Source: Streptomyces sp. NBC_01723
Lineage (GTDB): Bacteria > Actinomycetota > Actinomycetes > Streptomycetales > Streptomycetaceae
Assembly (NCBI RefSeq): GCF_036246005.1
Contig: NZ_CP109171.1
Coordinates: 7,552,001-7,616,000, forward strand
DNA: 64,000 nucleotides
Direction: 5' to 3'
Shown: positions 1-64,000 of the stretch, one piece after another
Layout of the letters: each line of letters opens with the position of its first letter
Position numbering within the stretch: the stretch's first letter is position 1
Notes under the pieces: model-generated
Database searches by the model: none
Told to the model about the DNA's origin: nothing
The model's input: the letters and a program-made list of their open reading frames with translations, nothing else
Program-made: the position numbers and the translations under genes

Positions 1-2
1 TC

Positions 3-1430
3 CCGGTGGGCGCGCACGAGGTGAGCCGGTGGGTGCCGCGCCAGCAGCTCGCCCTGCTGCGCCATTGCGCCGCGCGGGCGGCCGACGCCGGACTGCCGCT
101 GCACGCGCGGGCGACGGCCCTGACCCGGGCCGCCGCCGTGCCCGACGGGGGAGCCGACCTCCTGCGCCGCTGGACCGGATCGGCGGAGGTGGTCCTCGCG
201 GAGGCCGCGCTCGCCGCCCTGGCCGGCACCGACCGGGCCGCCGAGTCACTGCCCGAGCTGCTGGCCCACGCGGGCGGCGACCGGGCCCGCGTCGCCGTGT
301 ACGCGGTCACCCGGGCGTCCCGGCAGGCGCGGCCGTCGGTCCTCGCCGGCCACCTGCGGGACGTGCTGCGGGCGCCGGACGCCAAGGTGACCAGCCGCAA
401 GGAGGCCGTCCGCCTCGCCGCGGTCCGGCTCGCCGTGCCGGACGCCGCGGCCCTCGTCGCCGAGGTGTACGCCCGCCCGGGCACCCACCGGGACGTCCGC
501 GCCGCCTGCGTCGCCTTCACCGGCGGGCTGCTGGGGCACGAGGAGGTCTGGGAGCTGCTGCACGACGCGGCGGCCGGTACGCCGGTCCTGCGGGCCGCAC
601 TGCTGCGGGCCCTGCCGATGAACCTGCCCGAGGCCCACCGCGCCCGCTACGCGGCCCTGGTGCGTGACGTGGCCGCCGACTACGCCGCCGACTCGGCCAC
701 CGCGATCCTCGCCTTCCAGGCGCTGGCCCGCTGGGCCCCCTGGTCGGCCGAGGCGCCCGGCGTGCTCGCCAGGGCCGTCACGGACCTCGGCAACCGCGGG
801 ACCTGGGCCTCCGCCGCCAACGCCCTGATCGGCGCGGCGTCGAGCGCCCCGCACGGCCTCACCGGACTGCTGGACGCCCTGACCACGCTGGCCGGGACGG
901 AGGACGGCGACGGCAGCGACGCGGGGGAGACCCGGGACCGGCCGTCCCACCGCCGGATCGAGGCCCTCGTCGCCGGACTCGAAACGGGATGCCGGCGCCC
1001 CGAGGCGGTCCGCCCGGCCGCCCTGGCCGCCGCCGAGCTGCTGTCCGCGTACGACGCCCACGTGGCCCGGGCCGCCGTGCTCGCGGCGCACCACGTGGAC
1101 CTGAGCGCCGTACCGCCGCGCCTGGACCGGGTGGCCGACCTGGCGGGACCCGACCGCCCGGCGCTCGCGGCGCGGGTCGCGGGCGCCCTGCGCGAGCGAC
1201 TGGAGACCCGGGCACAGCCCGGCGACTCCACGGTGCTGCTCGCCGAGGCCCGGACGCTGGCCGAGCACGGCGGTCACGCCCGCGGGCTGATGGCCGTGGC
1301 CGTCACCGGCGCGCTCGGCCAGCGCGAGGACTGGCCCGCCCCCTGGCGAGCCGCGCTGCGCACCCTGCGCCGCCACCCCGTCCCCGACGTACGCGACGCG
1401 GCGCTGGAGGAGACGACGGCCTACGAGTGA
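3..1430 (+). CDS. Helical-repeat (HEAT-like) protein, 5' end missing
   Basis: The reading frame is open to the left edge of the window, so the gene starts upstream and only about the last 475 codons are present. The GTG at position 6 is not convincing as a start because no ribosome binding site can be seen. The protein is rich in Ala, Leu and Arg and consists of repeated amphipathic helices of about 30-40 residues, as in HEAT/armadillo-type scaffolds (for example LPELLAHAGGD and AALLRALPMNLP). I see no catalytic motif, signal peptide or membrane segment. Such solenoids usually bind proteins, but no partner can be named. The gene runs convergently towards the desaturase gene, with a 46-base gap. 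Confidence 0.6.
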   Translation, partial: PVGAHEVSRWVPRQQLALLRHCAARAADAGLPLHARATALTRAAAVPDGGADLLRRWTGSAEVVLAEAALAALAGTDRAAESLPELLAHAGGDRARVAVYAVTRASRQARPSVLAGHLRDVLRAPDAKVTSRKEAVRLAAVRLAVPDAAALVAEVYARPGTHRDVRAACVAFTGGLLGHEEVWELLHDAAAGTPVLRAALLRALPMNLPEAHRARYAALVRDVAADYAADSATAILAFQALARWAPWSAEAPGVLARAVTDLGNRGTWASAANALIGAASSAPHGLTGLLDALTTLAGTEDGDGSDAGETRDRPSHRRIEALVAGLETGCRRPEAVRPAALAAAELLSAYDAHVARAAVLAAHHVDLSAVPPRLDRVADLAGPDRPALAARVAGALRERLETRAQPGDSTVLLAEARTLAEHGGHARGLMAVAVTGALGQREDWPAPWRAALRTLRRHPVPDVRDAALEETTAYE

Positions 1431-1476
1431 CGGACCCGGCCGCGGTCGGCGTCGTCGTCACCGGTGCCGCCTGCGG

Positions 1477-2451
1477 TCAGCCCGCCGCGCGGGCCGCCAT
1501 CCGGGCCTTGCGTGCCGCCAGCTTCTCGTCGAACTTGGCTGCCTCGGCGTCCAGCCCGCCCATGTAGAGACCCAGTTCCTCCTGGGCCCGCACACCCTCC
1601 GGGCCGAGTCCGTCGATCTCCAGGACCTTCAGGAAGCGCAGCACGGGCTGGAGCACGTCGTCGTGGTGGATGCGCAGGTTGTAGACCTCGCCGATCGCCA
1701 TCTGCGCGGCGGCCCGCTCGAAGCCGGGCATGCCGTGACCGGGCATCCGGAAGTTGACGACCACGTCCCGCACGGCCTGCATGGTGAGGTCGGGCGCGAT
1801 CTCGAAGGCGGCCTTGAGCAGGTTCCGGTAGAAGACCATGTGCAGGTTCTCGTCGGTCGCGATGCGGGCCAGCATGCGGTCGCAGACCGGGTCGCCGGAC
1901 TGGTGGCCGGTGTTGCGGTGCGAGACGCGGGTGGCCAGCTCCTGGAAGGCGACGTAGGCCACCGAGTGCAGCATCGAGTGCCGGTTGTCCGACTCGAAGC
2001 CCTCGCTCATGTGGGCCATCCGGAACTGCTCCAGCTTGTCCGGGTCGACCGCGCGGGAGGTGAGCAGGTAGTCGCGCATGACGATGCCGTGCCGCCCCTC
2101 CTCGGCGGTCCAGCGGTGCACCCAGGTGCCCCAGGCGCCGTCACGGCCGAAGAGGCTGGCGATCTCGTGGTGGTAGCTGGGGAGGTTGTCCTCCGTCAGC
2201 AGGTTCACCACGAGCGCGATCCGGCCGATCTCGGTGACCTTCGACTGCTCCTTGTCCCAGGCCTCGCCGTCCTCGAAGATCCCCGGGAAGTTCCGTCCGT
2301 CGGTCCACGGCACGTACTCGTGCGGCATCCAGTCCTTGGCGACCTTCAGATGCCGGTTGAGCTCGTTCTCGACCACTTCCTCCAGCGCGTACAGCAGCCG
2401 GGCGTCGGTCCAGTCGGCGGAGGAGCCGAGGTGCGGGGAGACGATCGTCAC
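1477..2451 (-). CDS. Acyl-[acyl-carrier-protein] desaturase (ferritin-like di-iron)
   Basis: This 324-residue protein belongs to the soluble stearoyl-ACP desaturase family (mycobacterial DesA1/DesA2 type). These di-iron enzymes insert a cis double bond into acyl chains on ACP, using O2 and reduced ferredoxin. Both di-iron motifs are visible: EEGRH (ExxRH) near residue 120 and DENLH (ExxH) near residue 200. Length is normal. The start is GTG at 2451, with GGAG six bases before it on the minus strand. The region just upstream carries three tandem inverted repeats (separate entry), so the gene is probably controlled by a dimeric repressor of the TetR type, in keeping with membrane-fluidity control. 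Family assignment is firm; the chain length and position of desaturation are unknown. Confidence 0.9.
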   Translation of the reverse strand: MTIVSPHLGSSADWTDARLLYALEEVVENELNRHLKVAKDWMPHEYVPWTDGRNFPGIFEDGEAWDKEQSKVTEIGRIALVVNLLTEDNLPSYHHEIASLFGRDGAWGTWVHRWTAEEGRHGIVMRDYLLTSRAVDPDKLEQFRMAHMSEGFESDNRHSMLHSVAYVAFQELATRVSHRNTGHQSGDPVCDRMLARIATDENLHMVFYRNLLKAAFEIAPDLTMQAVRDVVVNFRMPGHGMPGFERAAAQMAIGEVYNLRIHHDDVLQPVLRFLKVLEIDGLGPEGVRAQEELGLYMGGLDAEAAKFDEKLAARKARMAARAAG

Positions 2452-2506
2452 GGAGAACTCCAGGGGGACGTGCGACAGTGCGGAGCGGCCGGCGAGCGGT
2501 GCCGGG

Positions 2507-2556
2507 AACCTACGGGATCGTAGGCTACGAAACCGTAGGTTACGAGGGCGTAGGTT
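2507..2556 (-). promoter_or_regulatory. Triple tandem operator upstream of the desaturase
   Basis: Three copies of an inverted repeat of the form (C/T)TACG-N4-CGTAG lie exactly 15 bases apart: 2510-2523, 2525-2538 and 2540-2553. The first is the most symmetrical, CCTACG-GGAT-CGTAGG at 2509-2524. Tandem sites at fixed phase 56-100 bases upstream of the desaturase start suggest cooperative binding of a dimeric repressor. TetR-family regulators often control desaturases in actinobacteria; the actual protein is not in view. Confidence 0.6.
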
Positions 2557-2658
2557 AAACGCACTGTAAAGGCTGCTGATCAGCCACGGTCCCGCAGGGC
2601 CCGGAAAGGCACCGCGACACGCAGGTCCCGGGGCCGGACGGGTGAGGTACCGGCGAGT

Positions 2659-3435
2659 TCAGGCGTACAGCTCCCGCAACCGGACCGAGAGGCATGTCAC
2701 ACAGCCTTCGAGCTTCTCGAACTCGCCGATGTCGACGAGTACGGGTTCGTGGCCGAGGTCGGCCAGCAGCTCCGCCGTCTTCGGCGCGCTCGCCGCCATC
2801 AGCAGCCTGTCCCCGCCGAGCAGCACCACGTGCGCCCCGGACTCCTCCGGCACCGGCAGGAAGCGCGGGTAGAGCGACGGCACGTCGGTCTGCGGGATGT
2901 GCCCGATCACCGTGCCGTCCGGCAGCGCGGTCACCGCCGACTTCAGGTGCAGCACCTTGCTCACCGGCACGGCGACGACCCGGGCGCCCAGCGGCTCGAA
3001 CGCGGCCCGCACCTGCTGCACCCCGGCCGCGTTGGTGCGCCCGCCGCGCCCGACGTAGATCGTGTCGCCGATCTTCAGGACGTCGCCGCCGTCCAGGGTT
3101 CCGGGCTCCCAGACCCAGTTGACCGAGCAGCCGAGCCGGGCCACGGCCTCCTCGACGCCGGCCGTCTCCGCCCGCCGGGACTCCGCGCCGGGCCGCGTGA
3201 TCAGGGCGACGTTGCGGTACATGACGACCGTGTCCTCGACGAACACCGAGTCGGGGCAGTCGTCGGCGGGGTCCACCTCCAGCGTCTCCCAGCCGTTGGC
3301 CGCCAGGGCCTCGACGTAGGCGTCCCACTGCTCGACCGCCAGGGCGTGGTCGACGGGCTCCCGCTCGACGTGGGTCACCAGGCCTTCGGCGAGCCTGGGG
3401 CTGGGGCGGCGGACGAGGGCCTTCTTGCTGGGCAC
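2659..3435 (-). CDS. ddaH: Dimethylargininase (DDAH family)
   Basis: This 258-residue protein is of the amidinotransferase/DDAH superfamily, which hydrolyses N-omega-methylated arginines to citrulline and methylamines. Visible features are an acidic substrate-side motif DSVFVEDTV near residue 62, GGDVLKIGDTIYVG, the catalytic-type His in VLHLKSAVT, and the nucleophilic Cys in EGCVTCLSVR near the C-terminus. Length matches bacterial DDAH. The start is GTG 3435 with GGAAGG six bases upstream. It is transcribed in the same direction as the UvrA-like gene, but a 96-base gap separates them. Arginine deiminase is less likely because the protein is much shorter than the usual 400 residues. Confidence 0.85.
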   Translation of the reverse strand: MPSKKALVRRPSPRLAEGLVTHVEREPVDHALAVEQWDAYVEALAANGWETLEVDPADDCPDSVFVEDTVVMYRNVALITRPGAESRRAETAGVEEAVARLGCSVNWVWEPGTLDGGDVLKIGDTIYVGRGGRTNAAGVQQVRAAFEPLGARVVAVPVSKVLHLKSAVTALPDGTVIGHIPQTDVPSLYPRFLPVPEESGAHVVLLGGDRLLMAASAPKTAELLADLGHEPVLVDIGEFEKLEGCVTCLSVRLRELYA

Positions 3436-3531
3436 GCGGGGCCTTCCGTATCGGCGCTGTCGGGTCGGGCGCCCGTGGTCCGGCGCCGGCTCGCCATCAT
3501 GCAGCGGGGACGCGTGCGGACGGAACCCCCG

Positions 3532-5790
<2,259 letters not shown>

Positions 5791-5797
5791 GCGAGTG

Positions 5798-5803
5798 ACG
5801 CTA
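5798..5803 (-). promoter_or_regulatory. -10 element TAGCGT for the UvrA-like gene
   Basis: On the minus strand, TAGCGT ends seven bases before the ATG at 5790, the spacing expected for a leaderless mRNA. Its first three bases are the TAG stop codon of the upstream ABC-F gene (5801-5803). No clear -35 was identified. Confidence 0.45.
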
Positions 5804-7426
5804 GGCGGGATACCCGACAGCTTCTGGCTGGATTTCCCGCAGTTCCCCCTCCTCGAACAGCAGCCAGCGGGTGATGCCCAGCGACTCCAGGAACGGCATG
5901 TCGTGACTGGCCACGATCAGCGCCCCCTCGTAGGACTCCAGGGCGGTGATGAGCTGCCGCACGCTCGCCATGTCCAGGTTGTTCGTCGGCTCGTCCAGCA
6001 TCAGCAGCTGCGGCGCGGGCTCGGCCAGCATCAGCGCGGCCAGCGCCGCCCGGAACCGCTCGCCGCCGGAGAGGGTCGCCGCCTTCTGGTCGGCGCGGGC
6101 GCCGCGGAACAGGAAGCGGGCCAGCCGCGCCCGGATCCGGTTGTTGGTGGCGCCCGGCGCGAACCGGGCCACGTTCTCGGCGACGGTCAGCTCCCCGTCG
6201 AGCACGTCGAGGCGCTGTGGCAGGAACCGCAGCGGCACGTGCGCCGTCGCCTCGCCCGCCACCGGCGCCAGCTCTCCGGCGACCGTGCGCAGCAGCGTGG
6301 TCTTGCCCGCTCCGTTGCGCCCGATCAGCGCGATCCGCTCGGGACCGTGCAGATCGAAGCCGCCCTCCACCCGCGCGCCGTAGCGGAGTTCCAGTTCGCG
6401 CAGGGTGAGCACGGACCGGCCCGGCGGGACGGCCGTGTAGGGCAGGTCGACGCGGATCTCGTCGTCGTCCCGCACGGCCTCCACCGCGTCGTCGAGGCGT
6501 TCCCTGGCCTCGGCGAGCTTCTCCTCGTGCATGATGCGGTGCTTGCCCGCGGACTCCTGTGCCGCGCGCTTGCGCGCCCCCATGACGATCTTCGGTTCGC
6601 GTTTCTGGTCCCACATCTTCTGGCCGTACCGCTTGCGGCGGGCCAGTTTGACCTGGGCGTCGGCCAGTTCCCGCTTCTGCTTGCGCAGATCGGACTCGGC
6701 GACCCGCACCATGCGTTCGGCCGCCTCCTGCTCCACGGCCAGGGCCTCCTCGTACGCCGAGAGGTTCCCGCCGTACCAGGTGATGCCGCCGGAGCGCAGG
6801 TCGGCGATCTGGTCGACCAGTTCCAGCAGTTCCCGGTCGTGGCTGACCACGACCATGACGCCCGGCCAGGAGGTGACGGCGGCGTACAGGCGCCTGCGGG
6901 CGTACAGGTCGAGGTTGTTGGTGGGCTCGTCCAGGAGCAGGACGTCGGGCCGGCGCAGCAGCAGCGCGGCCAGCCGCAGCAGTACCGACTCGCCGCCCGA
7001 GACCTCGCCGACGGTGCGGTCGAGCCCCACGTGGCCGAGCCCGAGTTCGCCGAGGGTGGCCAGAGCGCGCTCCTCGACGTCCCAGTCGTCGCCGACCGTC
7101 TCGAAGTGCTCCTCGGCCACGTCACCGGCCTCGATGGCGTGCAGCGCGGCCCGGCGCGCGGCGATGCCGAGTGCCTCGTCGACCCGCAGCGCGGTGTCGA
7201 GGGTGACGTTCTGCGGCAGGTGGCCGACCTCGCCGGTGACGCGGACGAGGCCGTCGGCCGGCGTGAGCTGCCCGGCGATCAGCTTCAACAGGGTGGACTT
7301 GCCCGCCCCGTTGACGCCGACGAGCCCGGTCCTGCCGGGGCCGAACGCGGTGTCGAGTCCCTCGAAGACGGGCGTGCCGTCGGGCCAGGCGAAGGACAGG
7401 GACGTACAAGTGATGGATGTAGACAT
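5801..7426 (-). CDS. ABC-F ATPase, probable ribosome protection factor
   Basis: This 541-residue soluble ABC-F protein has no membrane segments. Two ATPase domains are visible: Walker A GVNGAGKST near residue 38 with Walker B LLLDEPTNNLD near 190, and Walker A GRNGAGKTT near 355 with a second LMLDEPTNNLD near 475. A charged, Arg/Lys-rich linker of about 80 residues joins them, as in factors that enter the ribosomal E site. Family members either protect ribosomes from antibiotics or act as translation factors. A promoter, a tiny leader ORF and an intrinsic terminator precede the gene, which is typical of antibiotic-induced attenuation, so a resistance role is favoured by inference. The start is ATG 7426. 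Confidence 0.85.
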   Translation of the reverse strand: MSTSITCTSLSFAWPDGTPVFEGLDTAFGPGRTGLVGVNGAGKSTLLKLIAGQLTPADGLVRVTGEVGHLPQNVTLDTALRVDEALGIAARRAALHAIEAGDVAEEHFETVGDDWDVEERALATLGELGLGHVGLDRTVGEVSGGESVLLRLAALLLRRPDVLLLDEPTNNLDLYARRRLYAAVTSWPGVMVVVSHDRELLELVDQIADLRSGGITWYGGNLSAYEEALAVEQEAAERMVRVAESDLRKQKRELADAQVKLARRKRYGQKMWDQKREPKIVMGARKRAAQESAGKHRIMHEEKLAEARERLDDAVEAVRDDDEIRVDLPYTAVPPGRSVLTLRELELRYGARVEGGFDLHGPERIALIGRNGAGKTTLLRTVAGELAPVAGEATAHVPLRFLPQRLDVLDGELTVAENVARFAPGATNNRIRARLARFLFRGARADQKAATLSGGERFRAALAALMLAEPAPQLLMLDEPTNNLDMASVRQLITALESYEGALIVASHDMPFLESLGITRWLLFEEGELREIQPEAVGYPA

Positions 7427-7542
7427 ACGGGTCTCCGCGGTTGCTTGAAGCCGTCAGGGGCAAACGCGTATCGAGACACCGGGAGGGCGGCGACCGCCGT
7501 CGGACGAGAGAAGGAGGAGCCCCGGGGGAGTGGCCGGGCATG

Positions 7543-7572
7543 AAAAAAGCCCTGCTCCGCGAGGGGACGGCT
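7543..7572 (-). terminator. Intrinsic terminator in the ABC-F leader (attenuator)
   Basis: On the minus strand a GC-rich stem (AGCC...GGCT with inner CCCC/GGAG pairing and one internal loop) is followed directly by six T residues (7548-7543). It lies between the predicted promoter and the ABC-F start, about 115 bases before the start codon, so it should stop transcription before the gene unless the stem is disrupted. Confidence 0.6.
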
Positions 7573-7633
7573 CGAACGCCGAGGTCACACGCTGCGTACA
7601 CACACGTGAGGTGTGTCGCGGTGTCTCAGGACC

Positions 7634-7645
7634 TCAGACGAGCAA
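7634..7645 (-). CDS. Candidate three-residue leader peptide (Met-Leu-Val)
   Basis: On the minus strand TTG-CTC-GTC-TGA follows GGAGAAGG (7656-7649), with seven bases between GGAG and the TTG. It sits about 30 bases after the predicted transcription start and about 60 bases before the attenuator stem. Ribosome stalling on such a mini-ORF could prevent formation of the terminator. This is inferred from position and ribosome binding site only. Confidence 0.35.
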   Translation of the reverse strand: MLV

Positions 7646-7682
7646 CGTCCTTCTCCAATCGGCGGCAACAGAAGCGATATAC

Positions 7683-7711
7683 ACCGTACGAGGGACCGGG
7701 TGCGCTGTCAA
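7683..7711 (-). promoter_or_regulatory. Strong sigma-70-type promoter for the ABC-F operon
   Basis: On the minus strand TTGACA (7711-7706) is separated by 17 bases from TACGGT (7688-7683). This is a consensus -35 with a good TAnnnT -10. The predicted start is near 7676, about 20 bases before the leader-peptide ribosome binding site. Confidence 0.65.
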
Positions 7712-7734
7712 CGTATTTCCGCGCACCCGGTCCC
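7692..7734. repeat. Perfect 14-base inverted repeat enclosing the -35 box
   Basis: GGGACCGGGTGCGC (7692-7705) and its exact complement (7721-7734) flank a 15-base spacer that contains the TTGACA of the ABC-F promoter. The repeat lies in the divergent region between the ABC-F and GPP34 genes. It could be an operator or a hairpin in the GPP34 mRNA leader. Confidence 0.6.
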
Positions 7735-7753
7735 ACGGCCCCGAGGAGGCCCC

Positions 7754-8437
7754 GTGCCCAACGGCCCGCTCTCACTGCCGGCCCGGCTCTGCCTGCTGGC
7801 CTGGGACCCCACGAGGTCCGGGGCCGCGGACACCGCCCGGGTCCACCACCTGGTGCGCGCCGGCGCGCTCACCGAACTGGCCCGGCGCGGCCTGCTCACC
7901 GACGACGACGGCATCGCCACCCCCGTCGACCTGGACTCCCGCACCGGGGACGCGGTCCTCGACGGGCTGCTCGAGCTGGTCCGCGAGTCGCTGCCGCACC
8001 GGTGGCGGACGTGGGTCGCGCTGCACGCGCGGGTCACCTTCGACGCCGTCCGGGAGCAACTGGTGGCCGAGGGCTACCTGCGGGCCGAGAAGAAGCGGGT
8101 GCTCGGGGTGTTCCCGTCCGTGGAGCACGTCCTGGCGCGCCCGGCCGTGGCGAAGGCGCTCCGCGAGGAGACGCGGGAGGTGCTGGAGGGCCGGATCCCG
8201 GCCGGGGAGGTGTCCGAGCGCGACGCGGCCGCGGCCGTGCTCGTCGCCGCCGCGGCACCCGGCCTCCCGGCCGGCGCCGGACACGGCGCGGCCGACGGTG
8301 GGCGCCGCAAGGAGCGCATCGCCGAGCTGACCGAGCGGGGCGGGGCGGCGGCACCCGGGCTGCGGAAGATCGTGGGAGAGGTCTGGGGCGCGGTGAGCGC
8401 GGAGAGCGCCCGGGCCGTGGCGTCGTCGGGGCGCTGA
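7754..8437 (+). CDS. GPP34 (GOLPH3-like) family phosphoprotein
   Basis: This 227-residue protein matches the GOLPH3/GPP34 fold that Streptomyces carry in many copies. In eukaryotes the fold binds phosphoinositides; the bacterial role is not established. Characteristic stretches are LPARLCLLAWDP at the N-terminus, LVRAGALTELARRGLLTDD, and a helical C-terminal half rich in Ala, Glu and Arg. There is no signal peptide or membrane span. GTG 7754 is chosen as start because GAGGAGG lies at 7743-7749; the frame is open further upstream but without a ribosome binding site. It is divergent from the ABC-F gene, sharing a 300-base control region, and convergent with the SsgA-like gene. Confidence 0.78.
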   Translation: MPNGPLSLPARLCLLAWDPTRSGAADTARVHHLVRAGALTELARRGLLTDDDGIATPVDLDSRTGDAVLDGLLELVRESLPHRWRTWVALHARVTFDAVREQLVAEGYLRAEKKRVLGVFPSVEHVLARPAVAKALREETREVLEGRIPAGEVSERDAAAAVLVAAAAPGLPAGAGHGAADGGRRKERIAELTERGGAAAPGLRKIVGEVWGAVSAESARAVASSGR

Positions 8438-8476
8438 GAGGTCGGGGCGCGGAGGCGGGCCGGGGGCGACGGCCGG

Positions 8477-8893
8477 TCAGCAGCTGCCGCGCAGCAGCTC
8501 CGCCAGGTCGTGCTCCAGGTCGAGGTGGAGGTGCTCCATGCCGACGGGCACCAGTTCGCCCGTGGCCGCCAGGAACCGGCGCAGCTCGCCGGAACGCACG
8601 TGGATCACGGCGGTGCCCTCGGGCGCGTGGAACTCCAGGACGGTGCGGTCGTACCCGTACGGGCGCACCCGCACGTCGCCGTGGCCGTCCGGCTCCCGCA
8701 TCCCCGCGATGAGCAGCTCGCGGGAGAAGGTCCAGCAGACCTCCACGCCCTCCAGGGTGGCCGGGGCCGGGAAGGTCATGCGGACGGCGAAGGGGTCGCC
8801 GCGGTCGTAGTGCAGGGTGGCGGGAATGCTCGGCATGCGCGGTGCGGCGGCGACGAGACGCGCCTCGACCGGCTGCTCGATGACGGTGGACAA
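8477..8893 (-). CDS. ssgD: SsgA-like sporulation/cell-division protein (probably SsgD)
   Basis: This 138-residue protein of the SsgA-like family (SALP) is restricted to sporulating actinomycetes. Members guide FtsZ placement, septation and wall remodelling. Family marks are TLHYDRGDPFAVRMTF, the central VCWTFSRELL, and HVRSGELRRFL near the C-terminus. Length fits the usual 130-145 residues. TTG 8893 is chosen as start because GGGAG precedes it and the protein then begins at the normal family position; the frame is open further upstream to 8983 but that stretch is low-complexity. The neighbourhood matches what I recall for ssgD of S. coelicolor (SCO6722), a member linked to lateral wall integrity. 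The family call is firm, the paralogue call less so. Confidence 0.8.
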   Translation of the reverse strand: MSTVIEQPVEARLVAAAPRMPSIPATLHYDRGDPFAVRMTFPAPATLEGVEVCWTFSRELLIAGMREPDGHGDVRVRPYGYDRTVLEFHAPEGTAVIHVRSGELRRFLAATGELVPVGMEHLHLDLEHDLAELLRGSC

Positions 8894-9090
8894 CGCCTTG
8901 CTCCCTCGTGACGGCTGGACGGGCTCTCGGGGTGGTGCGGGCCGGGCACTTGAAGAGACGTGGGAAACAGCCGATCCGTGCACACGAGCATCGAGTGACC
9001 TCTGTCACCGCGTTCATGCACCGGCGTGACTCGGCTCTCCTCGCCCGCCCCGTACGGCACTTGCGCCACGCGCGTGCCGGGCAGGTCCTC

Positions 9091-9119
9091 TGGACGGCTC
9101 ACCCCCGGTGGGCTAGCTT
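9091..9119 (+). promoter_or_regulatory. Promoter of the Asp-box protein gene
   Basis: TGGACG (9091-9096), a 17-base spacer and TAGCTT (9114-9119) precede the ATG at 9128 by only eight bases, so transcription should begin at or just before the start codon. Confidence 0.5.
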
Positions 9120-9127
9120 CGCCCGCC

Positions 9128-10264
9128 ATGAGGCGCTTGGGAAGCACGCGAGGCACGGTACGGCCGATTCGAACCGTTCGCGGGCGCACGGGGCGCAGGG
9201 CGCTCGCGGGGGCGGTCTGCGCGGCGGCGCTGGCCGCGCTGACGACCGTACCGGCGCAGGCCGGCCAGCCGTCGCACGGGGAGCGGAACCGGCCGCACTG
9301 GGAGCTCAAGGGCACCGGGGCGCCCGACGCCCGGTTCCGGGGGCTCGCCGCCGTCAGCCGGCACACCGCGTGGCTGGCCGGCTCCGGGGGCACCGTCCTG
9401 CGCACCACCGACGGCGGTGACACCTGGCGCGACGTCTCCCCGCCGGGCGCCGGCGACCTGGAGTTCCGGGACGTCGAGGCCTTCGACGCCCGCCGGGCCG
9501 TGGTCCTGGCCATCGGAGAGGGCGAGGCGTCCAGGGTCTACCGCACCGCCGACGGCGGAGCCACCTGGACGGAGTCCTTCCGCAACACCGACGCGCGGGC
9601 CTTCTACGACTGCCTCACCTTCTTCGACTCCCGGCACGGACTCGCCATGAGCGACCCGGTGGACGGGAAGTTCCGCATCCTGTCCACCCGCGACGGCGGC
9701 CGCTCCTGGAAGGTGCTCCCGGACCGGGGCATGCCGGCCGCGCAGGACGGCGAGGCCGGGTTCGCGGCCAGTGGCCAGTGCCTGGTCTCCTCCGGTCCGA
9801 GGGACGTGTGGCTGGCCACCGGCGGTGCCGCACGCGCGCGCGTGCTGCACTCCGCCGACCGGGGGCTGACCTGGACGGCCACCGACGCGCCGATCCCGGC
9901 GGGCGACCCGGCGCGGGGCGTCTTCGCCCTCGCCTTCCGCGACCGGGCCCACGGCCTCGCGGTCGGCGGCGACTACCGCCCCGACCAGAGTTCGCCGCGG
10001 GCGGCGGCACGGACCGCTGACGCCGGCCGCACCTGGCGCCCCGCCGACGGGCCGCCGCCGGCCTACCGTTCCGGCGTCGCCTGGCTCCCGCACAGCCGCA
10101 CCGCCGCCCTCGCGGTCGGCCCCACCGGCACCGACCTCACCACGGACGGCGGCCGCACCTGGCGCACCGTCGACACCGGCTCCTACGACACCGTGGACTG
10201 CACGCCCGACCTGGGCTGTTGGGCCGCCGGCGAGCAGGGCAGGGCCGCCCGCCTGGAGTGGTGA
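9128..10264 (+). CDS. Secreted Asp-box (BNR/Ycf48-like) beta-propeller protein
   Basis: This 378-residue protein has a twin-Arg-rich N-terminus and a hydrophobic core (ALAGAVCAAALAALTTV) ending in AQAG, a probable signal peptide. Six Asp-box repeats follow: TTDGGDTW, TADGGATW, TRDGGRSW, SADRGLTW, TADAGRTW and TTDGGRTW. They are spaced as in a beta-propeller of the Ycf48/sialidase type. Annotations often call such proteins oxidoreductases, but I see no cofactor motif; an extracellular binding protein is more likely. Two Cys pairs in the C-terminal part could form disulphides. ATG 9128 is chosen because the signal peptide begins there and a -10 box lies eight bases upstream. Partner unknown. 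Confidence 0.75.
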   Translation: MRRLGSTRGTVRPIRTVRGRTGRRALAGAVCAAALAALTTVPAQAGQPSHGERNRPHWELKGTGAPDARFRGLAAVSRHTAWLAGSGGTVLRTTDGGDTWRDVSPPGAGDLEFRDVEAFDARRAVVLAIGEGEASRVYRTADGGATWTESFRNTDARAFYDCLTFFDSRHGLAMSDPVDGKFRILSTRDGGRSWKVLPDRGMPAAQDGEAGFAASGQCLVSSGPRDVWLATGGAARARVLHSADRGLTWTATDAPIPAGDPARGVFALAFRDRAHGLAVGGDYRPDQSSPRAAARTADAGRTWRPADGPPPAYRSGVAWLPHSRTAALAVGPTGTDLTTDGGRTWRTVDTGSYDTVDCTPDLGCWAAGEQGRAARLEW

Positions 10265-10336
10265 CGCCGGACGGGGAGGGGTGTTGGTCCGTGATGTGGG
10301 TACCCGCTCGCCGAACGTGAGAGGAAGTGAGCGGAC

Positions 10337-10666
10337 ATGCCGCGCGGTTCCAGCACCAAACGCGAACGTCAGTACGAGCACATCAAGGACAGCGCCGAGG
10401 ACCGCGGAGAGAGCACCGGCCGCGCCAAGGAGATCGCGGCCCGGACGGTCAACAAGGAGCGCGCCCGGTCGGGCGAGTCGAAGACCGCCAGTCGCACGTC
10501 GACCCGGGACATGTCGCCGAGCGAGCGGGGCGGCCGGCGGTCGGGCCGCGGCGAGGGACCGCAGGGGCCCACGTACGACCAGCTCTACGAAGAGGCCAAG
10601 CGCCGCAACGTGCACGGCCGTTCGAACATGAACAAGAGCGATCTGCGACGCGCCCTCGGCAAGTGA
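10337..10666 (+). CDS. Small basic protein, 'plasmid stabilisation' type with Rho-N-like end
   Basis: This 109-residue hydrophilic protein is very rich in Arg, Lys, Ser and Gly. The N-terminal half (YEHIKDSAEDRGES...) is probably disordered. The C-terminal 35 residues (TYDQLYEEAKRRNVHGRSNM, then KSDLRRALG) resemble the small helical SAP/Rho N-terminal fold that binds nucleic acid. Homologues in Streptomyces are labelled plasmid stabilisation proteins without experimental basis as far as I know. The ATG follows GAGAGGAAGTGAGCGGAC, a good ribosome binding site. A chromosome- or RNA-associated role is only inferred from composition. Confidence 0.65.
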   Translation: MPRGSSTKRERQYEHIKDSAEDRGESTGRAKEIAARTVNKERARSGESKTASRTSTRDMSPSERGGRRSGRGEGPQGPTYDQLYEEAKRRNVHGRSNMNKSDLRRALGK

Positions 10667-10679
10667 GCCGTACCGCCCT

Positions 10680-10976
10680 CTAGGCGAGCGTCTCCCGGTA
10701 CGGCTCCAGCGCCGGGGCCGTCTTCGTGGCGACGAACTCCGTGACGCGGTACGCGCACACACCGGCCCGGACGAACGGGTCGCCCGCGGTGATCTCCTCG
10801 ATCCGCGCACGGTCCTCCGCGACGGCGATGATCACCCCGCCGTCGCGGGGTTCCTTGCGCCCGGACGCCAGGAACACGCCCTGCCCGTACAGCTCGTCCA
10901 GCCAGGCCACATGGTCCGCCAGGACGGCGTCGACGGCTTCGAGCGGGGCGGTGTAGGACAGCTCCAGTACGAACAT
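10680..10976 (-). CDS. YciI family protein
   Basis: This 98-residue protein has the YciI/YCII-related alpha-beta fold (dimeric ferredoxin-like). The typical His-Asp pair region is visible in LADHVAWLDEL and ends with a segment like GDPFVRAGV. Members are usually of unknown function; a few act as small hydrolases or dehydrochlorinase-like enzymes. ATG 10976 is chosen because it begins the conserved strand FVLELSYTAP and because TAGGCT lies seven bases upstream, predicting a leaderless message. It is divergent from endonuclease V and the promoters overlap. Confidence 0.75.
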   Translation of the reverse strand: MFVLELSYTAPLEAVDAVLADHVAWLDELYGQGVFLASGRKEPRDGGVIIAVAEDRARIEEITAGDPFVRAGVCAYRVTEFVATKTAPALEPYRETLA

Positions 10977-10983
10977 GATCGCG

Positions 10984-11008
10984 AGCCTACTGCGGGCTCC
11001 CCTAGGCT
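10984..11008. promoter_or_regulatory. Back-to-back TAGGCT -10 boxes for yciI-like gene and nfi
   Basis: TAGGCT occurs on the minus strand (10989-10984), seven bases before the YciI-like ATG, and on the plus strand (11003-11008), ten bases before the endonuclease V ATG. The two start codons are 42 bases apart, so both promoters occupy the same DNA and their -35 regions must overlap the opposite -10. Confidence 0.5.
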
Positions 11009-11018
11009 TGCCCCCACC

Positions 11019-11720
11019 ATGACGCCCGTGACCGTGCAGACCCCCGCCGACTGGCCCGCGACCGAGGAGCGGGCGCGCGCCGTCCAGGACGGGCTGCGCG
11101 CGCGGGTCGTCCTCGACGAGACCGGCCCGCCGCCCGGTACGGGCACGGTGACCGGCGTCGACGTGGCCTACGACGACGAACGGGACGTGGTCGCGGCGGC
11201 GGCCGTCGTGCTGGACGCCGCGACCCTCGCCGTCGTCGCGGAGGCCACCGCCGTAGGACGGATCTCCTTCCCCTACGTCCCGGGCCTGCTCGCCTTCCGG
11301 GAGATCCCGACCGTCCGCGCCGCGCTGGACGCCCTGCCGTGCCCGCCCGGCCTGGTCGTCTGCGACGGGTACGGCCTGGCCCACCCGCGCCGCTTCGGCC
11401 TCGCCAGCCACCTGGGCGTGCTCACCGGCCTGCCCACCATCGGCGTGGCCAAGAACCCCTTCACCTTCACGTACGACGAGCCGGCCGCCCCGCGCGGCAG
11501 TACGTCCCCGCTGCTCGCCGGCGCCGAGGAGGTCGGGCGCGCGGTGCGCACGCGCGACGGCGTGAAGCCGGTCTTCGTCTCCGTCGGTCACCGGGTGAGC
11601 CTCGGCAACGCCTGCGCGCACACGCTGGCCCTGGCGCCCGCCTTCCGTCTGCCGGAGACCACTCGCAGGGCCGACGCCCTGTGCCGCGCGGCGCTGCGGG
11701 CCGCCGCCTACCCGGCCTGA
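11019..11720 (+). CDS. nfi: Endonuclease V (deoxyinosine 3' endonuclease)
   Basis: This 233-residue endonuclease V nicks DNA (and in some species RNA) near deoxyinosine and other deaminated bases. Family motifs are visible: the metal-binding Asp in TGVDVAY near residue 45, the wedge-type stretch FPYVPGLLAFRE, VVCDGYGLAHPRRFGLASHLG with the second Asp, and IGVAKNPF. Length is normal. ATG 11019 starts the conserved N-terminus; there is no ribosome binding site but a TAGGCT box is close upstream. The stop codon overlaps the end of the convergent small gene by 13 bases. Confidence 0.9.
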   Translation: MTPVTVQTPADWPATEERARAVQDGLRARVVLDETGPPPGTGTVTGVDVAYDDERDVVAAAAVVLDAATLAVVAEATAVGRISFPYVPGLLAFREIPTVRAALDALPCPPGLVVCDGYGLAHPRRFGLASHLGVLTGLPTIGVAKNPFTFTYDEPAAPRGSTSPLLAGAEEVGRAVRTRDGVKPVFVSVGHRVSLGNACAHTLALAPAFRLPETTRRADALCRAALRAAAYPA

Positions 11721-11902
11721 CCCTCGACGCTCCAGCGGCCCACCTCCTGGTACGCCGAGTCGTGGATCGGCGAACCGTCGCCGGGCCGCAGCGCGTAGTG
11801 GTGCAGGTTGCCGCCCCAGTAGCGCAGGATGCGCTGCAGCTCGCCGGTGGGGTCCTCGGCGACCGCGCCCTCGTCCATGGTGACTTCGAGAAGGAACTTC
11901 AT
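11708..11902 (-). CDS. Small conserved-looking protein of unknown function (64 aa)
   Basis: A 64-residue acidic protein that I do not recognise. It begins KFLLEVTMDEGA, contains GELQRILRYWGGNLHHYAL, and ends near EVGRWSVEGQAG. It has no membrane segment, signal or Cys. The clean codon bias supports coding. ATG 11902 is preceded by a weak GAGGGT; the frame is open further upstream but in sequence without bias. It ends convergently inside the last 13 bases of the endonuclease V gene, so transcripts of the two would be complementary at their ends. Confidence 0.6.
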   Translation of the reverse strand: MKFLLEVTMDEGAVAEDPTGELQRILRYWGGNLHHYALRPGDGSPIHDSAYQEVGRWSVEGQAG

Positions 11903-12034
11903 ACCCTCAAGGGTTTCATTGAACTTCCCGTGGAGACTTCGGCCGCGTCGCACCGGTCGTGCCGGTCGAGACGGGCGGGAAAGCCTCAAAGCGCGGGCAG
12001 GGCGGCTGGGCGGGACCGCCCAGGTCGCCTGAGT

Positions 12035-12046
12035 ATCCGTACGGAT
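12035..12046. repeat. Perfect 12-base palindrome upstream of a small membrane gene
   Basis: ATCCGTACGGAT is fully self-complementary. It lies 22 bases before the putative -10 (CAGGCT, 12069-12074) of the next gene, next to the expected -35, so it may be an operator. Confidence 0.4.
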
Positions 12047-12081
12047 GTGCCGTCACCCGCCGCCCCGGCAGGCTGGACCGC

Positions 12082-12228
12082 ATGACGACACGCCGGACAC
12101 CCGAGTACCCCGCCCGCCCCGGCCGCCCCGTCGGCCGGACCGCCCTCGCGGGGCTGGCGCTGGCGGTGGTGGCGGGGCTGGCCTGGGTCGGCGGAATGAT
12201 CTACACGATCGTCGGCTGGACGGGATGA
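12082..12228 (+). CDS. Small single-span membrane protein (48 aa)
   Basis: A 48-residue protein with a charged N-terminus (TTRRTPEYPARPGRPVG) and one hydrophobic helix (LAGLALAVVAGLAWVGGMIY) ending in a short tail. It is probably an inner-membrane microprotein with its N-terminus inside. I do not recognise a family. ATG 12082 has no ribosome binding site; CAGGCT lies seven bases upstream, matching the leaderless arrangement of several neighbours. Codon bias supports translation. Confidence 0.55.
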   Translation: MTTRRTPEYPARPGRPVGRTALAGLALAVVAGLAWVGGMIYTIVGWTG

Positions 12229-12256
12229 TCCCCGCCCCGGCCGAACGAGGGGCCCC

Positions 12257-13435
12257 TCAGTGGGTCGCGGCCACCCGGAAGCGGATGCCCGCCGCCACCA
12301 GCCGCTCGGTCAGCGCGTCGCCCATCGCGACGGCCGTGGTGACCTGGCCGGACGTCGGCGGCAGTTCGTCGAGGGCGAGGCAGAGCGCCGCCTCGGCGAA
12401 CATCTTCGCCGTCTCGTCGTAACCCGGGTCGCCGCCCGCGACCTCCGTGAACACCTTGCGCCCGCCCCCCTCGCCGACGAAGCGGACCGAGAACCAGCTC
12501 TTGGCGCGCTTCTCGGCGCTCGGGCCCTCACCGGGCTTGAGCCGCCCGGACAGCCAGCGCCGCGCGGGCGGGACCTGAGCCACCGCCAGCAGCGCGCCCA
12601 CGGCCGCCACTCCGCCCACCGCCACCGGCAGACGCCGGACGGCCGCGTAGTGGCGGTAGCGGAAGTCGGGGCCGTAGCGGTCCAGGGCCTTCGCGGAGCG
12701 CCGTACGACCTGCGCGTCGATGGTCGGCAGCGGCAGCGCCCAGGCCCCCACCTCACCCGCGAAGCGCGGCGTGCCCGTCGGCGTGACGGCACGGCGGCCC
12801 ACCAGACGCGGTTCGTGCCGCCGGCGTTCTACGGCCGCGGCCCGCAGCTGCCGCCCGCGCGCGAACTGGCCGAGCGCGGAGGCGAAGGTGCCGCCGGAGA
12901 AGGTCGCGTCGACGCTCACGAAGCCGTCCACGGTGAGCGGCACACCCTCCGGCAGCTGCCGCACGGTGAAGTACACGCCCAGGTCGTGCGGGATCGAGTC
13001 GAAACCGCAGGCGTGCACCAGACGGGCGCCGGTCTCCCGCGCGCGGGCGTCGTGGCGCACGTAGGTGAGGTCCACGAACTCCGGCTCGCCGGTGAGGTCG
13101 AGGTAGTCCGTGCCGCTGTCCGCGCAGGCGGCGGCCAGGGCGTCGCCGTACTGGACGTAGGGGCCGACCGTGGTGGCCACCACGCGCGCCTGTCCGGCGA
13201 GTTCGCGCAGCGAGTCCGGATCGGACACGTCCGCCCGCAGCACGCCGGCGTCCGGCGCGCCCGGCAGCCGGTCGCGCAGCCGGCGCAGCTTCTCCTCGCC
13301 GCGGCCGGCGATCGCCCAGCGCAGCCCCTCGGGGGCGTGCGCGGCGAGATACCGCGCGGTCAGTTCTCCGACGAACCCCGTCGCTCCGAAGAGCACGATG
13401 TCGTACGGCCGGTCGGCCCTTTTCAGCCTGCTCAT
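12257..13435 (-). CDS. Trans-acting enoyl reductase / saccharopine dehydrogenase-like protein
   Basis: This 392-residue protein has an N-terminal Rossmann fold (DIVLFGATGFVGELTARYL, Gly-rich loop near residue 15) and the C-terminal layout of the saccharopine-dehydrogenase-like family. That family includes the mycobacterial trans-acting enoyl reductases that act with polyketide synthases on lipid chains. A hydrophobic stretch (VAVGGVAAVGALLAVAQV) near residue 270 suggests membrane contact, as in eukaryotic SCCPDH proteins. The start ATG 13435 has GAAGGGA four bases upstream. No partner synthase is nearby, so the substrate is open. Confidence 0.75.
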   Translation of the reverse strand: MSRLKRADRPYDIVLFGATGFVGELTARYLAAHAPEGLRWAIAGRGEEKLRRLRDRLPGAPDAGVLRADVSDPDSLRELAGQARVVATTVGPYVQYGDALAAACADSGTDYLDLTGEPEFVDLTYVRHDARARETGARLVHACGFDSIPHDLGVYFTVRQLPEGVPLTVDGFVSVDATFSGGTFASALGQFARGRQLRAAAVERRRHEPRLVGRRAVTPTGTPRFAGEVGAWALPLPTIDAQVVRRSAKALDRYGPDFRYRHYAAVRRLPVAVGGVAAVGALLAVAQVPPARRWLSGRLKPGEGPSAEKRAKSWFSVRFVGEGGGRKVFTEVAGGDPGYDETAKMFAEAALCLALDELPPTSGQVTTAVAMGDALTERLVAAGIRFRVAATH

Positions 13436-13547
13436 GACATCCCTTCGTCACCCGTCGGCAATCCCCGGGTCCGCAGCACGCGCCGTTGCCGGTGGCTGAG
13501 GCTAGCGTGAGGAGCGTGGAGTCCGTCGACGACCCCGGAGGCATCGC

Positions 13548-13934
13548 GTGGCCGTGCCCAGGAGTGCCCTGAAAAAATGGGAGAAAGTCCGTGAGTTCGC
13601 CCTCGGCATGCCGGACGCCGTGGAGGAGTTCCCGTGGGGCGAGTCCGTCGCGAAGGTCAACAAGAAGGTGTTCGTCTTCCTCGGTGTGACCGACGGCAGC
13701 CACCCCCTGGGCATCACCCTCAAGCTCACCGGCGAGGAGGCGCATGCCCATGCCCTGTCCTGTCCCGGCGCCGAACCCGCGGGGTACGGCCTGGGCAGGT
13801 CGGGCTGGGTGAGCGTCCCGTTGCAGGACCGGGGTGCCCCCGACGCCGGGCTGCTCCGCGACTGGGTGGAGGAGAGCTACCGCACCGTGGCTCCCCGTCG
13901 GCTGGCGGTGCGGCTGGACGCCCGCGGCGCATAA
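13548..13934 (+). CDS. MmcQ/YjbR family protein
   Basis: This 128-residue member of the MmcQ/YjbR family has a CyaY-like alpha-beta fold, sometimes described as DNA-binding but without a proven role. Marks include LGMPDAVEEFPWGESVAKVNKKVF, the hallmark PWG/KVxxKxF pattern, and a C-terminal LRDWVEESYRTVAPRRL. Length is normal for the family. GTG 13548 has GGAGG six bases upstream. It precedes the fatty-acid gene group in the same orientation but is separated by 96 bases that contain a promoter-like CATAAT, so it is probably not part of that operon. Confidence 0.8.
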   Translation: MAVPRSALKKWEKVREFALGMPDAVEEFPWGESVAKVNKKVFVFLGVTDGSHPLGITLKLTGEEAHAHALSCPGAEPAGYGLGRSGWVSVPLQDRGAPDAGLLRDWVEESYRTVAPRRLAVRLDARGA

Positions 13935-13951
13935 TGGGCTAAGCGCTTGCT
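13930..13951 (+). promoter_or_regulatory. Promoter and AAGCGCTT operator before the CoA-transferase gene
   Basis: CATAAT (13930-13935), a near-consensus -10, is followed at 13940-13951 by TAAGCGCTTGCT, which contains the 8-base palindrome AAGCGCTT. The site would cover the transcription start. Similar AAGCGCTTGCT sequences lie, from memory, before other actinobacterial acyl-CoA genes; the regulator is not identified. Confidence 0.4.
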
Positions 13952-14030
13952 CGTCCGGGTCTTGTGCCCAGTGGAACACGTTCTTAGCATCACTGGTGTT
14001 ACATCGGTTGTGTCACAGAGCGGGGATGCG

Positions 14031-15215
14031 ATGCCGAAAGCCAGGACACCGGCCCGGGCCACGGGCGAGGGCCCGCTCTCCGGTGTGCGCGTGGTCGAGC
14101 TGGCCGGCATCGGCCCGGGGCCGTTCGCGGCCATGCTCCTCGCCGACCTCGGCGCCGACGTCGTACGCGTCGACCGCCCCGGCGGCCCGGGACTCGGCGT
14201 CGACCCGGCGCACGACGTCACCAACCGCAACAAGCGCTCCGTGCTCGTCGACCTCAAGGCGCCGGACGGCCCCGAGCGGGTCCTCGCCCTCGCCGAACGC
14301 GCCGACGTGCTGATCGAGGGATACCGCCCGGGCGTCGCCGAACGGCTCGGCGTGGGCCCCGAGCCCTGCCACGCCCGCAACCCGCGCCTCGTGTACGGCA
14401 GGATGACCGGCTGGGGCCAGGAGGGCCCGCTCGCCGAACGCGCCGGTCACGACATCGGGTACATCGCGCTGACCGGCACCCTCGGCATGATCGGCGACCC
14501 CGGCCGCCCGCCCGCCGTCCCCGCCAACCTCCTGGGCGACTACGCCGGCGGCTCCCTCTACCTGGTCGTCGGGGTCCTCGCCGCCCTGCACCACGCGCGT
14601 GCGACGGGCACCGGCCAGGTCGTGGACGCCGCGATCGTCGACGGCACCGCCCACCTCTCCTCGATGATCCACGGCATGCTCGCCGCCGGCGCCTGGCAGG
14701 ACCGGCGCGGCGCCAACCTCCTCGACGGCGGCTGCCCCTTCTACGGCACCTACGAGACCGGCGACGGCCGGTACATGGCGGTCGGGGCCCTGGAGCAGCG
14801 CTTCTACACCGAGTTCATGGAGCTGCTCGGCATCCCCGGCCTGGCGCCCGCCCGCGACGACCCGGCCCGCTGGCCCGAGCTGCGCGCGGCCGTCGCCGAC
14901 CGGTTCGCGTCCCGCACCCGCGACGAGTGGACGTCCGTGTTCGCCGACTCCGACGCCTGCGTGGCCCCCGTCCTCACGCTGCGCGAGGCACCGCACCACC
15001 CCCACCTCGCCGCCCGCGCCACCTTCACCGACCACGACGGCCTCACCCAGCCGGCCCCCGCACCCCGCTTCTCCGCGACCCCCACCGCCGTCCGCACCGG
15101 GCCCGTGCTGCCCGGCGCCGACACCGACGCCGTGGCCCGCGACTGGGACCTGCCCCGCGAGGGCGGACCGACTCGTGTCCCTCACCCGAACAGCCCTGTG
15201 AAGAACCCTCAGTGA
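14031..15215 (+). CDS. CaiB/BaiF-type CoA transferase (alpha-methylacyl-CoA racemase-like)
   Basis: This 394-residue family III CoA-transferase/racemase superfamily protein has hallmarks including [31 protein letters not shown] at the N-terminus, [12 protein letters not shown], and [14 protein letters not shown]. The region with [13 protein letters not shown] holds the Asp used as acyl-anhydride nucleophile or racemisation base in relatives. With the thiolase and FadB-type gene next to it, a racemase that prepares methyl-branched acyl-CoA for beta-oxidation is plausible; CoA transfer is the alternative. ATG 14031 is chosen as the start close before the conserved N-terminus; the ribosome binding site is weak. 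Confidence 0.83.
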
Positions 15216-15226
15216 AAGGCCTGCCA

Positions 15227-16441
15227 GTGACCACCGAAGCGTACGTGTACGACGCGATCCGCACCCCGCGCGGACGCGGCAAGGCGAGCGGCGCCCTGCA
15301 CGGCACGAAGCCCGTCGACCTGGTCGTCGGCCTCATCCACGAGATCCGCGCCCGCTTCCCGGACCTGGACCCCGCCGCGGTCGACGACGTCGTCCTCGGC
15401 GTCGTCGGTCCCGTCGGCGACCAGGGCTCCGACATCGCCCGCATCGCCGCCATCGCCGCGGGACTGCCCGACACCGTGGCCGGCGTCCAGGAGAACCGCT
15501 TCTGCGCCTCGGGCCTGGAGGCCGTCAACCTGGCCGCCGCCAAGGTGCGTTCCGGCTGGGAGGACCTGGTCCTCGCGGGGGGCGTCGAGTCCATGTCCCG
15601 GGTGCCGATGGCCTCGGACGGCGGCGCCTGGTTCAACGACCCGATGACCAACCTCGCCACCAACTTCGTGCCGCAGGGCATCGGCGCCGACCTGATCGCC
15701 ACCATCGAGGGCTTCTCCCGCCGCGACGTGGACGAGTACGCGGCCCTCTCCCAGGAGCGCGCGGCCACCGCCTGGAAGGACGGCCGCTTCGAGCGCTCCG
15801 TCGTCCCCGTGCGGGACCGCGCCGGCCTCACCGTCCTCGACCACGACGAACACCCGCGCCCCGGCACCACCGCCGACTCCCTCGCGGGCCTCAAGCCGTC
15901 CTTCGCCGACATCGGCGAACTCGGCGGTTTCGACGCCGTCGCGCTGCAGAAGTACCACTGGGTCGAGAAGATCGACCACGTCCACCACGCGGGCAACTCC
16001 TCCGGCATCGTGGACGGCGCCTCCCTGGTCGCCATCGGCTCCCAGGAGGTCGGCGACCGCTACGGCCTGCGCCCGCGCGCCCGGATCGTCTCGGCCGCCG
16101 TGTCCGGCTCCGAGCCCACCATCATGCTCACCGGCCCCGCCCCGGCCACCCGCAAGGCGCTCGCCAAGGCCGGGCTCACCATCGACGACATCGACCTGAT
16201 CGAGATCAACGAGGCGTTCGCCGCGGTCGTCCTGCGCTTCGTCAAGGACATGGGCCTGTCCCTCGACAAGGTCAACGTCAACGGCGGCGCCATCGCGCTC
16301 GGCCACCCCCTCGGCGCCACCGGCGCGATGATCCTCGGCACGCTCGTGGACGAACTGGAGCGCCAGGACAAGCGGTACGGCCTCGCCACCCTGTGCGTGG
16401 GCGGCGGCATGGGCATCGCCACGATCGTCGAGCGCGTCTGA
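15227..16441 (+). CDS. fadA: Acetyl-CoA acyltransferase (thiolase)
   Basis: This 404-residue thiolase catalyses the last step of beta-oxidation, CoA-dependent cleavage of 3-ketoacyl-CoA. The acyl-accepting Cys is residue 93 in [12 protein letters not shown]; the catalytic His lies in [15 protein letters not shown] and the second Cys in TLCVGGGMG near the C-terminus. Length is normal for the FadA type. GTG 15227 is chosen because GAAAGG stands seven bases upstream; another GTG at 15212 would overlap the previous stop codon. It sits between the CoA transferase and the FadB-type gene, and all three are probably co-transcribed. Confidence 0.93.
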
Positions 16442-16475
16442 TCCCCTCCCGACGGATTCCCTGGAGCACACCCTC

Positions 16476-18656
16476 ATGAGCACCGAGCCCACCACCATCC
16501 GCTGGGAACAGGACGACACCGGCGTCGTCACCCTCGTCCTCGACGACCCCGGCCAGTCCGCCAACACCATGAACCAGGCGTTCCGCCGGTCCCTCGCGGC
16601 GGTCACCGACCGCCTGGAGGCCGAGAAGGACTCGATCCGCGGCGTCATCGTCACCTCGGCCAAGAAGACCTTCTTCGCCGGCGGCGACCTGCGCGACCTG
16701 ATCCGCGTCACCCCGGAGACCGCCCAGGACCTCTTCGACGGCGGCATGGCCATCAAGCGCGACCTGCGCCGCATCGAGACCCTCGGCAAGCCCGTCGTCG
16801 CCGCCATGAACGGCGCGGCCCTCGGCGGCGGCTACGAGATCGCCCTCGCCTGCCACCACCGCGTCGCCCTCGACGCACCCGGCTCCAAGATCGGCTGTCC
16901 CGAGGTCACCCTCGGCCTCCTCCCCGGCGGCGGCGGAGTCGTCCGCACCGTCCGCATGCTCGGCATCACCGACGCGCTGCTCAAGGTGCTCCTCCAGGGC
17001 ACCCAGTACAACCCGCGCCGCGCCCAGGAGAACGGCCTGGTCGACGAGGTCGCCGAGAGCCGCGACGACATGCTCGCCAGGGCCCGCGCCTTCATCGACG
17101 CCAACCCGGAGTCCGCCCAGCCCTGGGACAAGCCCGGTTACCGCATCCCCGGCGGCACCCCGTCGCACCCGAAGTTCGCGGCCAACCTGCCCGCCTTCCC
17201 CGCCAACCTGCGCAAGCAGACGGCCGGCGCCCCCTACCCGGCGCCGCGCAACATCATGGCCGCCGCCGTCGAGGGCTCCCAGGTCGACTTCGAGACCGCC
17301 CAGGTCATCGAGGCCCGCTACTTCGTCGAGCTGGCCGCCGGACAGACCTCGAAGAACATGATCCAGGCGTTCTTCTTCGACCTCCAGGCCGTCAACTCCG
17401 GCGCCAACCGCCCCCGCGGCATCGAGCCCCGGAAGGTCACCAAGGTGGCCGTCCTCGGCGCCGGCATGATGGGCGCCGGCATCGCCTACTCGTGCGCACG
17501 CGCGGGCATCGACGTCGTCCTCAAGGACGTCGCGCTGGAGGCCGCCGTCAAGGGCAAGGGCTACTCCGAGAAGCTGTGCGCCAAGGCCGTCGCCAAGGGG
17601 CGCACGACCCAGGAGAAGGCCGACGCCCTGCTCGCCCGCATCACGCCGACCGCCGAGGCCGCCGACCTCGCCGGGTGCGACGCGGTCATCGAGGCCGTCT
17701 TCGAGGACACCTCGCTCAAGCACAAGGTGTTCCAGGAGATCGAGAGCGTCGTCGCCCCCGACGCCCTGCTCTGCTCCAACACCTCCACGCTGCCCATCAC
17801 GGCGCTGGCCGAGGGCGTCGAGCGACAGGTGGACTTCATCGGGCTGCACTTCTTCTCGCCGGTCGACAAGATGCCGCTCGTCGAGATCATCAAGGGCGAG
17901 CGGACCGGCGACGAGGCGCTCGCGCGCGCCTTCGACCTGGTCCGGCAGATCAACAAGACGCCGATCGTCGTCAACGACTCGCGCGGCTTCTTCACCTCCC
18001 GGGTCATCGGCCACTTCATCAACGAGGGCGTGGCGATGGTCGGCGAGGGCGTCGAGCCCGCCTCCGTCGAGCAGGCGGCGGCCCAGGCGGGCTACCCCGC
18101 CAAGGTGCTCTCCCTGATGGACGAGCTGACGCTCACCCTCCCGCGGAAGATCCGCAAGGAGACCAGGCGGGCCGTGGAGGAGGCCGGCGGCACCTGGACC
18201 CCGCACCCCGCCGAGGCCGTCATCGACCGCATGGTCGACGAGTTCGAGCGCCCCGGCCGCAGCGGCGGCGCCGGGTTCTACGAGTACGGCGAGGACGGGA
18301 AGCGCGCGGCCCTCTGGCCGGGCCTGCGGGAGCACTTCACCAGGCCCGGGTACGAGATCCCGTTCCGGGACATGCAGGAGCGCATGCTCTTCTCGGAGGC
18401 CCTCGACACGGTCCGGCTGCTGGAGGAGGGCGTCCTGACCTCGGTCGCCGACGCCAACATCGGCTCGATCCTCGGCATCGGCTTCCCCGGCTGGACCGGC
18501 GGCGTCCTGCAGTACATCAACGGCTACGAAGGCGGGCTGCCCGGCTTCGTGGCACGCGCGCGTGAGCTGGCCGACCGCTACGGCGAGCGCTTCACGCCGC
18601 CCGCGCTGCTGGTGGAGAAGGCGGACAAGGGGGAGGTCTTCACCGACGGCCGCTGA
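16476..18656 (+). CDS. fadB: FadB-type multifunctional enoyl-CoA hydratase / 3-hydroxyacyl-CoA dehydrogenase
   Basis: This 726-residue bifunctional beta-oxidation protein has an N-terminal crotonase domain (residues about 10-290) containing AAMNGAALGGGYEIALACHHR and CPEVTLGLLPGGGG, the oxyanion-hole and Glu region of hydratases. The Rossmann domain begins near residue 325 (VAVLGAGMMGAGIAY), followed by the dehydrogenase helical domains with LHFFSPVDKMPLVEII and VVNDSRGFFTSR. With the thiolase it forms a complete hydration, oxidation and thiolysis unit. ATG 16476 follows GGAG by ten bases. The stop codon lies eight bases from the stop of the convergent MerR gene, so transcription from both sides collides here. 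Confidence 0.93.
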   Translation: MSTEPTTIRWEQDDTGVVTLVLDDPGQSANTMNQAFRRSLAAVTDRLEAEKDSIRGVIVTSAKKTFFAGGDLRDLIRVTPETAQDLFDGGMAIKRDLRRIETLGKPVVAAMNGAALGGGYEIALACHHRVALDAPGSKIGCPEVTLGLLPGGGGVVRTVRMLGITDALLKVLLQGTQYNPRRAQENGLVDEVAESRDDMLARARAFIDANPESAQPWDKPGYRIPGGTPSHPKFAANLPAFPANLRKQTAGAPYPAPRNIMAAAVEGSQVDFETAQVIEARYFVELAAGQTSKNMIQAFFFDLQAVNSGANRPRGIEPRKVTKVAVLGAGMMGAGIAYSCARAGIDVVLKDVALEAAVKGKGYSEKLCAKAVAKGRTTQEKADALLARITPTAEAADLAGCDAVIEAVFEDTSLKHKVFQEIESVVAPDALLCSNTSTLPITALAEGVERQVDFIGLHFFSPVDKMPLVEIIKGERTGDEALARAFDLVRQINKTPIVVNDSRGFFTSRVIGHFINEGVAMVGEGVEPASVEQAAAQAGYPAKVLSLMDELTLTLPRKIRKETRRAVEEAGGTWTPHPAEAVIDRMVDEFERPGRSGGAGFYEYGEDGKRAALWPGLREHFTRPGYEIPFRDMQERMLFSEALDTVRLLEEGVLTSVADANIGSILGIGFPGWTGGVLQYINGYEGGLPGFVARARELADRYGERFTPPALLVEKADKGEVFTDGR

Positions 18657-18664
18657 GGAACGCC

Positions 18665-19405
18665 TCAGCCCGGGGCGGCGCGGTCCTCCTCGCCGCCCCC
18701 GTCGATCCACTCCCGGATCTCCTCCCGCAGCGACCGCTGGAAGGTGGTCAGCAGCGCCTGCACGACGAGCGGGTGCATGTGCGCGGACAGGGACCGCACG
18801 TCCCGCGCCCCGCTTTCGGCGACCGCGTCGCGCAGCAGCCGCGACAGGTCACGCGCGGCGGCGCGGGAGTGCTCCAGGAGAGCGGTGCGGGCCGCGAGCA
18901 CCGTCTCGGGGGAGAAGGGCACGTCGAGCAGCTCGACGCCGAGCCGGAGCAGCCCGGTGTCGACCCGGTACAGGTCGCCGTCCGGGACGTCCGCGTCCCG
19001 GACGGCCACGTCCATCGCCGCCAGCCGGTCCACCTCCTCGTCGGTCAGCGGCCGGCCCGCGCGCCGGTCCAGTTCCCCGCGCGTGACGCTCTCCACCGTC
19101 TCCGGCGCCCAGGAGGCCACCACCGCGCGGTGCAGCGCCAGGTCGTGCTCGCTCAGGTCGGGCGGCAGCTGCGCCAGGTACCGCTCGATCGCGGCCAGGG
19201 TCATCCCCCGGTGCTGCAACTCCTCGATCAGTGCCAGCCGGGCCAGGTGCTCACGGCCGTAGTGCCCCACCCGGCGCGCCCCGATCACCGGCGGCGGCAG
19301 CAGCCCCTTGGTGCCGTAGAAGCGGACCGTGCGCACGGTGACGCCGGCCCGCGCGGCCAGCTCGTCGATCGTGAGGGTCGGCTCCCCGGCGTCGGTCGTC
19401 GTCAT
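18665..19405 (-). CDS. MerR family transcriptional regulator
   Basis: This 246-residue protein has an N-terminal winged helix of the MerR type: LTIDELAARAGVTVRTVRFYGTKGLLPPP, the arm GARRVGHYGREHLARLALI and the helix QHRGMTLAAIERYLA. A long helical C-terminal domain without Cys or metal motif follows, so the signal is probably a small molecule. Position suggests control of the neighbouring fatty-acid genes or the divergent permease; neither is proved. ATG 19405 has GATACT seven bases upstream, suggesting leaderless mRNA; an upstream in-frame extension exists but lies in the promoter. Confidence 0.85.
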   Translation of the reverse strand: MTTTDAGEPTLTIDELAARAGVTVRTVRFYGTKGLLPPPVIGARRVGHYGREHLARLALIEELQHRGMTLAAIERYLAQLPPDLSEHDLALHRAVVASWAPETVESVTRGELDRRAGRPLTDEEVDRLAAMDVAVRDADVPDGDLYRVDTGLLRLGVELLDVPFSPETVLAARTALLEHSRAAARDLSRLLRDAVAESGARDVRSLSAHMHPLVVQALLTTFQRSLREEIREWIDGGGEEDRAAPG

Positions 19406-19412
19406 GTGCAGC

Positions 19413-19441
19413 AGTATCGCTGTCTCACCAGTGCTGTGAAA
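19413..19441 (-). promoter_or_regulatory. Promoter and inverted repeat of the MerR gene
   Basis: On the minus strand TTTCAC (19441-19436), a 17-base spacer and GATACT (19418-19413) precede the ATG by seven bases. TCAC-N7-GTGA (19425-19439) lies between the two boxes, where MerR proteins normally bind, so autoregulation is likely. Confidence 0.45.
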
Positions 19442-19637
19442 CCTCTTGCGCACCGGGTGGAGACCGCCGACGGATCTTGTGAGAAGTCACGCTGTGTGAC
19501 ATGAGCCACCGCATGGCGACGCAGCGTCGGGGGAAGGTGCTGCCTCGGTCTGTGCCGCGAAGGGTGGTGCGGGCCTCGTCACTGTACGGACGACCTGGGC
19601 GTATCCCGCCCGGGCGCACCAGAGAGTGGAACCACCC

Positions 19638-21110
19638 GTGAGCAAGGACGCCGTCGACACGGCACAGGTCGCCGCCCATCCCCAGGCGACCGGGACCATC
19701 CCCGCGGACGCGGGCGACGCCGGATACAGCAAGGGCCTCAAGGCCCGTCACGTGAACATGATCGCGATCGGCGGCGCGATCGGCACCGGCCTCTTCCTCG
19801 GCGCCGGCGGCCGCCTGCGCGACGCGGGCCCGGCGCTCGCGATCGCCTACCTCGTCGCGGGCGTCTTCGCCTTCTTCGTCGTCAAGGCCCTCGGCGAACT
19901 CGTGCTCTACCGGCCCTCCTCCGGGTCCTTCGTGTCGTACGCGCGCGAGTTCCTCGGTGAGAAGGGCGCCTACGTCGCCGGCTGGATGTACTTCCTGAAC
20001 TGGTCGACCACCGGCATCGCCGACATCACCGCGATCGCGCTGTACACGCACTACTGGAGTATGTTCACGAGCATCCCGCAATGGGCGCTCGCCCTGATCG
20101 CCCTCGCGGTGGTCCTGGCCGTCAACCTCATCTCGGTCCGGATCTTCGGCGAGATGGAGTTCTGGTTCGCGATCATCAAGGTCGCCACCCTCGTCGGCTT
20201 CATGCTGATCGGCATCTTCCTGCTGGCCACCCAGCACGACGTGGGCGGCCAGACCCCGGGCGTCAGCATGATCACCGACCACGGCGGCATCCTCCCGCAC
20301 GGCGTGATGCCCGTGGTCCTCGTCATGCAGGGCGTGATCTTCTCCTACGCGGCCCTGGAACTGGTCGGCGTCGCGGCCGGCGAGACCGCCGAGCCGGAGA
20401 AGATCGTCCCCCGCGCGGTGAACTCGATCATGTGGCGCGTCGCCCTCTTCTACGTCGGCTCGGTCGTCCTGCTGGCGCTGCTGCTTCCCAGCTCGGTCTA
20501 CTCGGGCGACCAGAGCCCCTTCGTCACCGTCCTGTCGAAGATCGGCGTCCCCGCCGCCGGCGACGTGATGAACCTCGTCGTCCTCACCGCGGCGATGTCG
20601 TCCCTGAACTCCGGCCTCTACTCCACCGGCCGCATCCTGCGCTCCATGGCGATGTCCGGCTCCGCGCCCAGGTTCACCGGCGTGATGAGCCGCAGCCAGG
20701 TGCCCTACGGCGGCATCCTGCTGACCTGCGCGGTCTGCGTCCTCGGCGTCGGCCTGAACTTCCTGGTGCCGAGCAAGGCCTTCGAGATCGTGCTGAACGT
20801 CGCCTCGCTGGGCATCATCAGCACCTGGGTGATCATCATGATCTGTCACCTGGTCTTCGTCCGCCGGGCGCGCGCGGGCCTGGTCGAACGACCGCACTTC
20901 CGCCTGCCGGGCAGCCCGGTCACCGAGATCGCCACGATCGCCTTCCTGCTCGCCGTGATCGTCCTGATGTGGAACGACCACGAGGTCGGCCGCAAGACCG
21001 TGCTGCTCGTGCCCGTGATCGCGGTGATGCTGGTGGCGGGCTGGTTCGGCGTCCGGCGCCGGGTGGCGCGGAACGCCGAACTGCAGAAGCCCGGCGGGCC
21101 CACCGGGTAG
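19638..21110 (+). CDS. Amino-acid permease (APC superfamily, AnsP/GabP type)
   Basis: This 490-residue integral membrane proton symporter of the AAT family has about twelve hydrophobic segments and the family signature in segment 1 ([19 protein letters not shown]). The loop [27 protein letters not shown] and the stretch [18 protein letters not shown] are typical of the group that includes L-asparagine permease AnsP. Substrate is probably asparagine or another neutral amino acid, by family only. GTG 19638 is taken as start; a GTG at 19626 in the same frame is possible and has GAGAG close by. It is divergent from the MerR gene, which could regulate it. Confidence 0.85.
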
Positions 21111-21122
21111 CGGGAACCCCAT

Positions 21123-21155
21123 ACCACCGCCACTGTCGGTGGTGGCCTCTACGGT
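21123..21155 (+). promoter_or_regulatory. RecA-NDp / PafBC-type DNA-damage promoter
   Basis: TGTCGGTG (21134-21141), exactly eight bases, then TACGGT (21150-21155) matches the known motif TGTCRGTG-N8-TAnnnT, which is recognised by the actinobacterial DNA-damage activator PafBC. The -10 ends six bases before the ATG. The motif is embedded in the inverted repeat ACCACCG-N7-CGGTGGT (21123-21143), which could also serve as operator or as a weak stem for the upstream gene. Confidence 0.75.
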
Positions 21156-21161
21156 GGCGTC

Positions 21162-21647
21162 ATGTCGGAGATCAGGTATGTCCGGGGTGACGCCACCGTT
21201 CCGTCGGTCAAGGGCGTCAAGGTGATCGCCCATGTCTGCAACGACCTCGGGGGCTGGGGCAAGGGCTTCGTCCTGGCCCTGTCCCGCCGCTGGCCGGAGC
21301 CGGAGGCGGCCTACCGTGCCTGGCACCGCGACCGCGCGTCCAACGACTTCGCACTGGGCGCGGCCCAGTTCGTCCAGGTCGAACGGTACCTCTGGGTGGC
21401 CAACCTGATCGGCCAGCGCGGCACGAGGACCGGCAGCAAGGGCGTCCCCGTGCGCTACGACGCGATCGACACGGCGCTCGGCCGCCTCGCCGACAAGGCG
21501 GCCGAGCTGGACGCGTCCGTGCACATGCCGCGCATCGGCTGCGGTCTGGCCGGCGGCAAGTGGTCCCGGGTCGAACCGCTCGTCACCGGCCGTCTGGCCG
21601 GGCGCGGCATACCCGTGACCGTCTACGACCACGGGGACGCCGCCTGA
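21162..21647 (+). CDS. Macrodomain ADP-ribosyl hydrolase (SCO6735-like)
   Basis: This 161-residue stand-alone macrodomain binds ADP-ribose and probably removes it from proteins. The ligand loop HVCNDLGGWGKGF and the C-terminal MPRIGCGLAGGKW align by eye with human TARG1, but the TARG1 catalytic Asp position (GCGLD) is Ala here and the catalytic Lys also appears replaced. The sequence and context fit S. coelicolor SCO6735, which I recall as a characterised hydrolase whose loss raised antibiotic output. A PafBC-type promoter links it to DNA damage. ATG 21162 has no ribosome binding site; the -10 six bases upstream predicts a leaderless mRNA. Confidence 0.88.
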   Translation: MSEIRYVRGDATVPSVKGVKVIAHVCNDLGGWGKGFVLALSRRWPEPEAAYRAWHRDRASNDFALGAAQFVQVERYLWVANLIGQRGTRTGSKGVPVRYDAIDTALGRLADKAAELDASVHMPRIGCGLAGGKWSRVEPLVTGRLAGRGIPVTVYDHGDAA

Positions 21648-21675
21648 GACCCGCCCGCCCACCGCGCTCGGGCCG

Positions 21676-23169
21676 TCAGTGCCCGTGCACGTCGTTCGTC
21701 GCGGCGATCCTCCGCCACGACCGGGGCTGCGCCGGCGTGTCCGAGGCCGGCGCGAGGGACGCCGCGCGCGCCGCCGGGGCGTCCGGCCTGGACGGCTGGA
21801 ACAGCCACGTGTCGAACAGCGCGGCCAGCGGCTTGCCGGAGACCTCCTCGGCGTACCGCTGGAAGTCGGCGACCGACGCGTTGCCGTGGGCGTACCGCGC
21901 GGGCCACCCCTTGAGGACGGCGAAGAAGTCCTCGTCCCCGATCTCGTTCCGCAGCGCCTGGACGGCCAGCGCGCCCCGGTCGTAGACGGCGAGGTCGAAC
22001 TGGTTCTCCGGCCCGGGGTCACCGGGCCGCACCGTCCAGAACGGGTCGTCGGCCGGGTGCGAGGCGTACGTGTAGTCGGCCAGTTCCTGCGCCGTGCCCT
22101 CGCCCTCGTGCTCGGACCACAGCCACTGGGCGTACCGGGCGAAGCCCTCGTTGATCCAGATGTCCTTCCAGCCGCGCACGGACACCAGGTCGCCGTACCA
22201 CTGGTGGGCCAGCTCGTGCACGACCACGGACACGTTCGACCCGTTCGCGAACTGCCGCGGGCTGTAGAACGGCCGGGTCTGCGTCTCCAGCGCGTACCCG
22301 GTGTCCGTGTTCGGCACGTACCCGCCGAGCGCGTTGTAGGGGTACGGCCCGAAGTAGCCGGTCAGCCAGTCCGCGATCTCCCCGGTCCGCTCCACACTGG
22401 CCCGCGCCGCGCCGTCGTTGGCGCCCAGGTCCTTGCTGTAGGCGTTGACGACCGGGACGCCGCTCTCGGTCGTCCCGGTGGTGAGGTCGAACCTCCCGAC
22501 CGCCAGCGTGGCGAGGTACGTGGCCTGCGGCTTGTCTGACCGCCAGTTCCAGCGGGTCCAGCCGAGCCGTGAACTCGTGGACTGGAGTGTCCCGTTGGAG
22601 ATCGCCTGGGTTCCGTCCGGCACCTGCACGGACACGTCGTAGGTGGCCTTGTCCCGCGGGTGGTCGTTGCTGGGGAACCACCAAGCCGCGGCCTCGGGCT
22701 CGTTCGCGGCGACGCCGCCGTCCGGGGTGCGGTGCCAACTGGTGAAGCCGAACGCCTCCTTCGAGGACGGCACACCGCTGTAGCGGACGACCACGGTGAG
22801 GGCCGTCCCCTTCTCCAGCGGCTTCGCCGGGGTGATCTCCAGCTCCTGCTCGCCGGAGGTCGTGAACGACGCCTTCGCGCCGTTCACCCGTACCTCGCCG
22901 ACGTCCAGCAGGAAGTCCAGGTTGAACCGGGACAGGTCCTCGGTGGTGCGGGCCAGGATCGTGGCCGTCCCCTCCAGCCGGTCCGTGGCCGGCTGGTACT
23001 TCAGGCGCAGGTCGTAGTGGGAGACGTCGTATCCGCCGTTGCCGTAGGCCGGGTAGTAGGGGTCGCCGATGCCCGGAGCGCCGGGGGAGTGGGCCGCCGC
23101 CGACGCCGGGATCGCCAGCATGAGGGAGGCGGCGCCCAGTGCGCCCGGCACGATGATTCTGCGGTGCAC
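21676..23169 (-). CDS. Secreted M1 family zinc metallopeptidase
   Basis: This 497-residue aminopeptidase of the gluzincin M1 family has the zinc motif HELAHQWYGD near residue 310 with the third ligand Glu in NEGFARYAQWL, and the substrate-side stretch NALGGYVPNTDTGYALETQT (a GxMEN-like loop with ALETQ). A signal peptide (RRIIVPGALGAASLMLAIPASAAA) marks it for export. It lacks the large C-terminal domain of cytosolic PepN, which is normal for secreted members. GTG 23169 is chosen because TTGGAGC stands six bases upstream and the signal peptide begins there. It is divergent from the X-Pro peptidase gene. Confidence 0.88.
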   Translation of the reverse strand: MHRRIIVPGALGAASLMLAIPASAAAHSPGAPGIGDPYYPAYGNGGYDVSHYDLRLKYQPATDRLEGTATILARTTEDLSRFNLDFLLDVGEVRVNGAKASFTTSGEQELEITPAKPLEKGTALTVVVRYSGVPSSKEAFGFTSWHRTPDGGVAANEPEAAAWWFPSNDHPRDKATYDVSVQVPDGTQAISNGTLQSTSSRLGWTRWNWRSDKPQATYLATLAVGRFDLTTGTTESGVPVVNAYSKDLGANDGAARASVERTGEIADWLTGYFGPYPYNALGGYVPNTDTGYALETQTRPFYSPRQFANGSNVSVVVHELAHQWYGDLVSVRGWKDIWINEGFARYAQWLWSEHEGEGTAQELADYTYASHPADDPFWTVRPGDPGPENQFDLAVYDRGALAVQALRNEIGDEDFFAVLKGWPARYAHGNASVADFQRYAEEVSGKPLAALFDTWLFQPSRPDAPAARAASLAPASDTPAQPRSWRRIAATNDVHGH

Positions 23170-23206
23170 GAAAGCTCCAAGTCGTAGGGGCACGAGGTCT
23201 GTTCGC

Positions 23207-23242
23207 AGCCTATTCAGCCCCTGTGGACACCGTCATGTCCAC
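23207..23242 (-). promoter_or_regulatory. Promoter of the M1 peptidase with inverted repeat around the -35
   Basis: On the minus strand ATGACG (23236-23231), 18 bases and TAGGCT (23212-23207) form a promoter. GTGGACA-N6-TGTCCAC (23223-23242) surrounds the -35. The arrangement suits a repressor that also faces the divergent peptidase gene. Confidence 0.45.
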
Positions 23243-23317
23243 GGCCACCCCTGTCACACGATCGCCATCCGGCCGACATGAGTCACCCGTTGCCCTCTTC
23301 TGCGCGGGAGTTGACCG

Positions 23318-25294
23318 ATGTACCGTCCGCGCATGCCGATACGCACGCGCTTCACGATCTGGAGACCGCTCGCGACGGCGGCCACCGCCGCACTCCTGGC
23401 AACCTTCCTCACGCCCGCCGCGACGGCGCACCCCGCACCGCGGCAGAGCGAACCCGTCTACTCCTACGCGAACGCCGTTCGCGAGGCCGTCTGGGTGGAC
23501 ACCGGCTACGACGGGGACGGCGACGGCGAGGACGACCGCGTCGCCGTCGACATCGTCCGCCCGCGCGAACCCGCCCAGCGGGGCCGGAAGATCCCCGTCA
23601 TCATGGACGCCAGCCCGTACTACTCCTGCTGCGGACGGGGCAACGAGAGCCAGAACAAGACATACGACGCGGACGGCGACGTCGTCGGGATGCCGCTGTA
23701 CTACGACAACTACTTCGTGCCCCGCGGCTACGCCTTCGTCGGTGTCGACCTGGCCGGCACCAACCGCTCCGACGGCTGCGTCGACGTCGGCGGACGCTCC
23801 GACATCCGGTCCGCGAAGGCCGTCGTCGACTGGCTGAACGGCCGCGCGAAGGCGTACACCAGCCGCACCGGGGGCGAGCGCGCCGAGGCGACGTGGACCA
23901 ACGGGAAGACCGGCATGATCGGCAAGAGCTGGGACGGCACCATCGCCAACGGCGTGGCCGCGACGGGCGTCGAGGGCCTGGAGACCATCGTCCCGATCGC
24001 CGCCATCTCCTCCTGGTACGACTACTACTTCAGCCAGGGCGCCCCGCTCTACGACTCCGGGCCGGACTGGCTCTCCGACTACGTCGAAAGCCCCGACGCC
24101 CGAGCCCGCTGCGAGGCCGTCCAGCAGCGGCTCGTCGACGGCGCCCCGCGCAGCGGCGACCTGACCCGGCTGTGGACCGAGCGCGACTACGTGAAGGCCG
24201 CGGGCAAGGTGAAGGCCAGCGTCTTCCTCGTCCACGGCATGCAGGACCTCAACGTCCGCACGCAGCACGTCGGCCCGTGGTGGAACGCCCTCGCGAAGCA
24301 CGGCGTCGAGCGCAAGATCTGGCTCTCCCAGACCGGTCACGTCGACCCCTTCGACTTCCGCCGCGCCGACTGGGTCGACACCCTGCACCGCTGGTTCGAC
24401 CACGAACTCCTGGGCCACGACAACGGCATCGACCGCGAGCCCATGGCCGACATCGAACGCGGGCCCGACCGGTGGGAGACGTCGCGGACCTGGCCGCCGC
24501 GCGCCACGGCCACCACGACCCTGCGCCCGGCCGACGGCGCCCGACCGGGCGTCGGCACCCTCGGCCTGCACCGCGACCGCGGCACCGAGACCTTCACCGA
24601 CGACCCCGCGCTGAGCGAGACCGACTGGGCCGCGCACATCGACGCGCCCACACCGGCCAAGGCCGGCTTCGTCACCGGACCGCTCACCCGCGACCTGCGC
24701 CTGTCCGGCGCCTCCCAGGTCACCGTCACCGCACGGTCCAGCGCCCCGACCGCCCACCTGTCCGCCGTACTCGTCGACCTCGGCCCCGACACCATCCGCG
24801 ACTACGCCACCGAGGGCGAGGGCATCACCACCCTCACCGACCGCACCTGCTGGGGACCGCGGACCACGGGCGACAGCTCCTGCTACCTGGAGACGGCCGC
24901 GAAGACCACCGACGTGGACCACACCGTCGTCAGCCGCGGCTGGGCCGACCTCGGCAACCACGCCTCCGCGTGGCACGGCCGCCCGCTCACCCCGGGCAAG
25001 GCGTACACCATGACGCTCGACCTGGCGGCCACCGACCACGTCGTCCCGGCCGGTCACCGTCTCGCCCTCATCGTCGCGGGCACCGACAAGGGCCTCATCG
25101 ACCCGCCCGCCGACACGCCGACCCTCACCCTGGACCTCTCCCGAACGTCGGCCCGCGTACCGTTCGTCGGCGGCCCCGACGCCTTCGCCCGGGCGACCGC
25201 CGGCCCGGCCGGCGCCACCGCGGCACCGACTCCCCTCGACGGCGTGAACGCGCCACCGCACACGCCCCACCGCGTCCCGAAGGGAGCCCGATGA
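23318..25294 (+). CDS. Secreted X-Pro dipeptidyl-peptidase family hydrolase (S15/CocE)
   Basis: This 658-residue alpha/beta hydrolase of the S15 family releases X-Pro dipeptides or hydrolyses related esters. A signal peptide (hydrophobic run [20 protein letters not shown]) precedes the catalytic domain. The nucleophile is the Ser of GKSWDGT near residue 210 and the catalytic His is probably that of [10 protein letters not shown]; a beta-rich C-terminal jelly-roll domain follows from about residue 390. ATG 23318 is chosen because GGAG lies seven bases upstream; ATG 23333 is an alternative with a TACCGT box six bases before it. It overlaps the next gene by four bases (ATGA), so the two peptidases are translationally coupled. 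Confidence 0.88.
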
Positions 25295-26574
25295 GCCGGC
25301 TGCGCACCCTCACCGTGACCACCGCGGCGCTCGCCGCGTCCCTCCTCACCGCACCGGCCCACGCCGCCGACGCCGCGCACCACCCGCCCCGCACCGGCTT
25401 CGAGCGGAGCAACGGCGCCCGCTGGACCACCCAGGCGGAGGAGCAGGAGCTGCTGGCCGCCGCCGACCGAGCGAGCGGCCGGGTCGACGTCGACCGCATC
25501 GGCACCACGAAGCAGGACCGGCCGCTGCGCCTCGTCACCATCGGCAGGCCCGCCGCACCGAACACGGTGCTCCTCGTGTGCAGCCAGCACGGCGACGAGC
25601 CCTCCGGCCGCGAGGCGTGCCTGTCCACGGTCCGCGACCTGGCGTACGCCACCGACCGCCGGACCCGGCACTTCCTGGACCGCACCACCGTGCTCGTCCT
25701 GCCCACCGCCAACCCCGACGGCCGGGCCGCCGACACCCGCGGCAACAGCGACGGCGTCGACATCAACCGCGACCACCTCGCCCTGCAGACCGCCGAGGCC
25801 CGCGCCCTGGCCGCCGTCGTCCGCGACCGGCGCCCCGACGTCCTCTACGACCTGCACGAGTACGGCGCCACACCCCCGTACTACGACGAGGACCTCTTCG
25901 ACCTCTGGCCCCGCAACCTCAACACCCACCCGCGGGTCCACGACGAGGCCCGCACCCTGTCCGGGGCGTACGTCCGTCCCGCCGCCGGGGAAGCCGGTTA
26001 CTCGACCGGCACCTACGGCATCTGGACCGACCCGGTCACCGGCGACCCGGTCAAGCAGACCGCCGGCGACGGCCAGGAACGCATCCTGCGCAACATGTCC
26101 GGCGTGAAGCACTCGGTCGGCCTGCTCATCGAGAGCCGCGTGGACGCGCTCACCGACGCCGAACAGGCGGACCCCGCCCTCAACAACCGGCGCCGGGTGC
26201 ACTCCCAGCTCGCGGCGCTCGACGGCCTGTTCCGCTTCGCGGACCGGCGGCGCGGACAGGTCGAGGCGGCCACCGACGCCGCCCGCCGGGCCGGCCGCAC
26301 CGACACCGGGCCCGTGTACGTCGGCGGCGCGGACAACGACCCGGCCGAACCCGCCGAGGTGATCCAGGCGCCGCCCTGCGGCTACCGGCTGACACTTGCC
26401 CAGTACAAGGACATTCGGGACGAGCTGGCCCTGCACGGTGTACAAGTGCGTTCGAGGGGGGAGGAGGGCGCCTACGTATCGTTGCGCCAGCCGCTGCGCG
26501 CCCTCGTGCCGCTGCTCCTCGACGAGCGGGCGGCGTACCACTTGACGGCGGGTGAACCCGACACCCGCTGCTGA
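25291..26574 (+). CDS. Secreted M14 family zinc carboxypeptidase
   Basis: This 427-residue metallocarboxypeptidase of the M14 family has zinc ligands in [11 protein letters not shown] (HxxE, near residue 105) and the His of LYDLHEYGA; the general-base Glu is probably in LLIESRVD. A signal peptide ([21 protein letters not shown]) directs secretion. The domain GVDINRDHL is characteristic. The start ATG 25291 overlaps the stop codon of the X-Pro peptidase gene and has AGGGAG five bases upstream. Together with its two neighbours it suits stepwise breakdown of extracellular peptides from both ends. Confidence 0.88.
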
Positions 26575-26654
26575 GGAGGTGAGTTCCGCGTCGCACGTGG
26601 TAAGGGCGTAACGGAGGACTATTCTCAGCCTCACCGACTTGAAAGGTGCCGTCT

Positions 26655-28385
26655 GTGACGCAGGACCCGAGTGACAAGGAACAGCACGAAAGAGGGACAC
26701 TACCGGGGTCCGAGGCGGGCCTGCCGGGGCACGAACGCAAGCCCCAGACCGACCGCGTCGTCTTCGGTGTCACCGCGGTCCTGACCCTGGCCTTCGTCGT
26801 CTGGGGCGCGGCCGGCACCGATTCGCTGGAGGACGCCTCCGGCACCATGCTCAGTGGTCTGATGCACAACGGCGGCTGGGCGTTCGTGCTGGCCGCCTCC
26901 GGTTTCGTCGTCTTCGCCCTCTGGCTCGCGGCCAGCCGGTACGGCCGCATCCATCTCGGTGCCGAGGGCGAGGAGCCCGAGTTCCGGACCGTGTCGTGGA
27001 TCGCCATGATGTTCAGCGCCGGCATGGGCATCGGCCTGATGTTCTGGGGCGTGAGCGAGCCGCTGGCACACTTCGACACGGCCCCGCCCGGCACCGACCC
27101 CGCCGACAACGGCGACCGCATGACGACGGCCATGGCCACCACCCTGTTCCACTGGACGCTCCATCCGTGGGCGATCTACGCGGTGGTCGGTCTCGGCATC
27201 GCCTACAGCACGTTCCGCAGGCGCCGCCGGCAGACCATCAGCGCGGTCTTCACACCGCTCATCGGGGAGAAGCACGCCAACGGCGTGAGCGGCCGGGTCA
27301 TCGACATCCTGGCCATCATCGCGACGGTCTTCGGCTCCGCGGCCTCGCTCGGCCTCGGCGCGCTCCAGATCGGCTCGGGCGTGGAGCAGCTCGACTGGAT
27401 GGACAAGGTCAGCACCGGACTGCTGGTCGGCATCATCGCGGTGCTGACGGTGGCGTTCGTGGCCTCCGCCATCTCCGGCGTCGAGAAGGGCATCCAGTGG
27501 CTGTCCAACACCAACATGGTGCTGGCACTGCTCCTGGCCGTGTTCGTCTTCGTGGCGGGCCCGACCATCCTCATCCTCGATCTGCTGCCGACGTCGATCT
27601 TCGGCTACCTCGGCGACCTGCCCGCGATGGCGGGCCGCACGGAGATCAGCGGTGGCGAGGGCGTCGCGGACTGGCTGGGCAGCTGGACGGTCTTCTACTG
27701 GGCGTGGTGGATCTCCTGGACGCCCTTCGTCGGCATGTTCATCGCCCGCATCAGCCGGGGCCGGACCATCCGGCAGTTCATCGGCGGCGTCATCCTCGTC
27801 CCCAGCACGGTCAGCCTGATCTGGTTCGCGATCTTCGGCGGATCGGCGATGAGGCTCCAGGAGCAGAACCGGCTCGGCGACGAGACGACCCCGGAGGGCA
27901 GGCTCTTCGCCGTGCTCCAGGAGTACCCCATCGCCACGGCCACCAGCCTGCTGGTGATGATCCTGGTCGCCATCTTCTTCGTCTCGGGTGCCGACGCGGC
28001 CTCGATCGTGATGGGCACCCTCTCGCAGAAGGGCGCACTCGAACCCAGCCGCTGGACGGTCGTGTTCTGGGGCGTCGTGACCGGAGCGGTCGCCGCCATC
28101 ATGCTCCTGGTCGGCAGCGGCGAGGGAGACGCGCTCACCGGTCTCCAGAACCTCACGATCCTCGCGGCGGCACCCTTCGTCATCGTGATGATCTTCATGT
28201 GCGTCGCGCTCATGCGCGACCTGCGCCGCGACCCCCTCATCGTGCGCGGCGAGATGGCCGCCGAGGCCGTCGAACTGGCCGTCATCGAGGGTCACAAGCG
28301 GTACGAGGGCGAGTACGAGATCCGCATCGGACCCGGCGCCGGAACGGACGTGGAGGGCGACCCGATCGGCGAGCACCACCACTGA
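26655..28385 (+). CDS. BCCT family transporter (betaine/carnitine/choline)
   Basis: This 576-residue secondary transporter of the BCCT family has about twelve hydrophobic segments. The family motif is clear: GMGIGLMFWGVSEPLAHF near residue 120 and the Trp-rich stretch VFYWAWWISWTPFVGMFIAR near residue 345, which lines the substrate aromatic box. Such carriers take up glycine betaine or related osmolytes with Na+ or H+. GTG 26655 is preferred because GAAAGG lies eight bases upstream; an earlier in-frame GTG at 26646 overlaps that site. A perfect 12-base hairpin terminator follows the stop codon. Confidence 0.9.
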   Translation: MTQDPSDKEQHERGTLPGSEAGLPGHERKPQTDRVVFGVTAVLTLAFVVWGAAGTDSLEDASGTMLSGLMHNGGWAFVLAASGFVVFALWLAASRYGRIHLGAEGEEPEFRTVSWIAMMFSAGMGIGLMFWGVSEPLAHFDTAPPGTDPADNGDRMTTAMATTLFHWTLHPWAIYAVVGLGIAYSTFRRRRRQTISAVFTPLIGEKHANGVSGRVIDILAIIATVFGSAASLGLGALQIGSGVEQLDWMDKVSTGLLVGIIAVLTVAFVASAISGVEKGIQWLSNTNMVLALLLAVFVFVAGPTILILDLLPTSIFGYLGDLPAMAGRTEISGGEGVADWLGSWTVFYWAWWISWTPFVGMFIARISRGRTIRQFIGGVILVPSTVSLIWFAIFGGSAMRLQEQNRLGDETTPEGRLFAVLQEYPIATATSLLVMILVAIFFVSGADAASIVMGTLSQKGALEPSRWTVVFWGVVTGAVAAIMLLVGSGEGDALTGLQNLTILAAAPFVIVMIFMCVALMRDLRRDPLIVRGEMAAEAVELAVIEGHKRYEGEYEIRIGPGAGTDVEGDPIGEHHH

Positions 28386-28401
28386 CCGAGGGCGAGACCG
28401 A

Positions 28402-28427
28402 GGGCGGGCCCCGCACGGGGCCCGCCC
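28402..28427. terminator. Bidirectional hairpin between BCCT and oxidase genes
   Basis: GGGCGGGCCCCG (28402-28413) and its exact complement (28416-28427) form a 12-pair stem in the 51-base gap between convergent genes. There is no T-tract, as is common in Streptomyces. Confidence 0.7.
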
Positions 28428-28436
28428 CCGCCCGTG

Positions 28437-29390
28437 TCAGGGGGTGGCCAGCCCGGCCGCCTCCTGCGCGCAGCCCCAGGCCACCGTCACACCGGCGCCG
28501 CCGTGGCCGTAGTTGTGCACCAGCAGCCGCCCGTCCGCCAGCGTCTCGCGCTCCAGCCGTACCGCGTCCCGGGCCGGCCGCAGCCCCACCAGGTGCCCGA
28601 GCACCCGCGCCCCGGCGATCTCGGGCCGCAGCGCCGCGCACCGCCGTACGATCGCCTCCGCCACCCGCGGATCCGGCTCGGTGGACCACGCGTCCTCCTC
28701 GGCCGTTCCGCCCAGCAGGAGCCGGCCGGGCTGCGGCAGGAAGTACGTCGTCTCCCCGGAGTCCGCGTCGGCCGAGACCAGCCAGCTCCGGATGCCGGGG
28801 TTCTCCACGACGACCAGTTGCCCGCGCACCGGACGCACGGCCGGGTCCGGCACCAGCTCCCGGGCGCCGAGGCCCGTGCAGTTCACCACGACCGGTGCGT
28901 CGGCCTCGGCCAGTGAGGCCACCGGGCGCCTCTCCACCACACCGCCCGCTGCCACCAGCCGCTCCCGCAGCCACGGCAGATGAGTCGACATGTCGACGAG
29001 CGGCAGCCGCGCCCACAGCCCGGGCCCCGCGTACTCATCGGCCCGCGCCGCGCGCAGTCCCGGCAGCCGGGCCGCCGCCCACGCGCCCACCTCCTCGGGC
29101 CGGGTCTCGCCGAGCACCCCCTCGACCATGCGTACGCCGGTCTCCGCGGGCCGCGCCGCCAGCTCCTCGTACACGTCCAGGGAGCGCAGCGCCCACGCCT
29201 GCGCCAGCGCGACCGGTTCGATCCGGTACGGCCACCACAGCCCGCCCGCGACCACCGAGGTGGTCCGCTCGACGGGGTCCCGCGTCCAGAGCCGCACCCG
29301 CCTGCCGCGCTCGGCGAGCACGACGGCCGTCGTCAGACCGGTCACCCCGCCGCCGACCACGACGACTTCGTCATCCAGTTCGGTTTCCAC
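28437..29390 (-). CDS. FAD-dependent D-amino-acid oxidase family protein
   Basis: This 317-residue flavoprotein of the DAO family has an N-terminal FAD-binding fold VVVVGGGVTGLTTAVVLAERG (residues about 9-29), the family stretch SVVAGGLWWPYR, and a C-terminal VHNYGHGGAGVTVAWGCA, the DAO signature. Length and motifs match D-amino-acid oxidase, which deaminates D-amino acids to keto acids and releases H2O2. D-amino acids from peptidoglycan would be a natural source beside the secreted peptidases. GTG 29390 is chosen because the Rossmann fold follows immediately and TACCGT lies six bases upstream (leaderless). It is divergent from the next gene. Confidence 0.88.
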   Translation of the reverse strand: METELDDEVVVVGGGVTGLTTAVVLAERGRRVRLWTRDPVERTTSVVAGGLWWPYRIEPVALAQAWALRSLDVYEELAARPAETGVRMVEGVLGETRPEEVGAWAAARLPGLRAARADEYAGPGLWARLPLVDMSTHLPWLRERLVAAGGVVERRPVASLAEADAPVVVNCTGLGARELVPDPAVRPVRGQLVVVENPGIRSWLVSADADSGETTYFLPQPGRLLLGGTAEEDAWSTEPDPRVAEAIVRRCAALRPEIAGARVLGHLVGLRPARDAVRLERETLADGRLLVHNYGHGGAGVTVAWGCAQEAAGLATP

Positions 29391-29456
29391 ACGGGGACGG
29401 TAGCGGAAGGCCCGATGCCGGGCTCGGAACGGCCCCGGCCCGGGAATACTCACCGC

Positions 29457-30488
29457 ATGGCTGCCGAGTACACGACCTTCGGTCTGGCCCCGGCGACGCG
29501 CGCCGGTGCCGTCCGCGCCGACGGCGACGTCCAGGTCCACCGCGACTTCGTGGACTTCGTCGTCGACGGACGGCCCCTGCTGTTCCGGCTCTCCGACCTG
29601 GACGCCGTCTCCCCGCTCGCCTCCGACGTGCCGCCCGCGATCTTCGCCGCACAGGTGCGCGGCCTGCTCCTGGAGACCGAGGCGCCGCTGCCCGGCGGCC
29701 GCTACGTGATCTACGGCTGCCCCGAGTGCGAGGACCTGGGCTGCGGCGCGGTGACCGCCGTCATCCTGCGGGACGGCGGCGACTTCGTCTGGCGGGACTT
29801 CGCCTGGCAGACCGGCGACCACGCCGACCTGGAACGCAACTCCTACCGCGGCATCGGCCCCTACCGCTTCGAGGGCGCCGAGTACCGCGCCGCCCTCGCC
29901 GCCGTGCTCGACGGCCCCGCGCGGTCCCGCCGCCGGGTCCTGCTGATCGACGCCCGCACCGCCCTCCTGGCCAGGCCGGCCGCCGCGCTGCGCGCCATCG
30001 GCATCGGCGCCGACATCACCCAGGACGCCGGTGCGGTCCCGGCCGACGAGCTGCGCACCTACGGCGCCGTCGCCTTCGGACGCGCGGTCACCGAGGAGGC
30101 GCGGGCCGCCGCGCGCCGGGCCTTCGCGGACGCCGGCGCGGACGTGACCGAGGTCGACGGGCTCGCCCCGATCGTCCCGCTGCTCGTCGCGCAGATCGAA
30201 CACGCCCTGGACCGCGGACCGGCCGAGCGACGCCGCCTGACCCGCCTGACCGCGACCCGCACCGCCGCGGACGTCGAGGTCACCTCGGCCTGCCGGGTCC
30301 GGCTCACCGCGTACCGCCTCGACCGGCTCCACCGCACCCACGTTCACGAGGTCTTCGACGGCGTCCTCGCACCGGGCGGTCACCGGCTGTCGCTGGACGC
30401 GAAGGCGGTGAAGGGGGAGGCCTTCGTGGTGGCGCGCGCCTCGGGAAGCGTGCTGGTGACGGCGGTGGCGCGCCCGGAACCGGGCTGA
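29457..30488 (+). CDS. Unknown protein with CPEC-x4-C motif (343 aa)
   Basis: I cannot assign a family. The 343-residue soluble protein has an N-terminal part with FVDFVVDGRPLLFRL and a Cys cluster GCPECEDLGCGAVTAVI near residue 90. A middle part follows that looks like a small Rossmann-type or receiver-like fold (RRVLLIDARTALLARP, then IGADITQDAGAVPAD). The C-terminal domain is beta-rich (HRLSLDAKAVKGEAFVVARA). The Cys cluster could bind metal. Annotations as oxidoreductase exist in memory but no cofactor motif supports this. ATG 29457 has AATACT six bases upstream and no ribosome binding site. It is divergent from the D-amino-acid oxidase gene by 66 bases. Confidence 0.6.
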   Translation: MAAEYTTFGLAPATRAGAVRADGDVQVHRDFVDFVVDGRPLLFRLSDLDAVSPLASDVPPAIFAAQVRGLLLETEAPLPGGRYVIYGCPECEDLGCGAVTAVILRDGGDFVWRDFAWQTGDHADLERNSYRGIGPYRFEGAEYRAALAAVLDGPARSRRRVLLIDARTALLARPAAALRAIGIGADITQDAGAVPADELRTYGAVAFGRAVTEEARAAARRAFADAGADVTEVDGLAPIVPLLVAQIEHALDRGPAERRRLTRLTATRTAADVEVTSACRVRLTAYRLDRLHRTHVHEVFDGVLAPGGHRLSLDAKAVKGEAFVVARASGSVLVTAVARPEPG

Positions 30489-30523
30489 TCCGCCCCCGCG
30501 ACGCCGTTAGGATCGTGGGCCTG

Positions 30524-32170
30524 ATGACTGCCACCCTCGTCGCCAAGAACCTCGCCGCCGGCCACGGCGACCGCTCCCTGTTCACCGGGCTCGACCTCGT
30601 CGTCGCACCCGGCGACGTGATCGGCCTCGTCGGGGCCAACGGCGCGGGCAAGTCCACCCTCCTGCGGATGCTCGCCGGGCTGACCGCGCCGGAACAGGGC
30701 GAACTGCGCCTGTCCCCGCCGACCGCCACCGTCGGTCACCTCCCGCAGGAGCCGGAGCGCCGCCCCGGTGAGACCGTCCGGGGCTTCCTGTCCCGCCGTA
30801 CGGGCGTCACCGAGGCCCAGCGCGCCATGGACGAGGCCACCCAGGCCCTGGTCGACGGAGCCCCCGGCGCCGACGACGCCTACGCGACCAGCCTGGAGCG
30901 CTGGCTCTCCCTCGGCGGCGCCGACCTCGACGAGCGCGCCGAGGAAACCGCCGACGCGCTGGGCCTCACGGTCGGCCTCGACCAGCCGATGACCTCGCTG
31001 TCCGGCGGCCAGGCGGCCCGGGCCGGCCTCGCCTCCCTCCTCCTGTCCCGCTACGACGTCTTCCTGCTCGACGAGCCGACCAACGACCTCGACCTGGACG
31101 GCCTGGAGCGCCTCGAACGCTTCGTCACCGGCCTGCGCGCGGGCACCGTCGTCGTCAGCCACGACCGCGAGTTCCTCACCCGCACCGTCACCAAGGTCCT
31201 CGAACTCGACCTGGCCCAGCGGCAGATCAACCTCTACGGCGGCGGCTACGAGGCGTACCTGGAGGAGCGGGACGTGGCCCGGCGGCACGCCCGCGACGAG
31301 TACGAGGAGTACGCCGACAAGCGGGGCGCCCTCCAGGACCGGGCCCAGACGCAGCGCTCCTGGATGGACAAGGGCGTCAAGAACGCCCGGCGCAAGGCGG
31401 GCAACGACAACGACAAGATCGGCCGCAAGTTCCGCAGCGAGGCCAGCGAGAAGCAGGCCGCCAAGGCCCGCCAGACCCAGCGCATGATCGAACGCCTGGA
31501 GGTCGTGGAGGAGCCGCGCAAGGAGTGGGACCTGCGCATGGAGATCGCCTCGGCGCCCCGCTCGGGCGCGGTCGTGGCCACCCTGCGCGACGCCGAGGTA
31601 CGGCGCGGCGGGTTCGTCCTCGGCCCCGTCTCCCTCCAGGTCGACTGGGCGGACCGGGTGGCGGTGACCGGGGCGAACGGCGCGGGCAAGTCCACGCTGC
31701 TCGGTGCCCTCCTGGGCCGGGTCCCGCTCGACGCCGGACACGCGGCGCTCGGCTCCGGCGTTCTGCTGGGCGAGGTCGACCAGGCCCGCGAGCTCTTCCA
31801 CGGGCCCGAGACCCTGCTGGACGCCTTCCGCACCGGCGTCCCCGAAACCGAACCGGCGGACATCCGCACCCTCCTGGCCAAGTTCGGCCTCAAGGCGGAC
31901 CACGTCATGCGCGCCGCGTCGACCCTCTCACCCGGCGAGCGCACCAGGGCGGCCCTCGCCCTGCTCCAGGGCCGGGGCGTCAACCTGCTGGTCCTGGACG
32001 AGCCGACCAACCACCTCGACCTGCCGGCCATCGAGCAGCTGGAGTCGGCCCTCGACGCCTACGAGGGCACGCTCCTGCTGATCACCCACGACCGCCGCAT
32101 GCTGGACGCGGTACGGGTGACGCGCCGCCTGGAGGTGGCGGACGGCAAGGTGACGGAGACGTCGGCCTGA
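30524..32170 (+). CDS. ABC-F family ATPase (translation factor type)
   Basis: This 548-residue soluble twin-ATPase has Walker A GANGAGKST near residue 42, LLDEPTNDLDLDG near 185, a second Walker A GANGAGKST near 388 and LDEPTNHLDLP near 495. The inter-domain linker is long and very basic (residues about 240-320, with KNARRKAGNDNDKIGRKF), which suits ribosome contact. Unlike the ABC-F gene at 5.8 kb there is no attenuator-like leader, so a constitutive translation role is equally likely. ATG 30524 lies ten bases after TAGGAT; no ribosome binding site is visible. It is convergent with tex. Confidence 0.85.
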   Translation: MTATLVAKNLAAGHGDRSLFTGLDLVVAPGDVIGLVGANGAGKSTLLRMLAGLTAPEQGELRLSPPTATVGHLPQEPERRPGETVRGFLSRRTGVTEAQRAMDEATQALVDGAPGADDAYATSLERWLSLGGADLDERAEETADALGLTVGLDQPMTSLSGGQAARAGLASLLLSRYDVFLLDEPTNDLDLDGLERLERFVTGLRAGTVVVSHDREFLTRTVTKVLELDLAQRQINLYGGGYEAYLEERDVARRHARDEYEEYADKRGALQDRAQTQRSWMDKGVKNARRKAGNDNDKIGRKFRSEASEKQAAKARQTQRMIERLEVVEEPRKEWDLRMEIASAPRSGAVVATLRDAEVRRGGFVLGPVSLQVDWADRVAVTGANGAGKSTLLGALLGRVPLDAGHAALGSGVLLGEVDQARELFHGPETLLDAFRTGVPETEPADIRTLLAKFGLKADHVMRAASTLSPGERTRAALALLQGRGVNLLVLDEPTNHLDLPAIEQLESALDAYEGTLLLITHDRRMLDAVRVTRRLEVADGKVTETSA

Positions 32171-32177
32171 GCGGCCC

Positions 32178-32200
32178 GCCCCCGCCACCACGCCGGGGGC
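32178..32200. terminator. Hairpin between convergent ABC-F and tex genes
   Basis: GCCCCCG (32178-32184) pairs with CGGGGGC (32194-32200) across a nine-base loop. It abuts the tex stop codon and follows the ABC-F stop by seven bases. Confidence 0.55.
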
Positions 32201-34540
32201 CTACGCCAGCCCGGCCCGCCGCAGCGCGTCGGCCATCGCCCCGTTGGACGGAGCGGGCGCGGCCGAGGATCGACCCTTTCCACCGCCACCACCGGAGCCC
32301 TGCCGCTGCTGCCGCTGCCTGGGCGGCCTGCTGCCCCCGCGCTCCTTCTTCTGCTCGCCCTGCGGGGCGGCCTCGTCGTCGAGCCGCATCGTCAACGAGA
32401 TCCGCTTGCGCGGAATGTCGACGTCCAGCACCTTGACCTTGACGATGTCGCCGGGCTTGGCCACGTCCCGCGGGTCCTTCACGAACGTCTTCGACATCGC
32501 GGACACGTGCACCAGCCCGTCCTGGTGCACACCGACGTCCACGAACGCCCCGAACGCGGCGACGTTGGTGACGACGCCCTCCAGCACCATTCCGGACGAC
32601 AGGTCGGACAGCTTCTCCACGCCCTCCTTGAAGGTGGCCGTCTTGAAGGCGGGCCGCGGGTCGCGCCCCGGCTTCTCCAGCTCCCGAAGGATGTCGGTGA
32701 CCGTCGGCAGACCGAACGTCTCGTCCACGAAGTCGGCCGGCCTCAGCGACCGCAGCACCGACGTGTTGCCGACCAGGCCGGCCACCTCCTGCCCGGCGGT
32801 CTTCACCATCCGGCGCACCACCGGGTACGCCTCGGGGTGCACGCTGGACGCGTCCAGCGGGTCGCTGCCGCCGCGGATCCGCAGGAAGCCCGCACACTGC
32901 TCGTACGCCTTGGGCCCGAGCCGCGAGACCTTCTTCAGCTCGGTCCGGGAGGTGAACGGACCGTTCGCGTCGCGGTGCGAGACGATGTTCTCGGCGAGGC
33001 CGGAGGTGATGCCGGAGACGCGGGAGAGCAGCGGGGCGGACGCCGTGTTCACGTCCACGCCCACGCCGTTCACACAGTCCTCGACCACCGCGTCCAGGGA
33101 GCGTGACAGCTTCACCTCGGACAGGTCGTGCTGGTACTGGCCGACGCCGATGGACTTCGGGTCGATCTTCACCAGCTCGGCCAGCGGGTCCTGGAGCCGC
33201 CGGGCGATCGACACGGCGCCGCGCAGCGAGACGTCCATGTCCGGCAGCTCCTGCGAGGCGAAGGCGGAGGCCGAGTACACGGAGGCTCCGGCCTCGGACA
33301 CCATCACCTTGGTGAGCTTCAGCTCGGGGTGCTTGGTGATCAGCTCTCCGGCGAGCTTGTCGGTCTCGCGGGACGCCGTGCCGTTGCCGATGGCGACCAG
33401 GTCGACGGAGTGCTCCTTGGCGAGCCGGGCCAGCTTGGCGATCGCCTCGTCCCACCGGTTGGCGGGGACGTGCGGGTGGATCACGTCGGTGGCGACGACC
33501 TTGCCGGTGGCGTCGACCACGGCGACCTTCACCCCCGTACGGAAGCCGGGGTCCAGGCCCAGCGTCGCGCGGGTGCCCGCCGGGGCGGCCAGCAGCAGGT
33601 CGCGCAGGTTCGCCGCGAAGACGTTCACCGCCTCGTCCTCGGCGGCCGTGCGCAGCCGCAGCCTGAGGTCGATGCCGAGGTGCACCAGGATGCGCGTGCG
33701 CCAGGCCCAGCGGACGGTGTCGGAGAGCCACTTGTCGGCGGGCCGGCCGCGGTCGGCGATCCCGAACCGGCTCGCGACGATGCCCTCGTACGACGACGGC
33801 CCGTCGGAGGCCTCCTCGGGTTCCAGGACGAGGTCGAGCACGTCCTCCTTCTCGCCGCGCAGCATGGCGAGGACCCGGTGCGAGGGCAGCGCGGTGAACG
33901 GCTCGGCGAAGTCGAAGTAGTCGGCGAACTTGGCGCCGGCCTCCTCCTTGCCGTCCTTGACCTTGGCGGCGAGCCGTCCGCGCCCCCACATCCGCTCGCG
34001 CAGCTCACCGATCAGGTCGGCGTCCTCCGAGAACTTCTCGGTGAGGATCGACCGGGCGCCGTCGAGGGCGGCCTGGGTGTCCGCCACGCCCTTGCCGGCG
34101 TCGACGAACGCGCCCGCCGCGGCGTGCGGGTCGACGGTCGGGTCACCCAGCAGGCCCTCGGCCAGCGGCTCCAGACCCGCCTCCCGCGCGATCTGCGCCT
34201 TGGTGCGCCGCTTCGGCTTGAACGGCAGGTAGACGTCCTCCAGGCGGGCCTTGGTCTCCGCCGTGCGGATGCGCGCCTCCAGCTCCTCGGTGAGCTTGCC
34301 CTGCTCGCGCACCGAGTCGAGGATCGCGGTCCGCCGCTCCTCCAGCTCCCGCAGATAGCGCAGCCGCTCCTCGAGCGTGCGCAACTGCGCATCGTCGAGC
34401 ATCTCGGTCGCTTCCTTGCGGTAGCGGGCGATGAAGGGCACCGTCGAGCCGCCGTCGAGCAGCTCCACCGCGGCCTTCACCTGCCGCTCCCGTACGCCGA
34501 GCTCCTCGGCGATCCTGCTCTCGATGGACCCTACTGCCAT
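32201..34540 (-). CDS. tex: Tex-like transcription accessory protein (S1 RNA-binding)
   Basis: This 779-residue protein of the Tex family is conserved in most bacteria and affects transcription and RNA handling. The N-terminal helical region ([20 protein letters not shown]) is followed by a YqgF-type RNase H-like domain ([21 protein letters not shown] near residue 330), helix-hairpin-helix motifs ([19 protein letters not shown], then [16 protein letters not shown]) and a C-terminal S1 domain ([20 protein letters not shown] near residue 640). A low-complexity Gln/Gly/Arg tail ends it. ATG 34540 starts the conserved region; the ribosome binding site is weak and upstream starts in frame exist at 34588 (GTG). 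Confidence 0.92.
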
Positions 34541-34659
34541 GGGCCCGCTGGACCCGGGTGTCGTCACGATCCCGTACCGCCTTCTCACTGAGGTTGCGCG
34601 GCAATTGTGGCAGGTGGCACCGACAATCGGGGATCAGGGCGCCGTCCCGGCCGGTCGGA

Positions 34660-34680
34660 ACCGCCCCCACACCGGGCGGT
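34660..34680 (-). terminator. Hairpin terminator after the LPFR gene
   Basis: ACCGCCC-N7-GGGCGGT (34660-34680) lies three bases beyond the stop codon of the LPFR gene on the minus strand. Confidence 0.5.
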
Positions 34681-34683
34681 GGA

Positions 34684-34815
34684 TCAGGCCTTGCGGCCGC
34701 GGGCGGAGGACGACGCCCCGCCGAAGAGCCGGGCCACGGCCCGGAAGGGAAGCGTCACCACGGTGGCGACTGCGCCACCGATCTGGCGCAGCACGTCTGC
34801 GATGGCACGGAACAC
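34684..34815 (-). CDS. Small LPFR-motif protein (43 aa)
   Basis: A 43-residue protein with the motif TLPFRAVARLFGG, characteristic of small actinobacterial LPFR proteins of unknown role. A weakly hydrophobic amphipathic helix (IADVLRQIGGAVATVVTLPF) could lie on the membrane, and the C-terminal tail is basic (SSSARGRKA). GTG 34815 follows GAAAGGGG by six bases, an excellent ribosome binding site. It lies downstream of the 289-residue gene in the same direction with a hairpin between them. Confidence 0.75.
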   Translation of the reverse strand: MFRAIADVLRQIGGAVATVVTLPFRAVARLFGGASSSARGRKA

Positions 34816-34831
34816 GAGAAGCCCCTTTCGT

Positions 34832-34853
34832 CTCCCGGCCCGGTGGCCGGGAG
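34832..34853 (-). repeat. Nine-base hairpin upstream of the LPFR gene
   Basis: CTCCCGGCC-N4-GGCCGGGAG lies just before the ribosome binding site of the LPFR gene, in the 94-base gap after the preceding gene. It may end that transcript or shape the LPFR leader. Confidence 0.45.
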
Positions 34854-34909
34854 CCAACGGGTACCTCCGAACCCGCCCGCCATGCCTGTGCGCGTGCCCG
34901 GGCGTGTCC

Positions 34910-35779
34910 TCAGCCCTTGCCGAAGAGATCCGCGGGGTAGGCACCCGCGCCGAGTGCCGCGCGCGCGAAGGGCGTTGCGAGTTCCGTCAGACGTGCCACG
35001 CCCTCCGCGCCCAGGTGCGCGTAGGGCGCGGTGTCGAGCCGGTCCGTCTCCCGCTCGATCTCGTCGCGCAGCTCCGCTCCCCGTTCGGTCAGCTCGCCGG
35101 CGTCGTCGATCAGCCCGCGCCCGCGCAGCCGTTCCCTCGCCGCGTCCCACTCCTCCTGGGTCCAGCCCCGGGTGGACAGGACCCACTTCGGGGCCATGCC
35201 GCGGCCGGTCGCGGTGTGCGTCACCAGCGCCTCCAGACCGTCCAGGTCCGCGGCCAGCAGCGCGGCGAGGTGGCCGTCGCCCCGGTACTCGCGCAGCAGG
35301 GTCGCCGCGTGCCAGAACGCCAGGTGCGGCGCGTCGGGCACCGGCAGGTCCGCGTGCGCCGAGTAGAGCGGACGGCCGCCGCGCGAGCAGCCCTCGGCGG
35401 CACGCAGGGCCAACTCGGCCGCCTCCGCCATCTCCGCCGAGGCCAGGACCGGCTCGCCCAGCAGGCGGCGCAGGGTCGCGTCGACGGCACGCGAGCGGGC
35501 CGCCAGGGCCTGCTCCGGCGTGACCTTCTCCCAGACGGCGGGCACGTGCCGGGCGACCAGCTCGTACTTGTAGTTGTAGAAGGCGGCCGTCACCGCGCCG
35601 GCCCCGGCCGCGCCCAGCGCGGCGGCGCGCACCGCGAAGTTGACGGCCCGTGGGTCGGTGACCCCGAGGGCGGCCAGTTCCCGGCCCGTGTCGGGCGAGA
35701 AGTAGTGCGTCGAGTGCAGCGAGTTGAGCGTGTTGTGGCAGCGGCGTGCGGCGCGGGTGTCGACGGCGGCAGTTGTCAT
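34910..35779 (-). CDS. SCO6745 family helical protein
   Basis: This 289-residue Ala/Leu/Arg-rich helical protein is probably the namesake type of the SCO6745 family (also called SalK-like in some annotations). Conserved-looking parts are LNSLHSTHYFSPDTGRELAALG, AFYNYKYELVARHVP, and the C-terminal winged-helix-like WTQEEWDAARERLRGRGLI with ELTERGAELRDEIE. That last stretch looks like a MarR-type helix pair, so DNA or ligand binding is possible; no function is known to me. ATG 35779 is chosen because TAACGT lies seven bases upstream; ATG 35788 is possible. Confidence 0.7.
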   Translation of the reverse strand: MTTAAVDTRAARRCHNTLNSLHSTHYFSPDTGRELAALGVTDPRAVNFAVRAAALGAAGAGAVTAAFYNYKYELVARHVPAVWEKVTPEQALAARSRAVDATLRRLLGEPVLASAEMAEAAELALRAAEGCSRGGRPLYSAHADLPVPDAPHLAFWHAATLLREYRGDGHLAALLAADLDGLEALVTHTATGRGMAPKWVLSTRGWTQEEWDAARERLRGRGLIDDAGELTERGAELRDEIERETDRLDTAPYAHLGAEGVARLTELATPFARAALGAGAYPADLFGKG

Positions 35780-35891
35780 GCCACGCACGTTACCAACCGC
35801 TCAGTACGTTCTCCACGGGTGAGCGCGCATGGCAGGAAAGGTGGGATGCTCGTCATTGCGGCCATCGCCGGGGTGGGCGAAGAATCGGGGC

Positions 35892-36851
35892 ATGGCGCAG
35901 CGAACCGTCCTCGTCGTCCTCTTCGACCAGGTCCAGAGCCTCGATGTCACCGGCCCCGTGGAGGTCTTCGCGGGCGCCGAGCGGCACACCCCGGGGACGT
36001 ACCGCATCAGCACCGCCTCACTGGACGGCGCCCCCGTGCGCACGTCCAGCGGTCTGACCGTCGTACCGGACCGGTCGCTCGCCGACGTGCCGGACCCGGA
36101 CACCCTGGTCGTGCCGGGCGGGCAGGGCACCCGGAGTCCCGACCCCCGCCTGACCGACTGGCTGCGCGCACACGGACCGCACGTCCGGCGCCTGGTCTCC
36201 GTCTGCACCGGGGCGGCCCTGCTCGCCGGGGCGGGCCTCCTGGACGGCCGCCGCGCCACCACCCACTGGGCCTACTGCGACCGGCTCGCCCGCGAGCACC
36301 CGGCGGTGCAGGTCGACCCCGACCCGATCTACGTCCGCGACGGCCACGTCGCCACGTCCGCCGGCGTCACCTCCGGCATCGACCTCGCCCTCGCCCTGGT
36401 GGAGGAGGACCTGGGCCGGGACACCGCCCTGACCATCGCCCGCCACCTGGTGGTGTTCCTGCGCCGCCCCGGCAACCAGGCCCAGTTCAGCGCCCAGCTC
36501 GCCGCCCAGACCGCGCGCCGGGAGCCGCTGCGGGAACTCCAGCAGTGGATCACCGAACACCCCGGCTCCGATCTGGGCGTGGAGACCCTCGCCGCCCGGG
36601 CCGGCCTCTCGCCGCGCCACTTCGCCCGCGCCTTCCGGGCGGAGACCGGTACGACGCCCGGCCGCTACGTCGACCGCATCCGGCTGGAACACGCCCGCCG
36701 GCTCCTGGAGGACACCGGCGACGGAGTCGAGCAGGTCTCCCGGGCCAGCGGCTACGGCACCCCCGAGGCCATGCGCCGTGCCTTCGTCAAGGCACTCGGC
36801 ACCTCCCCGGCGGAGTACCGCCGCCGTTTCCGTCCCGCGCCGGCCCGCTGA
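35892..36851 (+). CDS. GlxA-type transcriptional regulator (DJ-1/PfpI + AraC)
   Basis: This 319-residue regulator has an N-terminal DJ-1/PfpI-like domain (VLVVLFDQVQSLDVTGPVEVF, then LVSVCTGAALLAGAGLL with the nucleophile-elbow Cys) and a C-terminal pair of AraC helix-turn-helix motifs (LAARAGLSPRHFARAFRAET and VSRASGYGTPEAMRRAFVKA). This architecture is the GlxA family, activators that respond to small metabolites. The next gene encodes a DJ-1-type enzyme in the same orientation 50 bases downstream, a likely target and operon partner. ATG 35892 begins the conserved domain; the ribosome binding site is poor. Confidence 0.88.
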   Translation: MAQRTVLVVLFDQVQSLDVTGPVEVFAGAERHTPGTYRISTASLDGAPVRTSSGLTVVPDRSLADVPDPDTLVVPGGQGTRSPDPRLTDWLRAHGPHVRRLVSVCTGAALLAGAGLLDGRRATTHWAYCDRLAREHPAVQVDPDPIYVRDGHVATSAGVTSGIDLALALVEEDLGRDTALTIARHLVVFLRRPGNQAQFSAQLAAQTARREPLRELQQWITEHPGSDLGVETLAARAGLSPRHFARAFRAETGTTPGRYVDRIRLEHARRLLEDTGDGVEQVSRASGYGTPEAMRRAFVKALGTSPAEYRRRFRPAPAR

Positions 36852-36901
36852 GGCCCACCCGCGCGCCCCGGCACCCGCCGACCGACCGCGAAAGGAACCC
36901 C

Positions 36902-37537
36902 GTGCAGATCGCCATCGTCCTCTTCGACCGCTTCACCGCCCTGGACGCCGTGGGCCCGTACGAGACCCTGGGCCGCCTCCCCGACGCGGAGACCGTCTTC
37001 GTCGCCGAACGGACCGGCCCCGTCCGCACCGACACCGGCACCCTCGCGCTGACCGCCGACCGCACCCTGGCCGACGTACCGAGCCCCGATATCGTCGTCG
37101 TCCCCGGCGGCCCCGGGCAGACCCCGCAGATGGAGAACGAGACCCTCCTGGACTGGCTGCGCACCGCCGACGCCACCAGCACCTGGACCACGTCCGTGTG
37201 CACCGGCTCCCTGCTGCTGGCCGCCGCCGGGCTGCTGCGCGGACGCCGCGCCACCTCGCACTGGCTGGCCCTGGACCACCTCGGCCGCTTCGGTGCCGAG
37301 GCGACCGGGGAGCGGGTGGTCACCGACGGCAAGTACGTCACCGCGGCCGGCGTCTCCTCCGGCATCGACATGGGCCTGACGCTGCTCGGCCGGATCGCCG
37401 GCGACGACCACGCGCGCGCGGTCCAGCTGCTGACCGAGTACGACCCCCAGCCGCCCTACGACGCCGGGTCGCCGCAGAAGGCGCCCGCGCACCTCGTCGA
37501 GGAGTTCCGCGGCCGGAGCCGGTTCACCCTGACGTAG
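36902..37537 (+). CDS. DJ-1/PfpI family protein (isonitrile hydratase-like)
   Basis: This 211-residue DJ-1/PfpI superfamily enzyme has IAIVLFDRFTALDAVGPYETL at the N-terminus and the reactive Cys in TSVCTGSLLLAAAGLL near residue 100. It is closest in appearance to isonitrile hydratase InhA, which turns isonitriles into formamides, but other activities in this family are possible. A C-terminal tail of about 25 residues follows the core. GTG 36902 has AAAGGA six bases upstream. It is downstream of the GlxA-type regulator. Its end overlaps the enoyl-CoA hydratase gene on the other strand by 14 bases. Confidence 0.8.
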   Translation: MQIAIVLFDRFTALDAVGPYETLGRLPDAETVFVAERTGPVRTDTGTLALTADRTLADVPSPDIVVVPGGPGQTPQMENETLLDWLRTADATSTWTTSVCTGSLLLAAAGLLRGRRATSHWLALDHLGRFGAEATGERVVTDGKYVTAAGVSSGIDMGLTLLGRIAGDDHARAVQLLTEYDPQPPYDAGSPQKAPAHLVEEFRGRSRFTLT

Positions 37538-38279
37538 GCCCGTTCCAGCCGAACCGCGGCGGCCGGCGCTCCAGGAAGGCGGCGACCCCCTCGGCGGTGT
37601 CGCCGCTGCCGCGTGCCTGCTCGGCCCAGTGGGCGTCCCGGTCCGTGCGCCCGTTCGCGAACTCCTTCGCCGCGGCCTGCGTCAGCAGCGAGCGGGACGC
37701 CAGAACGCGGGTGAACTCCGCGACCCGCTTGTCCAGCTCGCCCTCCGGCAGCACCTCGTCGACCAGGCCGGTGCGCAGGGCCCGCGCCGCGTCGATCAAC
37801 TCCCCGCTGAACAGCAGGTACTTCGCGGCCGCCGGACCCGTCAGCGCGACCAGCCGCCGGGTCGCGGACGCCGGATACACCACGCCGAGCTTGGCCGGGG
37901 TCACCCCGAACAGCGCCGACTCCTCGGCGAAGCGCAGGTCGCAGGCGGCCGCCAACTGGGCCCCGCCGCCGACGCAGTGACCGCGGACCGCCGCGAGCGT
38001 CGGCTTGGGGAACGCGGCGAGCGCCTCCTCGGCGAGCACCGCCAGCCGCTGCGCCCGCTCCGGCGACTCCCGCAGCGTCGAGATGTCGGCGCCCGCGCAG
38101 AACGTCCCGCCCTCACCGGTGAGCACCAGCACCCGTACCGCCGGATCCGCGGCCAAGTCGTCCAGCAGCGGCGGCAGCGCGCGCCACATCGCGGCCGTCA
38201 TGGCGTTGCGCTTGGCCGGGTGGTGGACGACGACGGTGGCGACCGAGTCGGCGACCCCGTGCAGCAGCTGCGGCTCCAT
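37524..38279 (-). CDS. Enoyl-CoA hydratase/isomerase family protein
   Basis: This 251-residue crotonase-fold enzyme contains VVVHHPAKRNAMTAAMWRAL, GEGGTFCAGADIS (oxyanion hole) and VRGHCVGGGAQLAAACDLRF. At the position of the second catalytic Glu of hydratases the sequence reads FGVTPAKLGVVYPAS, so the usual Glu near there appears missing; activity may differ from simple hydration. Length is normal. ATG 38279 has TAGCAT seven bases upstream and no ribosome binding site. It is convergent with the DJ-1 gene and divergent from the kinase-like gene. Confidence 0.85.
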   Translation of the reverse strand: MEPQLLHGVADSVATVVVHHPAKRNAMTAAMWRALPPLLDDLAADPAVRVLVLTGEGGTFCAGADISTLRESPERAQRLAVLAEEALAAFPKPTLAAVRGHCVGGGAQLAAACDLRFAEESALFGVTPAKLGVVYPASATRRLVALTGPAAAKYLLFSGELIDAARALRTGLVDEVLPEGELDKRVAEFTRVLASRSLLTQAAAKEFANGRTDRDAHWAEQARGSGDTAEGVAAFLERRPPRFGWNGPTSG

Positions 38280-38451
38280 GGGCCGGATGCTATCCGGCGA
38301 CTCTCCCGGTCCGAGCAGGCGGGCAACTGGGGACAGGAACGGTCCCAGGAGCGACCGTGTCTTCCGCAGGCGGTCAGAACCGCTCGATACCTGCTGACTT
38401 GCGTTCAGTCCTCCGATGCGGAGCGACGCGTTACCAACACTCAGGGGTGTG

Positions 38452-38937
38452 GTGACTATCGAGCCCAAGGGTGGCGACCGGACGATGGACGAGACCGGGC
38501 CCGCCGGGCCGCTGCCGTACGAAGGGGTCTGGCGGTTCACCGCCCCCGCGGTGGACGCCTCCGTGCCGCAGGCCCGGCACGCCGTGCGGGACCTTCTGGT
38601 GCGCCAGGGCGTGCCGGTCTCCGACGACGTGACCCAGGCGCTGCTGCTGATCGTCTCGGAGCTGGTCACGAACGCGGTCCGGCACGCGGCGGTGCTGTCC
38701 CCGGTGCTCGCCGTCGAGGTCGCCGTCGGGCCCGACTGGGTGCGGGTCGCCGTGGAGGACGACCACCCCTACCGCCCGACCGCCCTGGAGACCGACCACG
38801 GGCGGACGGGCGGGCGCGGGCTGCTGCTGGTCCGCGAGCTGACCCGGGAGTCGGGCGGAGCCTGCGACGTGGTCCACACGACGACCGGCGGCAAGGTGAT
38901 CTGGGCCGCGCTGCCGCTCAAGCACCCCCTGCCGTAG
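38452..38937 (+). CDS. RsbW-like ATP-binding protein (anti-sigma/HATPase type)
   Basis: This 161-residue single-domain GHKL ATPase is of the kind abundant in Streptomyces. The ATP site motifs are visible: SELVTNAVRHA (N box) near residue 70, VEDDHPYRPT (G1-like) and GRTGGRGLLLVREL (G2). Such proteins often act as anti-sigma factors or phosphorylate antagonist proteins; no partner gene is adjacent. GTG 38452 is chosen tentatively; GTG 38449 and ATG 38485 are alternatives. It is convergent with idi with only three bases between stop codons. Confidence 0.8.
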   Translation: MTIEPKGGDRTMDETGPAGPLPYEGVWRFTAPAVDASVPQARHAVRDLLVRQGVPVSDDVTQALLLIVSELVTNAVRHAAVLSPVLAVEVAVGPDWVRVAVEDDHPYRPTALETDHGRTGGRGLLLVRELTRESGGACDVVHTTTGGKVIWAALPLKHPLP

Positions 38938-38940
38938 GGC

Positions 38941-39534
38941 TCACCAGCCGGCCGACGGGCCCGTCAGCTCGCGGACGGCCGGGCGGGCGGCGTCCAGCAC
39001 GGTCATGAACCACGCCGAGAAGGTGTCCCGTCCGTGCCGCTCGGACAGCTCGGCCGGCGAGACGAAGGCCGTCTCGGCGACCTCCTCGGGGTCGGGCCGC
39101 AGCTCCGCCTGGACCAGGCCGACGAAGAGGTGGTTGTACTCCTGCTCGACCAGCCCGGAGGCGGGGTCGGGGTGGTTGTAGCGCACCGTGCCGGCCTCCG
39201 CGAGCAGGGACGGCGAGACGCCCAGCTCCTCGTACGTCCGCCGGGCCGCCGCCGCGAACGGCGCCTCTCCCGGATAGGGGTGACCGCAGCACGTGTTGGA
39301 CCACACACCGGGGGAGTGGTACTTGCCGAGCGCGCGCTGCTGGATCAGCAGCCGGCCCCGCTCGTCGAAGAGGAACACGGAGAAGGCGCGGTGCAGCTGC
39401 CCAGGTGGCTGGTGCGCGGAGAGCTTCTCCGCGGTGCCGATCGTCACGCCGTTCTCGTCGACCAGTTCCAGCAAAATCGCGTCTGCGGTGCCGTTCGACG
39501 AACTGTGCGTCGCGGTGGCAGGAGTGATCGGCAT
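38941..39534 (-). CDS. idi: Isopentenyl-diphosphate delta-isomerase, type I
   Basis: This 197-residue Nudix-fold isomerase interconverts IPP and DMAPP in isoprenoid synthesis. The active-site Cys is in WSNTCCGHPYPGE and the catalytic Glu in EQEYNHLFVG. The Nudix-like stretch AAARRTYEELGV is present. ATG 39534 is favoured because GAAGG lies six bases upstream; ATG 39540 overlaps that site. It is separate from the hopanoid operon 9 kb away but would feed it, since the polyprenyl synthase there needs both C5 isomers. Organisms that use the MEP route can live without this enzyme, so its presence points to high isoprenoid demand. Confidence 0.93.
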   Translation of the reverse strand: MPITPATATHSSSNGTADAILLELVDENGVTIGTAEKLSAHQPPGQLHRAFSVFLFDERGRLLIQQRALGKYHSPGVWSNTCCGHPYPGEAPFAAAARRTYEELGVSPSLLAEAGTVRYNHPDPASGLVEQEYNHLFVGLVQAELRPDPEEVAETAFVSPAELSERHGRDTFSAWFMTVLDAARPAVRELTGPSAGW

Positions 39535-39799
39535 ACCCATCCTTCACATCGGTCCTCGCGCCCCAAGTGTGCCGTACGAATCCGGCACTCCCGGGACTTA
39601 CCGGCGTACCCGCATGTCCCACGCGCCGCCGCGGGAGGGGGCTCGACGGGTGATCGTGCCCGGCAGCGCCGTCCGGGAACCTCCGCTGCGTGACCACGGC
39701 GGGTGGCACGGGTCACCGGGAGCGACCGCACGGCGGACCGGGGCCCTGGGCGGCGCGTTTCCGCGCGCTCGCGCCCCCAGGACTCTCAGTGCGGTGCCC

Positions 39800-40726
39800 T
39801 CAGTGGCACAGGCGCGCCTCGTGCTCGGCGTGCCCGCCGGGTTCCAGCTGGAAGGTGCAGTGCTCCACGTCGAAGTGGTCGCCGAGGCACCCCTGCAACT
39901 CGTGCAGTATCTTCTCGTGGCCGATCGCGCTGAGCGTCTCGCCGCTCACCACCACGTGCGCCGACAGCACCGGCAGGCCCGAGGTGATCGTCCAGGCGTG
40001 CAGGTCGTGCACGTCCTCGACGCCGTCCAGCGCCAGTATGTGGGCGCGCACCTCGCCGATGTCCACGCCCTTGGGGGCCGCCTCCAGGAGCACGTCCAGG
40101 GTCTCGCGCAGCAGCCGCAGCGTGCGCGGCACGATCATCAGACCGATCAGCAGCGACGCGATCGGGTCGGCCGGCTGCCAGCCCGTGGCCAGGATCACCA
40201 GCGCCGAGACGATCACCGCGAGGGACCCCAGCGCGTCGGCCGCCACCTCCAGGAAGGCGCCGCGCACGTTGAGGCTGTCCTTCTGGCCGCGCATCAGCAG
40301 CGACAGCGACACCAGGTTCGCCACCAGGCCGATCGCGCCGAAGACGACGGTCAGTCCGCCCTGGGTGCCGGCGGGTGTGACGAACCGCTCGATCGCCTCG
40401 TACAGCACGTACCCGCCCACGCCGAGCAGCAGCACGCAGTTGGCCAGGGCGGCGAGGATCTCGGCGCGGGCGTAGCCGAAGGTGCGCCGGTCACTGGCCG
40501 GCCGGTTCGCGAAGTGCACGGCCAGCAGCGCCATGCCCAGGCCCAGGGCGTCCGTCGCCATGTGCGCCGCGTCGGCGATCAGGGCCAGCGAGTCGGCCAG
40601 CACCCCGCCGACGATCTCGACGACCATGACGGTGAGGGTGATCCCCAGCGCCACCCGCAGCCTGCCGCGGTACGCGGCCGTCGCCGTCGCGCCGGCCGGC
40701 GCCCCGTGCGCGTGCCCTGCCCCCAT
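39800..40726 (-). CDS. Cation diffusion facilitator (CzcD/ZitB type)
   Basis: This 308-residue CDF exporter of Zn2+ or similar divalent metals, exchanged for protons, has six hydrophobic segments. Transport-site residues are visible in SLALIADAAHMATDALGLG (His/Asp pairs in segment 2) and EVAADALGSLAVIVSAL in segment 5. The N-terminus is His-rich (GAGHAHGAPAG). A cytosolic ferredoxin-like C-terminal domain with DLHAWTITSGLPVLSAHVVV follows. ATG 40726 has GGGAGG about ten bases upstream. A C-rich sequence like a metal-regulator site lies 50 bases further upstream (separate entry). Confidence 0.88.
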   Translation of the reverse strand: MGAGHAHGAPAGATATAAYRGRLRVALGITLTVMVVEIVGGVLADSLALIADAAHMATDALGLGMALLAVHFANRPASDRRTFGYARAEILAALANCVLLLGVGGYVLYEAIERFVTPAGTQGGLTVVFGAIGLVANLVSLSLLMRGQKDSLNVRGAFLEVAADALGSLAVIVSALVILATGWQPADPIASLLIGLMIVPRTLRLLRETLDVLLEAAPKGVDIGEVRAHILALDGVEDVHDLHAWTITSGLPVLSAHVVVSGETLSAIGHEKILHELQGCLGDHFDVEHCTFQLEPGGHAEHEARLCH

Positions 40727-40778
40727 GGGAAAGCCGCCTCCCTGATCTGTCGTCGTCCGGCCTCCGGAGGACAGTCAA

Positions 40779-40796
40779 CTACGGGTAGGGGGTATC
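40779..40796 (-). promoter_or_regulatory. Possible CsoR-like metal-regulator site
   Basis: On the minus strand ATACCCCCTACCCGTAGT runs into GTTGAC. The C-run flanked by TA-rich ends resembles CsoR operators known from other bacteria, but the half-sites are not symmetrical. Position upstream of the metal exporter makes it worth noting. Confidence 0.3.
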
Positions 40797-40831
40797 CGGC
40801 AACGCGGCACTGAACACCGTTGTCATGTGCC

Positions 40832-40860
40832 CTGACCTGCGCAAACGTTATGCAGGTCAG
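40832..40860. repeat. Perfect 9-base inverted repeat in a 470-base gene-free stretch
   Basis: CTGACCTGC-N11-GCAGGTCAG lies between the cation exporter and the seven-gene envelope operon (gap 40727-41196). The rest of the gap shows only a weak TAGCCT box at 41098-41103 that could serve the operon; no ORF in it looks coding. Confidence 0.5.
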
Positions 40861-41196
40861 AGGGCGGGCGACGCTCGGGAGCGCCGTCTGCGCCAGTTGG
40901 CCGAACGGCCGGCGCGCGTGCCGGCCTGACCCTCCGCGAGCACTCGCGGACACTGAGCGATGTCCGTGATGCCCGGTCTGGGTGTGCGGTTTGTGAGCGG
41001 GCCCCCGGATCCACGATGATGATCGCGGCAAAGGCGGGTGCAAGCGGCGCCGACCGACTGTGAAACGGGCGGTGAACACGGCGTTCCCGGCATCCGATAG
41101 CCTCTGCCGACACGCCGCCCGGGTGCCACCGGCACGGGCGTCCCACCATGCACAGGCCCGGCGTTCCAGGCACCGGGCACCAGGGAGTGAGTTCGG

Positions 41197-43014
41197 TTGC
41201 CGACCGCCATCCTCACCGGTCAGCCGGTCCCCGGTTCGTCGATCGAGAGCGAACTGCGGTCCCTGGGCTTCGACGTGCAGCACGCCTCCGGCGCCGCCGA
41301 CACCGAGACGCTGCTGGCCCGCGTCCCGGCCGCGGAACGGGTCGCCGTCGTCGACGCCCGCTTCGTGGGCCACCCGCACGCCCTGCGCCTCGGCCTCACC
41401 GACCCGCGCTTCCCGCTGGCCGCCGTCCCGGGCGCGGTGACCGCCCGCCCCGACGGACGCCAGGCGCTGACCCGGGCGATGGCCCGCGAGAACTCCGCGG
41501 GCGGCGGCACGGCCCTCGCCGTCGACAACCTCGCCGACCGGATCACCGCCGCCCTCGACGCCGACGGCGCCACCGTGCACCGCCCCGAACTGGGCAGCCT
41601 CGTCGCCGCCGTCCCCGGCGACCCGCAGGCCCGCAACGAGGCCCGGCAGGCGGTCGCCGCCGTCGACGACGAGGCCGTACGCCTGAAGTCGGCGGTCAAG
41701 GCCCGCGACGGCTTCGTCACCACCTTCGCCATCAGCCCCTACTCCCGCTACATCGCCCGCTGGTGCGCCCGGCGCGGACTGACCCCCAACCAGGTCACCA
41801 CCGCCTCACTGCTCACCGCGCTGATAGCGGCCGGCTGCGCGGCCACCGGCACCCGCGGCGGCTTCGTCGCCGCCGGCGTCCTGCTGATCGCGTCCTTCGT
41901 CCTCGACTGCACCGACGGGCAGCTCGCCCGCTACTCCCTGCAGTACTCCACGCTCGGCGCCTGGCTGGACGCCACCTTCGACCGCGCCAAGGAGTACGCC
42001 TACTACGCGGGCCTCGCCCTCGGAGCCGCCCGCGGCGGCGACGACGTGTGGGCCCTCGCGCTCGGCGCGATGGTCCTCCAGACCTGCCGGCACGTCGTCG
42101 ACTTCTCGTTCAACGAGGCCAACCACGACGCCGCCGCCAACACCAGCCCCACCGCCGCCCTCTCCGACCGGCTCGACAGCGTCGGCTGGACGGTCTGGCT
42201 CCGCCGCATGATCGTCCTGCCCATCGGCGAGCGCTGGGCCATGATCGCCGTCCTGACCGCGGTCACCACCCCCCGGATCACCTTCTACGCGCTGCTGATC
42301 GGCTGCGCCTTCGCCGCGACGTACACCACGGCGGGCCGGGTCCTGCGCTCGCTGACCAGGAAGGCGACACGGACCGACCGGGCCGCGAAGGCGCTGGCCG
42401 ACCTCGCGGACTCCGGCCCGCTCGCCGAGGCCGGAGCCAAGGGCCTCGCGAAGACCGCCCGCCGGCTCCCCGGCTTCGCCGCCCCCGCGCTCGCCCTGCT
42501 CGGCGGCCTCGCCGTCGTCGCGACGGCCGTCTTCACCGACTTCGGCGGCCCCTGGCCGCTCCTCGGCGCGATCGTCTACGTGCTGACCTCCGCCCTGGCC
42601 GTCGCCCGCCCCCTCAAGGGCGCCCTCGACTGGCTCGTCCCGCCGTTCTTCCGGGCCGCCGAGTACGGCACCGTCCTGGCACTGGCGGCGAAAGCCGACG
42701 TGAACGGGGCGCTTCCGGCGGCTTTCGGGCTGGTGGCCGCGGTCGCCTACCATCACTACGACACGGTCTACCGCATCCGTGGCGACGCGGGCGCGCCGCC
42801 GCAGTGGCTGGTGCGGACGACCGGGGGGCACGAGGGCCGCACGCTGGTGATCACCGCGCTGGCCGTGCTGCTCACCGCCACACAGTTCAAGGTCGCGCTC
42901 ACGGTCCTCGCCGTGGCCGTGGCACTCGTGGTGCTCGTGGAGAGCATCCGCTTCTGGGTCGCCGCCCACAAGGTCGGCGCACCCGCCGTACACGACGAAG
43001 GAGAACCCGCATGA
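41197..43014 (+). CDS. CDP-alcohol phosphotransferase with DUF5941-type C-terminus
   Basis: This 605-residue three-part protein has an N-terminal 170 residues that form a soluble alpha/beta domain I cannot assign (TAILTGQPVPGSSIESEL...). Residues about 190-400 are a membrane CDP-alcohol phosphotransferase with the complete signature DCTDGQLAR-x8-G-x3-D-x3-D (near 235), including all four Asp. The last 150 residues are again hydrophobic and look like DUF5941. It should transfer a phospho-alcohol from a CDP donor to a membrane acceptor. The start is TTG 41197 after GGGAG (nine bases). It is the first gene of a seven-gene overlapping operon and overlaps the nucleotidyltransferase by four bases. 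Confidence 0.82.
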   Translation: MPTAILTGQPVPGSSIESELRSLGFDVQHASGAADTETLLARVPAAERVAVVDARFVGHPHALRLGLTDPRFPLAAVPGAVTARPDGRQALTRAMARENSAGGGTALAVDNLADRITAALDADGATVHRPELGSLVAAVPGDPQARNEARQAVAAVDDEAVRLKSAVKARDGFVTTFAISPYSRYIARWCARRGLTPNQVTTASLLTALIAAGCAATGTRGGFVAAGVLLIASFVLDCTDGQLARYSLQYSTLGAWLDATFDRAKEYAYYAGLALGAARGGDDVWALALGAMVLQTCRHVVDFSFNEANHDAAANTSPTAALSDRLDSVGWTVWLRRMIVLPIGERWAMIAVLTAVTTPRITFYALLIGCAFAATYTTAGRVLRSLTRKATRTDRAAKALADLADSGPLAEAGAKGLAKTARRLPGFAAPALALLGGLAVVATAVFTDFGGPWPLLGAIVYVLTSALAVARPLKGALDWLVPPFFRAAEYGTVLALAAKADVNGALPAAFGLVAAVAYHHYDTVYRIRGDAGAPPQWLVRTTGGHEGRTLVITALAVLLTATQFKVALTVLAVAVALVVLVESIRFWVAAHKVGAPAVHDEGEPA

Positions 43015-43763
43015 TCGGCCTCGTGCTGGCGGCCGGCGCCGGACGCCGTCTGCGCCCCTACACCGACACCCTGCCCAAGGCACTGGTCCCGGTCGGCCCC
43101 GAGGGTGCGGAGGACAGCATCACGGTGCTGGACCTGACGCTGGCGAACTTCGCCGAGGTCGGCCTGACCGAGGTCGGGATCATCGTCGGCTACCGCAAGG
43201 AAGCCGTGTACGACCGCAAGGAGGCGCTGGAGCAGAAGTACGGCGTCAAGCTCACCCTCATCGACAACGACAAGGCCGAGGAGTGGAACAACGCCTACTC
43301 CCTGTGGTGCGGCCGTGACGCCCTCAAGGACGGCGTGATCCTCGCCAACGGCGACACCGTGCACCCGGTCTCCGTCGAGAAGACCCTGCTCGCCGCCCGC
43401 GGCGACGGCAAGAAGATCATCCTCGCCCTCGACACGGTGAAGAACCTCGCCGAGGAGGAGATGAAGGTCGTCGTCGACCCCGACAAGGGCGTCCAGCGCA
43501 TCACCAAGCTGATGGACCCGGCGGAGGCGACCGGCGAGTACATCGGCGTCACCCTCATCGAGGGCGATGCCGCCGCCGACCTGGCCGACGCGCTGAAGAC
43601 CACCTTCGAGCGCGACCCGCAGCTGTACTACGAGGACGGCTACCAGGAGCTGGTCAACCGCGGCTTCAAGATCGACGTGGCGCCGATCGGCGACCTCAAG
43701 TGGGTCGAGATCGACAACCACGACGACCTCGCCAAGGGCCGGGAGATCGCGTGCCAGTACTGA
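43011..43763 (+). CDS. Nucleotidyltransferase of the alcohol-phosphate cytidylyltransferase type
   Basis: This 250-residue GT-A-fold nucleotidyltransferase has the nucleotide-binding loop LVLAAGAGRRLRPYTDTLPKAL, the metal-side stretch GVILANGDTV, and WNNAYSLWCGRD, which recalls LicC-like phosphocholine or inositol-phosphate cytidylyltransferases more than hexose-1-phosphate enzymes. Sitting between two CDP-alcohol phosphotransferases, it most likely makes the CDP-alcohol they use. This is inference from motif and context. ATG 43011 overlaps the preceding stop codon (ATGA), with GGAG seven bases upstream. Confidence 0.82.
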   Translation: MIGLVLAAGAGRRLRPYTDTLPKALVPVGPEGAEDSITVLDLTLANFAEVGLTEVGIIVGYRKEAVYDRKEALEQKYGVKLTLIDNDKAEEWNNAYSLWCGRDALKDGVILANGDTVHPVSVEKTLLAARGDGKKIILALDTVKNLAEEEMKVVVDPDKGVQRITKLMDPAEATGEYIGVTLIEGDAAADLADALKTTFERDPQLYYEDGYQELVNRGFKIDVAPIGDLKWVEIDNHDDLAKGREIACQY

Positions 43764-44812
43764 CGAGGCTCATCCCGTCGCCGGTCGTCGTGGACATCCG
43801 CGCGGGTGCCCTCGACGACCTGGGAGCCGTGCTCGCCGACGAGCGCATCTCCCACTCGGGCAAGCTCGCCGTCGCCGTCAGCGGCGGTTCCGGCGCCCGG
43901 CTGCGTGAGCGCGTCACTCCTTCCCTGCCCGGCGCCGACTGGTTCGAGGTCGGCGGCGGCACCCTGGACGACGCGATCAACCTGGCCGGCGCCATGAAGG
44001 GCGGCCACTACGACGCGGTCGTGGGCCTCGGCGGCGGCAAGATCATCGACTGTGCCAAGTTCGCCGCGGCGCGCATCGGCCTCCCGCTGGTCGCCGTGCC
44101 CACGAACCTCGCGCACGACGGTCTGTGCTCGCCGGTCGCCACCCTGGACAACGACGCGGGCCGCGGCTCCTACGGCGTGCCGAACCCGATCGCGGTCGTC
44201 ATCGACCTGGACGTCATCCGCGCGGCCCCGGCCCGCTTCGTGCGCGCCGGCATCGGTGACGCCGTCTCCAACGTCTCCGCGATCGCGGACTGGGAGCTGG
44301 CGAACCGGGTCAAGGGCGAGCGGATCGACGGCCTGGCCGCCGCCATGGCCCGCCAGGCGGGCGAGGCCGTGCTCCGGCACCCGGGCGGCATCGGGGACAA
44401 CGAGTTCCTCCAGGTGCTGGCCGAGGCGCTGGTGCTCAGCGGCATCGCCATGTCGGTGTCGGGCGACTCGCGGCCGTCCTCGGGCGCCTGCCACGAGATC
44501 AACCACGCCCTCGACCTGCTCTTCCCCACCCGCGCGGCCGCCCACGGCGAGCAGTGCGGACTGGGCGCGGCCTTCGCGATGTACCTGCGCGGTGCCCACG
44601 AGGAGTCCGCCCACATGGCCGAGGTGCTGCGCCGGCACGGGCTGCCGGTACTGCCGGAGGAGATCGGCTTCACACCCCAGGAGTTCTTCCGGGCCGTGGA
44701 GTACGCCCCCCAGACCCGGCCCGGCCGCTACACGATCCTCGAGCACCTCGACCTGAAAACCGACCAGATCAAGGACCTGTACGCCGACTATGTCAAGGCC
44801 ATCGGTAGCTGA
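43751..44812 (+). CDS. Glycerol-1-phosphate dehydrogenase-like (iron-ADH family) enzyme
   Basis: This 353-residue NAD(P)-dependent dehydrogenase of the iron-containing/dehydroquinate-synthase-like fold has its dinucleotide loop in VGLGGGKIIDCAKFAA near residue 100. Metal ligands are probably Asp of NLAHDGLCSP, His of CHEINHALDLLF and His of AAHGEQCGLG. This pattern fits bacterial sn-glycerol-1-phosphate dehydrogenases (AraM/EgsA type). It would make a polyol phosphate from a keto-phosphate to supply the cytidylyltransferase. GTG 43751 lies 13 bases inside the previous gene and has GGAG six bases upstream. Product identity (glycerol-1-phosphate or another polyol phosphate) is unproven. Confidence 0.82.
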   Translation: MPVLTRLIPSPVVVDIRAGALDDLGAVLADERISHSGKLAVAVSGGSGARLRERVTPSLPGADWFEVGGGTLDDAINLAGAMKGGHYDAVVGLGGGKIIDCAKFAAARIGLPLVAVPTNLAHDGLCSPVATLDNDAGRGSYGVPNPIAVVIDLDVIRAAPARFVRAGIGDAVSNVSAIADWELANRVKGERIDGLAAAMARQAGEAVLRHPGGIGDNEFLQVLAEALVLSGIAMSVSGDSRPSSGACHEINHALDLLFPTRAAAHGEQCGLGAAFAMYLRGAHEESAHMAEVLRRHGLPVLPEEIGFTPQEFFRAVEYAPQTRPGRYTILEHLDLKTDQIKDLYADYVKAIGS

Positions 44813-45569
44813 ACTACGTCCGGTCGTCCATCCCGCGGGGGTCAAGGACCGGCGCAGCGGTGAGCACTGGGCGGGACGCCTCTACATGCGCGAGGTCTCG
44901 CTGCGGATCGACCGCTACCTGGTGAACACCAGGATCACGCCCAACCAGCTCACGTACCTGATGACCGTCTGCGGCGTGCTCGCGGCCCCGGCCCTGCTGG
45001 TGCCGGGGATCACGGGCGCCGTGCTCGGCGTCGTCGCCGTCCAGCTCTACCTGCTGCTGGACTGCGTCGACGGCGAGATCGCCCGCTGGCGCAAGCAGTA
45101 CTCGCTCGCCGGTGTCTACCTGGACCGGGTCGGCGCCTACCTGACCGACGCCGCGGTCCTGGTCGGCCTCGGTCTGCGCGCCGCCGACGTGTTCGGCACC
45201 GGGCGGATCGACTGGCTGTGGGCCTTCCTCGGCACCCTGGCCGCGCTCGGCGCCATCCTGATCAAGGCCGAGACCGACCTCGTCGGCGTGGCCCGGCACC
45301 AGACCGGCAAGGCGCCGGTGGCGGAGGCCGCCTCCGAGCCGCGCTCCTCCGGCATGGCGCTGGCCCGCCGGGCCGCCGGGGCGCTCAAGTTCCACCGGCT
45401 GATCCTCGGCATCGAGGCGTCCCTGCTGATCCTCGTCCTCGCGATCGTCGACGAGAGCCGCGGCGACCTCTTCTTCACCCGCCTCGGCACCGCCGTACTC
45501 GCCGGCATCGCGCTGCTGCAGACCCTGCTGCACCTGGTGTCCATCCTCGCCTCCAGCAGGCTGAAGTGA
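44790..45569 (+). CDS. Second CDP-alcohol phosphotransferase, fourth Asp missing
   Basis: This 259-residue integral membrane protein of the CDP-alcohol phosphotransferase family has the signature DCVDGEIAR-x8-G-x3-D-RVG-A near residue 90. The first three Asp and the AR pair are present, but the fourth Asp, thought to be the catalytic base, is Ala. Hydrophobic segments before and after match the six-helix family fold. Either another residue supplies the base or the acceptor chemistry differs. ATG 44790 begins 23 bases inside the dehydrogenase gene; its stop overlaps the glycosyltransferase GTG by four bases. Confidence 0.78.
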   Translation: MSRPSVAELRPVVHPAGVKDRRSGEHWAGRLYMREVSLRIDRYLVNTRITPNQLTYLMTVCGVLAAPALLVPGITGAVLGVVAVQLYLLLDCVDGEIARWRKQYSLAGVYLDRVGAYLTDAAVLVGLGLRAADVFGTGRIDWLWAFLGTLAALGAILIKAETDLVGVARHQTGKAPVAEAASEPRSSGMALARRAAGALKFHRLILGIEASLLILVLAIVDESRGDLFFTRLGTAVLAGIALLQTLLHLVSILASSRLK

Positions 45570-46450
45570 GCGCGCCCATGAAGGTCGGCGCCGTCATCAT
45601 CACGATGGGCAACCGTCCCGAGGAGCTGCGGGCCCTGATCGACTCGGTCGCCAAGCAGGACGGCGACCCGGTCCAGGTCGTCGTCGTCGGCAACGGCTCG
45701 CCCGTCCCGGAGGTGCCGGACGGCGTGCGCACCGTCGAGCTGCCCGAGAACCTGGGCATCCCCGGCGGCCGCAACGTCGGCATCGAGGCCTTCGGACCGG
45801 GCGGGAGCGACGTCGACGTCCTGCTCTTCCTCGACGACGACGGTCTGCTCGCCCGCACCGACACCGCCGAGCTGTGCCGCGAGGCGTTCGCGGCCGACGA
45901 CGAGCTGGGCATCATCAGCTTCCGCATCGCCGACCCGGACACCGGCGAGACCCAGCGGCGGCACGTCCCCCGGCTGCGCGCCTCGGACCCGATGCGCTCC
46001 TCCCGGGTGACCACCTTCCTCGGCGGCGCCAACGCCGTGCGCACCCGCGTCCTCACCCAGGTCGGCGGCCTCCCGGACGCGTTCTTCTACGCCCACGAGG
46101 AGACCGACCTGGCCTGGCGGGCGCTCGACGCGGGCTGGATGATCGACTACCGGTCGGACATGGTGCTCAACCACCCCACGACCGCTCCCTCCCGGCACGC
46201 GGTCTACCACCGCATGGTCGCCCGCAATCGCGTCTGGCTCGCCCGTCGCAACCTGCCCGCGCTCCTGGTCCCGGTGTACCTGGGCGTCTGGATGCTGCTC
46301 ACCCTGCTGCGCCGCCCCTCGCGACCTGCGCTGAAGGCCTGGTTCGGCGGTTTCCGGGAGGGCTGGGCGACCCCGTGCGGTCCCCGCCGGCCCATGCGGT
46401 GGCGTACGGTGTGGCGCCTGACCCGGCTGGGCCGCCCTCCGGTGATCTGA
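45566..46450 (+). CDS. Family 2 glycosyltransferase
   Basis: This 294-residue inverting GT-A glycosyltransferase has an N-terminal nucleotide-binding strand VGAVIITMGNRPEEL, NLGIPGGRNVGI, and the metal-binding FLDDDG near residue 90. The acceptor-side stretch FYAHEETDLAWRAL contains the usual ED. The C-terminal hydrophobic patch (LPALLVPVYLGVWMLLTLL) suggests membrane attachment. In this operon it probably adds a sugar to a lipid-linked or polyol-phosphate product. GTG 45566 is chosen for its four-base overlap with the previous stop codon; ATG 45578 is the alternative. Confidence 0.85.
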   Translation: MSAPMKVGAVIITMGNRPEELRALIDSVAKQDGDPVQVVVVGNGSPVPEVPDGVRTVELPENLGIPGGRNVGIEAFGPGGSDVDVLLFLDDDGLLARTDTAELCREAFAADDELGIISFRIADPDTGETQRRHVPRLRASDPMRSSRVTTFLGGANAVRTRVLTQVGGLPDAFFYAHEETDLAWRALDAGWMIDYRSDMVLNHPTTAPSRHAVYHRMVARNRVWLARRNLPALLVPVYLGVWMLLTLLRRPSRPALKAWFGGFREGWATPCGPRRPMRWRTVWRLTRLGRPPVI

Positions 46451-46547
46451 CAAGCTCGTACCCGAGAGCGTTCCGGCCCCGACCGGGGCCAACAGGTCCG
46501 TGCCAGGCCCGCGCGGCCGAGCATTCCGAAGACGAAAGTATCCACCA

Positions 46548-47477
46548 GTGAGTGAGACAACGCACGACGGCACGGTCGCCATGACCAAGCCCGTGGCGCC
46601 CGACGAGGGCCTCCCACCGGCCCGGCTCGCCGCCAAGTACGGGCTGTCCGTGAGCGGTGCCCGGCCGTCCCTCGTGGAGTACGTCCGTCAGCTCTGGGGC
46701 CGGCGGCACTTCATCCTCGCCTTCTCCCAGGCGAAGCTGACCGCCCAGTACAGCCAGGCCAAGCTCGGCCAGCTGTGGCAGGTGGCCACCCCGCTGCTCA
46801 ACGCGCTCGTCTACTTCCTGATCTTCGGCCTGATCCTGAACGCGGGCAAGGGCATGCCGAAGGACGTGTACATCCCGTTCCTGGTGACGGGTGTGTTCGT
46901 CTTCACCTTCACCCAGTCCTCGGCCATGGCGGGCGTCCGCGCGATCTCCGGCAACCTCGGCCTGGTGCGCGCGCTGCACTTCCCGCGCGCCTCGCTGCCG
47001 ATCTCGTTCGCGCTCCAGCAGCTCCAGCAGCTGCTGGCCTCGATGATCGTGATGTTCGCCGTGGTGATCGGGTTCGGCAGCTACCCGAAGCTGTCCTGGC
47101 TGCTGGTGGTGCCGACGCTCGTCCTGCAGTTCCTCTTCAACGTGGGCCTGGCGCTGATCGTGGCGCGCATGGGGGCCAAGACCCCGGACCTCGCCCAGCT
47201 GATGCCGTTCATCATGCGGACCTGGATGTACGCCTCGGGCGTCATGTTCTCCATCCCGATCATGCTGGAGGAGCACCCGTCCTGGATCTCGGACGTCCTC
47301 CAGTGGAACCCGGCCGCGATCTACATGGACCTGATGCGCTTCGCGCTCATCGACGGGTACGGCTCCGAGAACCTGCCGCCGCACGTCTGGGCGGTCGGGC
47401 TCGGCTGGGCCGTGGTCCTCGCCGTGGGCGGCTTCGTGTACTTCTGGAAGGCGGAGGAGAGGTACGGCCGTGGCTGA
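46548..47477 (+). CDS. ABC-2 type exporter permease (TagG/Wzm-like)
   Basis: This 309-residue ABC-2 permease has about six hydrophobic segments, beginning with an amphipathic interface region (FSQAKLTAQYSQAKLGQLWQ) typical of polysaccharide exporters TagG, Wzm and RfbD. It should export a lipid-linked glycan or polymer together with the ATPase encoded next. GTG 46548 has GAAAG nine bases upstream. There is a 97-base gap after the glycosyltransferase gene, the only real gap in the operon. The stop codon overlaps the ATPase start by eight bases. Confidence 0.87.
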   Translation: MSETTHDGTVAMTKPVAPDEGLPPARLAAKYGLSVSGARPSLVEYVRQLWGRRHFILAFSQAKLTAQYSQAKLGQLWQVATPLLNALVYFLIFGLILNAGKGMPKDVYIPFLVTGVFVFTFTQSSAMAGVRAISGNLGLVRALHFPRASLPISFALQQLQQLLASMIVMFAVVIGFGSYPKLSWLLVVPTLVLQFLFNVGLALIVARMGAKTPDLAQLMPFIMRTWMYASGVMFSIPIMLEEHPSWISDVLQWNPAAIYMDLMRFALIDGYGSENLPPHVWAVGLGWAVVLAVGGFVYFWKAEERYGRG

Positions 47478-48249
47478 GCAGCAGCAGGGCGAGCGGGTGC
47501 CGACGGTCATCGCGGACGAGCTGCACATCGTCTACCGGGTCAACGGCGCCAAGACCGGCAAGGGCAGCGCGACCGCCGCCCTGAGCAGGATCATCAAGCG
47601 CGGCGAGGAGCGGGGCGTGCGCAAGGTGCACGCCGTGCGGGGCGTCTCCTTCACCGCCTACCGCGGCGAGGCCATCGGCCTCATCGGTTCCAACGGCTCC
47701 GGCAAGTCGACGCTGCTGCGGGCCATCGCCGGCCTGCTGCCCGCCGAGCGCGGCAAGGTCTACACGGACGGCCAGCCCTCGCTGCTCGGCGTGAACGCGG
47801 CCCTGATGAACGACCTGACCGGCGAGCGGAACGTCATCCTCGGTGGCCTGGCCATGGGCATGACCCGCGAGCAGATCAAGGAGCGCTACCAGGACATCGT
47901 CGACTTCTCCGGGATCAACGAGAAGGGCGATTTCATCACCCTGCCGATGCGCACCTACTCGTCCGGCATGTCCGCCCGGCTGCGCTTCTCCATCGCCGCC
48001 GCCAAGGACCACGACGTCCTGATGATCGACGAGGCGCTGGCCACCGGCGACCGCAAGTTCCAGACCCGCTCCGAGGAGCGCATCCGGGAGTTGAAGAAGG
48101 AGGCGGGCACCGTCTTCCTGGTCAGCCACAACAACAAGTCCATCCGCGACACCTGCAACCGCGTCCTGTGGCTGGAGCGCGGCGAACTGCGCATGGACGG
48201 CCCGACGGACGAGGTGCTCAAGGAGTACGAGAAGTTCACGGGCAAGTAG
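47470..48249 (+). CDS. ABC exporter ATPase (TagH/Wzt-like, short form)
   Basis: This 259-residue ATPase has Walker A GSNGSGKST near residue 76, the signature SSGMSARLRFSIA and Walker B DVLMIDEALATGD. The long N-terminal strand region (LHIVYRVNGAKTGKGSATAA) and the RISKRG-like segment before the first strand are typical of TagH-type glycan exporters. It lacks the C-terminal carbohydrate-binding extension found in some Wzt proteins, so it probably does not read the end of the chain. It partners the permease encoded upstream. GTG 47470 overlaps the permease gene. A strong hairpin terminator follows. Confidence 0.88.
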   Translation: MAEQQQGERVPTVIADELHIVYRVNGAKTGKGSATAALSRIIKRGEERGVRKVHAVRGVSFTAYRGEAIGLIGSNGSGKSTLLRAIAGLLPAERGKVYTDGQPSLLGVNAALMNDLTGERNVILGGLAMGMTREQIKERYQDIVDFSGINEKGDFITLPMRTYSSGMSARLRFSIAAAKDHDVLMIDEALATGDRKFQTRSEERIRELKKEAGTVFLVSHNNKSIRDTCNRVLWLERGELRMDGPTDEVLKEYEKFTGK

Positions 48250-48261
48250 GCCGACACGCCG

Positions 48262-48288
48262 GGGCCCCGCCGTCTTCCGGCGGGGCCC
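48262..48288 (+). terminator. Terminator of the envelope operon
   Basis: GGGCCCCGCC-N7-GGCGGGGCCC forms a perfect ten-pair stem 12 bases after the ATPase stop codon. It separates the operon from the hopanoid genes. Confidence 0.75.
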
Positions 48289-48390
48289 ACGCGCGTGCAA
48301 AGGAACCGTCAACTCCTGGTGTTCTCAGGAATCTTGATGTGAATCGGTGTGTTGTTGTGATGCGCCGAGCACCCCGCGGGAAGTCCGTGA

Positions 48391-48443
48391 GTTGTACAAC
48401 GTAAGCTGGACCGGTCCTGAATCGCGGCACATGGGGCGATAAT
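48391..48443 (+). promoter_or_regulatory. Hopanoid operon promoter region with GTTGTACAAC palindrome
   Basis: In the 293-base gap before hpnC, GTTGTACAAC (48391-48400) is a perfect ten-base palindrome, and GATAAT (48438-48443) matches the -10 consensus in five of six bases. No good -35 stands 17 bases upstream of it, so an activator may be needed. The remainder of the gap shows no coding pattern. Confidence 0.4.
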
Positions 48444-48542
48444 GCCCGACACCCTCCACCGGGCCTGCCCGCGGGCGGCCGGGCGGCGTGTCCGAAATAG
48501 TGTGTATTGGTGCGGCAGTGTAGAACGGGAGATGTGACGGCA

Positions 48543-49457
48543 ATGGCTACGGAAACTCCCCGGCTCCCCGAAGCGTGCGCCGTCGACGCGGAGCGCGGCA
48601 CCCTGGCCAAGGCCGCCGACGAGAACTTCCCCGTGGCCCCCTTCTTCCTGCCGCGCGACTGGCGCACCGACCTCATGGCCGTGTACGGCTTCGCCCGTCT
48701 CGTCGACGACATCGGCGACGGCGACCTCGCGCCGGGCGGCGCCGACGCCCGTCTCCTCGGCGTCCCCGACGACCGCGCAGACGACCGCGTGCTGATGCTG
48801 GACGCCTTCGAGGAGGACCTGCACCGGGTCTTCGACGGCACCCCCCGCCACCCGCTGCTGCGCCGCCTGCGGCCCACCGTCCGCCGCCGCTCGCTGACCC
48901 CCGCACCCTTCCTCGGCCTGATCGCCGCCAACCGTCAGGACCAGCTCGTACGGCGGTACGAGACCTACGACGACCTCCTCGCCTACTGCGAGCTGTCCGC
49001 CAACCCGGTCGGCCACCTCGTCCTCGCCGTCACCGGCACCGCGACGCCCGAGCGGATCCGCCGCTCCGACGCCGTCTGCACCGCCCTGCAGATCGTCGAG
49101 CACCTCCAGGACGTCGCCGAGGACCTCGGCCGGGACCGGATCTACCTGCCCGCCGAGGACATGAAGCGCTTCCACGTCCAGGAGGCGGACCTCGCCGCGC
49201 CCACCGCCAACGCGTCGGTGCGCGCCCTGCTCGCCTACGAGGCCCGGCGCGCCCACGACCTGCTGGACGAGGGCGCCCCTCTGGTCGGCAGCGTCCACGG
49301 CAGGCTGCGTCTGCTGCTCGCGGGGTTCGTGGCGGGGGGCAGGGCCGCCCTGCGGGCGATCGCCGACGCGGATCACGACGTACTTCCCGGCCCGCCCAAG
49401 CCCGGCAAGCTCCGGTTGCTGCGCGAGGCGGGGCTGGCCCTGCGAGGAGAGGGGTGA
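48543..49457 (+). CDS. hpnC: Hydroxysqualene synthase HpnC
   Basis: This 304-residue member of the squalene/phytoene synthase family is the HpnC branch, which turns presqualene diphosphate into hydroxysqualene. Substrate-Mg2+ Asp motifs are in YGFARLVDDIGDGD near residue 57 and EHLQDVAEDLGRDRIYLP near residue 190. ATG 48543 is taken as start; GGGAG lies 11 bases upstream, and a GTG at 48534 is an alternative. It is the first gene of the hopanoid operon. Its stop codon overlaps the HpnD GTG by four bases. Confidence 0.92.
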   Translation: MATETPRLPEACAVDAERGTLAKAADENFPVAPFFLPRDWRTDLMAVYGFARLVDDIGDGDLAPGGADARLLGVPDDRADDRVLMLDAFEEDLHRVFDGTPRHPLLRRLRPTVRRRSLTPAPFLGLIAANRQDQLVRRYETYDDLLAYCELSANPVGHLVLAVTGTATPERIRRSDAVCTALQIVEHLQDVAEDLGRDRIYLPAEDMKRFHVQEADLAAPTANASVRALLAYEARRAHDLLDEGAPLVGSVHGRLRLLLAGFVAGGRAALRAIADADHDVLPGPPKPGKLRLLREAGLALRGEG

Positions 49458-50404
49458 TCGGGACCGTGGACCCGTCAGCGAACATGCCGGCGCCGGTGCT
49501 CGCCGCCTACAGCTACTGCGAGGCCGTCACCGGCCAGCAGGCACGCAACTTCGCCTACGGCATCCGGCTGCTGCCCACGCCGAAGCGACGGGCCATGTCG
49601 GCGCTGTACGCGTTCTCGCGCCGCGTCGACGACATCGGCGACGGTGCGCTGGCGGACGACGTCAAGGTCGCCCGACTGGACGAGACCCGGTCGGTGCTCG
49701 CCCGGATCCACGACGGCGCGGTCGACGAGGACGACACCGACCCGGTCGCCGTCGCCCTCGCCCACGCCGCGCGGGCCTTCCCGATCCCGCTCGGCGGCCT
49801 CGACGAACTGATCGACGGCGTCCAGATGGACGTACGCGGCGAGACCTACGAGACCTGGGACGACCTGCGGACCTACTGCCGCTGTGTCGCGGGCGCCATC
49901 GGACGCCTCTCCCTGGGCGTGTTCGGCACCGAGCCGGGGGCGCACGGAGCCGACCGCGCGCCCGAGTACGCCGACACGCTCGGCCTCGCACTCCAGCTCA
50001 CCAACATCCTGCGGGACGTCCGCGAGGACGCCGAGGGCGGACGGACCTACCTGCCCGCCGACGACCTCGCCAAGTTCGGCTGCTCGGCCGGGTTCAACGG
50101 GCCGACGTCCCCCGCGGGCTCCGACTTCACGGGCCTCGTGCACTTCGAGGTGCGCCGGGCCCGAGCCCTGTTCGCCGAGGGCTACCGGCTGCTCCCCCTG
50201 CTCGACCGGCGCAGCGGGGCCTGCGTGGCCGCCATGGCCGGCATCTACCGCCGGCTCCTCGACCGCATCGAGCGCGACCCGGAGGCCGTGCTGCGCGGCC
50301 GCGTCTCGCTCCCCGGCCGCGAAAAGGCGTACGTCGCCGTGCGCGGCCTGTCCGGACTGGACACCCGGCACGTCACCCGCCGGGCCGTCAGGAGGCGCGC
50401 CTGA
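49454..50404 (+). CDS. hpnD: Presqualene diphosphate synthase HpnD
   Basis: This 316-residue squalene/phytoene synthase family enzyme is of HpnD type. It condenses two farnesyl diphosphates head-to-head to presqualene diphosphate. Both Asp-rich motifs are complete: YAFSRRVDDIGDG near residue 56 and QLTNILRDVREDAEGGRTYLP near residue 185. GTG 49454 overlaps the hpnC stop codon, with GAGGAGAGG just upstream. Together with HpnC and HpnE it replaces a single squalene synthase. The stop shares one base with the small bridging ORF that follows. Confidence 0.93.
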   Translation: MIGTVDPSANMPAPVLAAYSYCEAVTGQQARNFAYGIRLLPTPKRRAMSALYAFSRRVDDIGDGALADDVKVARLDETRSVLARIHDGAVDEDDTDPVAVALAHAARAFPIPLGGLDELIDGVQMDVRGETYETWDDLRTYCRCVAGAIGRLSLGVFGTEPGAHGADRAPEYADTLGLALQLTNILRDVREDAEGGRTYLPADDLAKFGCSAGFNGPTSPAGSDFTGLVHFEVRRARALFAEGYRLLPLLDRRSGACVAAMAGIYRRLLDRIERDPEAVLRGRVSLPGREKAYVAVRGLSGLDTRHVTRRAVRRRA

Positions 50405-50562
50405 TGGACACACCCGGCACACGCGACACGCCGGCCCCTGACCGGACCACCGCCGTGCACCGGTGGGCAACCCTCCGGTGGCGGTCGGCGTCCCTGACTG
50501 AGACGGTCGGCCGTACGCCGTTCAAACACCGCGGCGACCGGACAGGGAAGGGCGCACGATGA
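50404..50562 (+). CDS. Small bridging ORF between hpnD and hpnE (DUF6380-like)
   Basis: A 52-residue basic ORF fills the hpnD-hpnE gap exactly: its ATG shares one base with the hpnD stop (TGATG) and its stop overlaps the hpnE ATG (ATGA). The sequence (RWATLRWRSASLTETVGRTP, then FKHRGDRTGKGAR) resembles what I remember of DUF6380, a Streptomyces-only small family of unknown role. It has no membrane helix and no Cys. Perfect coupling on both sides argues that it is translated, at least to carry ribosomes to hpnE. Codon bias is weaker than in its neighbours. Confidence 0.6.
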   Translation: MDTPGTRDTPAPDRTTAVHRWATLRWRSASLTETVGRTPFKHRGDRTGKGAR

Positions 50563-51995
50563 CGCACGCCAACGGCACGCGTGACGGGGGGCAGGTCGCG
50601 GACGTCACCGCCCTCCGTCCCGGCGCGCACGCCGTGGTGGTCGGCGGCGGCCTCGCCGGGGTGACCTCCGCGCTCGCGCTCGCCGACGCCGGCGTGCGCG
50701 TCACCCTGCTCGAAGGGCGGCCCCGCCTGGGCGGGCTCGCCTTCTCCTTCCGGCGCGGCGACCTCACCGTCGACAACGGCCAGCACGTCTACCTGCGCTG
50801 CTGCACCGCCTACCGCTGGTTCCTCGACCGCATCGGCGGCACCGCGCTCGCTCCGGTGCAGGACCGCCTCGACGTGCCCGTCCTCGACGTGGCGAGGCCG
50901 GAGGGACGCCGGCTCGGCAGACTGCGCCGCGACGCGCTGCCCGTCCCCCTGCACCTGGGGCGCAGCCTCGCGACGTACCCCCATCTCTCGCTCGCCGAGC
51001 GCGCCGCCGTCGGGCGGGCCGCGCTCGCGCTCAAGGGGCTCGACCTCGCCGATCCGGCCCTGGACACCCAGGACTTCGGCAGCTGGCTGGCCGCGCACGG
51101 TCAGTCGGCGCGGGCCGTCGAGGCCCTGTGGGACCTGGTCGGGGTCGCCACCCTCAACGCGGTGGCGGGGGACGCCTCACTGGGGCTCGCCGCGATGGTG
51201 TTCAAGACCGGTCTGCTGTCCGACCCGGGCGCGGCCGACATCGGCTGGGCCCGCGTCCCGCTGGGCGAACTGCACGACCGGCTGGCCCGCAGGGCGCTCG
51301 ACGCCGCGGGCGTGCGCACCGAGGTCCGTACCCGCGTCACCTCCCTCCGGGCGAAGGAGAACGGCGGCTGGAGCGTTCAGGTTCCCGACGAGACGCTCGA
51401 CGCCGACGCCGTTGTCCTCGCCGTACCGCAGCGCGAGGCGCACGACCTGCTGCCGGACGGCGCCCTCGACGCCCCGGAGAACCTGCTGGAGATCGGCACC
51501 GCGCCGATCCTCAACATCCACGTGATCTACGACCGCAAGGTGCTCGCCACGCCGTTCCTCACGGCGCTCGGCACCCCGGTGCAGTGGGTGTTCGACCGTA
51601 CCGAGGCCTCCGGGCTGAAGGAGGGTCAGTACCTGGCGCTGTCGCAGTCGACCGCGCAGGACGAGATCGACGAGCCCGTGGCCACGTTGCGCGAGCGGTA
51701 CCTGCCCGAACTGGAGCGGCTGCTGCCGCGCAGCCGCGGTGCCGGGGTGAAGGACTTCTTCGTGACCAGGGAGCGCACCGCCACGTTCGCCCCCGCCCCC
51801 GGCGTCGGCCGCCTCCGGCCCGGCGCCCGCACCAAGGCACCCGGCCTCTACCTGGCCGGAGCGTGGACCGCCACCGGGTGGCCCGCGACCATGGAGAGTG
51901 CGGTTCGCAGCGGTGTCGGAGCGGCGGGCGCCGCTCTCGGCGCCCTGGGCCGGTCCCGCGGACTCCTTCCCGATTTCTTCGAGGAGGCGGCATGA
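50559..51995 (+). CDS. hpnE: Hydroxysqualene dehydroxylase HpnE
   Basis: This 478-residue FAD-dependent amine-oxidase/phytoene-desaturase-like enzyme reduces hydroxysqualene to squalene. The N-terminal FAD-binding stretch is AVVVGGGLAGVTSALALADAGV with the second Gly motif EGRPRLGGLAFSF. The C-terminal FAD signature is LYLAGAWTATGWPATMESAVRSG near residue 435. ATG 50559 overlaps the stop of the small upstream ORF; GGGAAGGG lies ten bases before. It overlaps the polyprenyl synthase gene by four bases. Confidence 0.92.
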   Translation: MTHANGTRDGGQVADVTALRPGAHAVVVGGGLAGVTSALALADAGVRVTLLEGRPRLGGLAFSFRRGDLTVDNGQHVYLRCCTAYRWFLDRIGGTALAPVQDRLDVPVLDVARPEGRRLGRLRRDALPVPLHLGRSLATYPHLSLAERAAVGRAALALKGLDLADPALDTQDFGSWLAAHGQSARAVEALWDLVGVATLNAVAGDASLGLAAMVFKTGLLSDPGAADIGWARVPLGELHDRLARRALDAAGVRTEVRTRVTSLRAKENGGWSVQVPDETLDADAVVLAVPQREAHDLLPDGALDAPENLLEIGTAPILNIHVIYDRKVLATPFLTALGTPVQWVFDRTEASGLKEGQYLALSQSTAQDEIDEPVATLRERYLPELERLLPRSRGAGVKDFFVTRERTATFAPAPGVGRLRPGARTKAPGLYLAGAWTATGWPATMESAVRSGVGAAGAALGALGRSRGLLPDFFEEAA

Positions 51996-53128
51996 GAGCC
52001 GACCCGCGCGGGGCCGACTCCCGCACTCCCGGTACCGCAACTGGAGGAAAGACTGTGCCCACCGCGCCCCCCGGCCCGAAGGCCGCTCCGAGGACCACGG
52101 TGGACGTGACCGCGCTGCTGGAGCGCGGCCGGACCCTGGCCACGCCGGTCCTGCGGGCGGCCGTCGACCGCCTCGCGCCTCCCATGGACACCGTCGCCGC
52201 CTACCACTTCGGCTGGATCGACGCCCAGGGCAACCCCGCGGACGGCGACGGCGGCAAGGCCGTACGCCCCGCGCTCGCCGTGCTCTCCGCCGAGGTCACC
52301 GGCGCCGCGCCCGAGGTCGGCGTGCCCGGCGCGGTGGCCGTGGAGCTGGTGCACAACTTCTCCCTGCTGCACGACGACCTGATGGACGGCGACGAGCAGC
52401 GCCGCCACCGCGACACCGTCTGGAAGGTGCACGGCCCCGCCCAGGCCATCCTGGTCGGCGACGCCCTCTTCGCCCTCGCCAACGAGGTGCTGCTCGAACT
52501 GGGCACCGTCGAGGCCGGCCGCGCCACCCGCCGTCTCACCAGCGCCACCCGCGCCCTGATCGACGGCCAGGCCCAGGACATCTCCTACGAGCACCGCGAC
52601 CGCGTCAGCGTCGAGGAGTGCCTGGAGATGGAGGGCAACAAGACCGGCGCCCTGCTCGCCTCCGCCAGCTCCATCGGCGCGGTGCTCGGCGGCGCCGACG
52701 AGCGCACCGCGGACACCCTGGAGAAGTACGGCTATCACCTGGGCCTCGCCTTCCAGGCCGTCGACGACCTGCTCGGCATCTGGGGCGACCCGGGGGCGAC
52801 CGGCAAGCAGACCTGGAGCGACCTGCGCCAGCGCAAGAAGTCCCTCCCGGTCGTCGCCGCCCTCGCCGCGGGCGGCCCGGCCTCCGAACGGCTCGGCGAG
52901 ATCCTCGCGGCCGACGCCAAGGCCAGTGACTTCGCGAACTTCTCCGAGGAGGAGTTCGCGGCCCGCGCCGCCCTCATCGAGGAGGCGGGCGGGCGCGAGT
53001 GGACCGCCGACGAGGCGCGCCGCCAGCACACCATCGCCATCGAAGCCCTCGACGCCGTGGACATGCCCGAGCGGGTGCGGGACAGGTTCGCGGCGCTCGC
53101 CGACTTCGTCGTCGTACGAAAGAGATGA
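51992..53128 (+). CDS. Polyprenyl diphosphate synthase (hopanoid operon)
   Basis: This 378-residue trans-prenyltransferase probably makes farnesyl diphosphate for HpnD. The first Asp-rich motif LLHDDLMDGDEQRRH and the second DDLLGIWGDPGATGK are complete. The residue pattern before the first motif (ELVHNFSLLHDD, with no bulky stop clearly visible) does not settle chain length. Two starts are credible: ATG 51992, overlapping the hpnE stop with GAGGAGG four bases upstream, and GTG 52055 with GGAGG exactly seven bases upstream. The first adds 21 low-complexity residues before the conserved domain. Confidence 0.9.
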   Translation: MRADPRGADSRTPGTATGGKTVPTAPPGPKAAPRTTVDVTALLERGRTLATPVLRAAVDRLAPPMDTVAAYHFGWIDAQGNPADGDGGKAVRPALAVLSAEVTGAAPEVGVPGAVAVELVHNFSLLHDDLMDGDEQRRHRDTVWKVHGPAQAILVGDALFALANEVLLELGTVEAGRATRRLTSATRALIDGQAQDISYEHRDRVSVEECLEMEGNKTGALLASASSIGAVLGGADERTADTLEKYGYHLGLAFQAVDDLLGIWGDPGATGKQTWSDLRQRKKSLPVVAALAAGGPASERLGEILAADAKASDFANFSEEEFAARAALIEEAGGREWTADEARRQHTIAIEALDAVDMPERVRDRFAALADFVVVRKR

Positions 53129-53161
53129 TCACTATCGGTCGAATAGCCCTCGCGTAGTCGC

Positions 53162-53194
53162 CGGCCGGTGTCCTCGACGGACAGGCACCGGCCG
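53162..53194 (+). repeat. Hairpin in the polyprenyl synthase-shc gap
   Basis: CGGCCGGTG (53162-53170) pairs with CACCGGCCG (53186-53194), and inside it TGTCC pairs with GGACA. It lies in the 116-base gap that is by far the longest inside the hopanoid operon, so it may reduce read-through or protect the shc mRNA. Confidence 0.5.
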
Positions 53195-53244
53195 ACGGCG
53201 GACCCAAGCAGAGCACCGTATGCACACTGCACGAAGGGGAAGCC

Positions 53245-55299
53245 ATGACAGCGACGACCGACGGAAGCACCGGGGCGGCCCTGAAGCCCCTCGCGCCCTC
53301 GGCCAGCGAAACCGACATCACCGTCCCCGCCGCGGCGGCCGGGGTACCAGAAGCCGCCGCCCGCGCCGTCCGGCGCGCCACGGACTTCCTGCTCTCCCGG
53401 CAGGACGCCCAGGGCTGGTGGAAGGGCGACCTCGAGACCAACGTCACGATGGACGCCGAGGACCTGCTGCTGCGTCAGTTCCTCGGCATCCAGGACGAGG
53501 AGACCACCCGCGCCGCCGCCCTGTTCATCCGCGGCGAGCAGCGCGAGGACGGCGCCTGGGCCACCTTCTACGGCGGCCCCGGCGACCTGTCCGCCACCAT
53601 CGAGGCCTACGTCGCCCTCCGCCTGGCCGGCGACGTCCCCGACGCGCCGCACATGGCGAAGGCGTCGGCGTGGGTCCGCGGCCGCGGCGGCATCGCGGCC
53701 TCCCGCGTCTTCACCCGGATCTGGCTCGCCCTGTTCGGCTGGTGGAAGTGGGACGACCTGCCGGAGCTCCCGCCGGAACTCATCTATTTCCCCACCTGGG
53801 TACCGCTCAACATCTACGACTTCGGCTGCTGGGCCCGGCAGACCATCGTGCCGCTCACGATCGTCTCGGCGAAGCGGCCGGTGCGTCCCGCCCCCTTCCC
53901 GCTGGACGAACTGCACACCGACCCCGCCCTGCCCAACCCCCCGCGGCCCCTGGCCCCGGCGGCGAGCTGGGACGGCGCCTTCCAGCGCATCGACAAGGCG
54001 CTGCACGCCTACCGCAAGGTCGCCCCGCGCCGGCTGCGCCGGGCCGCCATGAACACCGCCGCCCGCTGGATCATCGAGCGCCAGGAGAACGACGGCTGCT
54101 GGGGTGGCATCCAGCCGCCGGCCGTGTACTCGGTCATCGCCCTGTACCTGCTCGGCTACGACCTCGAACACCCCGTGATGCGCGCCGGCCTGGAGTCGCT
54201 GGACCGTTTCGCCGTGTGGCGCGAGGACGGCGCCCGGATGATCGAGGCCTGCCAGTCCCCGGTGTGGGACACCTGCCTGGCCACCATCGCGCTCGCCGAC
54301 GCGGGGGTGCCCGCCGACCACCCGCAGTTGGTGAAGGCCGCCGACTGGATGCTCGGCGAGCAGATCGTCCGCCCCGGCGACTGGTCGGTGAAGCGGCCCG
54401 GCCTCCCGCCCGGCGGCTGGGCCTTCGAGTTCCACAACGACAACTACCCCGACATCGACGACACCGCCGAGGTGGTCCTCGCGCTGCGCCGCGTGAGCCA
54501 CCACGACCCGGAACGGGTGGAGAAGGCCATCGGCCGCGGGGTGCGCTGGAACCTCGGCATGCAGTCGAAGAACGGCGCCTGGGGCGCGTTCGACGTCGAC
54601 AACACCAGCCCCTTCCCCAACCGGCTGCCGTTCTGCGACTTCGGCGAGGTCATCGACCCGCCGTCGGCGGACGTCACCGCGCACGTCGTCGAGAGCCTCG
54701 CCGTCGAGGGGCTCGCCCACGACCCGCGCACCCGGCGCGGCATCCAGTGGCTGCTCGCCGAACAGGAGCAGGACGGCTCGTGGTTCGGCCGCTGGGGCGT
54801 CAACTACGTCTACGGCACCGGCTCCGTCGTCCCCGCCCTCACCGCGGCCGGTGTCCCCACCTCGCACCCGGCGATCCGCCGCGCGGTGACCTGGCTGGAG
54901 TCCGTCCAGAACGACGACGGCGGCTGGGGCGAGGATCTGCGCTCCTACCGGTACGTCAAGGAGTGGAGCGGCCGGGGCGCCTCGACCGCCTCGCAGACGG
55001 CGTGGGCGCTGATGGCCCTGCTCGCGGCGGGGGAGCGGGAGTCCGGCGCGGTGGAACGCGGCGCCGCCTGGCTCGCCGCCACCCAGCGCGAGGACGGCTC
55101 CTGGGACGAGCCGTACTTCACCGGCACCGGCTTCCCCTGGGACTTCTCCATCAACTACCACCTCTACCGCCAGGTCTTCCCGCTCACCGCGCTCGGCCGG
55201 TACGTCCACGGGGAGCCCTTCGCCGAGAAGCCACGCCCGGCCCCCGTGGCCGAGCGGTCCGCGGACGCCACGTCCACGGCCGAGGTGAAGGGCGGCTGA
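53245..55299 (+). CDS. shc: Squalene-hopene cyclase
   Basis: This 684-residue class II triterpene cyclase converts squalene to hopene and hopanol. The protonating motif DIDDTA starts at residue 403. Several QW repeats are visible (for example REDGAWATFYGG, QNDDGGWGEDL and REDGSWDEPYFTGTG), as is the C-terminal FPWDFSINYHLYRQVFPL that lines the active site. A monotopic membrane-bound enzyme is expected. ATG 53245 has GAAGGGG five bases upstream. The stop codon shares one base with the hpnG start. Residues beyond about 660 form a low-complexity tail. Confidence 0.96.
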   Translation: MTATTDGSTGAALKPLAPSASETDITVPAAAAGVPEAAARAVRRATDFLLSRQDAQGWWKGDLETNVTMDAEDLLLRQFLGIQDEETTRAAALFIRGEQREDGAWATFYGGPGDLSATIEAYVALRLAGDVPDAPHMAKASAWVRGRGGIAASRVFTRIWLALFGWWKWDDLPELPPELIYFPTWVPLNIYDFGCWARQTIVPLTIVSAKRPVRPAPFPLDELHTDPALPNPPRPLAPAASWDGAFQRIDKALHAYRKVAPRRLRRAAMNTAARWIIERQENDGCWGGIQPPAVYSVIALYLLGYDLEHPVMRAGLESLDRFAVWREDGARMIEACQSPVWDTCLATIALADAGVPADHPQLVKAADWMLGEQIVRPGDWSVKRPGLPPGGWAFEFHNDNYPDIDDTAEVVLALRRVSHHDPERVEKAIGRGVRWNLGMQSKNGAWGAFDVDNTSPFPNRLPFCDFGEVIDPPSADVTAHVVESLAVEGLAHDPRTRRGIQWLLAEQEQDGSWFGRWGVNYVYGTGSVVPALTAAGVPTSHPAIRRAVTWLESVQNDDGGWGEDLRSYRYVKEWSGRGASTASQTAWALMALLAAGERESGAVERGAAWLAATQREDGSWDEPYFTGTGFPWDFSINYHLYRQVFPLTALGRYVHGEPFAEKPRPAPVAERSADATSTAEVKGG

Positions 55300-55943
55300 T
55301 GAACCCGCAGCCCGGCCCGTCGTCCCCGCTGCTGATCGCCTGCGCGCTCGGCATCGAGCACCTCGCCCTGCGCACCGGCGACCGCGGTGGTGCGGGCGGG
55401 CCGGTCACCGTCCTGCGTACCGGCATGGGCCCCCGGGCCGCCGAGCGTTCGGTCGCCCGGGTCCTGGCCGACCCGGCGCTCGGCTCCGCCGCCGTGCTCG
55501 CCACGGGCTTCTGCGCGGGACTCGCCCCCGGCATGCACCCCGGCGACCTGGTCGTCGCCGAGGAGACCCGGGACCCGCGCTCCACCGTCGCGTGCGTCGG
55601 CACCGACCGGCTCGTCAAGGAACTCGCGCGAGCCGTGCCGGGGCGCACCGTCCACACCGGGCCGCTGACCGGCTCGGACCACGTCGTCCGCGGCCCCGAG
55701 CGCGCCGACCTGCTCGCGACCGGCGCCATCGCCGTCGACATGGAGTCCGCGGCCACGCTCCTGAGCGCCGTACGGGCGGGCGAGCGCCCCGTTGCGGCCG
55801 TTCGTGTGGTCGTGGACGCTCCGGAACACGAACTCGTCCGGATCGGCACCGTGCGCGGAGGAATATCAGCCTTCCGCGTTCTTCGATCCGTTCTTCCCGC
55901 ATTTTTCGAATGGCACCGTTCTTTGCTGCTCCCCCGGAGGTGA
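55299..55943 (+). CDS. hpnG: HpnG, adenosylhopane nucleoside phosphorylase type
   Basis: This 214-residue member of the purine nucleoside phosphorylase superfamily probably removes adenine from adenosylhopane to give a ribosylhopane. Visible family marks are LLIACALGIEHLAL, VLRTGMGPRAAERS, ATGFCAGLAPGMHPGDLVVAEE and AVDMESAATLLSA (substrate Glu near residue 150). ATG 55299 shares one base with the shc stop. The last 25 codons are unusually rich in A/T and in rare codons (ATA, TCA, CTT, TTT, TTG, AGG), unlike the rest of the operon; this may reflect regulatory sequence for hpnH. Confidence 0.88.
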   Translation: MNPQPGPSSPLLIACALGIEHLALRTGDRGGAGGPVTVLRTGMGPRAAERSVARVLADPALGSAAVLATGFCAGLAPGMHPGDLVVAEETRDPRSTVACVGTDRLVKELARAVPGRTVHTGPLTGSDHVVRGPERADLLATGAIAVDMESAATLLSAVRAGERPVAAVRVVVDAPEHELVRIGTVRGGISAFRVLRSVLPAFFEWHRSLLLPRR

Positions 55944-55949
55944 GCCCAG

Positions 55950-56972
55950 ATGGCCATGCCGCTGCGCCAGTCCGTCAAGGTCGCTACATACCTGGCCGAA
56001 CAGAAGATCCGCCGACGGGACAAGTTCCCGCTCATCGTGGAACTGGAGCCGCTCTTCGCCTGCAACCTGAAGTGCGAGGGGTGCGGGAAGATCCAGCACC
56101 CGGCCGGGGTGCTCAAGCAGCGCATGCCGGTCGCACAGGCCGTCGGGGCGGTGCTCGAATCCGGAGCGCCGATGGTCTCCATCGCCGGCGGCGAACCCCT
56201 GATGCACCCGCAGATCGACGAGATCGTGCGCCAGTTGGTGGCCAAGCGGAAGTACGTCTTCCTCTGCACCAACGCACTGCTCATGCGCAAGAAGATGGAC
56301 AAGTTCAAGCCCTCTCCCTACTTCGCCTTCGCGGTCCACATCGACGGCCTGCGCGAGCGGCACGACGAGTCCGTGGCGAAGGAGGGCGTCTTCGACGAGG
56401 CCGTGGAGGCCATCAAGGAGGCCAAGCGGCGTGGCTTCCGGGTCACCACCAACTCGACCTTCTTCAACACCGACACCCCGCAGACCATCGTCGAGGTGCT
56501 GAACTTCCTCAACGACGACCTCAAGGTCGACGAGATGATGATCTCGCCCGCCTACGCCTACGAGAAGGCGCCCGACCAGGAGCACTTCCTGGGCGTGGAG
56601 CAGACCCGCGAGCTGTTCAAGAAGGCCTTCTCGGGCGGCAACCGGGCCCGCTGGCGGCTCAACCACTCGCCGCTGTTCCTCGACTTCCTGGAGGGCAAGG
56701 TCGACTTCCCCTGCACCGCCTGGGCGATCCCGAACTACTCTCTCTTCGGCTGGCAGCGCCCCTGCTATCTGATGAGCGACGGATACGTGCCCACGTACCG
56801 GGAGCTGATCGAGGAGACCGACTGGGACAAGTACGGCCGCGGCAAGGACCCGCGCTGCGCCAACTGCATGGCGCACTGCGGCTACGAGCCGACCGCCGTC
56901 CTGGCCACCATGGGGTCCCTCAAGGAGTCCCTGCGCGCCATGCGCGAGACCGTCTCCTCGAACCGGGAGTGA
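55950..56972 (+). CDS. hpnH: HpnH, radical SAM adenosylhopane synthase
   Basis: This 340-residue radical SAM enzyme joins the 5'-deoxyadenosyl group to diploptene to form adenosylhopane, the first step of side-chain building. The iron-sulphur motif CNLKCEGC has Cys at residues 38, 42 and 45, and [16 protein letters not shown] sequence ([12 protein letters not shown]) binds SAM. A C-terminal Cys cluster [13 protein letters not shown] may hold a further site. Length is normal. ATG 55950 follows CCCCGGAGG, which overlaps the hpnG end. It is followed by ispG after four bases. Confidence 0.94.
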
Positions 56973-56976
56973 CGTC

Positions 56977-58131
56977 GTGACCGCCATCTCCCTCGGGGTC
57001 CCCGAGGTACCGGTCCGGCCGATCGCCGAGCGGCGCGTGTCGCGGCGGATCCAGGTCGGGCCGGTGGCCGTCGGGGGCGGCGCCCCGGTGTCCGTGCAGT
57101 CGATGACGACGACGCGTACGTCGGACATCGGCGCGACGCTCCAGCAGATCGCCGAGCTGACCGCGTCCGGCTGCGAGATCGTCCGGGTGGCCTGCCCGAC
57201 CCAGGACGACGCGGACGCGCTCCCGGTGATCGCGCGGAAGTCGCAGATCCCGGTGATCGCCGACATCCACTTCCAGCCCAAGTACGTGTTCGCGGCGATC
57301 GAGGCGGGCTGTGCGGCGGTCCGCGTCAACCCGGGCAACATCAAGCAGTTCGACGACAAGGTGCGCGAGATCGCCAAGGCCGCGAAGGACCACGGCACCC
57401 CGATCCGCATCGGCGTGAACGCGGGCTCCCTGGACCGCCGGCTGCTCCAGAAGTACGGCAGGGCGACCCCGGAGGCGCTGGCCGAGTCCGCGCTGTGGGA
57501 GGCCTCGCTCTTCGAGGAGCACGACTTCCGCGACATCAAGATCTCGGTGAAGCACAACGACCCGGTCGTGATGGTCGAGGCCTACCGCCAGCTGGCCGCC
57601 CAGTGCGACTACCCGCTGCATCTCGGCGTGACCGAGGCCGGCCCAGCCTTCCAGGGCACCATCAAGTCGGCGGTCGCCTTCGGCGCGCTGCTCTCCCAGG
57701 GCATCGGCGACACCATCCGCGTCTCCCTCTCCGCCCCGCCGGTCGAGGAGATCAAGGTCGGCATCCAGATCCTCCAGTCGCTGGGGCTGCGGGAACGCCG
57801 GCTGGAGATCGTCTCCTGCCCCTCGTGCGGGCGTGCCCAGGTCGACGTGTACAAGCTGGCCGAGGAGGTCACCGCCGGGCTCGACGGCATGGAGGTGCCG
57901 CTGCGCGTGGCCGTGATGGGCTGCGTCGTCAACGGACCGGGCGAGGCCCGCGAGGCCGACCTCGGTGTCGCCTCCGGCAACGGCAAGGGGCAGATCTTCG
58001 TCAAGGGCGAGGTCGTCAAGACCGTCCCCGAGTCGAAGATCGTGGAGACCCTCATCGAGGAGGCGATGAGGATCGCCGAGCAGATGGAGAAGGACGGCGC
58101 GTCGGGGGAGCCGGCCGTCACCGTGAGCTGA
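56977..58131 (+). CDS. ispG: 4-Hydroxy-3-methylbut-2-enyl diphosphate synthase (IspG/GcpE)
   Basis: This 384-residue iron-sulphur enzyme of the MEP pathway converts MEcPP to HMBPP. It shows the TIM-barrel stretches [30 protein letters not shown] and VRVNPGNIK. The cluster ligands are in [13 protein letters not shown] and [13 protein letters not shown]. Length is normal. Because the MEP route is essential, the genome probably has another copy elsewhere and this one serves hopanoid synthesis; S. coelicolor is, from memory, known for such duplication. GTG 56977 begins four bases after the hpnH stop. Confidence 0.95.
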
Positions 58132-58159
58132 AACAGCACGGACCGAAGGGGGCCCGAGC

Positions 58160-60088
58160 GTGACGATTCTGGAGAACATCCGGGGACCACGCGACCTGAA
58201 GGCGCTGTCCGAGGCGGAACTCGGTGAACTGTCCGACGAGATACGTGACTTCCTGGTGCACGCGGTCGCCCGCACCGGCGGTCACCTCGGACCCAACCTG
58301 GGCGTGGTGGAACTCACCGTCGCCCTGCACCGGGTCTTCGAGTCGCCGGCCGACCGCATCCTGTGGGACACCGGCCACCAGAGCTACGTACACAAGCTCC
58401 TGACCGGGCGTCAGGACTTCTCGAAACTGCGCGGCAAGGGCGGCCTGTCCGGCTATCCGTCCCGCGAGGAGTCCGAGCACGACGTCATCGAGAACAGCCA
58501 CGCCTCCACCGTGCTCGGCTGGGCCGACGGCCTCGCCAAGGCCCGCGACGTGCGCGGAGAGCGCGGCCACGTCGTCGCCGTCATCGGCGACGGCGCGCTC
58601 ACCGGCGGCATGGCCTGGGAGGCCCTGAACAACATCGCGGCCGCCCGGGACCGGCCGCTCGTCGTCGTGGTCAACGACAACGAACGCTCGTACGCCCCGA
58701 CCATCGGCGGCCTCGCCAACCACCTCGCGACGCTGCGCACCACCGACGGCTACGAGCGGATGCTGGCCTGGGGCAAGGACGTGCTCCACCGCACCCCGGT
58801 GGTCGGCCACACCGTCTACGAGGCCCTGCACGGCGCCAAGAAGGGGTTCAAGGACGCCTTCGCCCCGCAGGGACTCTTCGAGGACCTGGGGCTGAAGTAC
58901 CTCGGCCCGATCGACGGACACGACCTCGGGGCCGTCGAGTCGGCGCTGCGGCGCGCGAAACGCTTCCACGGACCGGTGCTGGTGCACTGCCTCACGGAGA
59001 AGGGCCGGGGCTACGAACCCGCCCTGCGCGACGAGGAGGACCACTTCCACACCGTCGGCGCGATGGACCCGCTCACCTGCGCACCGCTCGTCCCCGCGGG
59101 CGGGCCGTCCTGGACCTCCGTGTTCGGCGAGGAGATGCTGCGGATCGGAGCGGAGCGCGACGACGTCGTGGCGATCACCGCGGCCATGCTGCACCCGGTC
59201 GGCCTGGCACCCTTCGCCGAACGGTTCCCCGACCGGGTCTGGGACGTCGGCATCGCCGAACAGCACGCCGCCGTGTCCGCGGCCGGCCTCGCCACGGGCG
59301 GACTCCACCCCGTCGTCGCCGTCTACGCCACCTTCCTCAACCGCGCCTTCGACCAACTGCTGATGGACGTGGCGCTGCACCGCTGCGGGGTCACCTTCGT
59401 CCTGGACCGGGCCGGCGTCACCGGCACCGACGGGCCCTCGCACAACGGCATGTGGGACATGTCCGTCCTCCAGGTCGTCCCCGGGCTGCGCATCGCCGCC
59501 CCGCGCGACGCCGGCCAGTTGCGCGCCCAGCTGCGCGAGGCGGTCGCCGTCGACGACGCGCCGACCCTGGTGCGCTTCCCGAAGGAGTCCGTCGGCCCCG
59601 ACGTCCCCGCCGTGGGCCGGGTCGGCGGCATGGACGTCCTGCACGCCGCGGACCGGCCCGAGGTGCTGCTGGTGGCCGTCGGTGTGATGGCGCCCGTCTG
59701 CCTCGGGGCCGCGGAACTGCTCGAGGCGCGCGGCATCGGATGCACCGTCGTCGACCCGCGCTGGGTCAAGCCCGTCGACCCGGAGCTGGCCCCACTGGCC
59801 GCCCGGCACCGCCTGGTCGCCGTCGTCGAGGACAACAGCAGGGCGGCCGGGGTCGGTTCGGCGGTGGCGCTGGCCCTCGGCGACGCCGAGGCCGACGTGC
59901 CCGTACGCCGCTTCGGCGTCCCCGACCAGTTCCTCGCCCACGCCAAACGCGCCGAGGTGCTCGCGGACATCGGCCTCACCCCGGTCGACATCGCCGGCCG
60001 GATCAGCGCGAGCCTGGCCGTCGGGCGGCGAGCGGTGGAAACCCCCGGGGACGGACGGAACGTCATGCCTGCGCAAGGAGAGAACTGA
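58160..60088 (+). CDS. dxs: 1-Deoxy-D-xylulose-5-phosphate synthase
   Basis: This 642-residue thiamine-diphosphate enzyme opens the MEP pathway from pyruvate and glyceraldehyde-3-phosphate. The TPP motif [16 protein letters not shown] is near residue 150 and the DxS hallmarks [13 protein letters not shown] and [15 protein letters not shown] are present. Length is normal. It overlaps no neighbour, but only 28 bases follow the ispG stop and the hpnO-like ATG is directly adjacent to its own stop. With idi and the polyprenyl synthase it secures C5 units for hopanoids. GTG 58160 lacks a strong ribosome binding site (GAAGGGGGCCC is nearby). Confidence 0.96.
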
Positions 60089-61474
60089 ATGACCAAGGAG
60101 TTCGACCTCGCCGCGCTCTTGGCCGAGCGCGGGGCCGAGCGGTACGAGCTGCACGCCAGGCACCTCAACCACCAGCTGCCGCGCATGCTGCACACCATCG
60201 GCTTCGACAAGGTCTACGAGCGGGCCGAGGGCGCGCACTTCTGGGACGCGGACGGCAACGACTACCTGGACATGCTCGCCGGGTTCGCGGTGATGGGCCT
60301 GGGCCGCCACCACCCGGTCGTCCGCAAGGCGCTGCACGACGTCCTGGATGCCTCGCTCGCCGACCTGACCCGCTTCGACTGTCCGCCGCTGCCCGGGCTC
60401 CTGGCCGAGCGGCTGCTCTCGTACAGCCCGCACCTGGACCGGGTCTTCTTCGGCAACAGCGGGACCGAGGCGGTGGAGACCGCGCTGAAGTTCGCCCGGT
60501 ACGCGACCGGCAGGCCGAGGATCCTGTACTGCACCCACGCCTTCCACGGACTGACCACCGGCTCGCTCTCCGTCAACGGCGAGGACGGCTTCCGCAAGGG
60601 CTTCGCGCCGCTGCTGCCCGACACCGCGGTCCCGCTCGGCGACCTGGACGCCCTGGCGCGCGAACTGCGGCAGGGAGACGTGGCCGCGCTCGTCGTGGAG
60701 CCGATCCAGGGCAAGGGCGTGCACGAGGCCCCGCCCGGCTACCTGCGGGCCGCGCAGGACCTGCTGCACCGGCACAAGGCACTGCTGATCGCCGACGAGG
60801 TGCAGACGGGCCTGGGCAGGACCGGGAAGTTCTACGCCTTCCAGCACGAGGACGGCGTCGAGCCCGACCTGGTCTGCGTGGCCAAGGCGCTGTCCGGCGG
60901 CTACGTGCCGGTGGGCGCCACCCTGGGCAAGGACTGGATCTTCCAGAAGGTGTACTCCTCGATGGACCGCGTACAGGTCCACTCGGCGAGCTTCGGGTCC
61001 AACGCGCAGGCCATGGCGGCCGGACTCGCCGTGCTCTCGGTGATGGAGAACGAGGAGATCGTGGCGAACGCCGCCGCGGTGGGGGAGCGGCTGAAGTCCC
61101 GGCTGGCGGCGCTGGTGGACCGCTACGAGCTGCTCGCCGACGTCCGGGGCCGCGGGCTGATGATCGGCATCGAGTTCGGCCGGCCGCGGTCCCTGAAGCT
61201 GCGCAGCCGCTGGACCATGCTCCAGGCCGCCCGGAAGGGCCTCTTCGCGCAGATGGTGGTGGTGCCGCTGCTGCAGCGGCACCGGATCCTCACCCAGGTC
61301 TCCGGCGACCACCTGGAGGTGATCAAACTGATCCCGCCCCTGATCATCGACACCGCGGACGTGGACCGGTTCGTCGACGCCTTCACCGAGGTGATGGACG
61401 ACGCGCACAACGGCGGCGGTCTGATGTGGGACTTCGGCAAGACGCTGGTCAAGCAGGCGGTGGCGCACCGCTGA
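60089..61474 (+). CDS. hpnO: Class III aminotransferase, HpnO type
   Basis: This 461-residue PLP-dependent class III aminotransferase contains FFGNSGTEAVETALKFAR, ALLIADEVQTGLGRTGKFYA and the Lys-bearing CVAKALSGGYVPVGA. In hopanoid operons this enzyme converts ribosylhopane to aminobacteriohopanetriol, which is the major extended hopanoid reported for Streptomyces. ATG 60089 follows AAGGAGAG by six bases and sits immediately after the dxs stop codon. The gene is the last of the hopanoid operon; the next gene has its own operator region. Confidence 0.88.
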   Translation: MTKEFDLAALLAERGAERYELHARHLNHQLPRMLHTIGFDKVYERAEGAHFWDADGNDYLDMLAGFAVMGLGRHHPVVRKALHDVLDASLADLTRFDCPPLPGLLAERLLSYSPHLDRVFFGNSGTEAVETALKFARYATGRPRILYCTHAFHGLTTGSLSVNGEDGFRKGFAPLLPDTAVPLGDLDALARELRQGDVAALVVEPIQGKGVHEAPPGYLRAAQDLLHRHKALLIADEVQTGLGRTGKFYAFQHEDGVEPDLVCVAKALSGGYVPVGATLGKDWIFQKVYSSMDRVQVHSASFGSNAQAMAAGLAVLSVMENEEIVANAAAVGERLKSRLAALVDRYELLADVRGRGLMIGIEFGRPRSLKLRSRWTMLQAARKGLFAQMVVVPLLQRHRILTQVSGDHLEVIKLIPPLIIDTADVDRFVDAFTEVMDDAHNGGGLMWDFGKTLVKQAVAHR

Positions 61475-61515
61475 GTCCGTCGGTGGCCGCCCGGCGGCCC
61501 ATTCGCCTCGGAGTT

Positions 61516-61552
61516 TTTGCCTGAGAGGCAACAAATTTGCCCGGTGGGCAAA
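61516..61552 (+). promoter_or_regulatory. Twin operators upstream of the XRE-cupin regulator
   Basis: Two 17-base inverted repeats TTTGCC-N5-GGCAA(A) occupy 61516-61532 and 61536-61552, centres 20 bases apart, ending 19 bases before the regulator's ATG. They fit cooperative binding of two XRE-type dimers and autoregulation. Confidence 0.6.
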
Positions 61553-61571
61553 GTTCGGGCTGAATGGAGCC

Positions 61572-62195
61572 ATGAGCCTGAGCTCCTCCGAGACCGGACC
61601 GGCCGACGGGGCGGTCGCCGCCGTCGCGCCCCAGCTGCGTGAGCTGCGGCGGCGGGCCGCCCTGACCCTGGAGGCGGCGGCCCGCGCGGCCGGACTGTCG
61701 CCCGCCCACCTCTCCCGCCTGGAGACCGGGCAGCGCCAGCCCTCGCTGCCGATGCTGCTCGCCCTCGCCCGCGTCTACGGTACGACCGTCGCCGGACTGC
61801 TGGGGGAGGCGCCCGCGGACCCGGACGCGGTGATCCGCGCCGCCGAGATGGAGCCCACCGCCGCGGGCGGCTGGACGTACCGGCGGGCGGGAGCGCCGGG
61901 CCGGGGCATGCAGGCCCTGCGCGTCGAGGTGCCGTACGGCTCCCAGGGCGACATCGTGCGGGTGCACCCCGGCGAGGAGTGGCTGCACGTGCTCAGGGGC
62001 CGCCTGCGGCTGCGCCTCGGGGACACCGAGCACCGGCTCGGCGTGGGGGACGGCGCCCACTTCGACTCGCTGACCCCGCACCGGATCGCCGCACAGGACC
62101 CAGAAGGGGTCGAGCTGCTCTTCGTCCACACCCTGCTGCAGAGCCCGACGGCCACGCTGTGCCTCGGCCCGACGACCCCCGGGGAGATGTCGTGA
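61572..62195 (+). CDS. XRE family regulator with C-terminal cupin domain
   Basis: This 207-residue regulator has an N-terminal helix-turn-helix (LRELRRRAALTLEAAARAAGLSPAHLSRLETGQRQPSLPM) and a C-terminal cupin barrel (GEEWLHVLRGRLRLRLGDTEHRLGVGDGAHFDSLTPH). This is the PuuR/HigA-like group that senses a small ligand through the cupin. It probably controls its own gene, and perhaps the small membrane gene with which it overlaps by four bases; control of the hopanoid operon is possible but not indicated. ATG 61572 is chosen from the operators and conserved N-terminus; the upstream GGAGCC is a fair ribosome binding site. Confidence 0.87.
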   Translation: MSLSSSETGPADGAVAAVAPQLRELRRRAALTLEAAARAAGLSPAHLSRLETGQRQPSLPMLLALARVYGTTVAGLLGEAPADPDAVIRAAEMEPTAAGGWTYRRAGAPGRGMQALRVEVPYGSQGDIVRVHPGEEWLHVLRGRLRLRLGDTEHRLGVGDGAHFDSLTPHRIAAQDPEGVELLFVHTLLQSPTATLCLGPTTPGEMS

Positions 62196-62314
62196 CGTCC
62201 ATGGAGGAGAAGTTCCCGCGTGCCCTGTGGGTGCGGCTGCTCATCTACATCGCCCTGGGACACGTCTTCGGCGGCTTCCTCTACCTGCTCTTCGAGGTGG
62301 GCGCCGGCCGCTAG
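62192..62314 (+). CDS. Small membrane protein (DUF6126-like, 40 aa)
   Basis: A 40-residue protein with one hydrophobic helix (LWVRLLIYIALGHVFGGFLYLLF) preceded by EEKFPRA. It resembles DUF6126, which as I remember is usually encoded directly after XRE-cupin regulators. GTG 62192 overlaps the regulator stop (GTGA) and has GGGGAG five bases upstream; ATG 62201 is an alternative. It may be the transcription target or a modulator of the regulator at the membrane. Confidence 0.7.
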   Translation: MTSMEEKFPRALWVRLLIYIALGHVFGGFLYLLFEVGAGR

Positions 62315-62342
62315 CGGTCGTGCGGACCGGTGCCGTACCGGA

Positions 62343-63140
62343 TCAGTCCAGCATCCGCTCGCGCAGCCGCTCCCGGGTCGCCGGGGTGAGGTGCAGGCCC
62401 TGCTCCAGGTAGGCGTCGACGCCGCCCCAGGTCTCCTCGACGGTGTCGAAGGCGGCCGCCAGGTACTCGGCGCGGGCGTCGAACAGGGGGCTGAGCAGCT
62501 CCATGACCTCGGGGGAGTAGGCCGAGGCGGCGGAGCTGCCGCGGCGCACCTTGTAGCGGCGGTGCGTCGCGTTCGACTTGAGGTAGTCGTCGAGGACGGC
62601 ATCGCGCTCGACGCCGAGCGCGAGCAGCGTGACCGCGATCGACAGGCCCGCGCGGTCCTTGCCGGCCGCGCAGTGCATCAGGGCGGGGACGCTGTCCTCG
62701 GCGAGCGCGTGCAGAACCCGGGAGTGCTCCGCCGTGCGCTCCGTGATGATCGTGCGGTAGGACGCGATCATCCGTTGGGCACCCTTGCCGTCGGCCAGGA
62801 TCTCGTGCAGCTGGTGGAGGTCGCCGTCGCGGACCATCTTCCAGAACTCGGCGCCGTCGGCCGGGTCGCTCAGCGGCAGGTTCACATTGCGCACGCCCGG
62901 CAGCTCGACGTCGGGGCCTTCCAGCTTCTGGTCGGCCGCGTTGCGGAAGTCGAAGATGGTGTGCAGGCCGAGGGTGGCCAGGAAGGCGGCGTCCTCCCCG
63001 GTGGCGTGCGCCAGGTGGCCGCTGCGGAACAGCACGCCCTGCCGCACCCGTCGCCCGTCCACGGCCGGCAGTCCGCCGACGTCCCGGAAATTGCGCACAC
63101 CGGTCAGCTCGGGTTCGGTCGACGGGACCTGCTGCGTCAC
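62343..63140 (-). CDS. Tyrosine-protein phosphatase (MptpB-like)
   Basis: This 265-residue protein of the bacterial tyrosine/lipid phosphatase family has the active-site loop MHCAAGKDRAG (HCxxGxDR) near residue 150. N-terminal marks are LTGVRNFRDVGGLPAVDG, which is typical of the family. Members act on phosphotyrosine or phosphoinositides; mycobacterial PtpB is a secreted example, but no signal peptide is visible here. GTG 63140 has GGAGGAG five bases upstream. It is divergent from the LysM gene across a 588-base control region. Confidence 0.88.
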   Translation of the reverse strand: MTQQVPSTEPELTGVRNFRDVGGLPAVDGRRVRQGVLFRSGHLAHATGEDAAFLATLGLHTIFDFRNAADQKLEGPDVELPGVRNVNLPLSDPADGAEFWKMVRDGDLHQLHEILADGKGAQRMIASYRTIITERTAEHSRVLHALAEDSVPALMHCAAGKDRAGLSIAVTLLALGVERDAVLDDYLKSNATHRRYKVRRGSSAASAYSPEVMELLSPLFDARAEYLAAAFDTVEETWGGVDAYLEQGLHLTPATRERLRERMLD

Positions 63141-63475
63141 GGGGACTCCTCCCACTCCGCCCCGCCGACGCTGCTCGGCGGCGGGCTCGCCTCGACGATA
63201 CGGCATCCCCTGTCTGCGCCGATGAGTTGTCCACAGGGCATTAAGGGATGCCTCGGGCTTTCTGTCCGAATTGACGCCTTAATTCCAACTGACGCCGAAA
63301 TGCGAAAGGGTGGAGAAGTGGCGCGTGAGCAGCGTCATATCCGTAACCGTGCGTCGTCCGTCATGTTCACGTAATCAAGCCGGTTTTCAAGGACGTTCAC
63401 TCGAAACGCCATTCCCCGAATCGACGGAGTGTGACCGGATATACCAGTAAAGGATCAATCGGAACACCTTCCGGT

Positions 63476-63504
63476 GGAACTCTTCGCTTGTCCGGGTGCG
63501 TCTT
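63476..63504 (+). promoter_or_regulatory. Candidate sigma-E-type promoter of the LysM gene
   Basis: GGAAC (63476-63480) and GTCTT (63500-63504) are 19 bases apart, close to the GGAAC-N18/19-GTC pattern of the S. coelicolor cell-envelope stress factor SigE. The predicted transcript would begin about 20 bases before the riboswitch. Confidence 0.4.
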
Positions 63505-63526
63505 GGTCCCTTACGTTCACCACCGA

Positions 63527-63713
63527 TCCGGACGGACGCCTAATCCTGCCGCCGACCGGAGCCCACTCTCATCCACCACCCGTACCCGGCAGGAGCGGGG
63601 GACCCACAGGTACGAATGCCTGTTCCGGTTCCCGGAACGGCTTGGGGTGAAGCCGCGTTTCGGCGCGGCCGGGCATCTCCAGCCCGAACCCGACAGCTCA
63701 CCTCGCAGGCGCC
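63527..63713 (+). ncRNA. c-di-AMP (ydaO/yuaA) riboswitch
   Basis: The conserved ydaO blocks are present in order: CGCCTAATCCTGCC near 63537, GAGCGGGGGACCCA at 63593-63606, CTTGGGGTGAA at 63641-63651, GGGCATCTCC near 63671, and CCGACAGCTCACCTCGCAGG near 63690. Such riboswitches turn genes off when c-di-AMP is high. It lies in the leader of a LysM cell-wall gene, its usual setting in Streptomyces. The ribosome binding site GGAGAGG follows directly. Confidence 0.92.
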
Positions 63714-63728
63714 GGAGAGGAATTCGCC

Positions 63729-64000
63729 ATGCCCGCGAAGGGTAAGCACCGCCGTACCAGGGCCATGCGCCTGACCCGCACCATCGCCGTCGCCGGAACC
63801 GGTGGCGCCGTGCTCGCGCTCCCCCTGATAGGGGCCGCCGGCGCCAACGCCGCCCCCGCGCACTCCGTTTCCGAGCAGTCCGTGCAGTCCGTCGCGACGA
63901 CGGCGCAGAAGGCCGCCGCGAGTGGCACCGAGAAGAACTCGGACGCGCGGACCTACACCGTCAAGAGCGGCGACTACCTCTCGCGGATCGCCGATGAGCA
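63729..64000 (+). CDS. Secreted LysM-domain cell-wall protein, 3' end missing
   Basis: The first 90 residues are present. A basic N-terminus (PAKGKHRRTRAMRLTRTI) and hydrophobic core (VAVAGTGGAVLALPLIGAAGA) ending in NAA form a signal peptide. After an Ala/Ser/Gln-rich linker the LysM motif begins (TYTVKSGDYLSRIADE) and runs off the window. LysM domains bind peptidoglycan; with the c-di-AMP riboswitch upstream, this is probably a muralytic enzyme of the resuscitation-promoting or transglycosylase type, but the catalytic domain is not visible. ATG 63729 has GGAGAGG eight bases upstream. Confidence 0.85.
   Translation, partial: MPAKGKHRRTRAMRLTRTIAVAGTGGAVLALPLIGAAGANAAPAHSVSEQSVQSVATTAQKAAASGTEKNSDARTYTVKSGDYLSRIADE

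What the first reader, a model, noticed from the sequence alone, without database searches (positions are those of the whole stretch)
41197..48249. Seven-gene CDP-alcohol / glycosyltransferase / ABC exporter operon of unknown product
Seen: seven same-strand genes, mostly with 4-23-base overlaps, coding for a CDP-alcohol phosphotransferase fusion, a cytidylyltransferase-like enzyme, a glycerol-1-phosphate-dehydrogenase-like enzyme, a second CDP-alcohol phosphotransferase, a GT2 enzyme and a TagGH-like exporter. Established: these families make, activate and transfer phospho-alcohols and export glycans. Inference: keto-phosphate to polyol phosphate, to CDP-polyol, to a membrane-linked glycosylated product, then export. 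It lies directly before the hopanoid operon. A bacterial glycerol-1-phosphate-type dehydrogenase in such a set is uncommon, and I know of no assigned product.
Basis: partly seen in the sequence, partly recalled or inferred. Interest (0 to 1): 0.78.

Follow-up and report, generated by a model that had tools for sequence, protein, structure and literature searches.

The report
Glycerol-1-phosphate teichoic-type envelope operon
Streptomyces and, in shorter or rearranged forms, many related bacteria carry a conserved gene set that likely turns a sugar-breakdown product into an activated form of the "archaeal" mirror image of glycerol phosphate, would load it onto a membrane lipid and would export it as a teichoic-acid-type surface molecule, which could explain how bacteria that lack the textbook enzyme for activated glycerol obtain these molecules.

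Summary
In detail: seven same-strand genes (41197-48249), followed by a strong hairpin before the hopanoid genes. The core is not rare: the nucleotidyltransferase sits directly upstream of the glycerol-1-phosphate-dehydrogenase-like gene in 76 of 79 named actinobacterial loci.

Best reading (inferred): DHAP to sn-glycerol-1-phosphate (g3), to CDP-glycerol (g2), to a lipid acceptor through a Kennedy-type phosphotransferase (g1), then glycosylation (g5) and export (g6/g7). The product would be teichoic-acid-like.

Support: the genome has seven TagF-type places but no TagD and only one strong IspD. In 396 genomes TagD and g3 relatives of 100 bits or more never co-occur. g6/g7 have 69/82% paralogues in a TagF locus. 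A g1 model matches AF2299 (CDP-glycerol donor pocket), and its DUF5941 tail overlays the extra helices of choline phosphotransferases (low-confidence region). GGGPS is absent from 101 of 101 Streptomyces.

New oddity: g4 has lost the fourth catalytic Asp (Ala in streptomycetes, His in most others); g1 keeps it. Against: many genomes with the core lack TagF, and the exporter is near in only 11 of 18 full-length loci with g4. Substrates, stereochemistry and product are untested. The synteny, with a teichoic-acid association, is already in print (PMC13118837).

The parts
41197..43014 (+). g1: membrane CDP-alcohol phosphotransferase fusion: degenerate cytidylyltransferase-like N-terminus (aa ~1-165), CDP-AP domain with intact D-D-G-A-R-G-D-D signature (aa 237-262, nt 41905-41982), C-terminal DUF5941 helices (aa 394-605)
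43011..43763 (+). g2: LicC/IPCT-type nucleotidyltransferase, predicted CTP:glycerol-1-phosphate cytidylyltransferase
   Evidence: named 'phosphocholine cytidylyltransferase family protein' in S. fungicidicus; adjacent to g3 in 76 of 79 loci; single copy in the genome apart from a 26-bit hit
43751..44812 (+). g3: glycerol-1-phosphate-dehydrogenase-like enzyme (Fe-ADH_2)
   Evidence: NF002022 245.7 bits (cut-off 413); PDB 3ce9, 4rgq, 4rfl; conserved His/Asp and SRPxSG columns; single copy
44790..45569 (+). g4: six-helix CDP-alcohol phosphotransferase paralogue whose fourth signature Asp is Ala (aa 116, nt 45135-45137)
45578..46450 (+). g5: family 2 glycosyltransferase (alternative start 45566)
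46548..47477 (+). g6: TagG-like ABC-2 permease, 69% identical to a permease in one of the genome's TagF loci
47470..48249 (+). g7: TagH-like ABC ATPase, 82% identical to the ATPase beside that permease
48255..48297 (+). strong hairpin between the operon and the hopanoid genes; possible end of the transcript
   Evidence: no U tract

Best explanation
The seven genes most likely form an envelope pathway in which g3 is predicted to reduce dihydroxyacetone phosphate to sn-glycerol-1-phosphate, g2 would activate it with CTP, g1 would transfer the glycerol phosphate to a membrane lipid, g5 would add sugar, and g6/g7 would export the teichoic-acid-type product. Shown here: gene order, conservation, motifs, paralogy of the exporter, presence and absence of other pathway genes. 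Inferred: every substrate and the product. g1 resembles AF2299 (N-terminal cytidylyltransferase-like domain plus CDP-AP), and its extra C-terminal helices (DUF5941) would bind a lipid acceptor, as in choline/ethanolamine phosphotransferases. g4 would be a non-canonical partner, perhaps a heterodimer subunit or an enzyme whose acceptor is already ionised (for example a lipid phosphate). The same CDP-glycerol pool would also feed the TagF-type polymerases encoded elsewhere in this genome, which has no TagD.
For: Linkage: g2 lies within 150 bp upstream of g3 in 76 of 79 named loci (one more excluded at a contig edge). Teichoic context: an IspD+SDR gene in 8 loci and a TagF-like gene in 8 loci (7 Streptosporangiales and one Stackebrandtia each), and LCP-type genes in 17 loci, among 103 loci (one representative of each Pfam-tested). 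In genome G386 a TagF gene lies about 1.4 kb beyond g5 of the set; in G121 TagF is divergent from and about 0.1 kb from g2-g3. Exporter: the only close paralogue of g6 in the genome (69%) lies in a TagF locus with an 82% paralogue of g7 beside it; in a 13-row tree that ATPase falls in a supported clade with the Streptomyces operon ATPases. Supply gap: 7 PF04464 places, no TagD match, one strong IspD only (218 bits; others 35 and 25). Co-occurrence: of 30 genomes with strong TagF (E <= 1e-40), 17 have g3 (100 bits or more) and no TagD, 6 have TagD and no g3, 7 have neither, 0 have both; 10 of the 17 also lack a second strong IspD. No overlap between TagD (16 genomes, E <= 1e-20) and g3 of 100 bits or more (43 genomes) in 396. 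Chemistry: g1 keeps the full signature (21 of 21 rows; 120 of 120). AF2299's donor pocket accommodates the glycerol of CDP-glycerol, and lipid-acceptor CDP-APs carry extra C-terminal helices (PMC4634129, passages). The g1 model overlays AF2299 and human choline phosphotransferase. GGGPS is absent from 101 of 101 Streptomyces, so glycerol-1-phosphate needs another use.
Against: g3 scores below the NCBIfam equivalog cut-off for glycerol-1-phosphate dehydrogenase (245.7 against 413); g2 is below all 15 listed cut-offs and g7 below all 25 shown of 181. 6 of 21 genomes with a close g3 (E <= 1e-90) have no strong TagF (G045, G086, G108, G317, G338, G370), and 26 of 31 non-Streptomyces genomes with g3 of 100 bits or more lack strong TagF, so the core does not depend on TagF. 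7 of 16 TagD genomes have no TagF match either. 6 of 12 Streptomyces and G204 have a second strong IspD, so CDP-ribitol is an alternative supply there. 3 genomes of one genus have TagF and none of the three sources. 69 of 101 Streptomyces have sub-threshold TagD-like matches (best 70 bits, cut-off 165). Only 18 of 58 full-length loci carry g4, and the exporter is near in only 11 of these 18. DUF5941 is a separate gene, not fused to g1, in Streptosporangiales and Nocardiopsis. The DUF5941 part of the model has low pLDDT (about 35-55), and by sequence profile choline phosphotransferases matched only weakly and only in the CDP-AP core. Twelve of the 17 co-occurrences are one genus; the E-value limits were set after seeing the lists. 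3 of 79 loci lack g2 beside g3, and nothing TagD-like replaces it there.
Confidence: 0.4

Rival explanations
1. Same pathway logic with another polyol: g3 reduces a pentulose or tetrulose phosphate (for example ribulose-5-phosphate) and g2 makes CDP-ribitol, -arabitol or -erythritol for a teichoic-type polymer.
For: The Fe-ADH_2 family is broad; g3 is below the glycerol-1-phosphate dehydrogenase cut-off. 7 Streptosporangiales loci carry a ribitol-type IspD+SDR gene near the set.
Against: Glycerol-1-phosphate dehydrogenase is by far the best model (245.7 bits against 88.5 for glycerol dehydrogenase). Where ribitol-type genes are present they sit beside the set as separate genes, so g2/g3 would be redundant.
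Confidence: 0.2
2. An inositol or soluble phosphodiester pathway like IPCT-DIPPS of Archaeoglobus: g2 makes CDP-inositol and the CDP-APs make a soluble or lipid-linked inositol phosphodiester.
For: IPCT-DIPPS or IPCT is among the best sequence or fold matches of g1, g2 and g4.
Against: It leaves the conserved g2-g3 pairing unexplained. The extra helices on g1 and the TagGH-type exporter fit a lipid-linked product better. Inositol-phosphate synthase genes were not searched for.
Confidence: 0.12
3. A minor phospholipid or glycophospholipid (for example a phosphatidylglycerol-like lipid made by a Kennedy-type route, then glycosylated and flipped), perhaps working with hopanoids, without any polymer.
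Against: hpnC was not found in the other 100 loci searched, many of them short. The exporter has its close paralogue in a TagF locus.
Confidence: 0.2
4. Archaeal-type ether lipid precursor supply, as suggested for Streptomyces in PMC6431249 (G1PDH, GGGPS and DGGGPS orthologues listed; passages read).
For: g3 is G1PDH-like, and that paper places bacterial G1PDH mainly in Firmicutes and Actinobacteria.
Against: GGGPS (PF01884) is absent from this genome and from 101 of 101 Streptomyces, with the control ringing in 7 of 14 named genomes.
Confidence: 0.03

Closest known systems
AF2299 and IPCT-DIPPS of Archaeoglobus fulgidus (CDP-alcohol phosphotransferases with an N-terminal cytidylyltransferase-like domain)
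   Different: g1 has an added C-terminal helical module (DUF5941); g4 lacks the fourth Asp; both sit in a gene set with an exporter.
Kennedy-pathway choline/ethanolamine phosphotransferases (CHPT1, CEPT1)
   Different: The sequence-level match is weak and limited to the core; the acceptor is unknown; choline or ethanolamine genes were not searched for.
Wall teichoic acid pathway (TagD, TagF, TagGH)
   Same: CDP-glycerol-type precursor (inferred) and a TagGH-type exporter with its close paralogue in a TagF locus of the genome.
   Different: No TagD; the CDP-alcohol would come from g3+g2 with the opposite glycerol configuration; membrane CDP-APs take part.
Archaeal glycerol-1-phosphate dehydrogenase and Bacillus AraM
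   Same: Glycerol-1-phosphate dehydrogenase is the best family model for g3, and archaeal entries are among its best solved relatives.
   Different: No GGGPS partner; paired instead with a cytidylyltransferase-like gene. AraM was not compared directly.
Streptomyces lipoteichoic acid (PMC3196553; passages read)
   Same: A glycerol-phosphate polymer known in a streptomycete, for which the paper states that clear LtaS orthologues are lacking and an alternative route is likely.
   Different: I found no paper tying a gene of this operon to it; the link is inference.

Membership tests
Class I CDP-alcohol phosphotransferase (g1) | Signature D-x2-D-G-x2-A-R-x8-G-x3-D-x3-D | tested here: met
   Intact in the window, 21 of 21 rows, 120 of 120 listed homologues
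Class I CDP-alcohol phosphotransferase (g4) | Same signature including the fourth Asp, the likely catalytic base | tested here: not met
   Ala in the window, 12 of 12 Streptomyces loci and 120 of 120 listed homologues; 28 His and 2 Ala in 30 rows. The fold is met
Lipid-acceptor (CEPT1-type) CDP-AP | Extra C-terminal transmembrane helices | tested here: inconclusive
   The g1 model overlays CHPT1/CEPT1 over aa 169-601, but the C-terminal part has low pLDDT
Glycerol-1-phosphate dehydrogenase equivalog NF002022 | Curated score of 413 bits | tested here: not met
   245.7 bits
Glycerol-1-phosphate dehydrogenase | Conserved His/Asp residues (metal ligands, recalled) and SRPxSG motif shared with archaeal chains | tested here: met
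   (3ce9, the best solved match, lacks the Arg)
Glycerol-1-phosphate dehydrogenase | Reduces DHAP to sn-glycerol-1-phosphate | not testable with these tools
   enzyme assay needed
LicC/IPCT-type cytidylyltransferase (g2) | NTP_transferase sequence family with closest solved relatives named as CTP-using | tested here: met
   LicC 1jyk 1.9e-12 (residues 3-111); 4jd0 9.4e-07
TagH equivalog | Curated score of 320 bits (NF010066) | tested here: not met
   187.3 bits; but 82% identical to the ATPase in a TagF locus of the genome
Canonical TagD-dependent teichoic acid pathway | TagD (TIGR01518) in the genome | tested here: not met
   No match in this genome; over the cut-off in 0 of 101 Streptomyces
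Archaeal-type ether lipid pathway | GGGPS (PF01884) | tested here: not met
LtaS-type lipoteichoic acid pathway | LtaS orthologue | not tested
   Lack of clear orthologues stated in PMC3196553 (passages), not searched here

The most novel reading that the evidence does not exclude
Streptomycetes and other actinomycetes build their glycerol teichoic or lipoteichoic acids from the archaeal enantiomer: a glycerol-1-phosphate dehydrogenase and a LicC-like enzyme make CDP-(sn-1)-glycerol in the cytoplasm, a Kennedy-type phosphotransferase with DUF5941 as its lipid-binding module primes it on a membrane lipid together with a base-less CDP-AP partner, and a duplicated TagGH exports it. This would be a stereochemically inverted, TagD- and LtaS-free teichoic acid pathway.
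Probability: 0.27. Interest if true: 0.85.

Novelty: new variant of a known kind. Interest (0 to 1): 0.63.

Why it matters
How actinomycetes make lipoteichoic acid without a clear LtaS is stated as an open question in PMC3196553, and this genome has seven TagF-type places without TagD. The operon offers a concrete, testable source. It would also explain bacterial glycerol-1-phosphate dehydrogenases that have been read as possible signs of archaeal-type lipids, give DUF5941 a function, and present a CDP-alcohol phosphotransferase lineage that has lost its catalytic base.

Tried and rejected
Archaeal-type ether lipids: rejected, GGGPS absent. Hopanoid modification: adjacency seen only in Streptomyces loci and across a hairpin. 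A TagD-like replacement in the three loci without g2 (L057-L059): none found by eye among the ORFs listed. Plasmid origin: of the plasmid hits, S. fungicidicus has the full annotated set and two more large Streptomyces and Nonomuraea replicons have most of it; the Nitratidesulfovibrio and Cytobacillus hits read are lone g3-like genes. Sigma-70-like promoter scan and Rfam gathering search of 40700-48700: nothing; one weak terminator-like match on the other strand. The c57 gene before DUF5941 in Nocardiopsis has no Pfam match (one representative) and no motif; by position and residual similarity, judged by eye, I read it as a degenerate g1.

Literature: searches for CDP-AP with hopanoid and Streptomyces, for G1PDH with Streptomyces and CDP-alcohol, for S. 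coelicolor tags SCO6753-6758 (recalled), and for CDP-glycerol with glycerol-1-phosphate, teichoic acid and Streptomyces gave, in what I saw (listings, and passages of a few papers), no functional assignment; PMC13118837 notes the synteny, one search listed one network-inference paper (not opened), one search found none. The library holds open-licence papers only.

Limits: gene calls in comparison loci come from my own crude GC3-based script, so some starts and ORFs are wrong and 21 of the 103 loci lacked a called g3; counts that matter were made by tblastn or motif search. At least two pairs of rows are one contig (L034/L056, L038/L058). In a few motif rows the scan took a spacing one too long; read with the standard spacing they keep Asp. 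Co-occurrence counts use 30 of 49 TagF-positive genomes; the 19 weaker ones dropped include G108 (with g3) and G217, G249, G281 (with TagD). P-values are not corrected for phylogeny.
Full report
WHAT IS THERE. Seven genes run on the + strand from 41197 to 48249, with overlaps of 4, 13, 23 and 8 bp and gaps of 8 and 97 bp. Pfam and NCBIfam give: g1 CDP-alcohol phosphotransferase + DUF5941; g2 nucleotidyltransferase; g3 Fe-ADH_2, nearest to glycerol-1-phosphate dehydrogenase (245.7 bits, below the 413 cut-off); g4 a second CDP-alcohol phosphotransferase; g5 a family 2 glycosyltransferase; g6/g7 an ABC-2 exporter, its ATPase nearest to TagH. A hairpin of -43.6 kcal/mol (z -3.2, no U tract) lies at 48255-48297; a gene 84% identical to annotated hpnC starts at 48543. 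The window lies in an 8.85 Mb genome; the named homologues of g1 among the 120 listed are from Streptomyces.

HOW WIDESPREAD. g3 relatives (E <= 1e-20) occur in 62 of 396 sampled genomes of the phylum, including all 12 of the same genus. g2 lies within 150 bp upstream of g3 in 76 of 79 (one more excluded at a contig edge). Layouts seen: the full set in Streptomyces; most of it in Streptosporangiales, with DUF5941 as a separate gene and no exporter found within the locus; the Nocardiopsis layout, with TagG-TagH, a degenerate g1 remnant and separate DUF5941; and a short set g2-g3-CDP-AP in Micromonosporaceae. Of 58 full-length loci 18 carry g4, and 11 of these 18 have the TagH gene near. PMC13118837 (one passage) already reports this synteny in Streptomyces and associates it with teichoic acid biosynthesis; the passage offers no pathway.

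THE TWO PHOSPHOTRANSFERASES. PMC4634129 (passages) gives the eight-residue signature, names the fourth Asp as the likely base, and reports that Asp-to-Asn there nearly abolishes activity. g1 has the full signature in the window, in 21 of 21 rows and in 120 of 120 listed homologues. g4 does not: Ala in the window, in 12 of 12 Streptomyces loci (the window's own locus included) and in 120 of 120 listed homologues; in 30 rows 28 His and 2 Ala. The single CDP-APs of the short set keep Asp (38 of 38), as do the six more distant ones that the motif scan found (L040, L041, L042, L044, L046, L047). In 12 Nocardiopsis-type loci the His form is the only CDP-AP with a recognisable motif. So His can probably serve there, whereas the streptomycete Ala form is unlikely to do standard chemistry alone. 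A heterodimer with g1, or an acceptor that needs no deprotonation, are the two ideas I would test.

GENOME CONTEXT. This genome has seven PF04464 (TagF-type) places, no TagD and one strong IspD (218 bits; others 35 and 25). The only close paralogue of g6 is in a TagF locus at 3.1 Mb (69%), with an 82% paralogue of g7 beside it; that ATPase falls in a supported clade with the Streptomyces operon ATPases (13 rows). GGGPS is absent here and from 101 of 101 sampled Streptomyces, whereas PMC6431249 (passages) credits some Streptomyces with the archaeal set. In the 396-genome sample, 30 genomes have strong TagF (E <= 1e-40; 19 weaker ones set aside): 17 with g3 of 100 bits or more and no TagD, 6 with TagD and no g3, 7 with neither (4 of these have a second IspD), 0 with both. 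Chance of no overlap is 0.003 if genomes were independent, which they are not. Three TagD-positive genomes (G217, G281, G337) have weak g3-like hits of 73-75 bits; I count these as other Fe-ADH enzymes. 7 of 16 TagD genomes have no TagF match. Of 21 genomes with a close g3 (E <= 1e-90), 15 have strong TagF and 6 do not; outside Streptomyces it is 3 of 9 (Fisher p 0.006), and 5 of 31 for g3 of 100 bits or more (p 0.01). Physical links: TagF lies about 1.4 kb beyond the set in G386, and divergent from and about 0.1 kb from g2-g3 in G121. Eight loci carry IspD+SDR and eight a TagF-like gene near the set (7 Streptosporangiales and one Stackebrandtia each); 17 carry LCP-type genes.

INTERPRETATION. 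The g2-g3 pair is best read as a maker of CDP-glycerol of sn-1 configuration. That would serve the CDP-APs first, because the core exists in many genomes without strong TagF, and the TagF polymerases second. Streptomyces hygroscopicus has a glycerol-phosphate lipoteichoic acid very similar to its wall teichoic acid, and no clear LtaS orthologue is known in sequenced actinobacterial genomes (PMC3196553, passages); a cytoplasmic CDP-glycerol route with TagGH-type export fits that. That lipoteichoic acids of Firmicutes have sn-1 and wall teichoic acids sn-3 glycerol phosphate is recalled, not checked here. Shown: anatomy, conservation, motif loss, co-occurrence, paralogy. Inferred: all substrates, the lipid acceptor, the role of g4 and g5, the product and its stereochemistry.

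VERDICT. A real and widespread actinobacterial gene set with no function assigned in the papers I could see; a new variant of CDP-alcohol/teichoic-type pathways rather than a new category. The hopanoid adjacency is probably incidental.

Noticed in passing
L050 (G334) 9379-10506: A second g3-like gene (74% identical) lies without g2 or CDP-AP between ribosomal-protein/obgE genes and an rne-like gene (read by eye), about 6 kb from TagF-type genes.
   Followed up: partly
L045 (G121) 7334-10281: A TagF-type gene is divergent from and about 0.1 kb from a g2-g3 pair; no CDP-AP match in the 20 kb stretch.
   Followed up: partly
L042, L044, L047: A distant g2-g3 pair in another family of the phylum, with a ~680-aa gene upstream and, in L042, a ~580-aa phosphodiesterase-like gene downstream (read by eye); a CDP-AP lies about 5.5-8.6 kb away.
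   Followed up: no
L090, L094, L103, L114, L116, L130: IspD+SDR fusion (CDP-ribitol-synthase-like) and TagF-like genes directly upstream of the set, on the other strand.
   Followed up: partly
L148 (own genome, 3.106-3.108 Mb): A second TagGH pair inside a TagF gene cluster.
   Followed up: yes
L053, NC_008741 plasmid of Nitratidesulfovibrio vulgaris: A lone g3-like gene a few kb from type III secretion genes, without g2 or CDP-AP among the annotated neighbours.
   Followed up: no
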